Shown here piece after piece: positions 1-64,000 of a stretch of 64,000 nucleotides of DNA. Below the pieces are notes generated by a model. That model saw only the letters and a list, made by a program, of their open reading frames with translations. It did not search any database and had not been told where the DNA came from. Source of the DNA: Rhodococcus pseudokoreensis. Its GTDB lineage: Bacteria > Actinomycetota > Actinomycetes > Mycobacteriales > Mycobacteriaceae. Where the stretch lies: contig NZ_CP070619.1 of the NCBI RefSeq assembly GCF_017068395.1, forward strand, positions 1,860,001 to 1,924,000. Direction: 5' to 3'. Position numbers and translations under genes: made by a program. How positions within the stretch are numbered: the first letter of the stretch is position 1; every line of letters begins with the position of its first letter.

Positions 1-568
1 GCCTGCGCACGTCCATCAGCGAGATGACCGTCGCGGAACGTCGCACCAGCACGTACGACAACGCCGTCGTCGCGGCCGCGAGCCACAACAGGAATCCGAA
101 GTAGAGGTACACCTCGTCGGGGAAACCCACGAGGTCGTCGCGTTTCGAGTACACGATCCACACCACCTGGTACCCGACGGCGGTGCAGACCCCGACGATC
201 GCCGTCAGCCGCGGCCGGTACTGGAACGCCACCGAGATCGGCAGCAGGAAGAACACCGGCAGCAGCACCGACGTCGCGCCGCCCGACGCGATGCACAACG
301 CCACCACGGCGGAGACGTCCGCGGCGGTGGACACCCAGCCCGCCCACGGACCGACGTCCCGGACGAGGACGAAGATCAGCCAGCCGGCCGCGAGCAGCGC
401 ATATCCGATCAGGAGCCCGGCGAACACGTCGGGCTGCCAGTGCGTCACGCTGATCACCGGCCCGAGGAGCGCCATCAGCCCGATCAGCGGTAGCCGGAGA
501 ATGGCGGTCACCCGGACCGCCTCGGTGGTGTAGCGCCGGACTACGCGACTCTGCGACGTCTCGCGCAC
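1..568 (-). CDS. Sensor histidine kinase, N-terminal membrane part (cut by window edge)
   Basis: Reading leftward from a GTG at 568, the frame stays open to the window edge, about 189 residues. The visible part is a run of hydrophobic segments separated by short charged loops (for example around VTAILRLPLIGLMALLGP, and a late segment ending LVRRS), so it is a multi-pass membrane sensor region. The dimerisation and ATPase domains would lie beyond the window and are not seen. It starts 2 nt after the stop of the NarL-type response regulator gene, so the two are almost certainly co-transcribed as a two-component system. This gene order is typical of actinobacterial NarL/DegU-like pairs. The signal sensed cannot be inferred. 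Calling it a kinase rests on the linkage and the N-terminal architecture only. Confidence 0.7.
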   Translation of the reverse strand, partial: MRETSQSRVVRRYTTEAVRVTAILRLPLIGLMALLGPVISVTHWQPDVFAGLLIGYALLAAGWLIFVLVRDVGPWAGWVSTAADVSAVVALCIASGGATSVLLPVFFLLPISVAFQYRPRLTAIVGVCTAVGYQVVWIVYSKRDDLVGFPDEVYLYFGFLLWLAAATTALSYVLVRRSATVISLMDVRR

Positions 569-569
569 G

Positions 570-1205
570 TCACTCCAGCAAACCGCGTCGCATCGCCTCG
601 GCCACGGCGGCCGCGCGGTCGCTCACCCCGAGCTTCTCGTAGAGGCGCTGGACGTGGGTCTTGACCGTCGACGGCGCCAGGTACAGCTCCCCGGCGATCG
701 TGGGGATGCTCTGGCCGCGTGCGATGAGCGCCAGCACTTCCTTCTCCCGGCCGCTCAGCACCGGCCCGACCGGTTCGCTGCGGCGCCGCACCTCGCCGGC
801 CAGCCCGACGGCGAGGGAGGCGGGCAGGACGTCGCGGCCCTGAGCGCAGTCGAGGACTGCCTTCACGATCTCCGCCCTGGTCGACTCCTTCGGCAGGAAT
901 CCCGCCGCCCCCTCCTGCAGCGCGTGGTAGACGATCGCGGACTCGTCGTGCGCCGACAGCAGCAGCACCCGGGTGGCGAGTTCGGCACGCCGCACGGCCG
1001 CCGCCACCTGCGAACCGTCCAGTTCCGGCATCCGGTAGTCGAGGAGCGCGACGTCGGGGGCGAGTTCACGGATCAGGGCGAGCGCCGCCGCACCGTCGTC
1101 CGCCTCGCCGACGACCTCGATGTCGCCGCTCGCGAGGAGGGCCCGCACGACGCCGTCCCGGAAGATCGGGTGATCGTCGCCCACCACGACCCGCACGGCG
1201 GTCAC
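570..1205 (-). CDS. NarL/LuxR-family response regulator
   Basis: A receiver domain (VRVVVGDDHPIFRDG, phosphoacceptor Asp in VALLDYRMPELDG, conserved Lys in FLPKES) is followed by a C-terminal LuxR-type helix-turn-helix (LSGREKEVLALIARGQS, then PSTVKTHVQRLYEKLGV). It should bind DNA when phosphorylated by the kinase encoded immediately downstream. The chosen GTG at 1205 gives a protein of about 211 residues beginning just before the receiver beta-1 strand, the usual length for the family. A GTG at 1250 would add 15 residues. The frame is open up to 1385, but that extra part is Arg-rich and crosses a palindrome, so it is unlikely to be translated. The gene is divergent from the small secreted protein gene at 1469, a possible target. 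Confidence 0.88.
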   Translation of the reverse strand: MTAVRVVVGDDHPIFRDGVVRALLASGDIEVVGEADDGAAALALIRELAPDVALLDYRMPELDGSQVAAAVRRAELATRVLLLSAHDESAIVYHALQEGAAGFLPKESTRAEIVKAVLDCAQGRDVLPASLAVGLAGEVRRRSEPVGPVLSGREKEVLALIARGQSIPTIAGELYLAPSTVKTHVQRLYEKLGVSDRAAAVAEAMRRGLLE

Positions 1206-1290
1206 GGCGCGGTCCGATCCGGGTCGGCTCCGGCGAAGTCCATTGCTCACTTTCTCACGAGACCGGGCCCGCGCGGAGCACTTCGCGGCG

Positions 1291-1318
1291 CCGGTGTCCC
1301 CCGATCGGGGGACACCGG
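1291..1318. promoter_or_regulatory. 28-bp perfect palindrome between divergent genes
   Basis: Two 14-nt arms (CCGGTGTCCCCCGA and its exact reverse complement) abut with no spacer. It lies between the response regulator start (1205 or 1250) and the divergent small secreted protein gene (1469). A perfect dyad in a divergent promoter region suggests an operator. It could also form a leader hairpin in either transcript. There is no T-run, so it is not a convincing terminator. Confidence 0.5.
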
Positions 1319-1468
1319 ATTCATCCCGCCCTCGGTCCTGTCGGTGGACAGACTGCGGCGCACATTCGCGACATAGTTGGTGCACACCGGAAAACGGGGA
1401 GATCGGAAAACGAAAACCCCACGGCCCCAGACGTTCCCCCCAAGAGTCACAACTCAGGAGAAGCCATC

Positions 1469-1945
1469 ATGCGCACCAACGCCCGCCGCCGCATCGCCCT
1501 ATTCATCGCACTGCCCGCCACCGCCTTGGCCGTCACCGGATTCGCCGTCGCGGCCGCCGGAGTCGCCACCGCGGGCACGATGCCGACGTCGGGACCGACG
1601 ATCGCGATGACGATCAGCAACGACACCGACCTGCCGATGGTCCTCGCGGGATCGTCGAACCCCTACGGGCAGTGGATGCAGGCGCCGTCGGACTACCTCG
1701 CCCCGCACAGCAGCCAGATCGTGAAGGCATACTCCAACGACCCGAACGGCGTCGAGGTGGATGCCACCTACGCACTGCCCGGCGGCGCCCAGGCCGTGTT
1801 CCGCGCCGACAACTACAACAACATGACCGACGTCGACGGGACCCGCATCGACGGCAACTTCGGCCACGGCTACGGCATCAGCAGCTGGATCGACTCGGGC
1901 TACCCGAACATGAACGCCGGCTACCACCTGTACGGACAGCCCTGA
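1469..1945 (+). CDS. Secreted protein of unknown function
   Basis: A 158-residue protein with a classic Sec signal peptide: basic start MRTNARRR, a hydrophobic core to about residue 30, then an Ala-rich cleavage region. The mature part (about 120 residues) is rich in Asn, Asp, Gly and aromatics, with no cysteine and no transmembrane segment. It looks like a small all-beta extracellular domain; I recognise no catalytic motif. AGGAG at 1456-1460, 8 nt before the ATG, supports the start. It is divergent from the two-component genes, with a perfect 28-bp palindrome between, and is followed by a 48-codon ORF. Function unknown. Confidence 0.8.
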   Translation: MRTNARRRIALFIALPATALAVTGFAVAAAGVATAGTMPTSGPTIAMTISNDTDLPMVLAGSSNPYGQWMQAPSDYLAPHSSQIVKAYSNDPNGVEVDATYALPGGAQAVFRADNYNNMTDVDGTRIDGNFGHGYGISSWIDSGYPNMNAGYHLYGQP

Positions 1946-1992
1946 TCGACGACCACAACCTTCCACCGAACACTCCCCGAAAGACCGAGACC

Positions 1993-2139
1993 ATGATCAT
2001 GCACGTCACCCCCACGCCTACTCCCACCGTCTCCAAGGCACTGTGGAGCACCGAGGAGATCAAGGCACGACTCGAGCAGATGGACATTCCACGCTCACAC
2101 ACCCGCCGCGGGCCCCGCTGGGGCAGCCGCGACCGATAA
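1993..2139 (+). CDS. Small ORF (48 aa), hypothetical
   Basis: A 48-residue reading frame starting MIMHVTPTPTPTVSKALW and ending in a strongly basic tail (RRGPRWGSRDR). It has a Thr-Pro stretch near the N-terminus and a short acidic-basic helix in the middle (TEEIKARLEQM). It lies 47 nt after the secreted protein gene on the same strand and just before a bidirectional hairpin terminator at 2158-2200. The ribosome binding site is weak. Codon pattern is compatible with coding, but the length makes this tentative. No family recognised. Confidence 0.4.
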   Translation: MIMHVTPTPTPTVSKALWSTEEIKARLEQMDIPRSHTRRGPRWGSRDR

Positions 2140-2157
2140 GCCGGGGGGCTGGGGACG

Positions 2158-2200
2158 CGGTGTCGCACTGATTCACTCCGACAGGATCAGTGCGACACCG
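2158..2200. terminator. Bidirectional hairpin terminator
   Basis: A perfect 15-bp stem (CGGTGTCGCACTGAT at 2158-2172, complement at 2186-2200) with a 13-nt loop. It sits between the convergent ends of the 48-aa ORF and hspR. There is no T-run, as is common for actinobacterial terminators. Confidence 0.7.
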
Positions 2201-2228
2201 GTTCCGGTTCACACGGCGGGAAGGTCGG

Positions 2229-2636
2229 TCAGCGCTGGTGCCGCGGCTTCCAGACGACGAGCGCGTTGCTCCGCGGGATCGGCACCAGGTCGCGACGGTA
2301 ACCGGCGTGGACCTTCGAGATCTCCTCCGCCAGCTCGCGAACCCGGTGTTGCAGAGCCTCCACCTGGTTGGTGAGTTCGATGATCCGCTTGATCCCGGCG
2401 AGATTGACACCCTCGTCCTGGGAGAGGCGCTGCACCTCGCGGAGCAACGCCACATCCCGCGGCGAGTAGCGTCGCCCACCACCGGACGTACGGTGCGGGG
2501 TGACGAGCCCGAGCCGGTCGTAATTGCGCAACGTCTGGGCGTGCATGCCCGCGAGTTCCGCGGCCACCGAGATCACGAAGATCTGGGCATCCGGATCAAC
2601 GGCGGTTTCGCGTGGATCCCCGGTCGTGTCGCTCAT
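2229..2636 (-). CDS. hspR: Heat-shock repressor HspR (MerR family)
   Basis: A 135-residue MerR-type regulator: N-terminal winged-helix recognition region (FVISVAAELAGMHAQTLRNYDRLGLV, then GGRRYSPRDVALL), followed by a dimerisation coiled coil (LTNQVEALQHRVRELAEEI). HspR represses the dnaK operon by binding HAIR inverted repeats and uses DnaK as co-repressor, as established in Streptomyces and mycobacteria. The ATG at 2636 overlaps the dnaJ stop by one base (TGATG), indicating translational coupling. It is the last gene of dnaK-grpE-dnaJ-hspR. Two HAIR-like sites lie upstream of dnaK, closing the autoregulatory loop. Confidence 0.95.
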   Translation of the reverse strand: MSDTTGDPRETAVDPDAQIFVISVAAELAGMHAQTLRNYDRLGLVTPHRTSGGGRRYSPRDVALLREVQRLSQDEGVNLAGIKRIIELTNQVEALQHRVRELAEEISKVHAGYRRDLVPIPRSNALVVWKPRHQR

Positions 2637-3826
2637 CAGGCACCAGCCCACCCGGCCCTCGGATCGAATCCGCTGGCCTTCTCTGCTTCCAGATAGGTCT
2701 TCAGTGCTTCGGTGGCCGGGTCGTCGAGCTTCTGCGGAACCGCGACCTTGACCGTGACCAGCAGGTCACCGGCGCCACCGGCACGCTTGGGGACTCCCCG
2801 GCCGCGTACACGCAGGATCCGGCCGTCGGCCGTGCCCGCCGGAATCTTCACACCGACCCGGCCCTCCAGGGTGGGGACGGAGACGGTGGTTCCGAGCACG
2901 AGCTCGCCGTAACTGACGGGGACGACGAGGGTGAGGTCGTCGCCGTTGCGGCCGAACACCTTGTCGGGACGCACCCGGACCGTCACGAACAGGTCGCCGG
3001 ACGGCGCGCCGCGCAGGCCCGCCTCGCCCTGGCCTGCCAGCCGGATCTTTTGTCCGTCACTGACACCCGCGGGGACGCGGACGGTGATCGTGCGGGTCCG
3101 GTTGGTGACGCCGTTGCCGTGGCAGACCTCGCACGGCGAGTCGATGATGGATCCGGTGCCGCGGCAGTCGTCGCACGGTTCACTGAACCCGAACGCGCCC
3201 TGGTTGCGGCTGACGATCCCGGTCCCGTTGCAGCGCGGGCAGACTCGCGGGCTGGTGCCCGGCTTGGCGCCGCTGCCGTGGCAGGTGGTGCATGGCGACG
3301 GGCTGGTCAGTCGCAGCGGAACCGTGACGCCCAGCGTGGCCTCGCGGAATTCGAGGGTCGTCTCCGTCTCGACGTCGCTGCCCCGGCGGGGCCGGTTCGT
3401 GGTGCGGGTCGCGCCGCCGCCACCGGCGCCGGCACCCCGGTTGAACAAGCCGCCGAAGATGTCGCCGAGGCCGCCGTCACCGGCCGCCGCGCCGCCGCCA
3501 CCGAACAGGTCGTTGATGTCGAATCCGCCCTGGCCGAAACCGCCGGCTCCGGGGTTGAATCCGCCGCCGCCCTGACCGAATCCGCCGCTCGCGAACAGCC
3601 GCCGCGCCTCGTCGTATTCCTTGCGCTTGGCCGGATCGGACAGCACGGCGTGTGCTTCGCTGACGGACTTGAAACGCTCCTCGGCCTTCGTGTCGCCGGG
3701 GTTCGCGTCGGGGTGCAGGTCGCGGGCGAGCTTGCGGTACGCCTTCTTGATCTCGTCCGCGGATGCGTTGGACGAGACGCCCAGCTCCTTGTAGAAGTCC
3801 TTTTCGATCCACTCCCGCTGACTCAC
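2636..3826 (-). CDS. dnaJ: Chaperone protein DnaJ (Hsp40)
   Basis: A 396-residue type I Hsp40. The J domain lies near the N-terminus ([19 protein letters not shown], with HPD inside [13 protein letters not shown]). A Gly/Phe-rich linker follows, then a zinc-binding domain with four CxxCxGxG repeats ([32 protein letters not shown]), then the C-terminal substrate-binding domains. It stimulates DnaK ATPase and delivers clients. The GTG at 3826 was chosen because AGGAGGAG lies just upstream; the frame extends to 3907, but that part overlaps the grpE end and is Arg-rich. It matches the DnaJ1 type encoded with dnaK and hspR in mycobacteria. Confidence 0.96.
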
Positions 3827-3848
3827 TGGGCGTCTCCTCCTCTCGCTC

Positions 3849-4495
3849 TTACTCTTGTTCCGACGCGGCGGGCTTCGCTGCCCCGTCGGGGGTGTTCGCG
3901 TCGGCATCGCCGGCGCGGTCGATCACAGCTACCATCGCATGCCGCAGGACGCGATCACCGAATTTGTAGCCCTTTCGCATCACCGTGCCGAGAACGGGGT
4001 CGTGACCCTCGCCCTCGTGCTGCACTGCCTCGTGCAGCGCCGGATCGAATGCGTCGCCCTCGGCACCGAACTCGCTCAGGCCGAGCGAGGTGAGGGTGCC
4101 GGTGAGCTTGTCCGCCACACCCTTCAGCGGCCCCGAGTCGAGGTCGCCGTGGCTGCGGGCACGGTCGAGGTCGTCCAGCACCGCGATGAGCTCACCGACG
4201 ACGGACGCTTTCGCGTTCGCGATGTCGGACTGCTTGTCGCGCTGGACGCGCCGACGGTAGTTCGCGTACTCCGCCTGCAGTCGCTGCAGGTCGGCGGTGC
4301 GCTCCGCCAACTCGTCCGTCTCCGGTGCCGCCGTCTCCGACAGGGCCCCTTCGTCCACCGAGCCGGGCTGCGGAGCGGCAGCGGTGCCCGCGAGGGGCTC
4401 CACTACCGGCTCCGAGTCCCGTGTGAGACCGGTCTCGGGGTCGATCTTCCGCTTGTCCACGAAAGTGACCGGTTCCTGCTCGGTGTTGTCGGACG

Positions 4496-4499
<4 letters not shown>
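3849..4499 (-). CDS. grpE: Nucleotide exchange factor GrpE
   Basis: A 216-residue protein with an acidic, disordered N-terminus, a long dimerisation helix ([20 protein letters not shown]), and the C-terminal beta-wing region containing the family signature ([10 protein letters not shown] followed by [20 protein letters not shown]). GrpE releases ADP from DnaK. The GTG start at 4499 overlaps the dnaK stop by 4 nt (GTGA), so translation is coupled. The Ala/Pro-rich ends are variable in this family. Confidence 0.95.
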
Positions 4500-6340
<1,841 letters not shown>

Positions 6341-6380
6341 AGTGTTCCTCACTTCCGTTTTGCAGTCCTGTGGGCAGGTT

Positions 6381-6420
6381 GTTCAGTACTGAACTGCGAT
6401 GTTGGCGCTTAGTGAGCGCC
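6381..6420 (-). other. Structured dnaK leader (two small dyads)
   Basis: A perfect 14-bp palindrome (GTTCAGTACTGAAC, 6381-6394) and a hairpin with a 6-bp stem and 5-nt loop (GGCGCT/AGCGCC, 6404-6420) lie between the proposed dnaK promoter and its start. They could be an extra operator and a 5' stem that stabilises the mRNA. No function is established. Confidence 0.4.
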
Positions 6421-6431
6421 CTCCGCTCAAG
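6411..6431 (-). promoter_or_regulatory. HAIR-like HspR operator 2
   Basis: The right half GCTCAAG (6425-6431) matches the HAIR half-site ACTCAAG at 6 of 7 positions. The left half, 7 nt away (AGTGAGC), matches CTTGAGT at 4 of 7. It overlaps the proposed -10 of the dnaK promoter, where binding would block transcription. Confidence 0.55.
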
Positions 6432-6459
6432 TTTGCACTCCGACACCGTCGGGAGTCAA
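6430..6459 (-). promoter_or_regulatory. Putative dnaK promoter
   Basis: On the minus strand, TTGACT (-35, 6459-6454) and CAAACT (-10, 6435-6430) are 18 nt apart, resembling a housekeeping-sigma promoter. It lies between the two HAIR-like sites, about 90 nt upstream of the dnaK ATG. Assigned by eye. Confidence 0.45.
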
Positions 6460-6465
6460 TTCGAA

Positions 6466-6486
6466 CTTGAGTCGAGCACGCTCAAT
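6466..6486 (-). promoter_or_regulatory. HAIR HspR operator 1
   Basis: CTTGAGT (6466-6472), 7 nt, then GCTCAAT (6480-6486). This matches the HspR-associated inverted repeat CTTGAGT-N7-ACTCAAG at 12 of 14 half-site positions. It lies just upstream of the dnaK -35 element. HspR is encoded at the end of the same operon. Confidence 0.8.
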
Positions 6487-6614
6487 CTTGTCGTAGGGCT
6501 CAACGGAGTGGTGAGGAGATTTGTTCCCGGCCGCCCAAATTTTCTTTCGCCGCCGCCGGCGCGGTCCCGTGCGCGTCGGCCAACCTACACGCGACCGGTC
6601 GATAGGATCGCAGC

Positions 6615-7181
6615 GTGACGACACCCGAACAGCCGCCACGCCGGCCGGCACCGCCGCGACCCGTACCGCCGCGTCCGGAGTTCGCGGTCACCCCGCTGCG
6701 CGCCACCCCCACCGACGCCACCCCGAAGGCCGTCGCGGTGTCGCTGTCCGCCTGGGTGGGTTCGTTCGTCGTTCTCGCCGGCATCGCGGGGGCCATCGCC
6801 CTCGACCTCGGCGCGGTCCGCGACGCCCTCGAGGCGTCGGTGGCCGCGGACAATCCCGGCGACTCGGCGACGGACATCACCGACACTGTGAACCTGACGC
6901 TGATCGGCAGCGGCGCAATCGCGGTCGTACTGATCCTGCTCGGACTGCTGGGGATTCAACTGCTGCGCGCCCGGAAGACGGCGGGGCGGATCACCCTCGC
7001 CGTCGTCGGCGCCCTCAGCGCCGCAGGCGGGGTGGGCCTGTGGATGCTGCTGTCCGACGCCGGCGACGCGACCGCGGGAGTGCTGCAGTGGGCGCCGCTC
7101 GCCTACAGCGCCCTCGTCGTGGTGGGAGTGCTCGCGCTGTTCGCTCCCGGCGTGTCGCCGTGGCTGCGCCCGAGTCGCTGA
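6615..7181 (+). CDS. Four-helix membrane protein, unknown function
   Basis: A 188-residue protein with a proline/arginine-rich cytoplasmic N-terminus (about 35 residues) followed by four predicted transmembrane segments (near residues 43-65, 95-117, 124-145 and 158-180). No catalytic motif is visible. TAGGAT at 6603-6608 is a good -10 hexamer placing transcription start at or near the GTG at 6615, so the mRNA is probably leaderless, consistent with the absence of a ribosome binding site. It is divergent from the dnaK operon and convergent with the small repeat protein gene at 7201. Function unknown. Confidence 0.75.
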   Translation: MTTPEQPPRRPAPPRPVPPRPEFAVTPLRATPTDATPKAVAVSLSAWVGSFVVLAGIAGAIALDLGAVRDALEASVAADNPGDSATDITDTVNLTLIGSGAIAVVLILLGLLGIQLLRARKTAGRITLAVVGALSAAGGVGLWMLLSDAGDATAGVLQWAPLAYSALVVVGVLALFAPGVSPWLRPSR

Positions 7182-7200
7182 CCGGACTCACCGACCGGAG

Positions 7201-7461
7201 TCACACCTGACACGGAGCGGTGCTGCCGTGGAATTCCGGATCCGGGTCGTACTCGCGGTTCGACGTGCCGTGGTACTCGGGGTCGGGGTCGTATTCGTCG
7301 TTGGTCGTCCCGGTGAAGTCGGGGTCCGGGTCGTACTCGTCGTTGGTGGTGCCCTCGTAGGAGGAGTTGCACGCCGGGTGGGCCGCAGCGGTCTGGGTCA
7401 CGGACGCGGCGCCGAACACGAGAGCCACTGCTGCCAGTGCGGTCATCGTCGTGCGGATCAT
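7201..7461 (-). CDS. Small secreted protein with three DPDP repeats
   Basis: An 86-residue protein with a signal peptide (MIRTTMTALAAVALVFGA, Ala-rich cleavage zone near residue 27). The mature part is almost entirely three imperfect 14-residue repeats of the form GTTNDEYDPDPDFT. Mature repeats are very acidic (Asp/Glu plus Tyr), flanked by one Cys before (about residue 31) and one after (about residue 84), which could form a disulfide. A good ribosome binding site (AAAGGA) precedes the ATG at 7461. The frame extends upstream to 7755, but that part is not protein-like. No known family; the regular Asp spacing could suit metal binding, which is inference. Confidence 0.75.
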   Translation of the reverse strand: MIRTTMTALAAVALVFGAASVTQTAAAHPACNSSYEGTTNDEYDPDPDFTGTTNDEYDPDPEYHGTSNREYDPDPEFHGSTAPCQV

Positions 7462-7775
7462 GGTGAGTCCTTTCATCGGTGGGCTGAGTGGACGGAGAAG
7501 GAAACTTCCCTCGTCTCTGCAGCGCCGCGCTCCACGACTTCGTGGCGCGTCACCGAGGGGGTACCCAGATCGAGGCGCGTGAAAAGTGTTCCGGGCACCT
7601 CCTCGAGAGAACGAGTTGCCGGTGCCTGCGAGGGAAAGTTCATACCGAGAATCCTTCTCGGCGAGCGCTTTCCGCACATCCAGGAAGGCACCCAACTCGG
7701 TCCCCGGGAAAAACCCTGAGAAGCCCTTCCTAATGAGGACCGTTTCTGACCTCAATCGCTTCTATCGTTCTTCTC
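7462..7775. other. Intergenic region, possible structured leader
   Basis: No convincing gene. It holds the upstream region of the small repeat protein (minus strand) and of the DinB-like gene (plus strand). A perfect hairpin with 7-bp stem and 3-nt loop (CCGAGAA/TTCTCGG, 7645-7661) and a second stem around 7530-7552 suggest a structured 5' leader on the minus-strand transcript. No known riboswitch class was recognised. Confidence 0.35.
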
Positions 7776-8318
7776 ATGACCACTTCGCAGAAGTCCCCGG
7801 CCACCGGCGAACGCGCCGACCTCCTCCAGATCCTGCAGGAGCAGCGAGCCACCCTGCTGATCACGATCCGCGGCATCGACGACGAACAGGCACGGAAGCG
7901 CTCGACCGTCAGCGACCTGACGCTCGGGGGTCTGATCAAGCACGTGTCCCAGACGGAAAAGCACTGGATCGAAACCATTCTCGAACCCGACGAGAACGCC
8001 GAGTTCGACATGGAGTGGTCGATGCAGCAGTACTACATGCGCGACGACGAAACCCTCGAGGGACTGCTGGCCGAGTACGCCGAGGTGGCCCGCGCAACGG
8101 AGGCCGCGGTGGCCGGACTCGACGACCTGGACGTGCTCGTTCCGCTGCCCACGGCCCCCTGGGCGCCCGAGCGGCAGTGGTGGACCGTCCGCCGCACCCT
8201 GCTGCACATCATCCGGGAGACCAGCCACCACGCCGGTCACGCCGACATCATCCGGGAATCCCTCGACGGCGGAAACACCACCAGGCAGATGGGCGCCGAC
8301 GCGGGCATGGAGTTCTGA
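7776..8318 (+). CDS. DinB/DUF664-family protein
   Basis: A 180-residue four-helix-bundle protein of the DinB/DUF664 type. Visible histidines sit where the family places metal ligands: HVSQTEKHW in the first half and the C-terminal RETSHHAGHADIIRE signature. Members bind a divalent metal; some use low-molecular thiols such as mycothiol, but most are uncharacterised. The start at 7776 gives a typical family length. It stands alone and ends just before a strong hairpin terminator at 8341. Metal binding is inferred from the conserved His pattern; the substrate is unknown. Confidence 0.85.
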   Translation: MTTSQKSPATGERADLLQILQEQRATLLITIRGIDDEQARKRSTVSDLTLGGLIKHVSQTEKHWIETILEPDENAEFDMEWSMQQYYMRDDETLEGLLAEYAEVARATEAAVAGLDDLDVLVPLPTAPWAPERQWWTVRRTLLHIIRETSHHAGHADIIRESLDGGNTTRQMGADAGMEF

Positions 8319-8340
8319 CCCGCCTGTCGGCACAGACGAA

Positions 8341-8375
8341 AACACCTCACCGGCTTCGGGTTCCGGTGAGGTGTT
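8341..8375. terminator. Bidirectional intrinsic terminator
   Basis: A perfect 13-bp stem (AACACCTCACCGG and its complement) with a 9-nt loop, ending GTGTTTCTCG on the plus strand and in a run including AAAA/TTTT on the other. It separates the DinB-like gene from the convergent alpha-galactosidase gene. Confidence 0.85.
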
Positions 8376-8393
8376 TCTCGTCTCGGTGTGTGG

Positions 8394-10658
8394 CTACGCC
8401 TCCTCGGTCACGGACAGCACCACCACGTCGTCGGGGAAGGACGCGGGCGTCTGCAGACCCACGACGGCGAGGGCTCGTCCCGTCATCGAGACGCCGGGAA
8501 CCTCGCTGCCCGCGGACAGTCCGTCGGTCCGTCCGCCGCCGGGCGGGGTGGTGACGGTCGGCTGAGGCTGCGGTGGCACGTTGAACCACGCGGGTGGTTT
8601 CAGGCCCTCGTCCGGTTCACCGGCGAAGACGGGTCGCACGCGGTACCGCCGGTCCGGGTCGAGCCCGGGCAGCGTGAACCGGCCGCGCGGCGACACGTCG
8701 GACCGCCCCACGTACGCGAGGAAGAACAGGGCCTCCGCCCGGTCGCCGGCGACGGCACCGTAGACCAGCAGGGTGGGGTCGATCTCGTCGGCGCGCACCA
8801 TCGTCCCCGTGTGCAGCAGTTCCCGGTGCCGCTTGTACAGGTCGATCCACACGGCGAGCTGTGCGTTCTCGTCGTCGGTGGCGGTCGCGAGATCCCACTC
8901 GATCCCGAGGTGCCCGTACAGCGCCGTCCCCGCCCGGAACGACAGCCGGTGGTACCGGCCGGTCGTGTGGGAGATTCCCGACGCGATGTGCGAGCCGAGC
9001 AGTTCGGGGGGAAGCAGTTGCATCGTCCACCGGTTCATCTGCTGGCGTTCGAGCGGATCGATGCAGTCCGACACCCAGACGCGGTCGGTGCGTTCGAGGA
9101 TGCCGAGGTCGACCCGCGCGCCACCCGAGGAGCAGGATTCGATCTCCAGTCCGGGGAACCGGCGCTTCAGCTCGTCCATCAGCCGGTACGTCGCGAGCGT
9201 CTGGTCGTGGACCCCGGCACGCCCGTGCGGGGCGGTGCCCGCGTCGATCAGGTCGCGGTTGTGGTCCCACTTGATGTAGGCGATGTCGTACTCGGCGAGA
9301 ATCGCGGACATCCGCTCGAGGATGTGGTCGTACGCCTCCGGGATCCCCAGATTGAGCACCTGCTGGTTCCGGGACGGCACCGGCGTGCGCCCGCCGGTCG
9401 CCATGACCCATTCGGGATGTTCCCGCGCGAGATCGGAATCGAGGTTGATCATCTCCGGTTCGAACCACAGGCCGAACTCCATGCCGAGCGAGCGCACGTG
9501 ATCGATGATCGGGTGCAGTCCGTCCGGCCACACCGTCTCGTCGACGTGCCAGTCCCCCAGCCCCGCCAGATCGTTGCGCCGGTACCGGAACCAGCCGTCG
9601 TCGAGCACATAACGCTCGACGCCGAGCTTCGCCGCCCGATCCGCCAGGTCTTTCAGCCGGGCGAGGTCGTGATCGAAGTAGACGGCCTCCCACACGTTGA
9701 TCGTGACCGGGCGCGCGCGCCGCGGGTGAGTGGGCCGCGACCGGAGATGGCCATGGAAGCGGTGCGCCTGGGCGTCGAGCCCGTCGCCGTAGGCGCCGTA
9801 GATCCAGGGGGTTTCGTAGCTTTCGCCGTCGGACAGCCGAATCTCGCCCGGCAGCAGCAGTTCTCCGCCGCCGACCACCTGGAAGCCGGTGAAGAGCCGC
9901 TCGGCGTAGTGGCGATGGTTGCCGCTGAACCCGACGTGGGTGCCCCACACCTCACCGCGGCCGAACCCGAAACCGGGCACGCCGACGGACAGCACCGTCG
10001 CCGCGTCCGGGCCGGTGCGCCCCTTCCGCCCTTCGCGTTCGTGGATCCCGACGGTGAGTTCGCGGCGCTGCGGGGTCCGTTCCTTCCCCCACCGGCCTGC
10101 GAAGTCGAGGATCTCCCGGGCCTGCGGCGGGACCGGGAACGCGAGCTGGAGGTCGTCGAGGACGTAGAAGGAGCTGCCGGTGTTGGTGACCTCGGCGCGC
10201 GCCCGCAGGAGACCACTCGGCAGCAACTCGATGTCGAGGGTCAGCCCGAGTTCGGCGACGGCGTCGTGCGCTGTGACCTGGACGGTGCCCGCACCGACGG
10301 AGACGAGTTCCGGGTCCGGCGACGGCCGGTGCTCGGCCCCGTCGACGATCAGCGTGGTGGTCGTGAACAGCGGCGACCAGTCGGTGCCGTCCCGGTGGCC
10401 CGCGATCCCGGGTTTGCCCACCCACCCGGTGTGGTGTTCCGGGAGGATCGACAGCCTCACCGGGAGGTCGACGACATTGCCCGCAGGGGGCTCGACGTTC
10501 GCCTGCGCCAGGGCCTGCGTGTCGGTGACACTCAGGTCGCCGAGCGCCGCACCCCAGTGCACGATCGCCGGCAACCGGCCCCCGGTGACGTCGAGCACGA
10601 CGGACACGCCGCCGGCGGTGAGGTGAACGTACGCGTGCGGTGAGACGGTGGCGCTCAC
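8394..10658 (-). CDS. Alpha-galactosidase, GH36 family
   Basis: A 754-residue glycoside hydrolase family 36 enzyme that releases terminal alpha-galactose from oligosaccharides such as melibiose or raffinose. An N-terminal beta-supersandwich precedes the TIM barrel. The nucleophile Asp sits in YIKWDHNRD (about residue 465) and the acid/base in the WVSDCIDPLER motif (about residues 531-534). Substrate-pocket motifs include VLDDGWF and GLWFEPEMI. No signal peptide, so it acts on imported sugar. The GTG start at 10658 overlaps the permease stop (GTGA), so it is the last gene of the importer operon. The frame continues to 10913, but that extra part lies inside the permease gene. Confidence 0.93.
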   Translation of the reverse strand: MSATVSPHAYVHLTAGGVSVVLDVTGGRLPAIVHWGAALGDLSVTDTQALAQANVEPPAGNVVDLPVRLSILPEHHTGWVGKPGIAGHRDGTDWSPLFTTTTLIVDGAEHRPSPDPELVSVGAGTVQVTAHDAVAELGLTLDIELLPSGLLRARAEVTNTGSSFYVLDDLQLAFPVPPQAREILDFAGRWGKERTPQRRELTVGIHEREGRKGRTGPDAATVLSVGVPGFGFGRGEVWGTHVGFSGNHRHYAERLFTGFQVVGGGELLLPGEIRLSDGESYETPWIYGAYGDGLDAQAHRFHGHLRSRPTHPRRARPVTINVWEAVYFDHDLARLKDLADRAAKLGVERYVLDDGWFRYRRNDLAGLGDWHVDETVWPDGLHPIIDHVRSLGMEFGLWFEPEMINLDSDLAREHPEWVMATGGRTPVPSRNQQVLNLGIPEAYDHILERMSAILAEYDIAYIKWDHNRDLIDAGTAPHGRAGVHDQTLATYRLMDELKRRFPGLEIESCSSGGARVDLGILERTDRVWVSDCIDPLERQQMNRWTMQLLPPELLGSHIASGISHTTGRYHRLSFRAGTALYGHLGIEWDLATATDDENAQLAVWIDLYKRHRELLHTGTMVRADEIDPTLLVYGAVAGDRAEALFFLAYVGRSDVSPRGRFTLPGLDPDRRYRVRPVFAGEPDEGLKPPAWFNVPPQPQPTVTTPPGGGRTDGLSAGSEVPGVSMTGRALAVVGLQTPASFPDDVVVLSVTEEA

Positions 10659-11590
10659 TTGTTGGCTCCCATCGTGAGTCCGGAAACGAAATGTCGCTGC
10701 AGCGCGACGAATACGAGCACCGTCGGCAGCGCGACGAGCACCGATCCGGCGGCGAGCAGGTTGGTGTCGGTGAAGAAGCTGCCCTGCAGATTCTGCAGCG
10801 CGGTGGTGACCGGCAGCTTGTCGCCGCTGACCATCAACGCGAGGGCCCAGAAGAAATCGTTGTAAATCCAGGTGATCATGAGCGTCGCGAGCGCGGCCAG
10901 CGCCGGTCGGCACAGCGGCAGCACCACCTGCCAGTACTGGCGGAACAGTCCGGCGCCGTCGACCGTGGCGGCCTCGAGCAGTTCGGGGGGAACGGTCTTC
11001 ATGTAGTTGCTCAGCACGAACACGCAGAAGCCGGTCTGAAAGGCGACGTGCACCAGGATCAGTCCCCAGTAGCTGTCGTAGAGCGAGCCCGACGAACTCA
11101 TCCAGTACGGCAGCGGAATCGCGTTGTACAGACGGAACAACGGGGTCAGCAGCGTCTGCTGCGGCAGCAGGTTACCTGCGATGAACACCGCCAGCATGAT
11201 CACGTTGAACTTCCACGGGAACCGGGCGAGCACGAACGCCGCCATCGACCCGATGAACAGGATCAGCAGCACCGCCGGGATGGTGATGATCATCGAGTTG
11301 AGGAAGTAGTGCGGGATCCCGCCGACCTCCCACGACTCGGTGTAATTGCTCAGCGTGAAGCCGCCGACGGACAGGTAGCCGTGGGTGAGGACGTAGTCGT
11401 AGTCGCGGAACGAGTTGTAGAGCGCCCACAGCAGCGGGAAGATCCACAACAGCGCGAGCGCGGTGAGCAGGAGGTACATCGCCGCGTGCGCGGCACTGAG
11501 CCGGCGCCGGTTGGCCACCGCGGACCTGTTGCGGGGCCCGGTCCGATCGGCGGGCGCACTGCGGTCGGCGAGGGGTGTCGTCATGGTCAT
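10655..11590 (-). CDS. Sugar ABC transporter permease (MalG type)
   Basis: A 311-residue inner-membrane permease with six predicted transmembrane segments. The cytoplasmic EAA loop that docks the ATPase is seen in ELLEAATVDGAGLFRQYWQV. The cytoplasmic N-terminus is basic and longer than usual. It pairs with the MalF-type permease encoded immediately upstream, whose stop overlaps this ATG by one base (TGATG). Substrate is inferred from linkage to alpha- and beta-galactosidases and Leloir genes: probably alpha- or beta-galactosides. The ATPase partner is likely the one encoded at 19371, not in this operon. Confidence 0.92.
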   Translation of the reverse strand: MTMTTPLADRSAPADRTGPRNRSAVANRRRLSAAHAAMYLLLTALALLWIFPLLWALYNSFRDYDYVLTHGYLSVGGFTLSNYTESWEVGGIPHYFLNSMIITIPAVLLILFIGSMAAFVLARFPWKFNVIMLAVFIAGNLLPQQTLLTPLFRLYNAIPLPYWMSSSGSLYDSYWGLILVHVAFQTGFCVFVLSNYMKTVPPELLEAATVDGAGLFRQYWQVVLPLCRPALAALATLMITWIYNDFFWALALMVSGDKLPVTTALQNLQGSFFTDTNLLAAGSVLVALPTVLVFVALQRHFVSGLTMGANK

Positions 11591-12513
11591 CAGTCGTCGC
11601 TCCGCATCACGATCCAGAGATAGAGGGCAATGAACACCAGCGAGATCACGAGCATGATCGTCGCCAGGGCCGAACCGAATCCGACGCGGCCCGCTTCACC
11701 CACGACGTTCGCGGTGACGAGGGCGGAGATCAGTTCGAGTCCGTTGCGGCCCTTGTTGATCACCCACACGAGGTCGAAGGCGCGCAGGGCCTCGATGACG
11801 GTGATGACGATGATCAGCAGGTTGGTGGGTTTCATCAGGGGGAACACGATCCGGAAGAACGTGCGGATCGGCCCGGCACCGTCCATCAGGGCGGCTTCGC
11901 GCACCGACGGGTCGATGGCCTTGAGACCGGCCAAGTACAACAGCATGATGTAGCCGGTGTGCCGCCAGCTCGCGGCGACCATGACCGCCCAGATGTTGAC
12001 GTCCGGATTGCCGAGCCAGTCGACGTCCGTGCCGAGGATGGTGTTGAGCACGCCGCCGTCGGTGGAATAGATGAGCTGCCACACGAACCCGACGAGGGCC
12101 ATCGACAGCACCACGGGGATGTAGAAGATGCTCTGGTACAGCCGGCTTCCCTTCAGGCCCCGGTCGAGCAGCACGGCGAGGAAGATGCCGAGGATCGTCG
12201 GGAAGACGAAGAGGAACGCCAGCCACAGGACGTTGTTGTGGAGCGCCTGCTGGAACGGCGGGTACGCCTGGACGGCGTCGACGTAGTTCTGCGGGCCGAT
12301 CCACTCGATGGACGATGTGCCGCCGATCCCGTCCCAGCGGGCGAACGACAGGATCACCGTGAAGACGGTGGGAATCCACACCAGCCCGATCACGATCGCG
12401 GCGGGCAGCCCGAGCATGACGGCGATGGTCCACCGGTCGCCGCGACTGCGTCGGATCTTCGGCGCCGGGACCCTGGGTTCGGTTCCGGCCTGGGAAGGAA
12501 CTGTGCTGGTCAT
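11590..12513 (-). CDS. Sugar ABC transporter permease (MalF type)
   Basis: A 307-residue permease with six predicted transmembrane segments and the EAA loop (SVREAALMDGAGPIRTFFRI). It forms a heterodimeric channel with the downstream MalG-type permease (1-nt overlap). The N-terminus before the first membrane helix is short and basic. It lies 55 nt downstream of the solute-binding lipoprotein gene, the standard CUT1 order of binding protein, MalF, MalG. Specificity inferred from context only. Confidence 0.92.
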   Translation of the reverse strand: MTSTVPSQAGTEPRVPAPKIRRSRGDRWTIAVMLGLPAAIVIGLVWIPTVFTVILSFARWDGIGGTSSIEWIGPQNYVDAVQAYPPFQQALHNNVLWLAFLFVFPTILGIFLAVLLDRGLKGSRLYQSIFYIPVVLSMALVGFVWQLIYSTDGGVLNTILGTDVDWLGNPDVNIWAVMVAASWRHTGYIMLLYLAGLKAIDPSVREAALMDGAGPIRTFFRIVFPLMKPTNLLIIVITVIEALRAFDLVWVINKGRNGLELISALVTANVVGEAGRVGFGSALATIMLVISLVFIALYLWIVMRSDD

Positions 12514-12568
12514 GAATTCACCTGACCTGTCGGGACCGCGATGATGGTCGTTGTCTTCTCGTGTGCGC

Positions 12569-13864
12569 TCATTGCCCGAACACCGCCGCCTTCTGCCGCT
12601 CGATGCTCCGGACCAGGCCGTCCACGTCGTTCGGGTTGCCGAGGAACTGCTGCATCGCCGGGATCATCACGACGGACGCGAAATCGGGGCGGGTATCCCG
12701 GTCGAGGAACTGGGTGATGGACCCCGCACCCTGGACGAGGGCGGCCGACTTCTGCACGAGCGGAGGGAAACTCGACAGGTCGGCGTCGCGGTGCGCCGGG
12801 ATCGCCTGGGGGTCCTGCTTCGCGTACGCGACGGCGGCGTCGGCGTTCGTGAGGAAGGAGAGGAACTGCTGCGCCCCTTCGAGATTCCGCGGGTCCTTGC
12901 GCATCATGAATCCGTCCATCGGCGCCTCGACCGCCGACGTGCCGACCGCGGAGTCGAGTTCGGGGAACGCGAAGAAGTCCAGATCCTCGCGGTCGGGGCC
13001 CGCCGGGAAGCTCTGCGCGACGAACATGCCGGCCACCAGCATCCCGGCCTCCTTGTTGAGGAGCGCCTGCTGCGCCTCGGACATCTTGCGGCCCAGCGGT
13101 TGCGGCTGGTGGAACGGGAGGATCTCGCGCCAGGTATCGAACACCGACCGGACGCGGTTGTCGGTCCAGCTCACGTCGCCCGCGAGGAGGGAGCGGTGGA
13201 AGTCGACGCCGTTGAGGCGCAGATCGAGATAGTCGAACGTGCCGAACGGCGACCAGCCGTCCCGGACCCCGAAACCGATCGGAGTGAGCCCGTCCGACTG
13301 CATGCGTTTCGACAGGGCCACCCATTCGTCGAACGTCTTCGGCGGCACGTAACCACGCTGCTGCCAGAGGCTGGGGCGGTAGAACACGGCCCACGGGTAG
13401 TAGAAGAACGGGATCAGGTACTGCCTTCCGTCGGTTCCGGTGGACGCCTCGCGGAAGCTGTCGCTGAAGCCGCTGCCGTGCGATTGCCACACCGGGCTGA
13501 CGTCGTCGACGAGTCCCTTGTCGGCGAAGTACCTCATCCGGTATCCCGACATCCAGGTGAAGACGTCGTCCGGGGTGCCCTGCAGGTAGTTGTTGACGTT
13601 CTCCTGGAACGAGGTGGAGTCGACGGAGTTGATGCGCACCGCGCCGCCGGTCTGCTGCTGGAACATCCCGACGACGTCCTGCACGCCGAGTTTGGCGTTC
13701 TTGTCCGACAGCCGCGATCCGAGGGTGATCACGTGGGGGTCGACGCCGCCGGTACACCCGGACAGCAGGCCCGCCGTCGACAGGGCGCCCGCGGCGCCGA
13801 GCGCGGCCTTGAGAAAGGTCCGCCGGGAGGGTTGCCACGGGTGCGGCAGCTCGTTTCGGTTCAT
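12569..13864 (-). CDS. Sugar ABC transporter solute-binding lipoprotein (Tat-type)
   Basis: A 431-residue extracytoplasmic sugar-binding protein of the CUT1 family. The N-terminus has a twin-arginine motif (SRRTFLK), a hydrophobic stretch and a lipobox (LLSGC, Cys at about 37), so it should be Tat-exported and lipid-anchored. The body contains typical fold motifs (LYKE-like core replaced by FDEWVALSKRM, and EAPMDGFMMRKDPRN near the C-terminus). The ATG at 13864 has AAAGGG upstream; the frame open to 13930 runs into the control region. It is first in the importer/alpha-galactosidase operon and divergent from the beta-galactosidase gene. Likely substrate: galactosides. Confidence 0.92.
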   Translation of the reverse strand: MNRNELPHPWQPSRRTFLKAALGAAGALSTAGLLSGCTGGVDPHVITLGSRLSDKNAKLGVQDVVGMFQQQTGGAVRINSVDSTSFQENVNNYLQGTPDDVFTWMSGYRMRYFADKGLVDDVSPVWQSHGSGFSDSFREASTGTDGRQYLIPFFYYPWAVFYRPSLWQQRGYVPPKTFDEWVALSKRMQSDGLTPIGFGVRDGWSPFGTFDYLDLRLNGVDFHRSLLAGDVSWTDNRVRSVFDTWREILPFHQPQPLGRKMSEAQQALLNKEAGMLVAGMFVAQSFPAGPDREDLDFFAFPELDSAVGTSAVEAPMDGFMMRKDPRNLEGAQQFLSFLTNADAAVAYAKQDPQAIPAHRDADLSSFPPLVQKSAALVQGAGSITQFLDRDTRPDFASVVMIPAMQQFLGNPNDVDGLVRSIERQKAAVFGQ

Positions 13865-13914
13865 GGTGCCCTTTTCGCTCGAGTAGCGGGGTGGGGCGGA
13901 GTCGCTCACCATCC

Positions 13915-13938
13915 GATCGAAATCGAACAACTTCGATC
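13915..13938. promoter_or_regulatory. Inverted repeat operator candidate 1
   Basis: GATCGAA (13915-13921) and TTCGATC (13932-13938), separated by 10 nt, lie about 50-75 nt upstream of the solute-binding protein start. The arm spacing equals that of the second repeat at 13997. Either could be the site of the DeoR-type regulator encoded at 16171. Confidence 0.45.
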
Positions 13939-13996
13939 ACAATTCAGTGGTGACGCCTCACGCCGTTACGTGATGCAGGTTACAAAACCACGCTGC

Positions 13997-14018
13997 GTTG
14001 CGCATTGTCAACCGCAAC
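13997..14018. promoter_or_regulatory. Inverted repeat operator candidate 2
   Basis: GTTGCG (13997-14002) and CGCAAC (14013-14018) with a 10-nt spacer, in the centre of the 231-bp divergent region between importer and beta-galactosidase operons. It is placed to affect both promoters. Confidence 0.45.
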
Positions 14019-14031
14019 ATAGTGCGTTTAC

Positions 14032-14045
14032 CTGCACAAGTGCAG
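14032..14045. promoter_or_regulatory. Short dyad CTGCAC-AA-GTGCAG
   Basis: A perfect 6+2+6 inverted repeat ends 16 nt before the proposed -35 of the beta-galactosidase promoter. Its position suits an activator or repressor site. Function inferred from position only. Confidence 0.35.
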
Positions 14046-14060
14046 AAATGTTCATTCGTG

Positions 14061-14089
14061 TTGACTTTTGAGCAGCGATCGGACAGATT
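14061..14089 (+). promoter_or_regulatory. Putative beta-galactosidase operon promoter
   Basis: TTGACT (14061-14066), 17 nt, then CAGATT (14084-14089). The -35 is near consensus and the -10 is moderate. The predicted start of transcription is at about the ATG at 14096, implying a leaderless message. Confidence 0.5.
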
Positions 14090-14095
14090 GTGAGC

Positions 14096-16174
14096 ATGCA
14101 CACAGCGAGCGATTCCGGCGGGCGGCACCGGCGGTGGCCGACCCGGGGCATTTCCTTCGGCGGTGACTACAACCCCGAGCAGTGGCCGGAAGAGGTCTGG
14201 CAGCACGACGTCGAACTCATGCGCGAGGCGGGCGTCGACTTCGCGACCGTCGGCGTCTTCTCCTGGGCGCGACTCCAGCCCACCCCCTCCACCTGGGACT
14301 TCGGCTGGCTCGACCGCGTCCTCGACCTCCTGCACGACGGCGGCGTCCGCGTCGACCTGGCCACCGCGACCGCGTCCCCACCCCCCTGGCTCACGGCCGC
14401 GCATCCCGAGATCCGGCCCGTCGACGAACGCGGCTACCGGTACGAGATCGGCAGCAGGCAGACGTGGAGCCCGAGTTCCCCGATCTACCGGGACCACTCC
14501 CTCGCCCTCGTCGAGAAGATGGCCGTCCGCTACGGCGACCACCCGGCACTCGCCCTCTGGCACGTGTCCAACGAACTCGGCTGCCACAACTCGCGCTGCT
14601 ACTCCCCCGACAGCGCGCGGGCGTTCCGGCGGTGGCTGCAGCGGCGGTACAGCGACCTCACCGAACTCAACCGGGCGTGGGGCACGACGTTCTGGAGCCA
14701 GCACTACAGCGCCTGGGACGAGGTGGTGCCGCCCGCCGCGAGCACGACGTTCGGCAACCCCACCCATCTGCTGGACTGGCGCCGCTTCTGCTCCGACGCG
14801 CTCCTCGACCAGTACCTCGCGGAGCGGGAGGTGTTGCGGCGCATCACTCCCGACGTCCCGGTGACGACGAACTTCATGGTGGGCATGGGCTCGCCGCAGT
14901 CCCTCGCCGGCGACATGAACTACGCGCAGTGGGCGCCGGAACAGGACCTCGTCTCCACCGACCACTATCTGGTCGGACCCGCGACCGGTGACGGCGCCGC
15001 CCACCACCGGCTGTCGTTCTCCGCCGACCTCACCCGCGGCATCGCCGGCTCACAGCCGTGGCTGCTGATGGAACACTCGACGAGCGCCGTCAACTGGCAG
15101 CCGGTCAACCGGGCGAAGGCGCCCGGCGAGATGCTGCGCAACTCCCTCGCCCACGTGGCGCGCGGCGCGGACGGTGTCGCGTTCTTCCAGTTCCGCGCCT
15201 CGCAGGCCGGCGCCGAGAAGTTCCACTCCGCGCTGGTGCCGCACGCGGGCACCGACTCCGCCCGGTGGCGCGAAGTCGTCCAACTCGGGGCGGTCCTGCG
15301 CCGGCTGCAGCCGGTCCTCGGCAGCCGCGTCGAGGCCCCGGTCGGCATTCTGTTCGACTGGGAGTCGCAGTGGGCGTGCGAGCAGGACGGGCACCCGTCG
15401 CGGTTGATGCAGCCGATGACGATCGCCGAGCAGATGCACCGCGCGTTCGCCGGGGTGACCTGCGACGTCGTCCCCCCGGACGCCGACCTCGGCCGGTACT
15501 CGGTTCTGGTCGTGCCCGCGATGTATCTGTGCAGCGACGAGGAGGCGGACCGCATCTCGGCGGCGGCCCGCGCAGGCGCGCACGTTCTGGTGACGGCGTT
15601 CTCCGGGATCGCGGACCGCGACGACCACGTCCGGCTCGGCGGCTACCCGGGAGCGTTCGGAGACCTGCTCGGCGTCCGGACCGAGGAGTTCTTCCCGCTC
15701 GGCGCCGACGAGACGGTCGCCCTCGACGACGGCACGTCGGCCCGCGTCTGGACCGAATACCTCACGGTCTCCGAGGACGTGGACGTTCTCGCCCGCCACA
15801 CCGCGGGACACCTGCAGGGCGTGCCCTCCGTCACCCGGCGCCCGGTCGGCGACGGCGCCGCCTGGTATCTCGCCACCGTCCCCGACGCACGGGGCCTGGA
15901 GCGGCTCGCCGAGACAATCTGCGCCGCAGCCGGTCTCGGCCAGCACCTGGGACGGCACTCCGACGTCGAGATCGTACGGAGGCGGGGCGAGAACGGGTCG
16001 TGGCTGTTCGTCCTCAATCACACGAACGAGAAGGTGACCATCGACGTGTCCGGCACCGACCTCGTGACCGAACGGGTGGTGGACGGACCGCTCACGCTGG
16101 AACCGGGCAACTGTGCTGTGATTCGCGAAGACAGCGCCGGCACCGGCGCCCCGACACGAAAGGCGGACGCATGA
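14096..16174 (+). CDS. Beta-galactosidase, GH42 family
   Basis: A 692-residue cytoplasmic GH42 enzyme that hydrolyses terminal beta-galactosides. The N-terminal TIM barrel begins ISFGGDYNPEQW. The acid/base Glu is in WHVSNELG (about residue 160) and the nucleophile Glu in LLMEHSTSAVNW (about residue 326). A class I glutamine-amidotransferase-like trimerisation domain follows (VLVVPAMYL region), then a small beta domain. The ATG at 14096 fits a leaderless transcript; a GTG at 14090 would add two residues. It starts the rightward operon beta-galactosidase-DeoR-galT-galK, with the next ATG overlapping its stop (ATGA). GH42 with GH36 widens the range of usable galactosides. Confidence 0.93.
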   Translation: MHTASDSGGRHRRWPTRGISFGGDYNPEQWPEEVWQHDVELMREAGVDFATVGVFSWARLQPTPSTWDFGWLDRVLDLLHDGGVRVDLATATASPPPWLTAAHPEIRPVDERGYRYEIGSRQTWSPSSPIYRDHSLALVEKMAVRYGDHPALALWHVSNELGCHNSRCYSPDSARAFRRWLQRRYSDLTELNRAWGTTFWSQHYSAWDEVVPPAASTTFGNPTHLLDWRRFCSDALLDQYLAEREVLRRITPDVPVTTNFMVGMGSPQSLAGDMNYAQWAPEQDLVSTDHYLVGPATGDGAAHHRLSFSADLTRGIAGSQPWLLMEHSTSAVNWQPVNRAKAPGEMLRNSLAHVARGADGVAFFQFRASQAGAEKFHSALVPHAGTDSARWREVVQLGAVLRRLQPVLGSRVEAPVGILFDWESQWACEQDGHPSRLMQPMTIAEQMHRAFAGVTCDVVPPDADLGRYSVLVVPAMYLCSDEEADRISAAARAGAHVLVTAFSGIADRDDHVRLGGYPGAFGDLLGVRTEEFFPLGADETVALDDGTSARVWTEYLTVSEDVDVLARHTAGHLQGVPSVTRRPVGDGAAWYLATVPDARGLERLAETICAAAGLGQHLGRHSDVEIVRRRGENGSWLFVLNHTNEKVTIDVSGTDLVTERVVDGPLTLEPGNCAVIREDSAGTGAPTRKADA

Positions 16175-16977
16175 TGCTCGCTCGTCAGCGCCAGCAGGTG
16201 ATCCTCGACGAGGTCACCGCGCACGGTGCGGTGAAAGTCGTCGACCTCGGTGCGACGCTCGGGGTCTCCGACATGACCATCCGGCGTGACATCAACGAAC
16301 TCGTCGAGCAGGGTCTCGTCGAGCGGGTGCACGGCGGGGTGACACTGCCACGCTCGGCGAGCGTCCACGAACCGGGGTTCTCGGCGAAGTCCGAACTCGA
16401 CCGGGAGGCCAAGCGTGCCATCGCCCGCGCCGCGGCCAGGCTGGTGCGGCCGGGCACGTCGGTGGGTATCTCCGGCGGCACCACCACGCATGCCCTCGCC
16501 CGCGAACTCCTCGACGTCCCCGACATCACCGTCGTCACCAATTCACTGCCGGTCGCCGACGCCTTCCACGAGGGCGGCCGCGACGACCAGACCATCCTCC
16601 TCACCGGAGGTCAGCGCACCCCGTCGTTCGCCCTCGTCGGACCGCTCACGGTCGCCGCCCTGCGCGGCATCCACGTGGACATGCTGTTCCTCGGTACGCA
16701 CGGCATGGGGATCGACTCGGGGCTGACCTGCCCCAATCTGATGGAAGCCCAGACCAATCAGGCGCTCGTCGCGTCGTCGCGTCGCGTCGTGGTGCTCGCC
16801 GACCACACGAAGTGGGGGGTGACCGCGCTGGCGAACACGATCCCGCTGTCGGACGTCGACATCCTCATCACCGACGCCGGCCTCGAGCGCGCCGCCCAGG
16901 AAGCCCTCGCCGATCACGTCGGCGATCTCGTGGTGACACGGGAGAACGCGGAAGGACTTGACGATGACCGTGCGTGA
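16171..16977 (+). CDS. DeoR-family transcriptional regulator
   Basis: A 268-residue regulator. Its N-terminal DeoR winged helix (QRQQVILDEVTAHGAVKVV, then SDMTIRRDINELVEQGLV) is followed by the C-terminal sugar-phosphate-sensing domain (SGGTTTHALARELLD, VTNSLPVAD and ADHTKWG motifs). Members usually repress sugar genes and are released by a phosphorylated intermediate. Within this operon the likely targets are the divergent importer/alpha-galactosidase operon and its own operon, and a Leloir intermediate is a plausible effector (inference). The start overlaps the beta-galactosidase stop (ATGA); a second ATG follows at 16174. Its end overlaps galT by 14 nt. Confidence 0.9.
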   Translation: MMLARQRQQVILDEVTAHGAVKVVDLGATLGVSDMTIRRDINELVEQGLVERVHGGVTLPRSASVHEPGFSAKSELDREAKRAIARAAARLVRPGTSVGISGGTTTHALARELLDVPDITVVTNSLPVADAFHEGGRDDQTILLTGGQRTPSFALVGPLTVAALRGIHVDMLFLGTHGMGIDSGLTCPNLMEAQTNQALVASSRRVVVLADHTKWGVTALANTIPLSDVDILITDAGLERAAQEALADHVGDLVVTRENAEGLDDDRA

Positions 16978-18130
16978 CGAACAGGAGGCGCGGGAGGCCC
17001 CCGCGCGGGTCCGGATGCGCAAGACCCGGACGACGCTCGCGGACGGCCGCGAACTCCTCTACTTCGACGACTCCGAGCCGTACGTGTCGGGCGGCGCCAC
17101 CCGGGAACTGGTGGATTCGCGTCCGCTGCCGCCCGCGGTGTCGCAGTCGCAGATGCGTTTCGACGTGCTCACCGGGGAGTGGGTGGTCATCGCCGCGCAG
17201 CGGATGGACCGCACGTTCCTGCCGCCGCCGGACGCGTCGCCGCTCGCGCCGAGCCGGCCGGGCAAGGCGCCCACCGAGATTCCGGCCGACGACTACGACG
17301 TGGTGGTGTTCGAGAACCGCTTCCCCTCGCTGGCCACGGCCGCCGCGGAGCAGGACCTCCCGGACTGCGTCGACGGTGAAGCGCTGTGGCCGCTGGCACC
17401 GGGAGCGGGCAGGTGCGAGGTAGTGTGCTTCACCAGCAACCCGGATGCCGCGTTCGCCACCCTGAGCGTCGACCGGGTCCGCACCGTCGTCGACGTCTGG
17501 GCCGACCGCACCGCCGAACTGTCGGCGCTGCCCGGGGTGCGGCAGGTGTTCTGCTTCGAGAACCGGGGCAAGGAAATCGGTGTCACCCTCACTCATCCGC
17601 ACGGGCAGATCTACGCCTACCCGTATCTGCCGCCGCGCACGGACGCGCTGATCCGGCGTTCCCGCGAGCACTTCGAAAGCACCGGGCGGTTGCTGCTCGC
17701 CGACGTCCTCGACGCCGAAACACGCTCCGGCAGAAGGGTGGTCCTGGCAGGCGAACACTGGACCGCGTACGTTCCCGCCGCCTCGCGCTGGCCGCTGGAG
17801 GTGCACCTCGCACCGCACCGCGACGTCCGCGACCTCGCCGAACTGACCGACGCCGAACGCGACGAACTCGCGCAGGTGTATCTCGAACTGCTGCGGCGGG
17901 TCGACCGCTTCTTCGACGGCGTCGACGCCGTGCCGTACATCGCCGCGTGGCACCAGGCGCCCGTCGGTGAGGACCGCCCGCTCGGACGGCTCCACCTGCA
18001 ACTGTTCTCGATGATGCGGTCGCCCGGCCGGATGAAGTACCTGGCCGGCTCGGAATCCGGGATGGGTGCGTGGGTCAACGACACCACACCCGAGCGCATC
18101 GCCGACCGCTTGCGGGAGGTGGCGTCGTGA
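16964..18130 (+). CDS. galT: Galactose-1-phosphate uridylyltransferase
   Basis: A 388-residue GalT (histidine-triad superfamily) converting galactose-1-phosphate plus UDP-glucose to UDP-galactose plus glucose-1-phosphate. The active-site motif HPHGQ is at about residues 211-215, and a C-terminal metal/substrate motif is seen at LGRLHLQLF. The family-typical N-terminal segment around WVVIAAQRMDR is present. The ATG at 16964 lies inside the end of the DeoR gene (14-nt overlap). Its stop overlaps the galK GTG by 4 nt. Second step of the Leloir pathway. Confidence 0.95.
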   Translation: MTVRDEQEAREAPARVRMRKTRTTLADGRELLYFDDSEPYVSGGATRELVDSRPLPPAVSQSQMRFDVLTGEWVVIAAQRMDRTFLPPPDASPLAPSRPGKAPTEIPADDYDVVVFENRFPSLATAAAEQDLPDCVDGEALWPLAPGAGRCEVVCFTSNPDAAFATLSVDRVRTVVDVWADRTAELSALPGVRQVFCFENRGKEIGVTLTHPHGQIYAYPYLPPRTDALIRRSREHFESTGRLLLADVLDAETRSGRRVVLAGEHWTAYVPAASRWPLEVHLAPHRDVRDLAELTDAERDELAQVYLELLRRVDRFFDGVDAVPYIAAWHQAPVGEDRPLGRLHLQLFSMMRSPGRMKYLAGSESGMGAWVNDTTPERIADRLREVAS

Positions 18131-19317
18131 CTGCCGCACGGTGGGTGGTCCCTGCCGAAGAGCGCACGGTCGCCGACACCGCGGAGGCGTTGTTCCGCAG
18201 CACGTTCGGTGGCGCCGCGGACGGTGTCTGGGCGGCGCCCGGCCGGGTCAACCTCATCGGCGAGCACGTCGACTACGCCGGCGGGCTGGTCCTGCCGTTC
18301 GCCCTCCCCTACGTCACCGTCGTCGCCGTCCGCGTGCGGGACGACGGGATCCTGCACGCCGTGTCCACCCATACCGGCGAATCCTGGCGGGGTGCGCTCG
18401 CCGACGTCGCCCCGGGCCACCCGTCCGGCTGGGCCGCGTATGTCGCCGGGGTGGCGTGGGCGCTGCGCCGGTCCGGACTTCTCACGGCCGGAACAGGTTT
18501 CGAGGTGGCAGTGCATTCGACCGTCCCGGTCGGCTCGGGGCTGTCGAGTTCGGCCGCGCTCGAGTGCGCATTCGCTCTCGCCGTCGCCGACCTGGCCGGG
18601 CTACCCACGGACGAGTCCGGCCGCCGGCCGCTGATCGACGCGTCCATCCGCGCGGAGAACGAGATCGCCGGGGCGTCCACCGGCGGCATGGACCAGTCGG
18701 TCGCGATGCTCGCCCGCCCCGGCCACGCACTGCTCCTCGACTGCCGGGACGGCGCGAGCAGGCACGTCCCGCTCGACTTCCGCTCCGCGGGCGCCCGGCT
18801 GGTGGTCGTCGACACCAACGCCCCGCACCGGCTGGTCGACGGCCAGTACGGCAACCGGCGCGCCGCCGTCGAGAAGGCCTGCGCCGACCTCGGTGTCGCC
18901 ACCCTCCGCGACGTCGCCGACGCCGACGCTGCCGTCGCGGCGCTGAGTTCCCCGGCAGCGCAGCGGGCCCGGCACGTGCTCGGCGAGATCGGCCGCGTCC
19001 GGGAGGTCGCCGACCTGCTCGACCGAGGCCGGATCGCGGACCTCGGCGACGCCCTGAACCGCTCGCACGCCTCCCTGCGCGACGACTACGAGGTCAGTTC
19101 CGTCGAACTCGACTCCGCCGTCGACGCCGCGGTCGAGGCAGGCGCCTGGGGAGCCCGGATGACCGGCGGCGGCTTCGGCGGTTCCGCGATCGCGCTCGTC
19201 CCCCTCGACCGGGTCGACGCCGTCACCGAAAACATCGTCCGCCGGGCCGAATCCGCGTCCCTGCCCACACCGCAGTTCCTGTCCGCCGAGCCGTCGGGCT
19301 CGGCCCACCGACTCTGA
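18127..19317 (+). CDS. galK: Galactokinase
   Basis: A 396-residue GHMP-family kinase phosphorylating galactose at C1. The galactokinase signature GRVNLIGEHVDYAGG begins at about residue 39. The ATP-binding motif VPVGSGLSSSAALE and the C-terminal GARMTGGGFGGSAI motif are intact. The GTG start at 18127 overlaps the galT stop (GTGA). The frame is open upstream to 18070, but that part belongs to galT. It supplies the substrate for GalT. The importer ATPase gene follows after 53 nt with its own strong ribosome binding site. Confidence 0.95.
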   Translation: MTAARWVVPAEERTVADTAEALFRSTFGGAADGVWAAPGRVNLIGEHVDYAGGLVLPFALPYVTVVAVRVRDDGILHAVSTHTGESWRGALADVAPGHPSGWAAYVAGVAWALRRSGLLTAGTGFEVAVHSTVPVGSGLSSSAALECAFALAVADLAGLPTDESGRRPLIDASIRAENEIAGASTGGMDQSVAMLARPGHALLLDCRDGASRHVPLDFRSAGARLVVVDTNAPHRLVDGQYGNRRAAVEKACADLGVATLRDVADADAAVAALSSPAAQRARHVLGEIGRVREVADLLDRGRIADLGDALNRSHASLRDDYEVSSVELDSAVDAAVEAGAWGARMTGGGFGGSAIALVPLDRVDAVTENIVRRAESASLPTPQFLSAEPSGSAHRL

Positions 19318-19370
19318 ATTTCCCTACCGATTCTCGAACAACTGATTTCTCGAACAACGAGGAGAAGACC

Positions 19371-20453
<1,083 letters not shown>

Positions 20454-20469
20454 AACGGGAAGGCGGACA

Positions 20470-21462
20470 GTGAAACTTCTCGTCACCGGCGGCGCCGGCT
20501 ACGTCGGCAGCGTCTGCGCGCAGCGACTGCTCGAGTGCGGCCACACGGTCGTCATCGTCGACGACCTCTCGACCGGCAACGCCGACGCGGTGCCCGCGGG
20601 AGCGGAATTCGACGAGGACGACGTCGCGAAAGCAGCCCACCGGGTGCTCGGGGCCGGGGATGTCGACGGCGTGCTGCATTTCGCCGCCCGCTCCCTCGTC
20701 GGCGAGTCGGTGGAGACACCGGAAACGTACTGGCAGGCCAACGTCGTCACGACCCTGACCCTGCTGGAGGCGATGCGCTCGTCCGGTACCCCCCGGCTGG
20801 TGTTCTCCTCCACCGCGGCGACGTACGGTTCCCCGGATTCCGTGCCGATCACCGAGGACGCACCCACCCGGCCGACCAACCCGTACGGCGCCACCAAACT
20901 GGCGATCGACCACGCGATCACGTCGTACGCGCACGCCCACGGGCTGGCGGCGTGCAGCCTCCGCTACTTCAACGTCGCGGGAGCGTACGCCGGGCTCGGC
21001 GAGAACCGGGCGGTGGAGACCCACCTGATCCCGCTGGTGCTGCAGGTCGCGGCCGGGCACCGCGACGAGATCTCGGTGTTCGGCACCGACTGGCCCACCC
21101 CCGACGGCACCGCCGTCCGCGACTACATCCACATCCGCGACCTGGCCGAGGCGCACGTCCTCGCGCTCGAGTCCGCCCGGCCCGGAACTCACCGGATCTA
21201 CAACCTCGGCACCGGCACCGGGTTCAGCGTGCGGGAGGTGATCGCGTCCTGCGAACGCGTCACCGGGCGGTCCGTCGCCACCCGGGACGCCCCGCGCCGC
21301 GCCGGGGATCCGGCGGTCCTCGTCGCGTCCGGCGCCCGGGTGCAGGCCGAACTGGGCTGGCAGCCACGGCACACCGACCTCGACGAGATCGTGGCCGATG
21401 CGTGGGCGTATCTGCAGTCGCCGGCCGGACGGCAGCGTTACCGTGGTGCGGTGCGGTCGTGA
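20470..21462 (+). CDS. galE: UDP-glucose 4-epimerase
   Basis: A 330-residue extended short-chain dehydrogenase. The Rossmann motif GGAGYVG is at residues 7-13, the catalytic Ser is in FSSTAATYG, and YxxxK is at about 139-143 (NPYGATK). The substrate motif RYFNVAGA is present. It interconverts UDP-galactose and UDP-glucose, regenerating the GalT co-substrate and also supplying UDP-galactose for arabinogalactan in mycolic-acid bacteria. The GTG at 20470 follows an AAGG site, 16 nt after the ATPase gene. It completes the Leloir set galT-galK-galE in one transcript. Confidence 0.94.
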
Positions 21463-21489
21463 CGGTTCTGCCGCGAGAAGGAGGCTGCT

Positions 21490-22809
21490 GTGGACGACGC
21501 CGATTCCACGAGGCGGAGGCGGATCGTGGAGGTCCTCGTCGAGACCTTCGCCGACCTGATGGAAGCGGACCCGAGCGCGTTCCGCACCAAGTTCCGGAAG
21601 ATGGCCGCCAACCCGTTCGCGTTCTACCGGGGCAGCGCGTGCCTGTTCTACGACGATCTGCGTGACTTCGACGACCCGTGGGCGGACGAGCGCACCGGCC
21701 GCGTGTGGATCCACGGCGATCTGCATCTGGAGAATTTCGGCACGTACATGAACTCGGAGGGCACGCTCGTCTTCGACGTCAACGATTTCGACGAGGCGTA
21801 CGTGGGGCACTTCAGCTGGGATCTGCGGCGCTTCGTCGCGAGTCTGGCGTTGATGGGCTGGCAGAAGGCGCTCCCCGAGAGCGATGTCCGGGAACTCGCC
21901 GAGACGTACCTGCGCAGTTACGTCGAGCAGGTCCTGCAGTACGCGCGGGAGGAGGAGGACGAGGCGTATGCGCTGCGCCTGGACAACTCGCGCGGCGCCA
22001 TTCACGACCTCCTTCTGAGCGCGCGCCTCGCCACCCGGGTGAGCCTGCTCGAATCCGTCACGGTGCTCGAGGACTACGACCGGCACTTCCGCCGCGGGCG
22101 CGGGGTCCGCGAACTGGAGGAGGCCGAACGCGCCACGGTCCGCGAGGCGGTGGAGAAGTACGTCGAGCGGGTCCCCCGCAGCAAGCGGTCCACCCGCCCG
22201 GTGTTCTATCGGATCAAGGACGTGGTGGGCCGGAAGGGCTTCGGGATCGGCAGCGCAGGCCTGCCCGCGTACAACGTGCTCATCGAAGGGGCGTCCCAGG
22301 CGCTCGAGAACGACATCGTGCTGTCCCTCAAACAGGGCAACGTCGCCGCTCCGAGCCGGATCGTCGACGAACCCGGTGTCCGGGAGTACTTCGAGCACGA
22401 GGGTCACCGCACCGCGGTGAGTCAGCGCGCCCTGCAGGTCCACACGGATCCGCTGCTCGGTTACACGGAGATCGACGGCACCGGCTTCGTCGTCGCCGAA
22501 CTCTCCCCGTACGAACTGGACCTCGACTGGTCCGACCTCACCGAACCCGAGGACATCGCGCCGCTGCTCGAGGACCTCGGCCGGGCGACGGCGAAGGTGC
22601 ACTGCGTCTCGGACGAGGACAGCGACCAGACCCTCGTGACGTTCCAGACCGAGGACGCGATCCGGAACGTCGTCGACGGCAGGCTGGACGAGTTCGTCGG
22701 CGAGATCGTCGACTTCGGCATCGCCTACGCCGAGGTCAGCCGCAAGGACCACCAGCTGTTCGTCGACGCGTTCCGGGAGGGCGAGATCGCGGGCGTGTCC
22801 GCGACCTGA
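21490..22809 (+). CDS. DUF2252 protein (kinase-like fold)
   Basis: A 439-residue protein with hallmarks of DUF2252: an aminoglycoside-phosphotransferase-like catalytic pair HGDLHLENF (from about residue 75) and FDVNDFDEA, plus SWDLRRFVAS and YRIKDVVGRKGFGIGS. These resemble the Brenner and DFG motifs of kinase-fold enzymes, so ATP-dependent phosphotransfer is plausible; no substrate is established. The GTG at 21490 has an ideal AAGGAGG. It lies 27 nt after galE and may be read from the same transcript. It ends 5 nt before the convergent iniC-type gene. Confidence 0.85.
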   Translation: MDDADSTRRRRIVEVLVETFADLMEADPSAFRTKFRKMAANPFAFYRGSACLFYDDLRDFDDPWADERTGRVWIHGDLHLENFGTYMNSEGTLVFDVNDFDEAYVGHFSWDLRRFVASLALMGWQKALPESDVRELAETYLRSYVEQVLQYAREEEDEAYALRLDNSRGAIHDLLLSARLATRVSLLESVTVLEDYDRHFRRGRGVRELEEAERATVREAVEKYVERVPRSKRSTRPVFYRIKDVVGRKGFGIGSAGLPAYNVLIEGASQALENDIVLSLKQGNVAAPSRIVDEPGVREYFEHEGHRTAVSQRALQVHTDPLLGYTEIDGTGFVVAELSPYELDLDWSDLTEPEDIAPLLEDLGRATAKVHCVSDEDSDQTLVTFQTEDAIRNVVDGRLDEFVGEIVDFGIAYAEVSRKDHQLFVDAFREGEIAGVSAT

Positions 22810-22814
22810 CCCGG

Positions 22815-24311
22815 CTACAGGCGGACGGTGTTCAGTTCCTCCAGAACACCTTCCGCGCTGCGGGCCGCGACGGTGCAGGCCCGCGCCGTGAACTGGTCGA
22901 GCAACGGGTGCCGTGCGCGTTCACGCCACTTCCGCACCGCGGCGAGCGCCCGCATCCGCTGCAACTCCACGGAGTCGTCGCCGTCGGTGCCCAGTCGTTC
23001 CGGGATCTGGATTCCGAAACCGCCGATCAGGCGTTGCAGTTCGGCGACGTCGTCGGCGGGCAGCCCCACCTCGGTGGACCGCAGCCGCCCGAGCAGTCGC
23101 AGTTCCTGGAAGCCGTGCACGTCGGACAGCAGTCGTTCGGCCGACATCAGGATCTCGCCCGCCCCCGGCACCGGATGCGCCGTGAGGACCCGCTTGAGTG
23201 CGACGAGCGCCGAGTGGGTCTTCAACTGATCGGCCCGCTGCCCGAACTGGATGTCGATCACCTGACGCAGTTCGTCGAGCCCGCTGCGTTCCACCAGTTC
23301 GGCCGCCAGCGTCGGCGAGTCCTTGGTGCCCAGCCGGATCAGGGTGACGGCCATCCGGATCCCGAAGAGCCCGAAGCGGTCTGCCAGCTGGGCCCGCATC
23401 CGGGCGTCCACGGGAAGCGGGCTGTCCTCCCGTGCGAACCGGTCGGCCGAGAGCATCGCCAGGTTCAGATCGTCCACCGGCACCTCGGCGAGATGCTGGA
23501 ACGCCGTGAACTCGGCCTGGCGCATCGTGCGGGCCCCGAGCGCCAGCAGACCCGCGACGGGGACGACGGCCTGGCACAGCCCGGTGCGCTCGAGTTCGCC
23601 GGCAAACCGGGACGCCACCTCCTTCGCCGACATCATGGCGTCCAGGCGTCCGGCACCCACCTCGTCGGCCCGGGACACGACCCCGACCACACCGAGCGGT
23701 CCCGATTCGTCGCCGACGTGGTCGCCGATCTGACCGAGGAACTGGACGTCGGTCGCGTTGAGCGTGCGCAGCAGGTAGACCACGGCGTCGGCGCCGGACG
23801 CCTCGTTGTCCGGGGTGAGCATCTCGAGGGTGCGGGCCGAGACGTCCCGGGACAGCGAGGACGTGCCCGGGGTGTCGATGATCGTCGTGTGCGCCAGCGC
23901 GGACGACGGCCACTCCACGTCGAGGCGGTCCACCTGGTCGGCGGTGAGGTGACCGAGGTCGAATGTGAGATGTCCGTCGCGGCGCAGCACCGGGACGTTC
24001 GCCGAACGCTGGCCGCCGGTGCCCGGGTCGGGCTGGTACCAGGCCGTCACGGTGGGCGTCGACCCGCTCCGGTACCAGGTGACGACGCGGGTGCACTCGG
24101 TGGCGTCGGTGGGGGCGATGTCCTGCCCCACCAGGGAATTGAGCAGCGTGGACTTGCCGGCCTTCAGCGAACCCGCCAGCGCCACCCGCAGCGGTTGTTC
24201 GAGTCGCCGGGCGCATTCGGTCAGCTGATCCCGGATCTCGGGGCGGCCCGCGTACAACTGCCGGGCGGACGCGATGAGTGCCCGGGCCTCGTGGAGCGGA
24301 GCGGCGGTCAT
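22815..24311 (-). CDS. iniC: Dynamin-like GTPase, IniC type
   Basis: A 498-residue dynamin-superfamily protein resembling mycobacterial IniC. P-loop GSLKAGKST (about residues 47-55), the G2-like Thr in DATECTRVVTW, G3 DTPG (146-149) and a G4-like SRADEV are all present. The rest is helical, with a DNA-free, membrane-free profile. In mycobacteria, iniBAC is induced by cell-wall inhibitors and IniA is a membrane-remodelling dynamin-like protein; IniC is thought to act with it. The ATG at 24311 overlaps the iniA stop (ATGA), so the two are translationally coupled. Last gene of iniB-iniA-iniC. Confidence 0.9.
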   Translation of the reverse strand: MTAAPLHEARALIASARQLYAGRPEIRDQLTECARRLEQPLRVALAGSLKAGKSTLLNSLVGQDIAPTDATECTRVVTWYRSGSTPTVTAWYQPDPGTGGQRSANVPVLRRDGHLTFDLGHLTADQVDRLDVEWPSSALAHTTIIDTPGTSSLSRDVSARTLEMLTPDNEASGADAVVYLLRTLNATDVQFLGQIGDHVGDESGPLGVVGVVSRADEVGAGRLDAMMSAKEVASRFAGELERTGLCQAVVPVAGLLALGARTMRQAEFTAFQHLAEVPVDDLNLAMLSADRFAREDSPLPVDARMRAQLADRFGLFGIRMAVTLIRLGTKDSPTLAAELVERSGLDELRQVIDIQFGQRADQLKTHSALVALKRVLTAHPVPGAGEILMSAERLLSDVHGFQELRLLGRLRSTEVGLPADDVAELQRLIGGFGIQIPERLGTDGDDSVELQRMRALAAVRKWRERARHPLLDQFTARACTVAARSAEGVLEELNTVRL

Positions 24312-26152
24312 GCCGTGACCGCTCCCGCGTCGCCTGCGACGAGTTGCGCGGCCTGCTGCTTCAGCTCGGAGGCGACGTGCAGATCCTTCTCGAGTTGCGC
24401 GATGCGGCGGGTCCGCTCGGTGGACTCGAGGTTCGCCGCCTCCTGCGCGGCCCGCAGCGACTCGTTGATCGACCGCAGCGCCTGCTCGGCGATCGCGGTG
24501 AAATGATCACGCAGCAACCGCTGGATCGACCGGAGCCGATCCTTCGACTCCTTGCCCACCTGGAAGCTGGCGTCGTCCGCGAACCGGCGGATCGCGGTCT
24601 TCGCCTCGGCCCGCCGCTTCAGGATCCGGCTCTCCCGGTCTTCCCGGTACGCCTTGGTCCCCAGCAGGACTCCGGCGCCGATCGAGATCGGATTGACCAG
24701 GGCCATCCCCATCATGGTGGTGATCAGACCGAACATGAGGACGCCACCGTAGGACCCGCGCATCCCGACGAGGACCTTCTGCGTGATCCCGATGCGCCCC
24801 GCCTCGAGGTCGGCGAGCGAGGCCACGGGTTCGAGGACCCCGTCCACGTCCGCGACGTCCAGGTGCGGCAACTCGACGGAACCCGTCTCCGCGAAGTGCT
24901 GCGCCACCACCTCGGCCAGCCACAGCGCCCGGTCGTGGGCCCACACGAAGTTGTCGCCGATCGCGGTGGCGAACTCCTGCTCGAGCCACTGCCCCAGCGC
25001 GTCCCAGTCCTTGCCGGGATCGCCCTCGTCGACGGTCTCCTCCGCCTCCCGGGTGACGCGGCGCAACCGGTCCCGCAGGTCGTGGTCGATGTCCGCGGCC
25101 AGGTCGGCGATGCCGTCGCCGAGCGTCTGCTGCCACAGCGACGTCTTCTTGTGCAGTTCCTCCGCGGCGGCCTTCGCCTTCTGCAGTTCCGCGACCGCTG
25201 CGACGCCCTTCGCCGGATCACGCAGGGCGGCAAGCTCACTGCCGATCCCCAGGGTCAGATGCTCAGCAGCCGACGACACGTCCAGCGACACGGCCCGGCG
25301 GGTGTTCGCCTCCGCACGCGCCACCACCCGGTCGCGCAGAAATGCGTACAGCTCGACGAAACCGGATTCGGTGTTGAGTTCCTCGTCCTGCAGTCGCAGC
25401 GCATGCGAACGCAACACCGAGGAGATCGGGATCAGGGGAACATCCAGACCGGCGCGTGCGAGGTGCCCGCGATCGGCCTCGACGATCTCGCGCCAGTGCG
25501 GGTACAGGTCGGTCTTGCTGATCAGGCAGGCCACCGACGGGCACAGGCTCGTGACCTGGCGGATGAAACCGAGTTCCGGCTCGGTGAATTCCTGGCTGGC
25601 GTCGGAGAGGACGAACACGGCGTCCGACGCCGGAATCAGACCGAGCGTGCTCGCGGCGTGCGGGTTGCCCGCGCCGCCGACCCCGGGGGTGTCGACCAGG
25701 ACCAGCCCGTCGGCGAGCAGCGGGCTCGGGACGTTGACCTCCACCCGCAGCACCTCCCGGCCTCCGGCTCGGGGCGAGGCCGGGGTGATGCCGTTCAGCT
25801 CGTCGAGCGGCAGCGGCACCCGGATCGGGTCGGCCCCCGGATCGGCGAGGACCAGTTCCGCCGACGCGGTCTCCGCGTTCTGGACGACGGTGGGGATCGC
25901 CGTGGTCTCGTCGTCGCCCACCGAGCACACGGTGAGATTGAGAAGGGAATTCACGAACTGGCTCTTCCCCTGCTTGAGCGGCCCGACCACCACGATCCGC
26001 ATCCGCGGGTCCTGCACCCGGCTGCGGGCCGAATCGAGGCGCTGCGCCAGGTCGCCGCGACCGAACCGCTTCGCCACGTCCAGGGCCTGCTCGAGCAGTG
26101 CCGTCATCGACTGCGACCGGGCTGGACTCTTCTCGGCGGCTGCACTGTCCAT
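24308..26152 (-). CDS. iniA: Dynamin-like GTPase IniA
   Basis: A 614-residue dynamin-like GTPase closely resembling mycobacterial IniA. P-loop GPLKQGKSQ (about 57-65), G2 Thr in DDETTAIPTVV, G3 DTPGVGG (154-157) and G4 SKTD (212-215, followed by LYPHWREI) are complete. A helical stalk follows, then a paired hydrophobic segment (about 470-500) with the IniA signature MRGSYGGV and NPISIGAGVLLG, then a C-terminal coiled coil. It should bind and reshape the inner membrane. The ATG at 26152 is chosen for length and similarity; its ribosome binding site is weak. iniB lies upstream across a 170-nt spacer holding a hairpin. Confidence 0.92.
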   Translation of the reverse strand: MDSAAAEKSPARSQSMTALLEQALDVAKRFGRGDLAQRLDSARSRVQDPRMRIVVVGPLKQGKSQFVNSLLNLTVCSVGDDETTAIPTVVQNAETASAELVLADPGADPIRVPLPLDELNGITPASPRAGGREVLRVEVNVPSPLLADGLVLVDTPGVGGAGNPHAASTLGLIPASDAVFVLSDASQEFTEPELGFIRQVTSLCPSVACLISKTDLYPHWREIVEADRGHLARAGLDVPLIPISSVLRSHALRLQDEELNTESGFVELYAFLRDRVVARAEANTRRAVSLDVSSAAEHLTLGIGSELAALRDPAKGVAAVAELQKAKAAAEELHKKTSLWQQTLGDGIADLAADIDHDLRDRLRRVTREAEETVDEGDPGKDWDALGQWLEQEFATAIGDNFVWAHDRALWLAEVVAQHFAETGSVELPHLDVADVDGVLEPVASLADLEAGRIGITQKVLVGMRGSYGGVLMFGLITTMMGMALVNPISIGAGVLLGTKAYREDRESRILKRRAEAKTAIRRFADDASFQVGKESKDRLRSIQRLLRDHFTAIAEQALRSINESLRAAQEAANLESTERTRRIAQLEKDLHVASELKQQAAQLVAGDAGAVTA

Positions 26153-26227
26153 GAGCTTCGTTGACCCGCAATTCTTCCGACCTCGTGCGGGCACCTGCTC
26201 GGTGCCCCGACACCCGACTGTGTGAAA

Positions 26228-26258
26228 CAGCCCCGCACGCATAACGCGTCCGGGGCTG
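26228..26258 (-). terminator. Hairpin between iniB and iniA (possible attenuator)
   Basis: Read on the minus strand, CAGCCCCG and CGGGGCTG flank a 15-nt loop that contains a further ACGC/GCGT pairing, followed by TTTCAC. It could terminate part of the iniB transcripts and so lower iniA-iniC expression relative to iniB. Confidence 0.5.
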
Positions 26259-26322
26259 ATTTCGTTACATCGTACGGCGGTCCCGGCCGCCCCGTCTGGG
26301 GGATGCCGGAACCGCCGTTTCA

Positions 26323-29300
26323 TCACGGCTCGAGGTGATCGACCACGCCCGTGACGTCGTGCGAGAGGTCCACCGAGGAGTCGGTGTCGCCGAACAGCGA
26401 ACCGTCGGTGTCTGCGTGCAGGCCCGAGTCGGCGCCGAACGCGTTGTCCGCGTCGATCGACGACCAGGTGTCGGCGCCGGTGTCGACGGCACCGCCCAGG
26501 GTGGATCCCAGGCCGCCGGCGATCGAACCGGTGGTGTCGGCGACTGCGCCGCCGACCGCTCCGAGGTCCGCGGAACCGTCCGCGCCGGCGTCCGCACCGG
26601 CATCCGCGCCGGCAGATCCGCCACCCGCGACCGAGCCACCGGCGGACGCTGCGCCGTCGAGGGCACCGCCCACTGCGGCTCCGCCGTCGACCGCTCCACC
26701 GACGGCACCGTCGAGGGCGCCGCCGACCGAGGTGCCGAGGGATCCGAGACCGCCCACGCCACCGGACAGTCCGGCGCCGAGGTCGGCGGCCGCGTCGGTG
26801 GTGGCGTCCAGGCCACCGGTAAGACCGGCGGTGGCGTCGACGGCGCTGTCCACGCTGCCTTCGAGTCCGCCTGCCACGTCGCCGCCGATTCCGGCAGCGG
26901 CGTCCACGGTGCCGCCCAGACTTCCGCCGACGTTCGCGGCCGTGTCCAGAGCGCCACCGACCGTGCCGCCCAGGTTGGCGGCCGTATCCAGGGCGCCACC
27001 GACCGTGCCGCCCAGGTTGGCGGCCGTGTCCAGGGCACCGCCGAGGTTCGCGTCCAGGCTCGCACCGGCGTCGGCGACCGCGCCGACCGAGGCGCCTGCC
27101 TCGCCGACCGCGTCCACGGCACCGCCGACGCTGCCGGTCAGTGCCGAGCCGAGGCCCGCACCGGTTTCGAAGATTCCGCCGAGACCACCGGTGAGGCCGC
27201 TGGTCAGACCGGCGCCCAGGCCACCGGCCGTGTCCAGTCCGCCGACCAGGTTGGTTCCGAGGCTGCCGCCCAGGTCCGCTCCGGCGTCGGCAACCGCGCC
27301 GACACCCGCCGCGACACCGGCACCGATGCCGGCCGCAGCGTCCGCGCCGCCCGCCACACCGCCGCCGACGGCGCCGCCCACGTTGCCCGTGACGTCAGTG
27401 CCGACGTCGAGCAGCCCGCCCAGCGCGCCGTCGATGCCGCTGGTCAGGCCACCCGCGAGACCGGTGCCCGCGTCGAGCGCACCGTCGAGGGCGCCGCCCA
27501 CGCCGGCTGCGGCGTCGAGTCCGAGGTCGGCGTCCAGAGCGGAGTCGAGATCGAGGCCGCCACCGGCCTCCAGTGCCGTTTCCAGTGCGGAACCGAGGGT
27601 CGCGCTGAGGTCGCCGTCCGCGCCGAGGACGCCGCCGAGAGCGGTGCCCAGCGTGCTGCCGATGCTTCCCTCCGCGCCGAGGACGCTGTCGAGGTCGAGG
27701 GCGCCGCCGGTCTCCAGCGCACCGCCGAGCACTCCGCCGAGGGCCGCGCCGAGATCGGCGCCCGCAGCGCCACCGGCACCGAACGCGCCGCCGAGCAGAC
27801 CACCCAGATCGGTCGCCCCGCCGAGGTCGACTCCGCCGTCCGCGCCGAGCACCGCGTCGAGCGCCGCACCCAGGCCTGCGGTGGCGTCACCGTCGACTCC
27901 GAGCACTCCACCCAGCGCGCTGCTGATCGTGGTTCCCAGATCGGCACCGGTGTCGAGGACACCGCCCAGCCCGAGGCCGCTCTCCAGCGCGCCGCCCAGG
28001 ACCGTTCCCAGGTTCGCGCCTGCGTCGCCGCCCAGACCGAGGGCACCGCTCAGCGCCGTGGTCAGTTCCGACGTCAGTTCGCCGCCGAGGCCGAGGTCGC
28101 CGCCCAGACCGAGGTCCAGTCCGCCGTCCAGCAGACCGCCGAGGTCGATGCCCGTCACGCCGCCGGCGCCGAGTGCGGCGTCGAGGGTGCTGCCCAGTTG
28201 CGTGGCCAGGCCACCGTCCAGCCCGAGGGCGCCGCCGAGGACCGTGCCGAGTGCGGCGTCCAGTCCCAGACCGCTGTCGAGTGCACCGGACAGTGCGCCG
28301 CCGAGGCCGCCGTCCAGGTCGAGGGCGCCGCCGAGCAGACCGCCCAGGGCTCCACCCAGGTCACCACTGACGTCGCCGCCGGCGCCGAGGACGCCGCCGA
28401 GGATGCCGCTCAGCGCGCCACCGAGGCCGCCGTCGGCTCCGAGCACGGCACCGAGGTCGAGTCCGCCGCCGGCACCGAGCACGGCGTCCAGCGCGGTGCC
28501 GAGACCGGCCGTGAGGTCGCCGCCGACTCCGAGTTCGCCGCCGAGCAGACCGCTCAGGGCACCGCCGAGGCTGCCGCCCGCACCGAGGATCGCGTCGAGG
28601 TCCAGTCCGCCGCCCAGGTCCGCGATCGAACCGAGCGTCGCGCCGAGCGCGCCGCCGAGGTCTGCGCCGAGGTCGCCGCCCGCACCGAGGACACCGCCGA
28701 GCGCGCCACCGAGGACCCCGCTGAGGTCGGTGCCGAGGACTCCGCCGAGCGAACCGGCGACGTCGCCGAGCAGGTCACCGCCGAGCAGGCCGTCGAGGGT
28801 CGCGCCCAGTCCGCCGCCGGCGCCGATTGCCGCGTCGAGGGCACCGCCCAGCGAGCCACCGAGACCGGCGTCGACACCGAGCACGCTGCCGAGGGTCGTT
28901 CCGAGCACGCCACCGAGGTCGAGGCCGGCACCGAGTCCGGCGAGGATGTCACCGTCCACGCTGCCACCGAGGTCGACGACGCTTCCGAGGGCGGCACCGA
29001 GAGCCGCACCCAGCTCGGCGCCGAGGTCGCCGCCGATGGACAGTGCCGGCGCGAGGATCCCGGTGAGACCACCTGCCACGTCGACCACCGGCAGGGCCGT
29101 GATCGCCGCGGTGAGGGTGGTGCCGAGCTGGGCCGTCAGGTCGGTGCCCAGACCGAGCACTCCGCCGAGGGCTCCGCTGATCACGGCGCCGAGGTCGAGT
29201 GCGCTGCCGAGGTCGAGGCCACCGGTGAGGGAGAGTGCCGCGTCAAGAGCCGCACCCAGCGCGGCACCGAGCTGCGCACCGATCTCGCCGCCGATCTCCA

Positions 29301-29730
29301 GTGCGGCACCGAGCGCGGCGCTCAGACCGGCCGCGAGTTCCGCGGCGAAGTCGAAGTCGCCGCCCAGGCCGGCGCCCAGACCGAGGCCTGCGCCGGCACC
29401 GATACCGACCGCACCGCCGAGGCCGCCACCGAGACCGAGGCCGGCGCCCAGGCCGCCACCGAGTCCGCCGCCGACACCCGCGCCGAGACCGCCTGCGACG
29501 TCACCGACGACGCCGGCACCGGCGTTGACGATCGCCGCCAGATCGGCTCCACTGCCCGCGAACAGACCCGACTCCGCGACCAGGGGAGCGACGGAGACGA
29601 TGTCCGCGTGGCTCACACCCTGCAGGCCGGCAGCGCACAGCGCGTCGGTCGGGTTGGCGCAGTAGGCCGCCGCAGCCTGCTCGTCGCGAAGAAGGCCGAG
29701 GATGAAGTCGAGGACGGCGTTGGTAGCCAT
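26323..29730 (-). CDS. iniB: IniB-like giant Gly/Ala/Leu/Asp repeat protein
   Basis: A 1135-residue protein. The first 50 residues form an IniB-like helical head (MATNAVLDFILGLLRDEQ, then CANPTDALCAAGLQGVS and DIVSVAPLV). The rest is degenerate repetition of units such as GGVLGAGGDLGADLGGALG, with hydrophobic residues at regular spacing and almost no Lys or aromatics. The C-terminus becomes acidic (DSSVDLSHDVTG). It is about twice as long as I recall mycobacterial IniB being. ATG at 29730 with AGGAGAG upstream; the frame beyond is untranslated leader. There is no signal peptide. Role unknown; low-complexity structure suggests a fibre, gel-like or surface-active element. It is first in iniB-iniA-iniC. 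Confidence 0.85.
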   Translation of the reverse strand: MATNAVLDFILGLLRDEQAAAAYCANPTDALCAAGLQGVSHADIVSVAPLVAESGLFAGSGADLAAIVNAGAGVVGDVAGGLGAGVGGGLGGGLGAGLGLGGGLGGAVGIGAGAGLGLGAGLGGDFDFAAELAAGLSAALGAALEIGGEIGAQLGAALGAALDAALSLTGGLDLGSALDLGAVISGALGGVLGLGTDLTAQLGTTLTAAITALPVVDVAGGLTGILAPALSIGGDLGAELGAALGAALGSVVDLGGSVDGDILAGLGAGLDLGGVLGTTLGSVLGVDAGLGGSLGGALDAAIGAGGGLGATLDGLLGGDLLGDVAGSLGGVLGTDLSGVLGGALGGVLGAGGDLGADLGGALGATLGSIADLGGGLDLDAILGAGGSLGGALSGLLGGELGVGGDLTAGLGTALDAVLGAGGGLDLGAVLGADGGLGGALSGILGGVLGAGGDVSGDLGGALGGLLGGALDLDGGLGGALSGALDSGLGLDAALGTVLGGALGLDGGLATQLGSTLDAALGAGGVTGIDLGGLLDGGLDLGLGGDLGLGGELTSELTTALSGALGLGGDAGANLGTVLGGALESGLGLGGVLDTGADLGTTISSALGGVLGVDGDATAGLGAALDAVLGADGGVDLGGATDLGGLLGGAFGAGGAAGADLGAALGGVLGGALETGGALDLDSVLGAEGSIGSTLGTALGGVLGADGDLSATLGSALETALEAGGGLDLDSALDADLGLDAAAGVGGALDGALDAGTGLAGGLTSGIDGALGGLLDVGTDVTGNVGGAVGGGVAGGADAAAGIGAGVAAGVGAVADAGADLGGSLGTNLVGGLDTAGGLGAGLTSGLTGGLGGIFETGAGLGSALTGSVGGAVDAVGEAGASVGAVADAGASLDANLGGALDTAANLGGTVGGALDTAANLGGTVGGALDTAANVGGSLGGTVDAAAGIGGDVAGGLEGSVDSAVDATAGLTGGLDATTDAAADLGAGLSGGVGGLGSLGTSVGGALDGAVGGAVDGGAAVGGALDGAASAGGSVAGGGSAGADAGADAGADGSADLGAVGGAVADTTGSIAGGLGSTLGGAVDTGADTWSSIDADNAFGADSGLHADTDGSLFGDTDSSVDLSHDVTGVVDHLEP
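26935..27060. repeat. 42-bp tandem repeat inside iniB
   Basis: Three copies starting at 26935, 26977 and 27019, the last diverging at its end. They encode the 14-residue unit GGALDTAANLGGTV. They are the most homogeneous part of the repetitive iniB gene and imply recent expansion by slippage or unequal crossing-over. Confidence 0.7.
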
Positions 29731-30088
29731 GGCAATCTCTCCTGTGGTCGAGGTTCGGGGAGTTCGGGTGGCCACCACAACTGCTGTGACGGCGAGTGAA
29801 ATACACGTTATGGATCGGCGGCCCCCTTCCCAACGGGGCGGCGCCCCCTACTCACCGGCCCCGGTATCGGGGATCTCCCATCGGGGGTCGGGCCCCCGCC
29901 GTTAGGGGGTAGGGGGGCATTAGGGGATCGGCCCCGTAACTGCCGTCGACCTGCGCATCGGCGTAACGAAACGGCCGCCGCACGCGACAATTCGAGTGAC
30001 CACGACGGCCCCGGCCGTCACATACGACGGCGGCACCGTCCGTCTGACACAGGCGGCGTGACGCCCGCCCGGACCACAGGAGTGGAAC
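29731..30088. promoter_or_regulatory. Divergent control region iniB / hsp70-like
   Basis: A 358-bp gap between divergent genes. It is rich in G-tracts (GGGGG runs at about 29880-29935) and GC dyads (around 29890-29910). It carries the element shared with the second ini cluster at 29791-29814. No gene was found in it. The LuxR-type regulator encoded at 31923 is a candidate to act here (inference). Confidence 0.5.
29791..29814 (-). promoter_or_regulatory. Element shared by both ini clusters (copy 1)
   Basis: On the minus strand: TCCATAACGT, 6 nt, CACTCGCC. The same pattern with one change (CAGTCGCC) occurs at 47112-47135, upstream of the first gene of the second ini cluster and in the same orientation. 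It lies about 60-85 nt before the iniB ATG. It may be a core promoter or an activator site. Confidence 0.5.
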
Positions 30089-31915
30089 ATGGCTGCAGCG
30101 CTCGGCATCGGTGTCGGATCGGTCAACACGGTGGCCGCCGTCGACACGGACGGGGCGAGCGTGACGGATGCCGCCGACCTCACCGTCCTGTCCCGCGCAA
30201 GCGTTCTGCACCTCTCCCCCGACCGCGCACCCCTCCTCGGCGGCGACGGCGGCGAACCGGACGCCGTGACGGTGTCCGACTTCGCGAACCGCGTGGGCGA
30301 CCCGGTCGGGATCCTCACCGACGACGGCTCGACCTACTCCGGCGAAGACCTCGTCGCCACCGCCGTGAGCTGCATCGTGCACGAGGCGGCATCCGGCAGG
30401 CACGGTCTCCCGGCCACCGTCGTCGCCCACCCGACCGTCTGGCCGCCGTACACCGTCGGGGTCCTCGCCGACGCGCTCGAGGAGGCCGGCGTCGCGGACG
30501 CCACCCTCGTGTCGGAGGCGCAGGCGGTGATGACGTGGCTCGAACGGACCCGCGGCACCCTCGGCGACGCGCTGACCGTCATCTACGACCTCGGCGGCAC
30601 CTCACTCGACATCACCCTGTTCCGTTCGGACGCACACGGCACGGAGACCGGCGTCCTCGGCAAGCCGGTGCGGTCCGAGGACTTCGGCGGCGCCCACTTC
30701 GACCACGCCACCATGCAGTACGTCCTCGGCAACGTCGCCGAGGAGTTCGGCGACATCGACCCGTTCGCCCCCGACACCGTCGCCGCGCTGACCCGCCTGC
30801 GGACCCGGTGCACCGCGGCGAAGGAGGCACTGTCCTCCGACACCGAGGCCACCATCGGCATCGAACTGCCCGGCATCTCCACCGATGTGCGCCTCGTCCG
30901 CTCGGAACTCGAAGACCTCATCCGCGAACCCCTGCAGGACTCGGTGACCCTGGTCCGCGAGAGCATCCACGCCGCCGGTCTCGAATCCAGCGACGTCACC
31001 CAGGTGGTGCTCACCGGTGGCAGCGCCGCCATCCCGCTCGTCGCCGAACTCCTGTCCGCGGAGCTGCGGGTTCCCGTCGTCGCGGCCGAACGTCCGGGCC
31101 ACACCGCCGCCCTGGGTGCGGCGCTGCTCGCCGCCGACCGGGATGCGGGACGCGCCGCCGCCCCGACCGTCGCGCGGATGCCGGTCGTCGTTCCCACCGC
31201 CGCGCCCGCGTCGGCAGCGCCCGCCGCCGCCCCGGCTGTCGAGTCGGACGCCGACACCGTCGTCCTCCCCGCCCGGCCGCCCGCACCGAGACCCGTCGAC
31301 CCCGCCCCCACCGGGATGTCGCGCAAGAAGAAGGCCGGGATCATCTCCGCGTCCGTCGCCGCCATCGCCCTGCTCGCCGCGGGCGGGCTGTCGCTCGGCA
31401 CGGCCTTCGACGTCGCACCGGCGTCCAGTTCGGGTTCGACCACCTCGCAGTCGTCGGGCACGTCGGCGGGTGCGGCCGCCACGTCCGGTGTTCCGGCGGA
31501 GGCCGCCGCGACGGGCGCCGTCGCACCCGGCACCGAGGCCGCGGGTGTCGCCGCCGCGACCGGGGTTCCCGGCACCGCGGCCGGCGTCGCGACTCCGGTC
31601 GCCGCACCCGGCACCGTCCCACCCGGCACCGTCGCACCTGCCGCGGCCCCACCGGTTGCCGCGGCGCCCGGCACCGCCCCGGCCCCCGCCGCCGCGGCGC
31701 CTGCACCGGCACCGGCACCCGCTGCTCCCGCACCGGCACCTGCGCCCGCTCCGGCACCGAGCGTTCCGTCCGACGGCGGCGCCGCGATCGCCAACACCAT
31801 CGTCGGTGGTGCCGGCGCGGTCGGCGACACGGTCACCGGGGTGGGCGACACGGTCGGCGGCGTCGTCGGCGGAGTCACCGGACTGGTGCCCGGCGTCCTC
31901 GGCAACGGCGGATAG
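30089..31915 (+). CDS. Membrane-anchored Hsp70-like protein with Pro/Ala-rich outer tail
   Basis: A 608-residue protein in three parts. Residues about 3-355 are an Hsp70/actin-type ATPase domain: degenerate phosphate-1 (LGIGVGSVNTVAAVDT), phosphate-2 VIYDLGGTSLDITL (about 164-177) and adenosine motif VVLTGGSAAIPLV (about 307-319). A Pro/Ala linker leads to one transmembrane helix (about 416-436), preceded by RKKK, which predicts a cytoplasmic N-terminus. The outer part is about 165 residues, mostly Ala/Pro/Gly/Val. There is no Hsp70 substrate-binding domain. GGAG precedes the ATG. It is divergent from iniB and co-directional with the LuxR-type gene 7 nt downstream. Role unknown; it may sense or couple envelope state. 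Confidence 0.85.
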   Translation: MAAALGIGVGSVNTVAAVDTDGASVTDAADLTVLSRASVLHLSPDRAPLLGGDGGEPDAVTVSDFANRVGDPVGILTDDGSTYSGEDLVATAVSCIVHEAASGRHGLPATVVAHPTVWPPYTVGVLADALEEAGVADATLVSEAQAVMTWLERTRGTLGDALTVIYDLGGTSLDITLFRSDAHGTETGVLGKPVRSEDFGGAHFDHATMQYVLGNVAEEFGDIDPFAPDTVAALTRLRTRCTAAKEALSSDTEATIGIELPGISTDVRLVRSELEDLIREPLQDSVTLVRESIHAAGLESSDVTQVVLTGGSAAIPLVAELLSAELRVPVVAAERPGHTAALGAALLAADRDAGRAAAPTVARMPVVVPTAAPASAAPAAAPAVESDADTVVLPARPPAPRPVDPAPTGMSRKKKAGIISASVAAIALLAAGGLSLGTAFDVAPASSSGSTTSQSSGTSAGAAATSGVPAEAAATGAVAPGTEAAGVAAATGVPGTAAGVATPVAAPGTVPPGTVAPAAAPPVAAAPGTAPAPAAAAPAPAPAPAAPAPAPAPAPAPSVPSDGGAAIANTIVGGAGAVGDTVTGVGDTVGGVVGGVTGLVPGVLGNGG

Positions 31916-31922
31916 AGCGCCG

Positions 31923-33878
31923 GTGTCCTCGCTGCCCTCACCGCTTCCTCCCACCGAACTCGCGGACCTCGACGGCCCGCAACTCTCCGCTCTCGCACTG
32001 GTTCTGCTCGGCAGCGACCTCGACGAGACCGTGGTCGCCCGGGTACTCGATGTCGAACCCGACCGCGCCCGCGCCGCAGTCGACGCGCTCCGTTCGGACG
32101 GCTGGGTCGACGAACGGGACACGCTGGTTCTCGATCGCACGCATCTCACGACGACGCTCGGCGAGAACCGCCTGCACACGCTGGCCCGCCGCCTGCTCGC
32201 CCATCACGTCGACGGCGGAACGCTCACGCTGCCCGTCGCCCGCGCGGTGGCCGCGACCGGCACACCCAGCGACGAGCTGAGCCAATTCCTTTGCGCCCAG
32301 GCCGAACTCGCCGAACCGGCCGTCGCCGTCGCGTTGTACGCCGAAGCCGGACGGGTCGGCAGGCTCCGCGACGGCGCCGTCGTCGCGCATGCCGAGGCGA
32401 GCGCCCTGAACGGTGACCTCGACACCGCCGTCGGCCTGGCCGATTCCGTCCTCGAACGATCCGCGACCGTCGACGGTCCGGAACTCGCTGCGGCCGTGCG
32501 CATTTCGGCAGCGGGCGCCGCGTTCTGCGGCATGATCGACCGCAGCGCCGAACTGTATGCCTGGCTCGGTGCGGACCGGGCGGGCGCCGACGCCTCCGTC
32601 GCCGCCTCCGTCCTCGTGGTCGCGGGCCGGCTCGACGACGCCGAAGCCGTCCTCGCGACGAGCGCTGGCGCACCCCCCACCGCCGCCACCGCCGGCGCGG
32701 CCCTCGTCGCGACCGGACTCGTGCAGTCGGTGTCCGCGTCCGCGAATGCGGCACTGAACTCACTGACCCGCGCCCTGTCGCTGCCCGGCCGCGCGTCGCG
32801 GCCGCGGATGCTGCCCGACTCCCCCGCCGCGATCACCGCCCTCGCCGCACTCCACTGCGGCGAACTCGCCCACGCGGACGCCGTCCTCATCCGCGCCCGG
32901 GACGCTGAGCGCCCCGGCAGTGTCACCGCGAACCGGCACCAACTGCTCACCGCGTGGACGTCGATGGTCCGCGGCGACCTCACGTCGGCGCAGTCCCGGC
33001 TCGACGGTCTCGACGCCGCGACGATGCACCAGCGCGATCTGCTGTTCGTCCACGGCCTGCGGGTTGGGCTGGCGCGGCGCACCGGCGACAACGCGGCGCT
33101 GCTCCAGGCGTGGGCGGGCGCGCAGGGGGTGCTCGCCGAATACTCGGTGGACCTGCTGAGCCTGCTGCCGCTCGGCGAACTGTGGCTCACCGCGATCCGC
33201 GTCGGCGAACCCGGCCGGATCACCCACCTCGTCGAGGACGCCCGGTCGTTGCTGCGGACCCTCGGCGAACCGGCGATGTGGGGATCGGCCCTGCACTGGT
33301 ACGGCGTGCAGGCCTCGATCCTCGCCGAATGCCCCGCCGATCTGATGCCGCACGCCCGCGCACTCGGTGAGGCCGCCAAGGTCAGCCCGTACGCGTCCGG
33401 GCTCGCCACCGCCGGTCGCGCCTGGCTGCGCGTGCTGCAGGGCGACATCGACGCCGCCTCCGTCGAGGACGCCGCCCGCACCCTCGACCGGATCGGCCTG
33501 CCGTGGGACGGCGCGCGCCTCGCCGGTGAGGCCGCGCTGCGCGCCTCCGACACCAGGGTGGCGACCACCCTGCTGCAGGTCGCGCGGGCCCTGCGCCAGC
33601 CGACGTCCGCCGGCAACGGCGCCGACTCCGCGGTCGTGCCGAGCCCGAACACCCCGGGGTCGCTCACCGACCGCGAGGCGGAGGTCGCCGACCTGCTCGT
33701 CCAGGGGCTGACGTACCGGGAGATCGGGTCGCGCCTCTACATCTCCGCGAAGACGATCGAGCATCACGTCGCCCGGATCCGGCGGCGACTGGGCGCCGGG
33801 TCGCGCTCGGAACTGTTGTCGATGCTGCGTGCGATGGGCCACGGGTCTGCGGCTTCGCCACCCGTGAGTACTTCTTAA
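31923..33878 (+). CDS. Large LuxR-type transcriptional regulator (candidate ini regulator)
   Basis: A 651-residue regulator. The N-terminal 60 residues look like a small helical domain (SALALVLLGSDLDETVVARV). The middle is TPR-like helical repeats with no clear Walker motifs. The C-terminus (about 579-640) is a LuxR helix-turn-helix (LTDREAEVADLLVQGLTYRE, then SAKTIEHHVARIRRRLG). The GTG at 31923 lies 7 nt after the Hsp70-like gene stop, so they form an operon. Position next to iniBAC suggests an IniR-like role; in mycobacteria IniR (Rv0339c family) activates iniBAC. That assignment is inference. Its stop codon lies inside a 50-bp palindrome. Confidence 0.8.
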   Translation: MSSLPSPLPPTELADLDGPQLSALALVLLGSDLDETVVARVLDVEPDRARAAVDALRSDGWVDERDTLVLDRTHLTTTLGENRLHTLARRLLAHHVDGGTLTLPVARAVAATGTPSDELSQFLCAQAELAEPAVAVALYAEAGRVGRLRDGAVVAHAEASALNGDLDTAVGLADSVLERSATVDGPELAAAVRISAAGAAFCGMIDRSAELYAWLGADRAGADASVAASVLVVAGRLDDAEAVLATSAGAPPTAATAGAALVATGLVQSVSASANAALNSLTRALSLPGRASRPRMLPDSPAAITALAALHCGELAHADAVLIRARDAERPGSVTANRHQLLTAWTSMVRGDLTSAQSRLDGLDAATMHQRDLLFVHGLRVGLARRTGDNAALLQAWAGAQGVLAEYSVDLLSLLPLGELWLTAIRVGEPGRITHLVEDARSLLRTLGEPAMWGSALHWYGVQASILAECPADLMPHARALGEAAKVSPYASGLATAGRAWLRVLQGDIDAASVEDAARTLDRIGLPWDGARLAGEAALRASDTRVATTLLQVARALRQPTSAGNGADSAVVPSPNTPGSLTDREAEVADLLVQGLTYREIGSRLYISAKTIEHHVARIRRRLGAGSRSELLSMLRAMGHGSAASPPVSTS

Positions 33879-33908
33879 CCGCCGGCGGTTAACAAGTACT
33901 CACGGGTG
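33859..33908. terminator. 50-bp near-perfect palindrome (terminator or operator)
   Basis: Outer arms of 15 nt (CACCCGTGAGTACTT and complement) enclose a perfect 18-bp palindrome (TTAACCGCC/GGCGGTTAA). Only one pair of positions (C opposite C) is mismatched. It includes the TAA stop of the LuxR-type gene. As RNA it would be a very stable hairpin; as DNA it has nested dyads typical of protein binding sites. Confidence 0.6.
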
Positions 33909-33998
33909 CCGGATGTAACCATTCGACCGCGGGAGGCGACACACTGTGCACATGGTGCGATGATGCACCCCTCTGAACCGTGCCAGTAAGGATCTTCC

Positions 33999-35162
33999 AT
34001 GACCACCGGAGTCGGACTCACCGTCGGCGATTCGGTTTCCACGGCGGTGGTGACCGCTTCCGGAACCGACGTGAGGACGATCGAACACCCGTCCGTCCTG
34101 TTCACGGCCCCAGACGGCACCGTGCAGCTCGGCGACCCCGGCACGGAGTCGACGGGCGCCGTCCGCGACTTCCTCGCACGCGTGGGCGAGCCCGCGGGCA
34201 TCGAGTACGCGGGTTCCCTGACCCGCGCCGAGGACCTCGTCGCGACGGCGATGTTCTGCCTGTTCCGGGAGGCGTCGGACGGACTGTCCGGGACGGTGAA
34301 GGTCACCGCGACCCATCCGTCGGACTGGGCGCCGGAGATCGTCACCAAGCTGCGTGAATCGCTCGATTACATGGGTCTGGGCGAGGCGACGCTCATCCCG
34401 GAGTCGGTGGCGCTCGCCGCGTCGCCCGAGTCCCCGGCCCACGGCGCGGCGCTGCTGGCGGCCGGGTTGGCGTTGACCGACGAGGACACGAGCGCCGACA
34501 CGGAGTCGATTCCCGTCGTCGAGGCCCCGCTGCACACCGCGTATTCCGCCGTGACGGCGGTGCCGGCGGCCGCTGCTGCTGCATCCGCGGACGCGTTTCC
34601 GTCGGCCGAGACCGAGGCGTCCACTCCGGCGAGCACGCCGACCGCACCCGCCAAGCGCCCCGACCGTCGGCCGCTGATCATCGCCGGCGTCGCCGCGGCC
34701 GCACTGGTGGTGGCCGGTGGGGCGGTCGCGTTCGCGCTCACCGGCAACGGCAGCACCGCGGTCCCGTCGATCCAGGACGCCCAGACCGCGGCGGTGACGA
34801 CGACGACCACGCGACCCACACCGGTCGCGCCTGCGGTGTTCCCGACGGCGAGCACGCAGGAGGTGGCCGTGACGACGGAGGTGGAGGCCCCGATCCCGGT
34901 CGCTCCCCCGCCCGCGCCGGTCGTGACGACATCCGTGTTCCCGCCCCCGCCCCCGCCGACGACGACGACCACGACGACGACGACGCCGGTGATCACCCTT
35001 CCCTCGATCACCACGGTCCCGCAGACCACCACGACGACGACTGCCGCAACGACCACGACGACTTCGTCGGAGACGACCACCACCACGACGACGCAACCGC
35101 TGGCCGCGACCACCACCACGACGACTCCGGTGCGGCCCGCGCTGAAAACGCCAGGTCAGTGA
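33999..35162 (+). CDS. Truncated Hsp70-like membrane protein with Pro/Thr-rich tail
   Basis: A 387-residue relative of the Hsp70-like protein at 30089. Residues 1-140 match lobe I of the ATPase fold (GVGLTVGDSVSTAVVT, DFLARVGEPAGI, SLTRAEDLVATAM, LGEATLIPES). The sequence then jumps to the last helix of the domain (SPAHGAALLAAG), so the phosphate-2 strand, lobe II and adenosine motif are absent and ATP hydrolysis is unlikely. A transmembrane helix (about 225-247, after KRPDRRP) and an outer Pro/Thr-rich tail with poly-Thr runs follow. AAGGA precedes the ATG. Possibly a regulatory or scaffold partner of the full-length paralogues. Confidence 0.8.
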   Translation: MTTGVGLTVGDSVSTAVVTASGTDVRTIEHPSVLFTAPDGTVQLGDPGTESTGAVRDFLARVGEPAGIEYAGSLTRAEDLVATAMFCLFREASDGLSGTVKVTATHPSDWAPEIVTKLRESLDYMGLGEATLIPESVALAASPESPAHGAALLAAGLALTDEDTSADTESIPVVEAPLHTAYSAVTAVPAAAAAASADAFPSAETEASTPASTPTAPAKRPDRRPLIIAGVAAAALVVAGGAVAFALTGNGSTAVPSIQDAQTAAVTTTTTRPTPVAPAVFPTASTQEVAVTTEVEAPIPVAPPPAPVVTTSVFPPPPPPTTTTTTTTTPVITLPSITTVPQTTTTTTAATTTTTSSETTTTTTTQPLAATTTTTTPVRPALKTPGQ

Positions 35163-35180
35163 GGCTTCGATCACACCTCC

Positions 35181-35200
35181 CGGACAGGTCGACCCGTCCG
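35181..35200. promoter_or_regulatory. 20-bp palindrome upstream of serine protease gene
   Basis: CGGAC-A-GGTC and GACC-C-GTCCG form a dyad with one mismatched pair, 19 nt after the previous stop and 75 nt before the protease ATG. It could be an operator or a weak terminator. A second dyad (GGAATCC/GGATTCC, 35236-35258) lies next to the ribosome binding site. Confidence 0.4.
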
Positions 35201-35274
35201 TAGCTTAAGGTGGGGCGCTGATACCCACCCCAGAAGGAATCCTCAGTGAACGGATTCCGTGCAGAAGGGATTTC

Positions 35275-36594
35275 ATGCGTAACGTGCTGGCGCACCGCGC
35301 CGCTGTTGTAGGCGCCTCGGCAATGCTTCTTCTCTTTCCGTTTTCCACTGCCGCCCAGGCCGACCCTGTTACGCAGCCCGACACCACGCAGCTGAGCGCC
35401 GACAAGTTGCCGGCCGAACTCGTCGAGGCCATTACCCGCGACCTGAAGATCAGCCCGCAGGAATACCTCGACCGCGCCGCGAAGGCACAGGAGCTGGGTA
35501 GTTACGCCGCGGACTTCCGGGAGGAGCATCCGGACGACTTCGCCGGGGCGTGGATCGGCCTCGACGGCAACCCCGTCGTCGCGGTCACCACGAACGAGGC
35601 CGCCGACGCCGCAGCCAAGGCCGGGTACGACACCCGCATTGCGCCGGTGTCCGCGAACGGCCTGGAGAAGACCCTCTCCGACGTGAACGGCTGGATCGCG
35701 GGACTGCCGAAGGACGTGGCTTCCCAGGTCAACTCCGCGTCGATCGACGTTCTCGACAACCGCGTCGTCATCGATGTCGTCAACAGCCCCGTCGGCCAGG
35801 CGCTGAACCTGCCGACGCTGCTCGCCAACGTCAAGGTGATGCTGAGCCCCGGCGGCGGCGGTCCGGTGGAGCGGGGTCCCCTCGCCGGCGACACGTACAT
35901 CACCACCGCGGGTGAACTGCCGAAGACGCCGATCTCGGAGATCTCCGTCTGCTCGCTCGGCTTCAACGCCGTCGACGACAGCGGCCAGGCCGTCAACATC
36001 AGCGCCGGGCACTGCAACCCCGTCGAGGGCCAGCCGTCGCCGGTGTTCCTCCCCAACCATCAGAACGTCGACGACAGCCAGCAGATCGGCGCGTTCTCGA
36101 AGTCGTCGGTGGGTAACCCGGCCGACAAGCTCGACTACTCGGTGATCAAGCTGAACGACGCGGGCGTCAAGGCCGGTCTGGACCGTCCCGCGGTGCGCGG
36201 CGCGAACGGCACCACCCTGGAGATCACCGGCACCGCCCGTCCCGTCGTCGGCGCCCCGATCTGCAAGTCGGGTCAGACGTCGTCGTTCACGTGTGGTGTG
36301 GTCGCCGCCGATCACGTCGAGACGCAGTTGTTCGTGGCCGACGGTTCGAGCCGCGTGATCAACGGTTTCGCGGGCACCGCCTGCACTCTCGCGGGTGACA
36401 GCGGCGGCGCCATCGTCACCGGCACCCTCGCGCTGGGCATCACCAGTGGTTCCAACGCCGCCGGCGCCCCCAACTGCACGGAGGCGAACCTGGTGCTGGC
36501 ACCGGAGGGCGGCACGGCCAGCCTCGGCATCCCGGTCGCGGACATCGTGGACACGGTCGGATCCGGGATGCACGTGCGCACCATCTCCGACTAG
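35275..36594 (+). CDS. Secreted S1-family serine protease with N-terminal prodomain
   Basis: A 439-residue exported protease. The signal peptide ends near AQADP (about residue 29). A prodomain of about 170 residues precedes a chymotrypsin-fold catalytic domain. The triad is visible: His in ISAGHC (about 246), Asp in LDYSVIKL (about 287) and Ser in AGDSGGA (about 376). Cys pairs flank these (CSLGFN/GHC and CKSG/TCG), as in streptogrisin/alpha-lytic proteases. AGAAGGGA precedes the ATG. It is one of two paralogues in tandem, each with its own terminator. Likely autoprocessed outside the cell; substrate unknown. Confidence 0.9.
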   Translation: MRNVLAHRAAVVGASAMLLLFPFSTAAQADPVTQPDTTQLSADKLPAELVEAITRDLKISPQEYLDRAAKAQELGSYAADFREEHPDDFAGAWIGLDGNPVVAVTTNEAADAAAKAGYDTRIAPVSANGLEKTLSDVNGWIAGLPKDVASQVNSASIDVLDNRVVIDVVNSPVGQALNLPTLLANVKVMLSPGGGGPVERGPLAGDTYITTAGELPKTPISEISVCSLGFNAVDDSGQAVNISAGHCNPVEGQPSPVFLPNHQNVDDSQQIGAFSKSSVGNPADKLDYSVIKLNDAGVKAGLDRPAVRGANGTTLEITGTARPVVGAPICKSGQTSSFTCGVVAADHVETQLFVADGSSRVINGFAGTACTLAGDSGGAIVTGTLALGITSGSNAAGAPNCTEANLVLAPEGGTASLGIPVADIVDTVGSGMHVRTISD

Positions 36595-36611
36595 TTCGCC
36601 ACCGCTTTCAC

Positions 36612-36653
36612 CCTGCGCCCGGTGCCCGTTTCGTCACGGACACCGGGCGCAGG
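36612..36653 (+). terminator. Hairpin terminator after protease 1
   Basis: A 13-bp perfect stem (CCTGCGCCCGGTG, 36612-36624; complement 36641-36653) with a 16-nt loop, 17 nt after the stop codon and followed by TGTGTGT. Confidence 0.7.
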
Positions 36654-36851
36654 TGTGTGTACGGCAGGGTGCCGCGACGGTCCGGTGTCCGCTTTGTCCA
36701 GCTGCGTCGCCCGCCGAGAGTGTTACAGGTGGGAATAGACGGGGCGAACCCATATAGTCGACTCCGACTGTGTACGGCCTTACCCGTCAGGGGGGTCGTA
36801 TTCGCGTGCGCCCGCGAGGCAACTGCGAACAAACAACATAGAAAGGCCCCC

Positions 36852-38162
36852 ATGCGAAGCTCCATCGCACGTCGTGCCGCCGTGTTCGGCTCCGCCGCGC
36901 TGCTGCTCCTCGGTCCGGTCACCGCCTCTGCTCAGGCCGATCCGGTCGAGCCGGGAGTGTCCGGCCAGGCCGCCAAGCTTCCCGCGGAACTGATCGACGC
37001 AATTTCGCGTGATCTGTCGCTGAGCCCGGATCAGTACCTGGAGCACGCCGAGCTGGGCCAGAAGCTGGCCGAGTTCGCGAAGATCGCCCGCACCCAGTTC
37101 CCGGACGCGTTCGCCGGAACGTGGCTCGACAACGCAGGCACCCCGATCGTGGGGCTCGCCGACGGCGCCGACAAGGAGGCCGCGGTCGCCGCGGCCGACA
37201 AGGCCGGCTTCCAGGTGAAGGATGTGGCACAGAGCGAGAGCAGCCTGCAGGCGCAGGTGAAATCGCTCGACGGTTGGCTGGACACCCAACCGCCCGCGGT
37301 CGCCGATCTCGTTCGCGGCGTCGCCATCGACATCGTCAACAACGATCTCGTGCTCCGCGCCGACAACGTGGGTGGGTTGCAGCTTCCGGACTTCCTGAAG
37401 GGCGCCCGCGTCGTGCAGTCGCCTGCGACGGCCGCTCCGCTGCCCTCCACCGACCTCACCCCCATCGCCGAACCGCTGCCCGCCGACGCCCTGCTGGGCG
37501 GCGACGCGTACGGCTCGCTCGGCGGCGGAGTGGGGCTGCGCTGCTCGCTCGGGTTCAACGGCACCGACGGGTCGGGCCGGCCCGTGAACATCACGGCAGG
37601 GCACTGCGACCCCAACCGGGGCGCTGCAGGCACCTCGGAGGCCTCGGAGGCATTCTCCCTGGTCCAGGGTGGCACCGGTCCGCGGATCGGCACGTTCGCC
37701 AAGACCAGCCTGGACATCCACGACTACTCGATCATCCGGGCCGACGACGACGCCGCCCGACGGTTCGAGAACAACGGCGTCCGGGTGCCCGGTGCGGCGC
37801 CGGTCGCGATCACCGGAACCGCCGACCCCGTCGTCGGCGCCCCGGTGTGCAAGTCGGGTCTGACGACCGGCTTCACCTGCGGTCGTGTCACGTCCGTCGC
37901 GCAGACCGTCGCGGTCGGTGAGCGCACGCTGGCCGACAGCTTCTCGACGAGCATGTGTGCCCTGCAGGGCGACAGCGGCGGCACCATCGTGACCGGCACG
38001 CTGGCCCTCGGCATCTCGAGCGCCTCCAACGTCGGGCAGTACCCGATCTGCCAGGTCGCGGACGTCGTCACGTTCGTCCTCGGCGAGAGCCCCGAGTTGT
38101 TCGCGACGCCGATCAACGAGGTGCTGGCGGAGAACCCGGGTCTGCGCGTGCGCACCTCGTAA
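36852..38162 (+). CDS. Secreted S1-family serine protease, paralogue 2
   Basis: A 436-residue paralogue of the preceding protease. The architecture is the same: signal peptide (cleavage near AQADP), prodomain starting with the shared motif KLPAELIDAISRDLSLSPDQY, and a chymotrypsin-like domain with His in ITAGHC (about 251), Asp in HDYSIIRAD (about 291) and Ser in QGDSGGT (about 375). The ATG at 36852 follows AAAGG; the frame extends to 36657 but crosses a promoter-like TATAGT at about 36751. The two genes probably arose by tandem duplication and have diverged mainly in the prodomain and loops. Confidence 0.9.
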   Translation: MRSSIARRAAVFGSAALLLLGPVTASAQADPVEPGVSGQAAKLPAELIDAISRDLSLSPDQYLEHAELGQKLAEFAKIARTQFPDAFAGTWLDNAGTPIVGLADGADKEAAVAAADKAGFQVKDVAQSESSLQAQVKSLDGWLDTQPPAVADLVRGVAIDIVNNDLVLRADNVGGLQLPDFLKGARVVQSPATAAPLPSTDLTPIAEPLPADALLGGDAYGSLGGGVGLRCSLGFNGTDGSGRPVNITAGHCDPNRGAAGTSEASEAFSLVQGGTGPRIGTFAKTSLDIHDYSIIRADDDAARRFENNGVRVPGAAPVAITGTADPVVGAPVCKSGLTTGFTCGRVTSVAQTVAVGERTLADSFSTSMCALQGDSGGTIVTGTLALGISSASNVGQYPICQVADVVTFVLGESPELFATPINEVLAENPGLRVRTS

Positions 38163-38172
38163 CGCACCCACC

Positions 38173-38218
38173 GACGACGACGGCCCGCTTCCCTTCGGGG
38201 AGGCGGGCCGTAGTCGTC
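38173..38218. terminator. Hairpin terminator after protease 2
   Basis: A 16-bp stem with one mismatch (GACGACGACGGCCCGC, 38173-38188; partner 38203-38218), extended by an inner CCC/GGG pairing around TTCG. It lies between convergent genes and could serve both. Confidence 0.75.
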
Positions 38219-38315
38219 TGTGACGGATCACGACGAGCTTTGCGTCAGTGCGACATCGGCGACCCCTGCAGGGCCGCACACCATTTCGCGCTGACTACCG
38301 TGTGCGCGAAACCGA

Positions 38316-39017
38316 TCAGGAGGTGGGTTCGGGCGCGGGCGGAACGAATGGGGTGTTGACGGTGACGAGGTACTGGATTCCGAGGATCACCAGTGCGGCG
38401 CCGCCGACGAAGATGGTTCCGGCCAGCCCGCCTGCGGCGAATCCCGCCAGCAGTCCGCCGAGGCAGCCGACCGGAGCGCCGACCACGGTCACGGCGAGCA
38501 GTCCGCACCCGACCACGAGACCGACGACACCGAAGATCACACCGAAGATCAGGCCGCCGATCAGCGTCGCGTACCCGAGGTAGCTGTTGAAGTCGGCCAG
38601 CGCCGAATCGTCGCGCTCCTTCTGGGTGTCGAATCCGTCCTGCGCCACCGACTTCAGCGAAGACGCGACGTCCTCGGGGACGTGCGGGGTGAGCGTCACC
38701 GTTCGCCCGTCGAGGTCGGCGTCGATCGGGTAGACGGCGTCGCCGACACGAATCGTGAGAGGCAGTGCGGCCACCACCTTGCCGCTGTCGTCGACCACCT
38801 CGATCGCGTCACCGATGTCGGTGACCCGGAAGGCGCCCGCGTCGATCGACGTGATCACGGACTCGCCCTCGGCGTGGGCCTCGTAGCCGATGTCGGACGA
38901 TTCCTGCTGTGCCATCGGGGCCGCGTGTGCGGTTCCGGCAGAGATGCCGAGCGCCGCGACGACGAGGACCGCTGCTCCGGTGAGAGCCCGCAGATTCCGC
39001 GCGAACCGGCCGCTCAT
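38316..39017 (-). CDS. Exported glycine-zipper protein, paralogue 1
   Basis: A 233-residue protein: signal peptide (about residues 1-33, cleavage near AHAAP), then a beta-rich domain with family motifs SIDAGAFRVTD, EVVDDSGKVVAALPL and VGDAVYPIDADLDG. A helix starting KERDDSALADF leads to a long Gly/Ala-rich hydrophobic C-terminus with GxxxG spacing and a final VGGAALVILGIQYL. Membrane insertion or outer-membrane (mycomembrane) association is plausible. It overlaps the upstream paralogue by 4 nt (ATGA), so the two are one operon. Family function is unknown to me. Confidence 0.8.
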   Translation of the reverse strand: MSGRFARNLRALTGAAVLVVAALGISAGTAHAAPMAQQESSDIGYEAHAEGESVITSIDAGAFRVTDIGDAIEVVDDSGKVVAALPLTIRVGDAVYPIDADLDGRTVTLTPHVPEDVASSLKSVAQDGFDTQKERDDSALADFNSYLGYATLIGGLIFGVIFGVVGLVVGCGLLAVTVVGAPVGCLGGLLAGFAAGGLAGTIFVGGAALVILGIQYLVTVNTPFVPPAPEPTS

Positions 39018-39754
39018 GCCGTGGGTTCCGGCGCGACGAACGGGCTGTTGATCGTGTTCAGGTACTGGATGCCCAGGACGACCAGGGCGCCGCCGCCGAC
39101 CACGATGGTGCCCGCGAGCGCGACGACGGGCGCGACGATCAGCGCACCCCCGATGCACCCTGCCACCGGCCCGGCGAGGCCGAGGAACGGAATCACCAGG
39201 GCAGCGGTGCCGGGGATGATGCCGATCGCACAGCCGATGGCCCCGCCGATGATGGCGGCGACGATCGCGGTGATCGCACTCGTGATGCCGAGTTGCTGCT
39301 GGAAGTCGTCGAGCGCGCGGTCGTCGCGTTCCTGTTTGTCCTGCGGTGCGGCCACGTCGTCGAGGGTGATCCGCTCCGACACCGGGACGGGGGTCGCTGC
39401 GGACGGATCCATGTTCGGGACGAGTCGCAGGACGCGCGCGGACTCGTCGACCGCCACGGAGAACGGATGCTGCAGGTCGTCGACCCGGAAGAAAGTGGGA
39501 ATGGACGCGACGACACGGCCACTGTCGTCGACCACGTCGACGGTGTCGTTCGCGGCGTTGATCGCGAAGGCGCCGGCGTCGAGGGTGGCCACAGCGGCGT
39601 CACCGTCACGCGCGGTCAGGTAGTTGATATTCGGGATGCCGTGTTCCACTGCCGGCTGGGGTGCGGGGGCCGGATCGGCGTATGACGTGGCAGCCCCGAC
39701 TCCCATCGCCGCGACGACAAGCATGGATGTGGCAGTAAACCGTCGGAGGTTCAT
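39014..39754 (-). CDS. Exported glycine-zipper protein, paralogue 2
   Basis: A 246-residue paralogue of the downstream gene. It has a signal peptide (cleavage near SYADP), a beta domain with TLDAGAFAINA, DVVDDSGRVVASIP and VDDLQHPF, then KQERDDRALDDFQQQLG and a Gly/Ala-rich hydrophobic region ending GTIVVGGGALVVLGIQYL. The ATG at 39754 is chosen over a TTG at 39769. A candidate IdeR/DtxR box lies 35 nt upstream, so this two-gene operon may respond to iron. Function unknown. Confidence 0.8.
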   Translation of the reverse strand: MNLRRFTATSMLVVAAMGVGAATSYADPAPAPQPAVEHGIPNINYLTARDGDAAVATLDAGAFAINAANDTVDVVDDSGRVVASIPTFFRVDDLQHPFSVAVDESARVLRLVPNMDPSAATPVPVSERITLDDVAAPQDKQERDDRALDDFQQQLGITSAITAIVAAIIGGAIGCAIGIIPGTAALVIPFLGLAGPVAGCIGGALIVAPVVALAGTIVVGGGALVVLGIQYLNTINSPFVAPEPTA

Positions 39755-39788
39755 CGAGACCCGTTTCAAGAGCAGCGCTGTGACGGAC

Positions 39789-39807
39789 GAAGGTTAGCCT
39801 AAGCATT
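39789..39807 (-). promoter_or_regulatory. Candidate IdeR/DtxR iron box
   Basis: The 19-bp sequence GAAGGTTAGCCTAAGCATT contains the core AGGTTAGCCTAA of the DtxR/IdeR consensus (TTAGGTTAGSCTAACCTAA), 13 of 19 positions matching by eye. It lies just upstream of the two-gene exported-protein operon starting at 39754, where binding of the iron-loaded repressor would block transcription. Confidence 0.6.
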
Positions 39808-39876
39808 GGCAAACCCGGGACGTCAGCTCCGCCGCTGTGACGAGGTTCACTTTCGGAAAGTCCATACGACGACGAA

Positions 39877-39904
39877 CCGCCCGCCTCCGGGAGGAGACGG
39901 GCGG
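39877..39904 (-). terminator. Hairpin terminator
   Basis: CCGCCCG/CGGGCGG arms with an inner CCTCC/GGAGG pairing. It lies downstream of the 26-aa ORF on the minus strand and upstream of the iron-box promoter, separating the two minus-strand units. Confidence 0.6.
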
Positions 39905-39972
39905 ATCAGTGGTCTTGCAGCCGTGCGGCTAGATCACCCATGTCGTGGTGTCGCACATCTTTCGGACCGACA

Positions 39973-40053
39973 TCAGAGCAGCTTGGGACCGACAGTCACG
40001 ATCGTGATCACGTAGCCGAAGATGTCGGCCAGGATTCCGAACAATTCCGCCAT
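39973..40053 (-). CDS. 26-aa hydrophobic/amphipathic peptide
   Basis: A complete 26-codon frame (ATG at 40053, TGA at 39973) encoding MAELFGILADIFGYVITI followed by VTVGPKLL. AAGG lies about 11 nt upstream and a hairpin terminator follows. Almost every residue suits one membrane helix with Gly/Ala on one side. It sits between exported glycine-zipper genes and could be a small membrane peptide. The short alpha-helical channel peptides of corynebacteria (PorA/PorH) are a known precedent for such size, but no sequence link is claimed. It is too short for ordinary gene finders. Confidence 0.5.
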   Translation of the reverse strand: MAELFGILADIFGYVITIVTVGPKLL

Positions 40054-40097
40054 GAATATTCACACCTTCCCTTGGGCGCACGCGCCTCTGAAACTGG

Positions 40098-40772
40098 CTA
40101 CTTCGCGCCCTTGTCGTTCTTCGCCCAGATCGTGGTGCCATCGGGCGCCGTCAGAGTCTGCGCAAGCTGAATACCTGCGATGACCAGGGTCGGCCCACCG
40201 ACGATGACGGTTCCGGCAATTGCCCCGACCGCCGCGAACACCGGGACGGTCGCCAGGGCGACCGGCCCCGCAATCAGGCCGACCAACCCGATCGCGCCAC
40301 CGACGACGGTGCCGGCCAGTCCACCGACCGCCGAGGCCAGTGCGAGTTGCTGACCGAAATTGGCCTGCGCGCGCGTGTTCTCCTCGACCGAAGCAACATC
40401 GCTCAGCGGAAGATCGGTGTCTGCGATCGGCGTCGCTTTCGCGCGATCGACGACGGGAGTCAACGTGAGAGTCTTGCCGTCCTCGCTGACCTTCTCCTCG
40501 AAGGGAAACTGCAGATCGTCGAAGCGGTACGCGAGGGGCAGCGAGAGGACTGCGTTTCCGGCGCCGTCTTCAAGTGACACCGATTTGCGATCCGACGACA
40601 CAACGAACGCGCCCGCATCGATCTTCGTGACGACTGCCCGATCCTCCACGCGAGTCTCGTATGCGATGTCGGCTCCGGGCTCGGCCGCCGGTTCCGCGAC
40701 CGCCACCCCGGATCCGGCCGCGAGGGCACCCACCAAAAGTGCCGAAGTCGTAACGAAACGACGCAACTTCAT
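40098..40772 (-). CDS. Exported glycine-zipper protein, paralogue 3
   Basis: A 224-residue member of the same family as the genes at 38316 and 39014: signal peptide (cleavage near AVAEP), beta domain with KIDAGAFVVSSD, LEDGAGNAVLSLPL and FDDLQFPFEEKV. A short helix (ASVEENTRAQANFGQQ) leads to a Gly/Ala/Val-rich region with GTVVGGAIG and GTVIVGGPTLVIAGIQL. AAGGGG precedes the ATG. The 26-aa ORF lies 44 nt downstream, so they may be co-transcribed. Function unknown. Confidence 0.8.
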   Translation of the reverse strand: MKLRRFVTTSALLVGALAAGSGVAVAEPAAEPGADIAYETRVEDRAVVTKIDAGAFVVSSDRKSVSLEDGAGNAVLSLPLAYRFDDLQFPFEEKVSEDGKTLTLTPVVDRAKATPIADTDLPLSDVASVEENTRAQANFGQQLALASAVGGLAGTVVGGAIGLVGLIAGPVALATVPVFAAVGAIAGTVIVGGPTLVIAGIQLAQTLTAPDGTTIWAKNDKGAK

Positions 40773-41066
40773 TCCATCCCCTTAAGGTTTCAACCCCATC
40801 CGCCGCTAAACAGTAACTTGCTGCTCCGACAGATCCCAATTGAGTTTCGACTCGAGAAAAGGCTCGTCACCAATAGTCGACGAAGGGCTATGGAAGTTCG
40901 CATCAGGAACGGCGCCGGGACCGAATTCCAAGAATTGCACCAGTCCTTCATGCAGTAATTCCCATCGAAAGCGGGGAACCGGTCGGTTTCTTCGCGGAGG
41001 CCGCCCGCACACGACCCGGCCCCGCCGTGCGTGACACGACGGGGCCGGGTGACCGAGGCGAGGGTT
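40773..41066. other. Intergenic region, less GC-rich; possible 44-aa ORF
   Basis: A 294-bp gap upstream of paralogue 3. Base composition is visibly less GC-rich than its surroundings. A minus-strand frame 40806-40940 (GTG start, 44 aa, beginning VQFLEFGPGAVPDANF) is possible, but its ribosome binding site is badly spaced, so I do not call it a gene. A terminator occupies 41014-41050. Confidence 0.3.
41014..41050. terminator. Hairpin terminator after paralogue 4
   Basis: A 16-bp stem with one mismatch (ACCCGGCCCCGCCGTG and partner) around a 5-nt loop, 17 nt downstream of the paralogue 4 stop on the minus strand. Confidence 0.75.
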
Positions 41067-41513
41067 CTACTCGTCCCTGTCGGCGTAGATCGAGGTCCCC
41101 GGGGCGGCGTTGTACGTCTCCCACAACTGGTAGGCGCTGACGCCGAGCGTGGGACCGCCGGCGACGATGGTTCCGACAACCCCGCCGATACCCGCTCCCG
41201 TGACGAGACCGGGCACACACCCGGCAGGAAGTGTTGCGATACAACCGATTCCGGCTCCGGCAATGGTTCCGACGAGACTGCCGACCGTGACGGCGATGCC
41301 TACCTGCGCGCCGAACTGGCCGAACGCCCTGTCGTTCTCCTCGCGGGACGCGACGTCGTGGAACGGCAGCGGGAGTACGGCGGGTGCCGCCACTGTCGGC
41401 GCGGGCGCGACGGGGGCGGGCGCCGCCGCCGGCCCCGCGTGGGAAACCCCGGCAGCGAGACCCATGGCGGCGACCGCCATGCCTGCCGTTACTGCAGCTC
41501 TTCTCACGATCAT
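41067..41513 (-). CDS. Exported glycine-zipper protein, short paralogue 4
   Basis: A 148-residue short member of the local family. A signal peptide (cleavage near SHAGP) and a Pro/Ala linker replace the beta domain seen in the other three. The conserved parts remain: HDVASREENDRAFGQFGAQVG, then a Gly-rich hydrophobic region (GTIAGAGIGCIATLPAGC, GGVVGTIVAGGPTLGVSAYQL) and a short polar end. It shows that the glycine-zipper segment can exist without the beta domain, so this segment is probably the functional core. Function unknown. Confidence 0.75.
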   Translation of the reverse strand: MIVRRAAVTAGMAVAAMGLAAGVSHAGPAAAPAPVAPAPTVAAPAVLPLPFHDVASREENDRAFGQFGAQVGIAVTVGSLVGTIAGAGIGCIATLPAGCVPGLVTGAGIGGVVGTIVAGGPTLGVSAYQLWETYNAAPGTSIYADRDE

Positions 41514-42020
41514 TGATGCCTCATTTCAGGACCGACGCGACGAAGTACTGATGTGATCGAAGTGCACTGCACGACCCCCGTTGCGACCGCTGACCAGGGC
41601 CGGAAAACACGCTCAGAGTAACAGCGGAATCACGGCGGAAATGTCCATTGACGAAAAATTCATCGCAGCGACAAGGCCCCGGTCGCAAGTTGGTCGATTG
41701 CAACATAATTCGCACGAATTACATGGCGTGAATTAGGCCCGCCGGGCGGATTTTCGGCACGGCCGACATCGACGCACGGAATATTTGCCCGCCGTTATCC
41801 CACCGCAATGCAACCGCGCTGCATTCGTGACCGAAATGGCGGCCGGAGCACACGCGAGAGACTCCTGGGACGCCCCGCGCGGCCCGTCCGCAGAAGTTAG
41901 GGCGACCTTGGGTGAACGCCGCAAATTCGAACCTTTAACGTGGCGAACAGAAAGTCCGATTGTGGCATGCACCACATGCTCCATCGGCGCCCCAGCTGCA
42001 GATATCCCGCTCTAGCCCGG
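41514..42020. other. Intergenic region, AT-richer, no gene seen
   Basis: About 500 bp between a minus-strand exported-protein gene and the etfD-type gene. It is AT-richer than average, with a dyad AATTCG-CA-CGAATT at 41707-41720. Short open frames on both strands lack ribosome binding sites and coding-like composition. Confidence 0.4.
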
Positions 42021-42066
42021 TAAGTTACCCGCAGGTAGCCTTAATAAGTTACCAGCGGGTAACTTA
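42021..42066 (+). promoter_or_regulatory. Tandem TetR-type operators upstream of etfD
   Basis: A perfect dyad TAAGTTACC-N4-GGTAACTTA (42045-42066) is preceded exactly 24 bp upstream by a second copy with an imperfect right half (TAAGTTACC-N4-GGTAGCCTTA, 42021-42043). Such 9+4+9 dyads are typical of TetR-family repressors. They lie 68-113 nt upstream of the ATG at 42134. A fatty-acid-responsive regulator would suit the gene's role (inference). Confidence 0.65.
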
Positions 42067-42133
42067 GCAAGCGTTAGGATCACGAGCAGTCCCGAGGTGG
42101 CCGCCCTGCCGCCCTGAAACGAAAGGCCGCGAC

Positions 42134-45100
42134 ATGAATGCCCTGACGATCACGTTGGGCACCATCGGCGTGCTGCTGAGCCTCGTATGTTGGTTCTCCT
42201 TCATCACTGGCGCATTGAAGATGGTCAACGTCGTCCGGATCGGCCAGTCGGCCCCGGATCGATGGCACCCCTTCTTCCCGCGCTTCAAGCAGATGTGTGT
42301 CGAGTTCATCGCCCACACGCGCATGAGCAAGTTCCGCACCGTCGGCTGGGCCCACTGGCTGGTCATGGTCGGCTTCATGCTCGGAGCCGTCGTGTGGTTC
42401 GAGGCGTACGGCCAGACGTTCAACCCGGAGTTCCACTGGCCGCTGGTCGGTAACACCGCCGTCTACCACTTCGTCGACGAGATCCTCGGCCTCGGCACGG
42501 TCATCGGTATCACCACGCTGATCGTGATCCGCCAGCTGAACCACCCCCGCGTGCCCGCGCGGCTGTCCCGTTTCGGTGGCTCCGACTTCAAGGCCGCGTA
42601 CTTCGTCGAGGCCGTCGTCCTCATCGAGGGTCTCGGCATGATCTTCGTGAAGGCCGGGAAGATCGCCACCTACGGCCACTCGAACCCGTGGACCGACTTC
42701 TTCACGATGAACCTCGCGAAGCTGCTGCCCGCGAGCCCGAACATGGTCGCGTTCTTCGCCTTCGTCAAGCTGATGTCGGGCATGATCTGGCTCTACGTCG
42801 TCGGCCGCAACATCACCTGGGGTGTCGCCTGGCACCGGTTCGCGGCGTTCGCGAACATCTACTTCAAGCGTGAGGACGACGGCGACGTCGCACTCGGCGC
42901 CGCCAAGCCGATGATGTCCGGTGGCAAGCCCATCAACATGGAGGACGCCGATCCCGACACCGACACGTTCGGTGCCGGCAACATCGAGGACTTCTCCTGG
43001 AAGGGCTGGCTGGACTTCACCACCTGCACCGAGTGCGGGCGGTGCCAGTCGCAGTGCCCCGCGTGGAACACCGGCAAGCCGCTGTCCCCGAAGCTGCTCA
43101 TCACGTCGCTGCGCGACCACGGTTACGCGAAGGCTCCGTACCTGCTCGCCGGTGGCCGCAAGGACATGGGCGGCGACGAGGTCGGCCTGGTGAACGGCGA
43201 AGGCGCCGTCGACGACGCCAAGCTGGCGGCGATCCCCGAGGCAGCCCGCCAGGAGGCCGAGCGCAAGCTGGTCGGCGAGACCGTCGAAGGCGAGCTGGCC
43301 CCGGTCATCGACGCCGAGACGCTGTGGAGCTGCACCAACTGTGGCGCGTGCGTCGAGCAGTGCCCCGTCGACATCGAGCATGTCGACCACATCATCGACA
43401 TGCGCCGTTACCAGGTGCTGATCGAGTCGGAGTTCCCGTCCGAGCTGGCCGGCCTGTTCAAGAACCTCGAGAACAAGGGCAACCCGTGGGGTCAGAACTC
43501 CAAGGACCGTCTCAACTGGATCAGTGAGATGGACTTCGAGATCCCCGTGTTCGGCCAGGACGCCGACAGCTTCGAGGACTACGAGTACCTCTTCTGGGTC
43601 GGCTGCGCCGGCGCCTACGAGGACCGCGCCAAGAAGACCACGAAGGCCGTCGCCGAACTCCTCGCCACCGCAGGCGTGAAGTTCATGGTGCTCGGCGCCG
43701 ACGAGACGTGCACCGGCGACTCTGCTCGCCGCGCAGGTAACGAATTCCTGTTCCAGCAGCTCGCCATGCAGAACATCGAGTTGCTGAACTCGGTCTTCGA
43801 CGGCGTCGAGCAGCGCAAGCGCAAGATCGTCGTCACCTGCGCCCACTGCTTCAACGCGCTCGGCAACGAGTACCCGGAGGTCGGCGGCGACTACGAGGTG
43901 GTGCACCACACTCAGCTGCTCAACCGCCTGGTCCGCCAGAAGAAGCTGATTCCGGTCGCGTCCGTCGGTGAGGACATCACCTACCACGACCCCTGCTTCC
44001 TCGGCCGCCACAACAAGGTCTACGACGCTCCCCGCGAGCTGATGGAAGCCTCCGGCGCGAAGCTGAAGGAAATGCCGAGGCACGGCGAACGGTCCATGTG
44101 CTGTGGTGCCGGTGGTGCCCGCATGTGGATGGAAGAGAACATCGGCAAGCGCATCAACATCGACCGGGTCGACGAGGCGCTCAGCACCGATCCGAAGAAG
44201 ATCGCGACCGGCTGCCCGTTCTGCCGCGTCATGCTCACCGACGGTGTCACGGCTCGCCAGGAGTCCGGCCAGGGTGAGGGTGTCGAGGTCGTCGACGTCG
44301 CCCAGCTGATGCTCTCGTCCATCACGCGTCTCGAGCCGGAGAAGCTGACCGAGAACATCAAGGTCGTCCCCCGCGAGAAGCCGGCCGAACCGGTGGCAGC
44401 CGAGGCCAAGGCAGCGGTGGTCGAGAAGGAACGCGTCGAAGAGGTCGAGGAGGCCGCCGCAACTCCGGCCGCCACGGAAGCTCCCGCGGGCAAGGGCCTG
44501 GCGATGAAGGGCCTGGCCAAGGCACCCGGAGCGAAGGCTCCCGGCGCCAAGGCGCCCGGCAAGGGTCTCGGCATGGCCGGTGGGGCGAAGGCTCCCGGCG
44601 CCAAGAAGGCTGCTCCCGCCGCGGCGGCTGACGCAGGCTCCGAGGCTCCGGCAGCGGAGACTCCCAAGCCGAAGGGCCTCGGGCTCGCCGGTGGTGCGAA
44701 AGCACCGGGCGGCAAGGGTCTGCAGATGAAGGGTGCCGCCAAGGCTCCCGGCGCGAAGGCCGCCGCTCCGGCCGCCGACGCACCGGCCGCTGAGGCTCCC
44801 GCCGCCGAAACGCCCGCTCAGGACGCGCCGGCAGCGAAGCCGAAGGGGCTCGGACTCGCGTCCGGCGCCAAGGCACCGGGCAAGGGCCTGCAGATGAAGG
44901 GCAAGGCGAAGGCTCCCGGCGCGAAGGCCGCCGCTCCGGCCGAGCCGGCGGTCGCCGAATCCCAGGCTGTCGCACCCCCGGCTGCCGAACCGGAGGTCGT
45001 CGACACCTCCTCCGCCTCGGAAGCTCCCGCGGCCGAGGCTCCGAAGGCTCCTCCGGTGGCGAAGGCCGGTGGACTCGGTTTCAAGAGCGGTGCCAAGGCT

Positions 45101-45355
45101 CCCGGGGCCCGCAAGTCTGCGGCTCCCAAGGCCGCAGCACCGAAGGCCGAGGCACCCGAGGCTTCCCCGGCTGAAGCACCCCAGGCCGAGACACCGAAAG
45201 CCGAAGCACCCGCGGCCGAGGCTCCGAAGGTAGAGGAGTCGAACGGCGACGGGTCCAACGGCAAGGCACCGGAGACGGCGCAGGCCCCGCCGCAGGCCAA
45301 ACCCGGTGGGCTCGGTTTCAAGGCCGGCGCGAAGGCACCGGGCCGGAAGAGCTAG
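42134..45355 (+). CDS. etfD: Membrane Fe-S oxidoreductase, EtfD type, with long Ala/Lys/Pro repeat tail
   Basis: A 1073-residue homologue of M. tuberculosis Rv0338c. The N-terminal quarter has several transmembrane segments with haem-like histidines (about 5-235). Two 4Fe-4S motifs follow (CTECGRCQSQCP, Cys from about 298; CTNCGACVEQCP, from about 400). Then come two CCG-type domains as in heterodisulfide reductase HdrB (HDPCFLGRHN, CCGAGGARMWMEE, GCPFCRVML). This protein is thought to pass electrons from the beta-oxidation flavoprotein ETF to menaquinone. From about residue 750, a low-complexity tail repeats units like KGLGLAGGAKAPG. Its upstream TetR-type dyads suggest lipid-linked control. 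A strong terminator follows. Confidence 0.88.
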   Translation: MNALTITLGTIGVLLSLVCWFSFITGALKMVNVVRIGQSAPDRWHPFFPRFKQMCVEFIAHTRMSKFRTVGWAHWLVMVGFMLGAVVWFEAYGQTFNPEFHWPLVGNTAVYHFVDEILGLGTVIGITTLIVIRQLNHPRVPARLSRFGGSDFKAAYFVEAVVLIEGLGMIFVKAGKIATYGHSNPWTDFFTMNLAKLLPASPNMVAFFAFVKLMSGMIWLYVVGRNITWGVAWHRFAAFANIYFKREDDGDVALGAAKPMMSGGKPINMEDADPDTDTFGAGNIEDFSWKGWLDFTTCTECGRCQSQCPAWNTGKPLSPKLLITSLRDHGYAKAPYLLAGGRKDMGGDEVGLVNGEGAVDDAKLAAIPEAARQEAERKLVGETVEGELAPVIDAETLWSCTNCGACVEQCPVDIEHVDHIIDMRRYQVLIESEFPSELAGLFKNLENKGNPWGQNSKDRLNWISEMDFEIPVFGQDADSFEDYEYLFWVGCAGAYEDRAKKTTKAVAELLATAGVKFMVLGADETCTGDSARRAGNEFLFQQLAMQNIELLNSVFDGVEQRKRKIVVTCAHCFNALGNEYPEVGGDYEVVHHTQLLNRLVRQKKLIPVASVGEDITYHDPCFLGRHNKVYDAPRELMEASGAKLKEMPRHGERSMCCGAGGARMWMEENIGKRINIDRVDEALSTDPKKIATGCPFCRVMLTDGVTARQESGQGEGVEVVDVAQLMLSSITRLEPEKLTENIKVVPREKPAEPVAAEAKAAVVEKERVEEVEEAAATPAATEAPAGKGLAMKGLAKAPGAKAPGAKAPGKGLGMAGGAKAPGAKKAAPAAAADAGSEAPAAETPKPKGLGLAGGAKAPGGKGLQMKGAAKAPGAKAAAPAADAPAAEAPAAETPAQDAPAAKPKGLGLASGAKAPGKGLQMKGKAKAPGAKAAAPAEPAVAESQAVAPPAAEPEVVDTSSASEAPAAEAPKAPPVAKAGGLGFKSGAKAPGARKSAAPKAAAPKAEAPEASPAEAPQAETPKAEAPAAEAPKVEESNGDGSNGKAPETAQAPPQAKPGGLGFKAGAKAPGRKS

Positions 45356-45367
45356 CCGACAGCAGTG

Positions 45368-45409
45368 AACAGCAACGCCCCCACCGTGATCGGTGGGGGC
45401 GTTGCTGTT
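45368..45409. terminator. Strong intrinsic terminator (19-bp perfect stem)
   Basis: AACAGCAACGCCCCCACCG and its exact complement around TGAT, followed by TTTT. It lies between the convergent etfD-type gene and the Hsp70-like gene and can serve both. Confidence 0.92.
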
Positions 45410-45411
45410 TT

Positions 45412-46944
45412 CTACCGCGGTCCGGCGCCGCCGCGTCCGCCCGCTCCGCCGCCCATCGGCTGAGCGGGCGCCGGGTTCTGCACTGTGTATTCCTGCACCG
45501 TGTCATTACCCGCGGTGTCGTCCTGCGCGGTCTGGTCGGCGGACGATGCCTGTTCGACGGACGAAGTGGTGGTGGTTGTCGTTGCCGAGGGCGTGTCGTC
45601 CTGGCCGATCAGCTGGGTCGCTGCCGCGCCGCCGCCCAGGAGGACGAGGGCGGCGACACTCGCCGCGACCATCCAGCCCCGGATACCCGACTTCGGTGTC
45701 TTCGCGGCCGGGGCGACGGTTTGTGTGACAGCCGGTGTGGGCGGGGAAACGGGCCTGGTCGGCACTCCGGCGGATGCGGAGGGAGGCAGTACACGCGACG
45801 TTGCCGCCGCGATCGGTCGCGGCGCCGCCAGTGGCTTCACCCGCGGCCCCGGCGCCGACATCACCCGGGAACCCGACTGCCGGAGCGATGCCCGCTCGGC
45901 GATCACCGCCGCGCCGCGGGCGGACGCCGTCGCCGGCTCGGGCGAGACGACGAGGGGGACGTCCACGGCCGTCGACATCAGTTCCGTCACGAGCGGTACC
46001 GCCGCTCCGCCGCCGAGGAGCACGACCGCGTCGACGGGAGTTCCCGTCTCGGCGAGACGTTCGAGTTCACGTGCCACCGCGTTCGCGGCGTCGGTGAGTG
46101 AGCCACGGATGACGTCCTCGAATTCGGAACGCATGACACGTATCTGGCGGCGGACGCCGGGAAGTTCGACGGTAACCACGGCGGAGGTGTCCTGCGACAA
46201 CCGCTCCTTCGCAATCCGGCAGCGGGCCGCGAGTTCGGCGAGCGCTGCGCGGTGCGCGGGTTCGTCGACGTCGAAGTCCGGGTTCGCGTTCTGTACCAGC
46301 GCGACCACATGCCCCATCAGCAGCCGGTCGGCGTGGTCTCCGCTGAAGTCGGTGCTCCGCGTCGATGGGCGCACAGCGAATTCGGCGCCCTGCCTGGTGG
46401 CCACGGTCAGGTCGAGGGAGTGGGCTCCGACGTCGCACAGCAGCACTGTGTCGTAGTCGTCGAGTTTCTCGACTCGGGCGACCCACGTGAGTGCCGCAAT
46501 GGTTTCGGACATCACGGTGACGGTGCGGTTCTGCAGCAGGCCCCAGCGACGGATCTCGTCCTCGAGTTCCTCCACCGCATACCCCGACCAACCCGCCGGA
46601 GCCGCGACCACCACATGGTCGGGCGCCGGGGTGCGGCCCCGGATCAAACAGTCGAGCGCGGTGGTCACCAACTGCACGGCCGGGGTGCGGGTCCCGTCGT
46701 CGCCGATCACCGGAACGGGGTCACCGACTCTGTCGATGAAGTCACGAAAGACGATGCTGCCCTGCGGAAGCAGCCCCGCACGGTGCGGCCCGAGGGTGGG
46801 AGCGCTGCTGGACGACAGCGCGAGTTCGGCGGAGCGCCGCACCACCGTGAATCCGTCGTGCTCGTGGTGCCCCTGCGATTCACCGTGCATCTGTGCGGAC
46901 ACGAACGAGTCGGAACCCATACTGATCCCCATCGATGTCCGCAT
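45412..46944 (-). CDS. Membrane-anchored Hsp70-like protein, paralogue 2
   Basis: A 510-residue protein with the same design as that at 30089. The N-terminal Hsp70/actin-like ATPase domain has a poorly conserved phosphate-1 region (MGSDSFVSAQMHG), a phosphate-2 motif VLLCDVGAHSLDLT (about 167-180, Gly replaced) and an adenosine motif VVLLGGGAAVPLV (about 307-319). A Pro-rich linker and a transmembrane helix (about 424-446, after KSGIRG) follow, then an outer acidic Thr/Ser/Gln-rich tail ending in Gly. The ATG at 46944 has GGAG upstream. It is divergent from the second ini cluster. ATP binding is plausible but altered. Function unknown. Confidence 0.82.
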   Translation of the reverse strand: MRTSMGISMGSDSFVSAQMHGESQGHHEHDGFTVVRRSAELALSSSSAPTLGPHRAGLLPQGSIVFRDFIDRVGDPVPVIGDDGTRTPAVQLVTTALDCLIRGRTPAPDHVVVAAPAGWSGYAVEELEDEIRRWGLLQNRTVTVMSETIAALTWVARVEKLDDYDTVLLCDVGAHSLDLTVATRQGAEFAVRPSTRSTDFSGDHADRLLMGHVVALVQNANPDFDVDEPAHRAALAELAARCRIAKERLSQDTSAVVTVELPGVRRQIRVMRSEFEDVIRGSLTDAANAVARELERLAETGTPVDAVVLLGGGAAVPLVTELMSTAVDVPLVVSPEPATASARGAAVIAERASLRQSGSRVMSAPGPRVKPLAAPRPIAAATSRVLPPSASAGVPTRPVSPPTPAVTQTVAPAAKTPKSGIRGWMVAASVAALVLLGGGAAATQLIGQDDTPSATTTTTTSSVEQASSADQTAQDDTAGNDTVQEYTVQNPAPAQPMGGGAGGRGGAGPR

Positions 46945-47111
46945 GTCGTGATCTCCATTCCGTGGTACGGCAGGCGGATTTCCTGCCGGTCGAAACGCTA
47001 GACCGCCTTCCTGTACCGACCGCTGTGCGCTTCCTGCGATGTTCCTGTGTGCATGGCGGCGAACGCCCCTAGCGAAGGTGCAGCGTCCTCCCATGGTCTT
47101 CCCAGGAATGG

Positions 47112-47135
47112 TCCATAACGTCGTCGGCAGTCGCC
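47112..47135 (+). promoter_or_regulatory. Element shared by both ini clusters (copy 2)
   Basis: TCCATAACGT, 6 nt, CAGTCGCC, in the same orientation relative to the downstream gene as the copy at 29791-29814. It ends 32 nt before the ATG at 47168. Identity outside the conserved blocks is low, so the blocks appear to be selected. Confidence 0.5.
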
Positions 47136-47167
47136 TCGAAGGGGCTAACCGAGATGAAGGAGCACTC

Positions 47168-48820
47168 ATGACGAGAAGCGAAATCCACCCGTCGGCCGTC
47201 CTCGAACACGACGTCCCCGCCCTGCACGCCGCGACCGGCGCACGGGCACCGCAGCCCGACCTGGGCGGCGCGCCCCATGCGGCGGACCTACTGCGCGACG
47301 GACTCGACGGTCTCCTGCGCGACCTCCGCCCAGCGAACTCGACCGGCGAGCGTCCTACTCAGCACAATGAGCAGCACCAGAATTCGCACGACGTCCCCCG
47401 AGACAACGACAGTCGTGGGTTCGAGAACACCGGCCACACCTCCCCCGGAATCCAGGACCCCCACGACACCGGCAACCAGGTCCGCGAGAACAACACCGCC
47501 AACCCCGGCCACGACAACCACACCGAGGGCGACCGACAGAACAGCGCCGCCGACGCCTCGCGCGCCGACAATCATCAGAACACCGCCCAGCAGAACAACG
47601 GCCGCAACGAGGCCAACCACCAGGACGACGCAGGCCGCCACACCACCGCCCCCGGCAACCAGGCCCACGAGAACAACGGCACGATCAACCACGACGGACG
47701 CACCGACGGCAACAACGTCGCGAGCCATCAGAACGCCTCCTCGAACTCATCGACGTCGTTCGGCAACCCGGGCCGCGGTGAGTCGGCCGTGAACTCGGGC
47801 GGCGCGTCCGCGTCCCAGCCCGTGTTCGGCCAGGGAAACGCGGTTGCGACGCAGCCGTCGACGCTGGCGCCCACGTCGGTGTCCGCGCAGACGTCGTCGG
47901 CCGTGCAGCCTGCCGCGGCCGGTCAGGCGACGAGTGCGGCGCCGGCAACGGCGGCGTCCGCGGCCCAGCCGATCACGGCGACCCCGGTGTCGACCCATTC
48001 CGATTCGGCGGTGACGTCGCAGCCTCTCGACACGACGATTCGGCAGACGAACACCGAACCTGCCTCGGCGACGACATCCGACACAGACCGGAATCAGAAT
48101 CAGGTTGCGGACCAGCAGAATACGCGGAGCGCGGAGACTGCCTCGGTCACCGGCGACGAGGGAACGCGGGCAGCGTCGACGGACACCACCCCGAACAACT
48201 CCACCCAGACCGACGCCACCACCCAGAGCGCGACGGCACCCACCGCGGATCTCGGCCGAACCGAGGCGACCGCGGCAACGGCAACGGCAACGACCGGCAC
48301 CACCGACAACCATGCGTCAACGACCTCGACCCAAACACCGGAGGCGACCACAACGGCAACCCCAACGACAACGGCACAAGAGGCGACAACCACGGCCACA
48401 GCACCCGCCGCCGATCTCGGCCAGACCCAGGCGGCCACCCAGTCCACCCCGACCACCACGACGGCGGCGAGCAATGACGTCTCGTCGACGGACCACAGTT
48501 CGGCGGTCAGCACGCTCACGGACACGACGTCGGACACCGGCCTCAGCCATGACACCGCAGCCACCGACACCGCAACGACTGACAACGCCACCACCGATAC
48601 CGCGACGACGTTCGACACCACCACCTCGTACGACTCGAGCACCGCATACGACTCGAGCACCGCATACGACTCGGGCACCGCGCTCGACACCAGCACATCA
48701 CTCGACGCGACGAGCGCGACGAGCCTCTCGTCGGGGTTGACGGCCGATTCCGGCAGCACTCTCGACACCCACGATCAGAGCCTGACTGCGACGACGACTG
48801 TCGACCAGCACGTGTTCTGA
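47168..48820 (+). CDS. Low-complexity Thr/Ser/Asn/His-rich protein in the iniB position
   Basis: A 550-residue hydrophilic protein without signal peptide or membrane helix. A short helical head (ADLLRDGLDGLLRDLRP) precedes an Asn/His/Gln/Asp-rich stretch and then long Thr/Ala/Ser runs. Near the C-terminus there are tandem SSTAYD units. It occupies the place of iniB ahead of iniA/iniC paralogues and shares an upstream element with iniB, but its composition is entirely different (polar rather than Gly/Ala/Leu). AAGGAG precedes the ATG. It is probably intrinsically disordered. Function unknown; it may be a replaced or fast-diverged IniB equivalent. Confidence 0.72.
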   Translation: MTRSEIHPSAVLEHDVPALHAATGARAPQPDLGGAPHAADLLRDGLDGLLRDLRPANSTGERPTQHNEQHQNSHDVPRDNDSRGFENTGHTSPGIQDPHDTGNQVRENNTANPGHDNHTEGDRQNSAADASRADNHQNTAQQNNGRNEANHQDDAGRHTTAPGNQAHENNGTINHDGRTDGNNVASHQNASSNSSTSFGNPGRGESAVNSGGASASQPVFGQGNAVATQPSTLAPTSVSAQTSSAVQPAAAGQATSAAPATAASAAQPITATPVSTHSDSAVTSQPLDTTIRQTNTEPASATTSDTDRNQNQVADQQNTRSAETASVTGDEGTRAASTDTTPNNSTQTDATTQSATAPTADLGRTEATAATATATTGTTDNHASTTSTQTPEATTTATPTTTAQEATTTATAPAADLGQTQAATQSTPTTTTAASNDVSSTDHSSAVSTLTDTTSDTGLSHDTAATDTATTDNATTDTATTFDTTTSYDSSTAYDSSTAYDSGTALDTSTSLDATSATSLSSGLTADSGSTLDTHDQSLTATTTVDQHVF

Positions 48821-48907
48821 CCTCGACGTGGCGGGCCCGCCCACTCCCCTGCAGCGGGCCCGCCACTCCCCTCTCTCGAATGCCCGTCACCGACTCTTGC
48901 GGAGATC

Positions 48908-50653
48908 ATGAACGCCACCCTCGAATCCTCAGCCGCCACCGCACCTGTGCGCCCGAATCTTCCCGCCGAGACCACTGCGTCGATGACGGCGCTGCTGTCG
49001 CAGTTGGCGGCGCTGACCCGGACGGCGGGTCGCGGCGATCTCCTGACCCGGCTGTCGCACACCGAGTCTCGCCTCGCCGATCCGCGGACGCGGGTCGTGG
49101 TGCTCGGTCTGACCGACAAGGGTGTCAGTTCCGTGGCGGGCGCGCTCGTCGACGCGGACGTGTCGGCGACGGCACGGTCGCGGCACGAACCGGTGGTGGT
49201 CGAGTACGGACCGGTCGCGCCGGATCCGGATTCGACGGTCACCCTCCCCCACGACCTGCTCGCGGAGGGTCTGGTGCTGGTCGACGCGCCCGGCTTCTCC
49301 GGTCACGCCCCGGCGCGCGCGGCGGACACGCTGGCACTGGTCCCCACGGCGGATGCGGTGCTGTTCGTCTCCGATGCGAGTCAGGAATACACCGAACCCG
49401 AGGTCGCCCTGCTCACGCAGGTGCACAAGCTGTGCCCGATGGTGATCTGCGTCGTCAACAAGATCGATTTCTATCCGCGGTGGGCAGACATCCAGAAGGC
49501 CAACCGCACGCACTTGCAGAATGCGGATCTCGCGCTGCCGTTGCTGCCGGTGTCCGCGCTGATGCACGCGGACGCTCTCGAGGCGGGCGACGACGCGCTC
49601 GACGTCGAATCCGGCATTCCTCAGCTGGTCGACTATCTTCGCACCCAGGTGGTCGCGAAAGCGGATGTCGTGCTCCGCAATTCGGTGATCGCCGACGTTC
49701 GCACCGTCACCGACCACCTGTCGCTGTCGCTGAGCGCCGAACTGGACACGTTGCGTGATCCGCAGCGCGGCGCCGCACTCGTCGAACAGATGACCCGGGC
49801 CCGCGCGGCGGCGGATCAGCTCCGGCAGCGATCCGCGAACTGGCAGTACACGCTGGCCGACGGCGCGATCGAATTGATGACGGACATCGAGCACGACCTG
49901 CGACATCGGCTGCGCACCGTCATCCGCGCGGCGGAGGAGGACATCGGCAAGTCCGACCCGGCACCACGGTGGGAGGAGTTCGGTTCCTGGCTCGACGGCG
50001 AGATCGCGTCGTGTGTGCGGGAGAACTTCGTGATGGCGCACACCCGTTCGCAGGACCTGGCGCTGTCGGTCGCGGGGCGCTTCGCGGAGGACGGCAAGGT
50101 CCCGGTTCCCGCGCTGCGCATCGACAATGTGGATCACGTGCTCGAACCCGTGAACACGCTCGAATCCCTGGAGAGTGCACAGGGTTTCACGCAGCGCGTC
50201 CTGTCCAGCATGCGCGGGTCGTACGGCGGTGTGCTGATGGTCGGTCTCGTCACGAGCCTGGCCGGCCTGGCCCTGGTGAACCCCTTCTCGATCGGCGCGG
50301 GAGTACTGCTCGGCGCCAACACGTATCGCGAGGACCGCAAGGCGCGCACCGCCCGCAGGCAGGCGGAGGCGAAGGTGGCGGTGTCGCGACTGATGGACGA
50401 CGTGATCTTCCAGGTGGGGAAGGAATCGAAGCAGCGACTGCGAGAGGTGCAACGCGTCCTGCGCGACCACTTCACCGACCTGGCGAACGAGATGCTCCGT
50501 TCCGTCGACGATTCGCTGCGCGCGGCGACCGAGGCGTCGAAGATGCACGACGATCACCGTGCGACGCGGTCGGCGCAGATCCGCACCGAACTCGACACGT
50601 TGCGGCAGATCCGAATGCAGGCCGCAGGATTCGCGGGGCAGGTGGCGGCATGA
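48908..50653 (+). CDS. IniA paralogue with degenerate P-loop
   Basis: A 581-residue protein colinear with IniA at 24308, including the stalk, the MRGSYGGV signature, NPFSIGAGVLLGA membrane segment and C-terminal helices. The P-loop reads GLTDKGVSS (67-75): the essential Lys of GxxxxGKS is Val (73). The G2 region lacks the DDETT-like Thr. DAPG (126-129) and NKID (184-187) remain. GTP hydrolysis is therefore doubtful. It may act as a non-catalytic partner of the IniC paralogue, whose ATG overlaps its stop (ATGA). The start at 48908 gives an N-terminus colinear with IniA. Confidence 0.85.
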   Translation: MNATLESSAATAPVRPNLPAETTASMTALLSQLAALTRTAGRGDLLTRLSHTESRLADPRTRVVVLGLTDKGVSSVAGALVDADVSATARSRHEPVVVEYGPVAPDPDSTVTLPHDLLAEGLVLVDAPGFSGHAPARAADTLALVPTADAVLFVSDASQEYTEPEVALLTQVHKLCPMVICVVNKIDFYPRWADIQKANRTHLQNADLALPLLPVSALMHADALEAGDDALDVESGIPQLVDYLRTQVVAKADVVLRNSVIADVRTVTDHLSLSLSAELDTLRDPQRGAALVEQMTRARAAADQLRQRSANWQYTLADGAIELMTDIEHDLRHRLRTVIRAAEEDIGKSDPAPRWEEFGSWLDGEIASCVRENFVMAHTRSQDLALSVAGRFAEDGKVPVPALRIDNVDHVLEPVNTLESLESAQGFTQRVLSSMRGSYGGVLMVGLVTSLAGLALVNPFSIGAGVLLGANTYREDRKARTARRQAEAKVAVSRLMDDVIFQVGKESKQRLREVQRVLRDHFTDLANEMLRSVDDSLRAATEASKMHDDHRATRSAQIRTELDTLRQIRMQAAGFAGQVAA

Positions 50654-52098
50654 GCGTCACCCGTCTGGGCTCCCAGACCCGCCAGCTGATCGACGCCGCC
50701 CGGCACGAACTGCGCAGCGACCCCGCCACCGTCGACGAACTCCGGCACTGCGGCGCCCGCCTCGAGGAGCCGCTCCGGGTCGCGCTCACCGGCACGCTGA
50801 AGGCCGGCAAGTCGACGCTGCTCAACGCCCTCGTCGGCGAGGAGATCGCACCCACCGACGCCACCGAGTGCACCCGGGTGGTCACCTGGTTCGAGCAGTC
50901 CGCTACGCCACGCATCGACCTCACCCACGACGCCGGACGCCGGACACGACTGCCCGTGCACCGGGACGAGGGCCGGCTCTCGCTGGACCTGGGCACGGTG
51001 ACCGCGGATCGGGTGGAGCGACTGCAGGTGGGGTGGCCGTCGGCGTTGCTCGGCGAGTTCACGCTCGTCGACACACCGGGAACGTCGTCGAATTCGCGGG
51101 ACGTGTCGGCGCGGACCCGGGCGCTGCTCCTCCCCGAGGACGGGCCGTGCGACGTCGACGCCGTCGTCTACCTGACCCGGGGCACCGACGGAGCGGACGT
51201 GCGGTTGCTCGACCAGCTGCAGACCCGGGTCGGTACGGCCGCCGGTCCGCTCGGCATCGTCGGGGTGCTGTCGCGGGCCGACGAGGTGAAGGGCGGCCGC
51301 GAACGCACCCTCGACGCGGCCCGGGCCGCCGCGGACGATGCGGGTCGCCGGGTGCAACGCAGCCTGCTGCCCGTGTCGGGTCTCCTCGCGCTGCGCGGCC
51401 GCACTCTGCGTCAGACCGAGTTCGACGACCTGGCGGTGCTCGCCACCGTTCCGGACAGCGTGCTCGAGTCCGCGCTGCGTTCGATCACCCGGTTCACGGC
51501 GGAGGACGCCGACCTCGTGCTGTCGGCCGGGCAGCGCCGCGACCTCCTCGAGAGTTTCGGCCTGTTCGGTATCCGGTTCGCGGTCATGCTGATCCGCTCG
51601 GGCGCGACCGACGCGCCGGCGCTGGCCCGGGAGTTGACGGCGCACAGCGGCCTCGAGGATCTGCGCCGCACGCTGCACCTGCAGTTCGGTCAGCGCAGCA
51701 CCGAACTGAAGGCGCACTCCGCGCTCCGCACGCTGAAGGCCGTGCTGGCCCGGACCCCGTCGTCGGCGAGCCGCAGCCTGAGCCGGGCGGCGGATCGCCT
51801 GCTCGCGGACACCCACGTGTTCCGGGAACTGCGGGTGCTGTCGGGCCTGCGCTCGACCGGTCTGCAACTGCGGGACTCGGACGTCGTCCTGCTCGAGCGG
51901 GTGCTCGGCGGTGAGGGCATGTCGCCGCACACCCGCCTCGGCTTGCCCGCCGACGCCGCCCCGGAGCAGATCTCACGCGTCGCGCTGACGGCCATGCGGT
52001 TCTGGCGGTCCCAGGCGGGACGCCCGACCATCGACACGGCGACGGTGCAGGCGTGTGCGTGTGCGGCGCGGTCCTGCGAGGCCCTGCTCGCCCGATGA
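50650..52098 (+). CDS. Dynamin-like GTPase, IniC paralogue
   Basis: A 482-residue paralogue of IniC at 22815. P-loop GTLKAGKST (about 48-56), G2 DATECTRVVTW, G3 DTPGTSS (141-144) and SRADEV are intact, so this is probably the catalytically competent half of the second pair. The helical C-terminal half aligns throughout (LFGIRFAVMLIRSG, HLQFGQRSTELKAHSAL). It overlaps the IniA paralogue by 4 nt. It converges with the S9 peptidase gene 10 nt away. Confidence 0.88.
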   Translation: MSVTRLGSQTRQLIDAARHELRSDPATVDELRHCGARLEEPLRVALTGTLKAGKSTLLNALVGEEIAPTDATECTRVVTWFEQSATPRIDLTHDAGRRTRLPVHRDEGRLSLDLGTVTADRVERLQVGWPSALLGEFTLVDTPGTSSNSRDVSARTRALLLPEDGPCDVDAVVYLTRGTDGADVRLLDQLQTRVGTAAGPLGIVGVLSRADEVKGGRERTLDAARAAADDAGRRVQRSLLPVSGLLALRGRTLRQTEFDDLAVLATVPDSVLESALRSITRFTAEDADLVLSAGQRRDLLESFGLFGIRFAVMLIRSGATDAPALARELTAHSGLEDLRRTLHLQFGQRSTELKAHSALRTLKAVLARTPSSASRSLSRAADRLLADTHVFRELRVLSGLRSTGLQLRDSDVVLLERVLGGEGMSPHTRLGLPADAAPEQISRVALTAMRFWRSQAGRPTIDTATVQACACAARSCEALLAR

Positions 52099-52107
52099 CG
52101 AGCCCGT

Positions 52108-54054
52108 CTACCCCTCGGGCTGCCACAGTTCGAGCCGTGGAATGTCCGGCGGCTCGAATCCCAGAACCTGCCCGTAGAAGGAGAGTTCGGCGTTACGGGA
52201 GCTGATCAGGGTGGCCAGCTTCCGGAATCCGTGCGACTCCCCCTCGTATTCGAGGTAGGCGTGCGGGATGCCCTTCTCCACGAGCGCATCCCGGAACCGT
52301 TCCGCCTGCGACGGCGGCACGATCGGATCGTCGAGCCCCTGCAGCAGCAGCACCGGGCAGTTCAGCCCGGCGACGTTGTTCAGCGGCGCCCGCTCGGCGT
52401 AGAGGTCGGCGGCCTCCGGCAGCGGGCCGATCAGACCGTCGATGTACCGGGACTCGAAGTCGTGTGTCTCCTTCACGAAACCGTCGAGTTCGGCGACACC
52501 GAAGTAGGAGGCACCGCAGGCGAACACGTCCGACGTCGTCAGTGCGGCGAGCACGGTCCAGCCGCCGGCGGATCCGCCTTCGATCGCCAGCCGGCGGGGG
52601 TCCGCCATCCCGGCCTCGGCCAGACCGGTCACGGCGGTCACCACGTCCTCGACGTCGACGACCCCCCACTGGCCCCGCAGCCGGTTGCGGTATTCGCGTC
52701 CGTACCCGGTGGATCCGCCGTAATTCACGTCGACGACACCGATGCCGCGGCTGGTGAAGAACGCGAACACGGGATTGAGCGACGGCGCGACCCGCGACGT
52801 CGGCCCCCCGTGCACGAACGCCACGTACGGCGGCAGTTCGCCGTCCTCGCCCCGGTACCGCGGGTGCCGCGGCGGGTAGGCGATCGCGTGGACTTCGCGT
52901 TCGGCGCCCTGGAACGTCAACTGCCGGGCTTCGGGGAGGTACGCCGCCTCGGGCAGTTCGGTGACGGACAGCCTGACGGTGCGGAGTTCACCGGTGTCGA
53001 GGTCGAGTTCGCGCAGGCCCGCCGGGGTCTGGGCGCCGCCGGTGAGCAGCAGGATCCGGTTGCCGTTGCGATCCCCGAGCCCGATGCTGGTGAGCCCGTC
53101 CAGCGGGATGTCCACCAGCGAACCGCCGGCCGGATCGAGCACGGCGAGGGTGTCGGTGCCGAATGTGCGCACGGTCAGCAGCGTGCCGTCGTCGCGGCGG
53201 GTGTGCCAGCGGCCGCCGAGCATCCACAGGGCACCGCCGAAGTCGGCGTCCATCGGGCACAACGCCACCGGCGCGGGGTCGTCGATGCCCACCCGGTACA
53301 GATTCCACCAGCCGCTGCGGTCGCTGATCGTGTACAGCTCGGTGGGCCCGACCCATTCCGGTTGCAGCACCGATTCCTCGGTACCGCCGAGCAGTGTCCG
53401 CACCTTCCCGTTGACGCGGCCGCCCTCGACGGGCACGACCCTGAGCTCGGTGCCGTCCCACGGCATCTGGGGGTGATCCCAGGCGATCCACGCGAGGTGC
53501 CTGCGGTCCGGGGACAGCCGCGGATTGGCCAGGAAATCCGAGCCGGCGACGACGGACCGCACCCGATGCGGGTCGTCCGCCGCCGACCCGTCCAGCGGAA
53601 CGACGCAGATGTCGCGGGAGACGCCGCCCTCGGTGTCGTGCGTTTCGCGGACCGCCCACACCTCGCCGTCGACCACCGACAGGTCGCCGTAGCGCAGCGA
53701 GCAGGGCTGCGGCGGCTCCGGTGTCAGCGGCACCGGGGTCCCGCCTTCCAGCAGGTACAGGCGCTGGTCGCTGAACTCGGCGAACACGAGGCGGCCGGCG
53801 TCGGTGACGGTCCAGCCGCCGCCGCCGTACTCGTGGACGCGGGTGCGGGCGTTCCACGGCGCGGGCAGAATGTCTTCCGGTTCGTCGTCGAGGCCGAGGC
53901 GCCGCACCGCGACCCGCCCGCCTTCGCTGGGTCGCAGTTCCGACCACCACACGTCGTCGCCCACGTACCGGCCACCCTCGACGGGGTGGCCGCTGGAGGC
54001 GAGGTCCGCCGCCGCGATCGGAGAGGGCCAGGAACCGTAGGGCGCAGAGGTCAT
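52108..54054 (-). CDS. S9-family peptidase (prolyl oligopeptidase type)
   Basis: A 648-residue cytoplasmic peptidase. An N-terminal beta-propeller (about residues 1-390) is followed by an alpha/beta-hydrolase domain. The triad is Ser in EGGSAGGW (about 495), Asp in GLDDPIVP (about 576) and His in GESHGF (about 608). The oxyanion motif FVHGGPTSR is present. It resembles acylaminoacyl- or dipeptidyl-peptidases of the S9C subgroup, which release dipeptides or acyl-amino acids. No signal peptide or membrane helix. It lies 24 nt upstream of nothing else on its strand except the carotenoid oxygenase gene (54079), possibly co-transcribed. Confidence 0.9.
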   Translation of the reverse strand: MTSAPYGSWPSPIAAADLASSGHPVEGGRYVGDDVWWSELRPSEGGRVAVRRLGLDDEPEDILPAPWNARTRVHEYGGGGWTVTDAGRLVFAEFSDQRLYLLEGGTPVPLTPEPPQPCSLRYGDLSVVDGEVWAVRETHDTEGGVSRDICVVPLDGSAADDPHRVRSVVAGSDFLANPRLSPDRRHLAWIAWDHPQMPWDGTELRVVPVEGGRVNGKVRTLLGGTEESVLQPEWVGPTELYTISDRSGWWNLYRVGIDDPAPVALCPMDADFGGALWMLGGRWHTRRDDGTLLTVRTFGTDTLAVLDPAGGSLVDIPLDGLTSIGLGDRNGNRILLLTGGAQTPAGLRELDLDTGELRTVRLSVTELPEAAYLPEARQLTFQGAEREVHAIAYPPRHPRYRGEDGELPPYVAFVHGGPTSRVAPSLNPVFAFFTSRGIGVVDVNYGGSTGYGREYRNRLRGQWGVVDVEDVVTAVTGLAEAGMADPRRLAIEGGSAGGWTVLAALTTSDVFACGASYFGVAELDGFVKETHDFESRYIDGLIGPLPEAADLYAERAPLNNVAGLNCPVLLLQGLDDPIVPPSQAERFRDALVEKGIPHAYLEYEGESHGFRKLATLISSRNAELSFYGQVLGFEPPDIPRLELWQPEG

Positions 54055-54078
54055 CCGCCGAGGATATTCCGCCGCCCG

Positions 54079-55479
54079 CTACTCCGCAGGCAGCCACGCG
54101 CCGTGAAGGCCCGCCGGAACCCGAATCGGCAGCCGCACCTTCCCGATCGGACCCGACCCGGGGTCGTCGGCGGGCAGCACGAAGAACCAGGACGTCAGGT
54201 CGCTGCGATCGGTGCCGATCATCCCCCAGTACTCGTGCTCGGCGCCGGGCATGAAGATCGGTTCGCCCACCGACACACTGCCCGGGTCCCAGTGCGTCTC
54301 GGTGCCGCGGGCGGTGTCGAAGAACCACAGCGATTCCTGCCGTCCCTGACTGCGGTCGAGTTTGCCGACCGTCGCCACGGTGCGGTGCCCTCGGGTCAGT
54401 TCCCGGTCGTCGACCCGTGGGAACTCGACGTCGCGGTCGCACACCACTTCTCGCGCCACCCGCCCACTGCCGGGGTCGACGACGGCGCGGACCAGTGAGC
54501 CCAGCGACGGCGCCGGAGCCTTCGCGAACCCACCGGGATAGGTCCACTCCACGTAGTCGACGCTCACCCTCCCGTCGGGCAGATCGAAGGCGTTCGCGAA
54601 GTGCCACACCCAGTACGCGTCGTGCGTCGTCCACCGCACCGGACCGCCGTCGCGGGGAATCAGCGCGATCCGCGTGCCGTCCTCCGGCCGCCAGTCCAGC
54701 ACGGACCCGCCGGTCAGCACCGCGGCGATGTCGAACACCAGCGGGCACAGCATCAGCACGATGTACCGCTCGGTGAGCGCCATGTCGTGAATCATCAGCG
54801 GCGTGTCCACGCCCTCGACCGCCGTCGGAGTCCGCGCCACCGAACCGTCCCGGTTCACCACCGACCACGTCAGATACGGGGGCTCCAACATGTAGTTGAA
54901 CAGGACCATCTGCCCGGTGACCGGGTCGATCTTGGGGTGCGCGGTGCTGCCCACGCTCATGGCGCCGTCGCAGTTGTCCCGCCCCAGCGTGCTCAGGTCG
55001 GCCGGGTCGAGGCGGAACGGCAGCGTGGTCTCGGCCATCGCGAGGAGTCGCCCGCCGTGCCGGACGATGTTGATGTCGGGCAGTTCCCGCGACGTTCCCG
55101 CCAGTTCGGGCCCCACCTCGTCCTCGGTCGGGGTGTAGAGGTCGGTGACCCCGGCCCAGATGACGTGTCCGGCCTTCTCTTCCGCCTTCACCATGGGGGT
55201 GCGGACGAATCGGTTGGTGTACCGGGCGGCGCCGTCGGCCAATTCGACCCGGTGGACCATGCCGTCGCCGTCGAGCGGATACACGTAGGTTCCGATCGGG
55301 TCGAACCGCGGATTGGGACCGTTGCGCAGATACGCGCCGTGCAGATCGGCGGGCAGTTCGCCGATCACCTCGAGATCCCGGACGTCAACCTCCTCCCGCT
55401 GCGGCTCGAACACTCCGACGAGGTGGCTGTGGTGCGCGATGTCGACGGGGCCGGGACGGCGGGTTACCGGTGCTGCCAT
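54079..55479 (-). CDS. Carotenoid cleavage oxygenase family protein
   Basis: A 466-residue non-haem iron oxygenase of the carotenoid oxygenase/lignostilbene dioxygenase family. The four iron-ligand histidines are in place: STAHPKID (about 181), MIHDMALTE (about 231), WVWHFANAF (about 293) and GLHGAWLP near the C-terminus (about 459). The N-terminal family motif YLRNGPNPRFDP is present. It would cleave a C=C bond of a carotenoid or stilbene using O2. Substrate cannot be set from sequence. The S9 peptidase gene follows in the same direction after 24 nt. Confidence 0.9.
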   Translation of the reverse strand: MAAPVTRRPGPVDIAHHSHLVGVFEPQREEVDVRDLEVIGELPADLHGAYLRNGPNPRFDPIGTYVYPLDGDGMVHRVELADGAARYTNRFVRTPMVKAEEKAGHVIWAGVTDLYTPTEDEVGPELAGTSRELPDINIVRHGGRLLAMAETTLPFRLDPADLSTLGRDNCDGAMSVGSTAHPKIDPVTGQMVLFNYMLEPPYLTWSVVNRDGSVARTPTAVEGVDTPLMIHDMALTERYIVLMLCPLVFDIAAVLTGGSVLDWRPEDGTRIALIPRDGGPVRWTTHDAYWVWHFANAFDLPDGRVSVDYVEWTYPGGFAKAPAPSLGSLVRAVVDPGSGRVAREVVCDRDVEFPRVDDRELTRGHRTVATVGKLDRSQGRQESLWFFDTARGTETHWDPGSVSVGEPIFMPGAEHEYWGMIGTDRSDLTSWFFVLPADDPGSGPIGKVRLPIRVPAGLHGAWLPAE

Positions 55480-55618
55480 GTGGGTCTATCCCTCCGGGCG
55501 CGGTGAACACGACCCCCTCTCGAGGGTACGACGGGCGCCTGCGCGGGCGGCGTGTTTCGACGACACGACGACGGTCCGATACCCACCAGTAGAAATCGGG
55601 TTGCCCGGGAGTGGGAGA

Positions 55619-56881
55619 ATGACCGTCGTGAGCAACCCAGACCACGGCCACCACCGCATGCCGCATCGCAAGCTGGAGCAGTCCACCAAGCTCCAGAACG
55701 TGCTCTACGAGATTCGTGGACCGGTACATGCCCACGCCGCCCGGCTGGAGGCGGAGGGACACCGGATCCTCAAGCTCAACATCGGCAACCCCGCGCCGTT
55801 CGGTTTCGACGCGCCCGACGTGATCATGCGCGACATGATCGCCGCGCTCCCGTACGCGCAGGGGTACTCCGAGTCCAAGGGCATCCTGTCGGCGCGCCGC
55901 GCGATCGTCACCCGCTACGAACTGGTCGCCGGGTTCCCCGAACTCGACGTCGACGACATCTACCTGGGCAACGGCGTGTCCGAGCTCATCACGATGACGA
56001 TGCAGGCACTCCTCGACAACGGCGACGAGGTGCTGATCCCGGCGCCGGACTACCCGCTGTGGACGGCGATGACGAGCCTCGCCGGCGGCACCCCGGTGCA
56101 CTACCTGTGCGACGAGGGCAACGACTGGAACCCCGACATCGCGGACATCGAGTCCAAGATCACCGACAAGACCAAGGCCCTGCTCGTCATCAACCCGAAC
56201 AATCCGACGGGTGCGGTGTACTCGATGGAGGTGCTGCAGCAGCTCGTCGACCTGGCGCGCAAGCATCAGCTGCTGCTTCTCGCGGACGAGATCTACGACA
56301 AGATCCTCTACGACGACGCCAAGCACATCTCGCTGGCGACGCTGGCCCCGGATCTGCTGTGCCTGACGTTCAACGGCCTGTCGAAGGCGTACCGCGTCGC
56401 GGGTTACCGGTCCGGCTGGGTGGCCATCACCGGCCCGAAGGAGCACGCCGCCGGCTTCCTCGAGGGACTCGATCTGCTGGCGTCGACGCGTCTGTGCCCG
56501 AACGTGCCCGGTCAGCACGCCATCCAGGTGGCGCTCGGCGGGCACCAGAGCATCGAGGACCTGATCCTGCCGGGCGGCCGGCTGCTCGAGCAGCGTGACG
56601 TCGCGTGGGAACGCCTCAACATGATCCCCGGCGTCTCGTGTGTGAAGCCGAAGGGCGCGCTGTACGCGTTCCCGCGTCTGGACCCGAACGTCTACGAGAT
56701 CTACGACGACGAGAAGCTGGTCCAGGACCTGCTGCTGCAGGAGAAGATCCTGATGGTGCAGGGCACCGGTTTCAACTGGCCGGACCACGACCACCTCCGG
56801 ATCGTGACGCTGCCGTGGGCGCGGGATCTCGCTGTCGCCATCGAGCGGTTCGGTAATTTCCTCACCAGCTACAAGCAGTAG
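55619..56881 (+). CDS. alaA: Alanine/aspartate aminotransferase (AlaA type, class I)
   Basis: A 420-residue PLP enzyme homologous to M. tuberculosis Rv0337c (annotated aspC; AlaA-like). The class I motifs are clear: NGVSELITMTMQ, PDYPLW, VINPNNPTGAVY, the PLP Lys in NGLSKAYRVAGYRSGW (about 256), and a C-terminal Arg in HLRIVTLPWA. It should interconvert pyruvate/glutamate and alanine/2-oxoglutarate. The ATG at 55619 has GGGAG upstream; a GTG at 55628 is an alternative. The association with etfD and ini genes matches the mycobacterial neighbourhood, although here they are about 10 kb apart. Confidence 0.9.
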   Translation: MTVVSNPDHGHHRMPHRKLEQSTKLQNVLYEIRGPVHAHAARLEAEGHRILKLNIGNPAPFGFDAPDVIMRDMIAALPYAQGYSESKGILSARRAIVTRYELVAGFPELDVDDIYLGNGVSELITMTMQALLDNGDEVLIPAPDYPLWTAMTSLAGGTPVHYLCDEGNDWNPDIADIESKITDKTKALLVINPNNPTGAVYSMEVLQQLVDLARKHQLLLLADEIYDKILYDDAKHISLATLAPDLLCLTFNGLSKAYRVAGYRSGWVAITGPKEHAAGFLEGLDLLASTRLCPNVPGQHAIQVALGGHQSIEDLILPGGRLLEQRDVAWERLNMIPGVSCVKPKGALYAFPRLDPNVYEIYDDEKLVQDLLLQEKILMVQGTGFNWPDHDHLRIVTLPWARDLAVAIERFGNFLTSYKQ

Positions 56882-56885
56882 GATC

Positions 56886-56924
56886 GAGACACAGCAAGCG
56901 ACACGCGCGTCGCTTGCGTGTCTC
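56886..56924 (+). terminator. Hairpin after alaA / before XRE gene
   Basis: GAGACAC-A-GCAAGCGAC pairs with GTCGCTTGC-GTGTCTC (one bulged base) around a 6-nt loop. It starts 5 nt after the aminotransferase stop and ends 13 nt before the next ATG, so it may be a terminator, an operator of the XRE gene, or both. Confidence 0.6.
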
Positions 56925-56937
56925 CTGGGGGAAAATA

Positions 56938-57657
56938 ATGGTCACCAGCACCCGCGCGCGTTTCGGACAATTCGTCCATCGGCGACGGCGTCTGCTGAAC
57001 CTCACACAGGACCAGGTCACGGCCGCCGGTGGCCCGTCCGACGCAGCTCAGACGCGCGCCGAGAACGGGACCGGCCCGGATCCGAGCATCGAGACGCTCC
57101 GCAAACTGGACGTCGCGCTGCGGTGGGCGCCGGGCAGCGCTGCCCGCACCCTCGACGGCGGTCACCCGACCCCACTCGAGGCGCTCGACGGGGACGAGCG
57201 GGCGCCGTCGTCACGTCCGCTGACGCTCGGACCGTCGGAGATTCCGCTGGATCTGGACACGATCATCGAGATCCTGGGGCCGCACACCCAGCTCACGAGG
57301 CTGAGCGTGGCACACCCCGAGGTCCCGGGGCTGGTCGAGGCGGCGGGTGAACTGAGCCGTGTGGTCTCGAAGATCACCGGCGCCTACGTGACACGGTTGC
57401 TGGAAGTCAACGGAGGCCCCGCCGGACCCCGCCAGCCGCTGGTGGAGTTCGCGTTCGGTCACCTGCTGGAGGAGCCGTCGACCGTTACCGACCCCCGCGA
57501 ACTCGAGGAGGCGCGGTATCGCCGCTTCCTCTACGGCCGGGGGGAGGATCTCGACGCGGCCACCCGGGAGCGTTTCTGGCGTCGATGGGAGGACGCGGTG
57601 AAACTCGTCGCCACCGACGATCCTGAACGCAGCGGAGACGCGGAGGTGACCGCATGA
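56938..57657 (+). CDS. XRE-family transcriptional regulator
   Basis: A 239-residue protein with an N-terminal helix-turn-helix of the Cro/XRE type (RFGQFVHRRRRLLNLTQDQV, then QTRAENGTGPDPSIETLRKL). The rest (about residues 65-239) is a helical region with no recognised domain, possibly for dimerisation or ligand binding. GGGGGAAAATA precedes the ATG. Its stop overlaps the EspR-like gene (ATGA), so the two regulators are made together. They converge on a membrane protein/ImmA-type protease pair, suggesting one functional cassette. Confidence 0.85.
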   Translation: MVTSTRARFGQFVHRRRRLLNLTQDQVTAAGGPSDAAQTRAENGTGPDPSIETLRKLDVALRWAPGSAARTLDGGHPTPLEALDGDERAPSSRPLTLGPSEIPLDLDTIIEILGPHTQLTRLSVAHPEVPGLVEAAGELSRVVSKITGAYVTRLLEVNGGPAGPRQPLVEFAFGHLLEEPSTVTDPRELEEARYRRFLYGRGEDLDAATRERFWRRWEDAVKLVATDDPERSGDAEVTA

Positions 57658-58094
57658 ACGGGGTGCCGTTGTCGGTGCGGGTCAACCGCCTGTTCTCCCT
57701 CGCCCACGATCTCGACGGTCCCGAACCGGACGAGGACACGGTCGCCGCGGGGGTGTCACGGATCCTCGGGCGCCCCGTCGCGCCGTCCGAGATCGAGTCG
57801 CTGCGCACGAACGATCACGAGCCTCCCGACCCCGACGTCCTGCGGGCGGTCGCGCAGCACTTCCACGCCCCCGAGCAGTACCTCGCGGCCGACGGCTACC
57901 ACGACTACGACACCCTGGTCCGGTTCAAGATCGCGGTCCGCGACGCCGGGGTGCAGCACCTGTCGATGCGATCCCTCGACGCGAACGCGGAGCCGACCAC
58001 CGCCGAGATGGAATCGCTGATCCCACTTCTGGAGAATCTACGGCGGAGCCACGGCCCGCTGCCGGTCGCGTCGCCGGACCGCCGTCAGACCTGA
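57654..58094 (+). CDS. EspR-like nucleoid/transcription regulator
   Basis: A 146-residue protein resembling mycobacterial EspR in layout: an N-terminal HTH (SVRVNRLFSLAHDL, then PVAPSEIESLRTN with PPDPDVLRAVAQHF) followed by a C-terminal helical dimerisation domain (VRDAGVQHLSMRSL, EMESLIPLLENLRRSHG). EspR is about 132 residues. The HTH has an unusual polar linker as in EspR. It overlaps the XRE gene by 4 nt and the convergent membrane-protein gene by 10 nt at its 3' end. Target genes unknown. Confidence 0.75.
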   Translation: MNGVPLSVRVNRLFSLAHDLDGPEPDEDTVAAGVSRILGRPVAPSEIESLRTNDHEPPDPDVLRAVAQHFHAPEQYLAADGYHDYDTLVRFKIAVRDAGVQHLSMRSLDANAEPTTAEMESLIPLLENLRRSHGPLPVASPDRRQT

Positions 58095-59266
58095 GCGGGG
58101 ACGCGCGCCGACGGGTCCTCGGGCCCGCCGAACTGCGGGAGGCGCCGCGCCCACAGCGCGGCCGCCATCTGCTCGCCGTCCTTCCAGTGGTCGGCGAGCC
58201 GCGCCAGTTCCCACGGTTCGCCGCCGACGTCGGTCGCGAACCGGTGCGTCGTCCCGCCGGTGCCGTGCGCCCGGTGGCCGGCGCTGCGGGCCAGGCAGGC
58301 GAGGTGCAGTCGCGCCGCCGTGACCACGGGCGGTGCGATGCCGGTGTGGTCGCCGAGTTCGAACACGACGTGCCGGTCGAGGATCATGATCGCGTCGCGG
58401 ATCTCGACGCTCATCCGGTCCAGGCGGCCGCGGACGGACAGCGCCCGGCGGTCGGCCGGACGCAGTTCCAGGACCACTTCCGGGACCGCGCCCGTCAGGG
58501 TCCGCCACATCGGCTGCAGCCGGCGAATGACCCGCCGCGACCGCCACCGGTGACCGACCGCCCGGATCACCGGTCCCGCCGAGATGATGGCGCCCGCCGA
58601 CACGACGAGCACGCGGATGAACGCCCCCGAGTCGCTGTGCGATTCGGTCAGGGCGTTGTCTTCGCTGACGGCGTTGACCACCCCGGTCGTCATGACGACA
58701 CCCATGTCGAACACCTCGAACAGCGACAGCGCGATGACGGCGAGAAACACCCGGCGCTCGCGTCCCGGTGTCGCGCTGCGCACAGCTTTCAGTGAGATCC
58801 ACAGGTTGAGCACGGCGACGGCGAGGATCGGGACGGCGTACGTGATGCAGTAGGCCGCGAAGAGCCAGCCGCCCTCGTCCGCGATGGCGACGCCCCGCGA
58901 CCGCGCCGGGGCACTCAGGGCGATGAGGGTCGCCCCCGCGACGAGGCACACCGACAGCGACACGACGTGGATGTATGGCAGACGCGCCGGGCCGAGCGCC
59001 CACGCGGAGAAGAGACTGATCAGCGACGCCGCGGTGAGGATGATGCAGACGTTGCTGAGGGTGTTCGCGAAGCCGTGCCCGAACCAGAGGTCGAGCCAGT
59101 GCTGCGCCGGCGACCGCTGGAGGACCAGGGAGAGCGAGGCGAAGACGAGGGCGGCGTTCATCCGGCGTTCGGCGACGGTCGACCGGACCAGGGCCACGCG
59201 CAGGAGCGTGGTCCCCCAGACGACGGCGAGCAGCGGCCAGCTCACGTAGGTGGGCGGTTCGTACAC
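58085..59266 (-). CDS. Multi-pass membrane protein, MAB_1171c-like
   Basis: A 393-residue protein whose N-terminal half has about seven transmembrane segments (from VSWPLLAVVWGTTLL to about residue 240). The C-terminal half is cytoplasmic and helical (RRLQPMWRTLTGAVPEV, VRGRLDRMSVEIRDAIMIL). The layout and the WxxL-type motif LQPMWRxLT match actinobacterial MAB_1171c-like proteins, which are often beside XRE and ImmA genes. Function is unestablished. The GTG at 59266 lies 4 nt after the metalloprotease stop, so they form an operon. Confidence 0.78.
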   Translation of the reverse strand: MYEPPTYVSWPLLAVVWGTTLLRVALVRSTVAERRMNAALVFASLSLVLQRSPAQHWLDLWFGHGFANTLSNVCIILTAASLISLFSAWALGPARLPYIHVVSLSVCLVAGATLIALSAPARSRGVAIADEGGWLFAAYCITYAVPILAVAVLNLWISLKAVRSATPGRERRVFLAVIALSLFEVFDMGVVMTTGVVNAVSEDNALTESHSDSGAFIRVLVVSAGAIISAGPVIRAVGHRWRSRRVIRRLQPMWRTLTGAVPEVVLELRPADRRALSVRGRLDRMSVEIRDAIMILDRHVVFELGDHTGIAPPVVTAARLHLACLARSAGHRAHGTGGTTHRFATDVGGEPWELARLADHWKDGEQMAAALWARRLPQFGGPEDPSARVPAQV

Positions 59267-59270
59267 GGCG

Positions 59271-59792
59271 TCAGAACGTTCCGAGCATCCGCGACGCCCG
59301 GGCGTCACCGGCAGTGACGCCGCTCGTCGTCACGCGGCGACCGGCCATGATCAGGGTGGCGAGCAGTTCCGCCTCGTATTCCTGATCGTTCGAATAGTTG
59401 GATCGGCCGAGCATCTTGACCACACCTGTCGTGTCGACCGACGGCGCGGCCGCCGACAGCACCGTCGAGTCGACGGACGTGTCTCCGACGGCGTCGCGGT
59501 CGTGGCCGAGTTCCATGTGCGCCAGTTCGTGGCAGATGATGTGGGTGGCGTGGACGTCCGACATCCCTGTCGCGTAGAGGATCACGTCGTCGTCGGCCCG
59601 TGCGAGCCAGAGTCCGGAATGTCCGCCCTGGACCAGGGCGTGCGAGACGGGGACCAGGTGGATCGGGCGGCCCCGGCGGGCTGCGACGCTGCCGATCAGC
59701 TGATCCCTGTTCCAGGGCACGGGAATACCCATCTCCGCCACGATCCGGCGAAGATGGTTGCTGGGTCGTCGCGACGGCCGCGAGATTCGCAC
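59271..59792 (-). CDS. ImmA/IrrE-type metalloprotease
   Basis: A 173-residue zinc-protease-like protein. The motif HIICHELAHMELGH (HELAH at about 88-92) supplies two His ligands and the catalytic Glu; a later EYEAELLATLIM helix (Glu about 143) supplies the third ligand. ImmA/IrrE proteases cleave XRE repressors to switch on genes, and an XRE gene lies nearby. The GTG at 59792 is chosen because GGAGGT sits 7 nt upstream; a GTG at 59843 would add 17 residues. TAGGAT upstream of it is a possible -10. No membrane segment. Confidence 0.88.
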   Translation of the reverse strand: MRISRPSRRPSNHLRRIVAEMGIPVPWNRDQLIGSVAARRGRPIHLVPVSHALVQGGHSGLWLARADDDVILYATGMSDVHATHIICHELAHMELGHDRDAVGDTSVDSTVLSAAAPSVDTTGVVKMLGRSNYSNDQEYEAELLATLIMAGRRVTTSGVTAGDARASRMLGTF

Positions 59793-60294
59793 TGGAACAC
59801 CTCCGAACGGCAATAATCCTAAGCCGTCGGCGTTCGAGGTCACGACATGTGGGCGATTTCACCTACCCGGTTGACGAATACCCCTCATGTGTCGGTAGAT
59901 TGGCAACCGGCACCTCGAGTGCCGCGAGCACCTGTCGCCCCTCCCCCCCTGTGGGCGCCAGGTTGGTGGCGGGGTCAACCCCCCCTGTACCCCGCCACCC
60001 AGCTCGGCACTTCTCTCCACGCAGTGGCTTGTCGCCCGCGGAACACACCCCTCGTTCGGAGTTCCGGACCACCTTGCGTGAAGCTCGGCGTTCGCTGCAG
60101 ATTAACTGCTGCGTGCCATGTTCCGATATCTAATCACACCGGCGACATATAAGCGACACGAGAGCAATACGCATCGGACAGCTCGGCAACACCGGCACCG
60201 CACGCCACTTCCGTCACAGCGTTCCCGGTCCCCTTCCGGCTACCCTGTCGTGCGTGCGGAGACAATCCCCCCAGCAGCCGACGCGAAGCGGACG
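59793..60294. other. Intergenic region upstream of YibE/F gene
   Basis: About 500 bp with no convincing gene. The left part holds the promoter of the ImmA-type gene. The segment 60090-60170 is AT-rich (ATATCTAATC, ACATATAAGC). TACCCT at 60241-60246 is a possible -10 for the gene at 60295. Confidence 0.4.
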
Positions 60295-61596
60295 ATGAGC
60301 GAATTCCACGGACACGGCCACGGACATGGACACGGCCACAGCGACGGACCGGCCCCGATGGGACCCGTCGCCGCCAAGGTGGTCGTCGGACTCCTCGTCG
60401 CCATCGGCGTCGCGGTACTCATCGGCGCCATCGCGTTGTGGCCCGGCAAGCCGAGCGTCGACGTCGAGCAGCCGTTTCAGAGCGCCCAGGGCGGTGCTGT
60501 CGTCACGGAGTCGGGCACGGTCACGATGCAGAACATCGGCGACTGCGGTAGTCCGTCGGCCGGGCGCGCGTTCACCGGCGCACCGCTGCCCCCGCCCGCG
60601 GGTGCCTACGAGTGCCAGCGCAGCATCGTCGACATCGAGTCCGGTCCCAACTCCGGCACCCAGACGCTGCTCGAGATCATCCCGGGCCCCGGCCAGCCCG
60701 ACCTCCGGGTGGGCGAGCACATCCGGCTCTCCCGCCAGACGGACGTGAACGGCACGACGGAGTACTCGTTCGAGGACTACGCCCGCGGTCTGCCCGTCAC
60801 GCTCATCGCACTCGCGTTCGCCGCCGTCGTGATCGCGGTCGCGCGGTGGCGCGGGTTCCGGGCGCTCGTCGGCATCGTCGTCTCTTTCGGCGTGCTCGTC
60901 CTGTTCACGCTCCCGGCCCTGCTGGACGGGCAACCGGCGATCCCGGTGGCGCTCGTCTCCGGCGCCGTCATCCTGTATGCCGTGCTGTATCTCGCGCACG
61001 GCGTCTCGCTGCGCACCAGTTCGGCGTTGCTGGGCACGCTCGCGTCGATGGCCCTGGCGGCCGTCCTCTCCTGGGCCACCATCGAGATGACCCGCCTGAC
61101 CGGGCTGTCCGAGGAACAGAACACCAACGTCCAGACGTACATCCAGCACGTCAGCATCACCGGGCTGCTGCTGGCCGGTTTCATCATCGGCTCGCTGGGT
61201 GTGCTCAACGACGTCACCATCACGCAGGCGGCGTCGGCATTCGAACTGGCCTCGCTCGACCCGGACGCATCGAGGCGGCAGATCTTCGGTTCCGCGATGC
61301 GCGTCGGCCGCGATCACATCGCCAGCACCGTGTACACCCTCGTCCTGGCGTATGCCGGCGGGGCGCTGCCGCTGCTGTTGCTGTTCAGTGTGGCGGGCCG
61401 GTCGATCCAGGACGTGCTGCTCAGCGACGCCGTGGCCATCGAGATCGTGCGGTCGGCGGTCGGCGGCATCGCGTTGGCGCTGTCGGTGCCGCTGACCACC
61501 GCGATCGCCGTGATGCTGGCGCGCCCGATCGGCGCAGGGCCCAGCGGCGCGGCGCCCGCGGTCAGGCCGTCACGGGGTGGCCGTCACTCCAAATAG
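60295..61596 (+). CDS. YibE/F-like multi-pass membrane protein with His-rich N-terminus
   Basis: A 433-residue membrane protein. The cytoplasmic N-terminus is strikingly His/Gly-rich (HGHGHGHGHGHSDG). One transmembrane helix (about 25-48) leads to an outside domain of about 110 residues with two Cys (DCGSPSAG, YECQRS) that may form a disulfide. Seven more helices follow, with the YibE/F-family motifs (GSLGVLNDVTITQA, HISTVYT-like HIASTVYTLVLAYAGG). The His tract suggests divalent-metal binding. Transport function is not proven for this family. The ATG at 60295 was chosen for the MSEFHGH start; the frame is open upstream to 60118. Confidence 0.85.
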   Translation: MSEFHGHGHGHGHGHSDGPAPMGPVAAKVVVGLLVAIGVAVLIGAIALWPGKPSVDVEQPFQSAQGGAVVTESGTVTMQNIGDCGSPSAGRAFTGAPLPPPAGAYECQRSIVDIESGPNSGTQTLLEIIPGPGQPDLRVGEHIRLSRQTDVNGTTEYSFEDYARGLPVTLIALAFAAVVIAVARWRGFRALVGIVVSFGVLVLFTLPALLDGQPAIPVALVSGAVILYAVLYLAHGVSLRTSSALLGTLASMALAAVLSWATIEMTRLTGLSEEQNTNVQTYIQHVSITGLLLAGFIIGSLGVLNDVTITQAASAFELASLDPDASRRQIFGSAMRVGRDHIASTVYTLVLAYAGGALPLLLLFSVAGRSIQDVLLSDAVAIEIVRSAVGGIALALSVPLTTAIAVMLARPIGAGPSGAAPAVRPSRGGRHSK

Positions 61597-61610
61597 CGGG
61601 CGGACCGCTA
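61594..61610. terminator. 17-nt hairpin holding both convergent stop codons
   Basis: TAGCGG-GCGGA-CCGCTA. The first TAG is the stop of the YibE/F gene and the final CTA is the stop (TAG) of the convergent 74-aa gene. The hairpin may end both transcripts. Confidence 0.55.
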
Positions 61611-61832
61611 GCTGAAGAGCCCGACCTCCCGAAGCACGATGAAGATGATGGCGATGACCATCAGCGCGTAGACGGTCAGCATCGTCACCTTGGCCGCATG
61701 TTCGCTGGTGGGCGGGAACATCTTCAGGATCGGCTTCGTGTACGCCACGAGCCGACGTGTCTCTGCCGGCGCGGCCGCCGAAGACGGGGAAACGTTGGGA
61801 GTGCTGTGGAACTCCGCGGGATTTGCAGTCAC
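61608..61832 (-). CDS. Small single-pass membrane protein (74 aa)
   Basis: A 74-residue protein with a Ser/Ala/Pro-rich N-terminal half and one C-terminal transmembrane helix (VTMLTVYALMVIAIIFIVL, about 49-67). The GTG at 61832 is chosen because GAGAGGA is ideally spaced; the ATG at 61841 has that sequence too close. It lies 93 nt after the Hsp70-like membrane protein gene on the same strand and may be co-transcribed with it. No family recognised. Confidence 0.65.
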   Translation of the reverse strand: MTANPAEFHSTPNVSPSSAAAPAETRRLVAYTKPILKMFPPTSEHAAKVTMLTVYALMVIAIIFIVLREVGLFS

Positions 61833-61925
61833 TGCACACATCCTCTCTACGCCGGAACCATTCCCATGGTAGGCCCGCGGAGCGGGGCACGGCACCTCGA
61901 ATCGGCAGCCGGGCCGCGGCGACGT

Positions 61926-63353
61926 CTAGGTTCCGGGGAGCCTGGGCAGTTCGGGGAGTTCGGGCAGCTGGAACGGCGGCAGTTGGATCTGCGGCAGACC
62001 GGGAAATATCGGTGCGGGCGGAGGCGGCGGCGGTGCGGGTTCCGCCTCGGGAATCCGGATCTGCGACGCCGTCTGCACGGGCGCCTCGACGGTCTCGGAC
62101 GTCGGCGGCGGCGCGGGCGTCGTCGGTGACGGTGTGGCCATCTCGGTGACGACCGGCGGATTGGCGGTGAGTTGCGTGGTCGCCGGCTGCGACGACCCCT
62201 CGGTGCGCGACAGCAGGTTCTTGCCGTATCCGAGACCGAGTCCGATCACCGCCACCACGGCGAGCGCGGTGCCCGCCAGCGCGGCGCCCCGGATCTGGAT
62301 CTTGGCGACCTGCTGGCTCGGCGGCGGCGCCGCGGCGCTCAGCCACGACGGGGTACTCGACGGCGCACCGCTGCGCGCGACGACTGCGGTCGGGGCGTGC
62401 CGGTAGGCGTCCGCCTCGAACTCGGCGCGAGGCGTGTATTGCGGCGGCGGGAGGACGCGGGCAACTTCGGCGGCGGGCGGCACCACCTGCTGGGCGAGCA
62501 GCGCAGCACCTTGTGCCGCAACGAGTTCGGGATGATCGGGAACGATGACCGGCAATCCGAGCCACGACTCCAGCACCGTGCGCACAAGTGGAATGCGCGC
62601 ACCGCCACCGGTGAGCACCACGGCGTCCGGGGTTCGTCCGGACCGCGTGATCACGTCGCGGGCGAGGCGCGCCGACGATTCGACGGTGACACCGATGAGC
62701 GAGTCGAAGACGTCACGCGACAACAGCAGCAGGCCGCCGTCGCCGGGGACGGCGACGGCGCCACCGGTGGACAGCCGCTCCTTCGCCTCACGACAGCGGA
62801 GGTCGAGCGCCAGGCTGGCGGCCGCGTCGTGGGGCGCCTCGATGCGGTTGTTCTCCAACTGGTTGGCCCGGACCATCCGGTCGAAGACGTCGCCGCTCAC
62901 CGTGTCGGTGCGGACCGTCTCGACCACCTCACCCGTCGCCCGGTCGACGACGCTCACGGTGAGCCCGGAACTGCCCAGGTCGTAGAACACGAGCGTCGCG
63001 TGGTCGCCCAGGGCTCCCGAGACGTCGAGGAATTTCAGCGCGGCCGAGGCCTCGGTGACGAGTTGGTAGTTGACGAGTTGCTGCCGGGCCATCGCCGCCT
63101 GGACGGCGCCTGCCTGTGCTTCGTCGCGGTAGGCGACGCCGGTGGCATGCACCTGCCCGGCGTCGGGTGCTCCGGCGAGAACGACGCCGATAGATTCGGC
63201 GGCCAGTTCCTCCGGCAGATCCCGGCCTGCGGCGACGACCTGGGCCCGGAAATCGGGGAGGTGCCTGCTTGCGGCGTCGTCACGGTTCACGGAGTCGGGT
63301 CGTGCCAAGCGCACAGCGCTCGCACCGACCGACACACCTAGAACCGAACTCAT
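61926..63353 (-). CDS. Membrane-anchored Hsp70-like protein, paralogue 4
   Basis: A 475-residue protein. The N-terminal ATPase-like domain shows phosphate-1 VLGVSVGASAVRLAR, phosphate-2 VFYDLGSSGLTVSVVD (about 122-137) and adenosine motif VVLTGGGARIPLV (about 245-257). A linker of about 60 residues leads to a transmembrane helix (about 354-376). The outer tail is Pro-rich (PPPPPP) and ends in a short PxLPxLP repeat. There is no substrate-binding domain. It is the best preserved of the four ATPase domains after DnaK itself, by motif. It is not next to ini genes. The ATG at 63353 is preceded by GGGCGG. Function unknown. Confidence 0.82.
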   Translation of the reverse strand: MSSVLGVSVGASAVRLARPDSVNRDDAASRHLPDFRAQVVAAGRDLPEELAAESIGVVLAGAPDAGQVHATGVAYRDEAQAGAVQAAMARQQLVNYQLVTEASAALKFLDVSGALGDHATLVFYDLGSSGLTVSVVDRATGEVVETVRTDTVSGDVFDRMVRANQLENNRIEAPHDAAASLALDLRCREAKERLSTGGAVAVPGDGGLLLLSRDVFDSLIGVTVESSARLARDVITRSGRTPDAVVLTGGGARIPLVRTVLESWLGLPVIVPDHPELVAAQGAALLAQQVVPPAAEVARVLPPPQYTPRAEFEADAYRHAPTAVVARSGAPSSTPSWLSAAAPPPSQQVAKIQIRGAALAGTALAVVAVIGLGLGYGKNLLSRTEGSSQPATTQLTANPPVVTEMATPSPTTPAPPPTSETVEAPVQTASQIRIPEAEPAPPPPPPAPIFPGLPQIQLPPFQLPELPELPRLPGT

Positions 63354-63468
63354 GGGCCGCCCAACTCGACTGTGCACGGGTTCGATCCGGAATCCCCCCA
63401 CTCCATGGCCCGCAGTCTAGCGAAGCGGTCCGACACGGCAACCGGGCAACCGGTCGGCGGCAGACAAC

Positions 63469-64000
63469 TCAGAAGTTGCTCGCGATGATCACTCCCGCGA
63501 TGCCCGTCCCCAGCGGCACGAACGTGCACGGCGGCACCACCACGTGGGCGGGATCGAGCGTGTTGAGCACCAGTTGCTGGGAGAACGGGTCGTACGGCAG
63601 GTTGAAATGTCCGGTCTGATCGATCGGGCACAGGTCCTGCACGAGGATGTTGGTGGCGCCGGGGTCGCGCAGCGCGACGTTCGTGTACGGCTGGATCACC
63701 TCGTCGTAGCGCGTGCCGATCGTGGTGTATTCGGCGCCGGGCACGGTGTCACCGCCCGCGTTGAGGGCGGTGAGGAACGGCGAGCCCTGCACCTGCTCGG
63801 CGAGCGCCTCCGAACCGATCGTTTCGATCAGTTCGGTGCCGCCGGGAACGGACGTCACCGCCGTCGCGATCCCGAAGAACGTTCCCCCGTAGGTGGGCGA
63901 CGCCAGACCGATCCAGTGGTGCACCTTGGATGCTCCGCCGAGCCTGTTGACGTAGTACCGGGCCACCGTCGCGCCCTGCGAGTGCCCGATGAGGTCGACC
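63469..64000 (-). CDS. Secreted-type lipase/esterase, C-terminal part (cut by window edge)
   Basis: The 3' part of an alpha/beta-hydrolase gene, 177 residues visible. The nucleophile motif GHSQG is right at the window edge (VDLIGHSQGATVARYYV), followed by a loop and the catalytic His in QTGHFNLPYDP (within the last 60 residues). The Asp is likely in ILVQDLCPID. The general form matches actinobacterial triacylglycerol lipases (LipA type), normally exported by a signal peptide outside this window. It ends 115 nt before the start of the Hsp70-like gene on the same strand. A downstream gene in the same direction, but probably a separate unit. Confidence 0.82.
   Translation of the reverse strand, partial: VDLIGHSQGATVARYYVNRLGGASKVHHWIGLASPTYGGTFFGIATAVTSVPGGTELIETIGSEALAEQVQGSPFLTALNAGGDTVPGAEYTTIGTRYDEVIQPYTNVALRDPGATNILVQDLCPIDQTGHFNLPYDPFSQQLVLNTLDPAHVVVPPCTFVPLGTGIAGVIIASNF

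Follow-up and report, generated by a model that had tools for sequence, protein, structure and literature searches.

Gene organization of the locus

The 64-kb stretch of Rhodococcus pseudokoreensis DNA analyzed here (the window) contains the Rhodococcus ini envelope-stress locus. Three genes on the reverse strand, iniB (26323..29730), iniA (24308..26152) and iniC (22815..24311), form an iniBAC dynamin operon in which an IniB N-terminal domain is followed by two dynamins. The iniB product combines that domain (NCBIfam IniB_NTERM, 73.2 bits) with a long low-complexity body rich in Gly, Ala and Leu. IniA and IniC are dynamin-like GTPases (PF00350, 51.7 and 45 bits, respectively) with intact G1 loops, GPLKQGKS and GSLKAGKS, and the iniA product matches the solved IniA structure 6j72 with an E value of 3.7e-187. 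Facing this operon across a divergent upstream region (29731..30088) are three forward-strand genes: hspA (30089..31915), encoding a predicted membrane-anchored Hsp70-like protein of 608 amino acids; iniR (31923..33878), encoding a 651-residue regulator with a C-terminal LuxR-type DNA-binding domain; and hspB (33999..35162), whose 387-residue product is an Hsp70-like remnant with a predicted membrane helix and a Thr-rich tail. Thus, every element named in the original prediction, an iniB-iniA-iniC operon facing an Hsp70-like/LuxR operon with a second Hsp70-like gene behind it, is present. HspB scores 102 bits against the HspA-family nucleotide-binding domain profile and has no Pfam match; on our reading of the sequence, the core of the domain, comprising the phosphate-2 and adenosine motifs, is deleted.

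Two S1-type serine protease genes follow on the forward strand. The first (35275..36594) is alpha-lytic/streptogrisin-like. By eye its start resembles a signal peptide, and it has a match to 1hpg (E 2.6e-10) and a weak match to the alpha-lytic pro-region. The second (36657..38162) is a paralog, at about 36-38% to the first. Downstream of iniR, a homologue is present in 56 of 59 loci from 10 genera and in none of the 70 loci from the other 9 genera.

The pairing of dynamins with an Hsp70-like gene recurs at 45.4-52.1 kb, as had been predicted. In this second module (45412-52098), hspC (45412..46944, reverse strand; PF00012, 62.7 bits; predicted membrane helix) faces iniB2 (47168..48820), iniA2 (48908..50653) and iniC2 (50650..52098) on the forward strand, and there is no iniR gene. 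Both iniA2 and iniC2 encode dynamin-like proteins, the G1 lysine being replaced in the former (GLTDKGVS) and the G1 loop being intact in the latter. The low-complexity iniB2 product has no family match in Pfam or NCBIfam, and the gene is named by position only. Among 28 same-genus genomes, hspC is present in 9, and iniA2 copies at least 91% identical occur in 8, the window's genome included. A further Hsp70-like gene, hspD (61926..63353, reverse strand; PF00012, 43.5 bits; predicted membrane helix), has no dynamins beside it. Assignment of the dynamins to the Leo phage-defence group was provisionally set aside, as the PADLOC matches of the ten window proteins scanned are weak, mostly partial and at most 50.5 bits. 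Weak matches to the LeoA and LeoBC models are possibly what different dynamin families give each other.

Domain structure and active site of HspA

HspA is predicted to consist of an Hsp70-type nucleotide-binding domain (residues 1-355; 30089..31153), a single membrane helix (residues 412-431; 31322..31381) preceded by the sequence SRKKK, and an outer low-complexity tail (31382..31912) of approximately 170 residues that is rich in Ala, Pro and Gly and predicted to be disordered. Both the PF00012 match (78.8 bits over residues 107-349) and a predicted structure model assign the first part to the Hsp70 nucleotide-binding fold. In all 114 HspA proteins with a predicted helix, basic residues are commoner before the helix than after it, which by prediction places the nucleotide domain on the cytoplasmic side. 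A second helix is predicted in 9 of these 114 proteins and none in 3 of the full set of 117. The length of the tail (median 170 residues, quartiles 143-179, range 84-341) is fairly stable while its sequence varies. A linker motif resembling RPPV-x-[IL]-TP precedes the helix or the C-terminus in HspA proteins of families f14 and f15; it is not conserved in the family of the window, where 'RPP' occurs in 34 of 114 linkers.

The residues D8 and K70 (DnaK numbering) are important for Hsp70 catalysis. Their equivalents in the window HspA are G8 and A66, and across the 117 HspA proteins the D8 equivalent is kept once and the K70 equivalent never, which makes ATP hydrolysis by HspA doubtful. In contrast, the nucleotide-binding motifs are nearly invariant, with the D194 equivalent present in 115 of 117 and the two adenosine glycines in 117 and 116 of 117. 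The expectation that these proteins act as ATPase sensors is therefore not supported: the nucleotide-binding motifs are kept, the hydrolytic residues are not. Unlike Hsp70/DnaK chaperones, HspA has no substrate-binding domain (the Pfam HSP70 match stops at profile position 373 of 599, and a disordered tail follows the helix) and neither catalytic equivalent; it has a membrane helix and an outer tail instead. An actinobacterial Hsp70 domain devoid of the peptide-binding part also occurs beside GTPases in the conflict systems described in PMC7159879. According to the available part of that paper, those systems differ in having GTPases of the GAP1-N2 type and GrpE and DnaJ-domain partners; in the same part the word dynamin is absent and LuxR appears in the references only.

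IniR lacks its P-loop ATPase part

IniR is the known activator of iniBAC in mycobacteria (PMC5760070), and the part of this paper available describes its regulation as dedicated exclusively to iniBAC (Boot et al. 2017). The LuxR protein of the window matches the IniR model NF038181 with 475.4 bits over positions 186-824 of 827, below the cut-off of 750 bits for a full IniR including the N-terminal AAA/P-loop part. IniR is its best NCBIfam match, over the middle and the LuxR end, and the gene is syntenic with iniBAC; judged by sequence, the protein is a shortened IniR. Alignment with relatives reveals neither Walker A nor Walker B, while the C-terminal LuxR/GerE helix-turn-helix is present (PF00196, 53.2 bits; 1fse, E 1.2e-8). 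The large LuxR regulator of the original prediction thus keeps its LuxR end and is refined to an IniR without the first ~185 model positions. Like the mycobacterial system, as far as PMC5760070 was available, the locus has iniB-iniA-iniC with IniR nearby, a MalT-like middle, a LuxR end and dedicated regulation; one difference is the missing P-loop ATPase part. Similarly, the window IniR shares with MalT-type (STAND/LAL) regulators a large multidomain build and a C-terminal LuxR helix-turn-helix, but lacks their defining P-loop NTPase.

An annotation or sequencing error as the source of the short form was rejected: the named Rhodococcus loci L009-L012 carry the same short IniR after hspA (L013 is cut by the contig end before the N-terminus), and the corresponding protein cluster, P0001, has 86 members. 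A contig search with one query protein returned six loci, of which the Kribbella locus matches query residues 518-646 only. In the same genus, the P-loop is deleted or degenerate in every one of the 20 loci where the N-terminal region of IniR is covered. With an intact P-loop defined as [AG]x4GK[ST], so that L094 (ATAGGGKT) counts as intact, 40 of the 128 loci that could be classified have lost it, 39 of which have an adjacent HspA. On a tree of 99 rows, from which 29 of the 39 HspA-bearing loci of genus g29 (for crowding) and the cut locus L052 were left out, the trait changes 6-9 times depending on the rows counted, and 6 times without genus g6 and L122; loss and gain are indistinguishable on this tree, and g6 falls in two places. 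At one P-loop-less locus, L113, the nucleotide-binding aspartate of HspA is lost too.

Loss of the IniR P-loop is not accompanied by better preservation of the HspA active site (independent-pairs test, median p 0.5-1), and the trend leans opposite to compensation. Nor is adjacency of HspA significantly associated with P-loop loss, which affects 39 of 117 loci with an adjacent HspA and 0 of 6 without (Fisher p 0.18; treating L122 as HspA-less gives 0.43).

Conservation of the hspA-iniR pair

In Rhodococcus and most related bacteria examined, the dynamin genes and hspA-iniR diverge from a common upstream region. Directly upstream of iniR and on the same strand, hspA is found in 117 of 129 loci; it is absent there in 7, and 5 are cut by contig ends. 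The median gap, measured up to where the IniR match begins, is 42 bp, and two loci with overlapping reading frames (L141 and L146, gaps of -556 and -3) were counted as adjacent. The adjacency occurs in genera with and without an IniR P-loop. Where more than 6 kb of upstream sequence was available, hspA together with a divergent iniA was found in 109 of 120 loci, and the linkage expected in related genomes is thereby borne out; on the counts over the 129 loci, the gene arrangement is far from chance. Among 141 genomes, IniR and IniA occur together in 73, IniA matches alone in 5 and IniR alone in none. In other families of the order, HspA directly precedes IniR in 16 of 19 loci, with gaps of 33-164 bp, and the divergent dynamin/hspA-iniR layout is seen in 15 of the 19.

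Genus g29, very likely Mycobacterium, has hspA upstream of iniR in 39 of 45 examined loci, 40 of which were extra loci hand-picked from 76 matches with long contigs favoured. In the available part of their paper, Boot et al. (2017; PMC5760070) mention for M. smegmatis no more than a single dnaK-like gene adjoining iniR; in the window, the product of the gene directly upstream of iniR is Hsp70-like and has a predicted membrane helix. The supposition that mycobacterial iniBAC lacks such partners fails for these 39 loci and holds for the remaining six, where IniR occurs without an adjacent HspA. The adjacent HspA is thus dispensable in those six, with the limit that a very divergent HspA could be missed by a search profile built from Rhodococcus-rich relatives. 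In the literature searched, as far as the texts were available, there is no account of an IniR-Hsp70 pair beyond one sentence in PMC5760070, nor of the TAGGGG boxes described below; the accessible part of PMC6104087 mentions IniA in its introduction and Hsp70 only among the references.

These neighbourhoods bear on whether HspA partners the dynamins rather than IniR, its nucleotide domain binding IniA/IniC or IniB on the inner side of the membrane to assemble or disassemble them, with a promoter shared only for co-expression. Such a role would suit the second module, which pairs hspC with iniB2-iniA2-iniC2 in the absence of iniR, as well as the further Hsp70-like gene found beyond iniC in several g29 loci. 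It would also suit the mirror-tree analysis of 70 loci (each carrying the full set of four proteins, with g29 represented by 8), in which partial correlations of the distance matrices do not single out a partner for HspA: IniA (0.36) and IniC (0.35) correlate as strongly as IniR (0.38). However, in most of the 117 adjacent loci HspA lies on the IniR strand, directly before IniR and divergent from the dynamins, and in genus g24 the hspA-iniR pair is kept in three of three loci that have no iniBAC in the fetched region, IniA being 14-18 kb away. A direct dynamin partnership therefore appears unlikely.

The shared promoter region

Tandem TAGGGG boxes (starting at 29903, 29910 and 29921; 29903..29926, forward strand) in the iniB-hspA gap are a candidate IniR operator. 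The boxes contain GGGGAT, in this respect resembling the MalT box. Promoter regions were compared at 95 HspA-adjacent loci out of 117, namely where the start of a facing iniB could be recognised. They hold 213 forward sites against about 9 expected from first-order Markov resampling, an excess that is partly circular because discovery and counting of the box used one set of regions; promoter regions from outside the family provide an independent check. A spaced pair of boxes is present in 30 of 39 regions with the P-loop lost and in 35 of 56 with the P-loop intact. In the window, WTAGGGGR occurs twice, both times in the iniB-hspA gap, and the exact pair TAGGGGN{9,12}TAGGGG occurs once in the 9.87 Mb genome, in the same gap. 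These counts led us to reject a role of the boxes in controlling the second module; having neither an iniR gene nor an exact box pair, the module is probably regulated separately. Since the linkage is conserved and the divergent region carries conserved boxes, shared induction of both arms is likely, as far as sequence can indicate.

The boxes are retained at loci that have lost the P-loop, and the truncated IniR is thus probably still used. That the short IniR represents decay, with the Rhodococcus locus losing its regulation, would agree with the uniform P-loop loss in the 20 same-genus loci. However, the DNA-binding end of IniR is conserved in the alignment, all 20 promoter regions of genus g1 retain the spaced pair of boxes, the short form is common to several species and P-loop loss recurs in other genera, all of which renders decay very improbable.

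Proposed role of HspA in IniR signalling

Gene order, domain content, the missing P-loop, hspA-iniR conservation and the conserved boxes are established. We lean slightly towards a putative scheme in which HspA is the membrane receptor of IniR, and IniR then drives both divergent arms via the TAGGGG boxes. The outer Thr/Pro/Ala/Gly-rich tail of HspA would report wall damage, the inner nucleotide domain would change state on this signal and release or activate IniR, and IniR would bind the tandem boxes and induce the iniBAC dynamins together with its own operon. The dynamins would thus be reached through IniR-driven transcription and not by direct contact. According to the available part of PMC6104191, iniBAC induction comes with an ATP burst; the paper leaves open a sensing of this burst by the AAA domain of IniR. 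Lineages with an IniR P-loop might draw a nucleotide switch from both proteins; of the two, only HspA could supply one in Rhodococcus, where it would more likely be a slow or non-hydrolysing ATP/ADP-occupancy switch than a chaperone engine. The scheme draws on the hspA-iniR adjacency inside and outside the family, the g24 pairs, the charge pattern around the helix, the steady tail length, the folded outer domains of four wider relatives (below), the known activator role of IniR, its co-occurrence with IniA, and the persistence and genomic uniqueness of the boxes. Against it stand the missing D8 and K70 equivalents, the flat tests of compensation and of association with P-loop loss, the additional aspartate loss in L113, the six g29 loci, the undiscriminating distance correlations, and the second module with its Hsp70-like gene and no IniR. 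The Rhodococcus locus amounts to a natural experiment: an IniR without a P-loop, a conserved promoter region, and a neighbour that combines a nucleotide domain with a membrane helix. In mycobacteria the ini response is linked to tolerance of isoniazid and ethambutol. HspA as the sensor of IniR, if true, would supply a missing step in the switching-on of this drug-tolerance response.

Alternatively, HspA may be an output of the system, an envelope-spanning structural or anchoring protein co-induced with iniBAC by an IniR that itself senses trehalose through its MalT-like domain. A response of IniR to trehalose is reported in the available part of PMC5760070, the boxes sit between both transcription units, and the six g29 loci manage without an adjacent HspA. 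An anchor, however, needs no Hsp70-type domain in the cytosol whose nucleotide motifs hardly vary, and 7 of the 16 IniR-linked HspA proteins outside the family have no predicted membrane helix and still directly precede IniR. This output role is consequently judged quite unlikely. Given the same seven proteins, acting as a membrane receptor cannot be the sole role of HspA.

Extending the receptor scheme, HspA might represent a new class of transmembrane receptor, a wall-sensing protein whose Hsp70 cytosolic output commands a LuxR regulator, the regulators of at least six lineages having discarded their own ATP switch because the Hsp70 domain took over in trans; this is conceivable though doubtful. 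In four wider relatives the corresponding outer position is taken by a folded domain, namely Peripla_BP_6 (P0221, 97 bits), SGL (P0237, 43.8 bits), FGE (P0215, 48.6 bits) and Septum_form (P0212, 37 bits). If the extended scheme is true, the relatives with periplasmic-binding or propeller outer domains would point to a general receptor architecture.

Organization and conservation of the ini locus

In the window, which lies in a genome of 9.87 Mb, iniC, iniA and iniB run leftward and are separated by a 358-base gap from the rightward genes hspA (30089-31915), coding for a predicted membrane-anchored Hsp70-like protein, iniR (31923-33878), hspB and two S1-type protease genes. Further right lie a second module (hspC, then iniB2-iniA2-iniC2, where iniB2 is named by position only) and a lone hspD. 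The true dnaK occupies 4496-6352. The closest named relatives of this genome are Rhodococcus, as IniR matches the R. wratislaviensis cluster at 98% and R. koreensis at 96%.

IniR is present in 21 of 28 same-genus, 73 of 141 family and 76 of 108 genomes of genus g29, which is very likely Mycobacterium. We compared 129 neighbourhoods (the window, 20 same-genus, 68 further family and 40 extra g29 regions), covering 45 of the 76 g29 matches. HspA lies immediately 5' of IniR in 117 of these loci; five are cut by contig ends, and seven, six from g29 plus locus L122, have no HspA there. L122 carries IniR-IniA-IniC-Hsp70-like on one strand, with the Hsp70-like gene ~5 kb from IniR. Among the 120 loci with more than 6 kb upstream, 115 have a divergent IniA, 113 have HspA and 109 have both; the predicted linkage of dynamins and Hsp70-like proteins is thus conserved in relatives. 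The original prediction also held that mycobacterial iniBAC lacks Hsp70-like partners, which fails for 39 of the 45 loci of the likely Mycobacterium genus and stands for a clade of six. In four of these six (L098, L158, L160, L161) a membrane-helix Hsp70-like gene scoring 51-219 bits is found beyond iniC, and HspA may therefore have moved rather than vanished.

Across the 141 family genomes, IniR and IniA co-occur in 73, IniA matches occur alone in five and IniR alone in none. The five IniA-only genomes all belong to g23; in four the matches are merely 39-41% identical and may be of the IniA2 type. Outside the family, IniR was detected at an E-value of 1e-60 in 18 of 121 genomes of the order searched, at 19 loci. 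The divergent layout of the window recurs in 15; L182 has HspA before and dynamins after IniR, and L166 (contig edge), L172 and L181 show neither arrangement. The hspA-iniR gap spans 33-164 bases in the 16 non-family HspA loci (L164, L165, L167-L171, L173-L180, L182). A membrane helix is not predicted in seven of these 16 HspA proteins, and the rest mostly have a short outer part; the aspartate at DnaK position D8 is retained in 14 (judged by eye), and a linker resembling RPPV-x-[IL]-TP is common to most.

Repeated loss of the IniR P-loop

The best NCBIfam match of the window LuxR protein is IniR, at model positions 186-824 of 827; the protein falls under the model cut-off because its front is missing. 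Full-length relatives carry Walker A and B motifs at this front, which are absent from the window protein and several relatives. The front corresponds to the AAA domain, residues 24-247 in M. marinum (Boot et al., PMC5760070).

Judged by Walker A, the IniR P-loop could be classified at 128 loci, L052 being excluded as cut: 88 loci retain it and 40 have lost it. HspA is adjacent in 39 of the 40 P-loop-lost loci, L122 being the remaining one; the 88 intact loci comprise 78 with adjacent HspA, six without and four contig-edge cases. The P-loop was removed by deletion in the window's clade, most of g6, g12, g26 and g2, decayed in other Rhodococcus, and was lost by K to R substitution in g9, L097 and L122 and by K to T in three g19 loci. 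In a phylogeny built from the last 600 IniR residues at 99 loci, the trait requires nine changes, eight without the long-branched L122, and six without L122 and g6, a genus placed at two spots on the tree. The counts and the tree thus indicate that the ATPase domain for which this regulator is known has been dispensed with repeatedly, and each such locus seen has an Hsp70-like gene nearby. These findings do not prove that P-loop-less IniR depends on HspA: HspA adjacency and P-loop loss are not significantly associated (Fisher p 0.18, the HspA-less sample being six related genomes), compensation by HspA active-site residues was not detected, and at L113 some nucleotide residues are missing from both proteins.

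Candidate operator boxes

A box, [AT]TAGGGG[AG]T, recurs on the hspA strand across a set of 95 iniB-hspA intergenic regions of 17 genera, drawn from the 117 HspA-adjacent loci. TAGGGG occurs 213 times on this strand, against ~9 expected from resampled sequence, and 38 times on the opposite strand, with box discovery and counting performed on the same 95 regions. At least two sites are present in 85 regions and none in L103 and L123; the commonest spacings are 18 and 15 bases. Pairs 18-23 bases apart occur in 65 of the 95 regions versus 0.02 expected; they are present in 30 of the 39 regions from loci lacking the P-loop and in 35 of the 56 from loci that keep it. All 20 regions from g1, the window's genus, have such a pair, and none of the seven loci of g9, g12, g13, g17 and g25 does. 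In an independent check outside the family, 14 of 16 loci have TAGGGG in the 500 bases preceding hspA (2.65 expected).

The window boxes are at 29903, 29910 and 29921. The exact pattern TAGGGGN{9,12}TAGGGG has a single whole-genome match, at the window locus; the reversed control gives five. Among the 141 family genomes scanned, the exact pattern marks the ini locus in 35 of 73 IniR genomes and is absent there in 38; 84 matches are scattered elsewhere, 43 in IniR and 41 in IniR-less genomes. The boxes contain GGGGAT, and a similar sequence is part of the MalT box. The TAGGGG boxes are taken as the candidate operator of IniR, whose exclusive target is reported to be iniBAC (Boot et al., PMC5760070).

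HspA as a putative receptor and the second module

HspA is most economically interpreted as the membrane receptor for IniR. Damage would change the state of its outer tail, the Thr/Pro/Ala/Gly-rich low-complexity part after the membrane helix; the nucleotide domain would follow and switch IniR, and both operons would rise. Alternatively, HspA might be a mere output, or a partner of the dynamins. The latter is backed by the second module, where Hsp70-like and dynamin genes are joined without IniR; this second pairing had been predicted for the window and is borne out. Among 28 same-genus genomes, hspC occurs in nine and iniA2 in eight, and hspC lies within ~2 kb wherever iniA2 occurs.

The G1 lysine of the GTPase is lost in the window IniA2 (48908-50653). 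The protein is a member of a widespread subfamily of IniA-like dynamins (P0241-P0360) with this lysine replaced, mostly by Met (GxxxxGMS/T) and by Val in Rhodococcus copies; GxxxxGK[ST] is absent from the first 150 residues of all 110 relatives listed outside the Rhodococcus cluster. IniA2 matches, possibly including ordinary IniA, occur in 38 of 39 g23 genomes.

The iniBAC operon, IniR and its AAA domain are already known, and one sentence mentions a dnaK-like neighbour in M. smegmatis (PMC5760070). New, as far as the literature was searched, are the wide distribution of the hspA-iniR pair, the receptor-like architecture of HspA, the repeated P-loop loss and the candidate operator boxes.

Other Hsp70-like proteins and downstream proteases

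HspD (61926-63353), the fourth Hsp70-like protein, has a predicted membrane helix and lies apart from the dynamins; the genome therefore encodes several receptor-like proteins of this build. Rhodococcus HspB (33999-35162) is a remnant with its nucleotide-binding domain (NBD) core deleted. In all six g22 loci (L056-L058, L062-L064), the gene that follows iniR matches the HspA-family NBD profile at 246-414 bits.

Two alpha-lytic-like serine protease genes (35275-38162) follow hspB. In ten genera, 56 of 59 loci have a homologue downstream of iniR; none of the 70 loci of the other nine genera does. As pure speculation, these proteases might cut the HspA outer tail. In several Rhodococcus-like genera this tail (31382-31912) ends in a Gly/Val-rich stretch (GVGxxVGGVVGG) that resembles the low-complexity body of IniB (26323-29730), a possible meeting point of the two outside the membrane.
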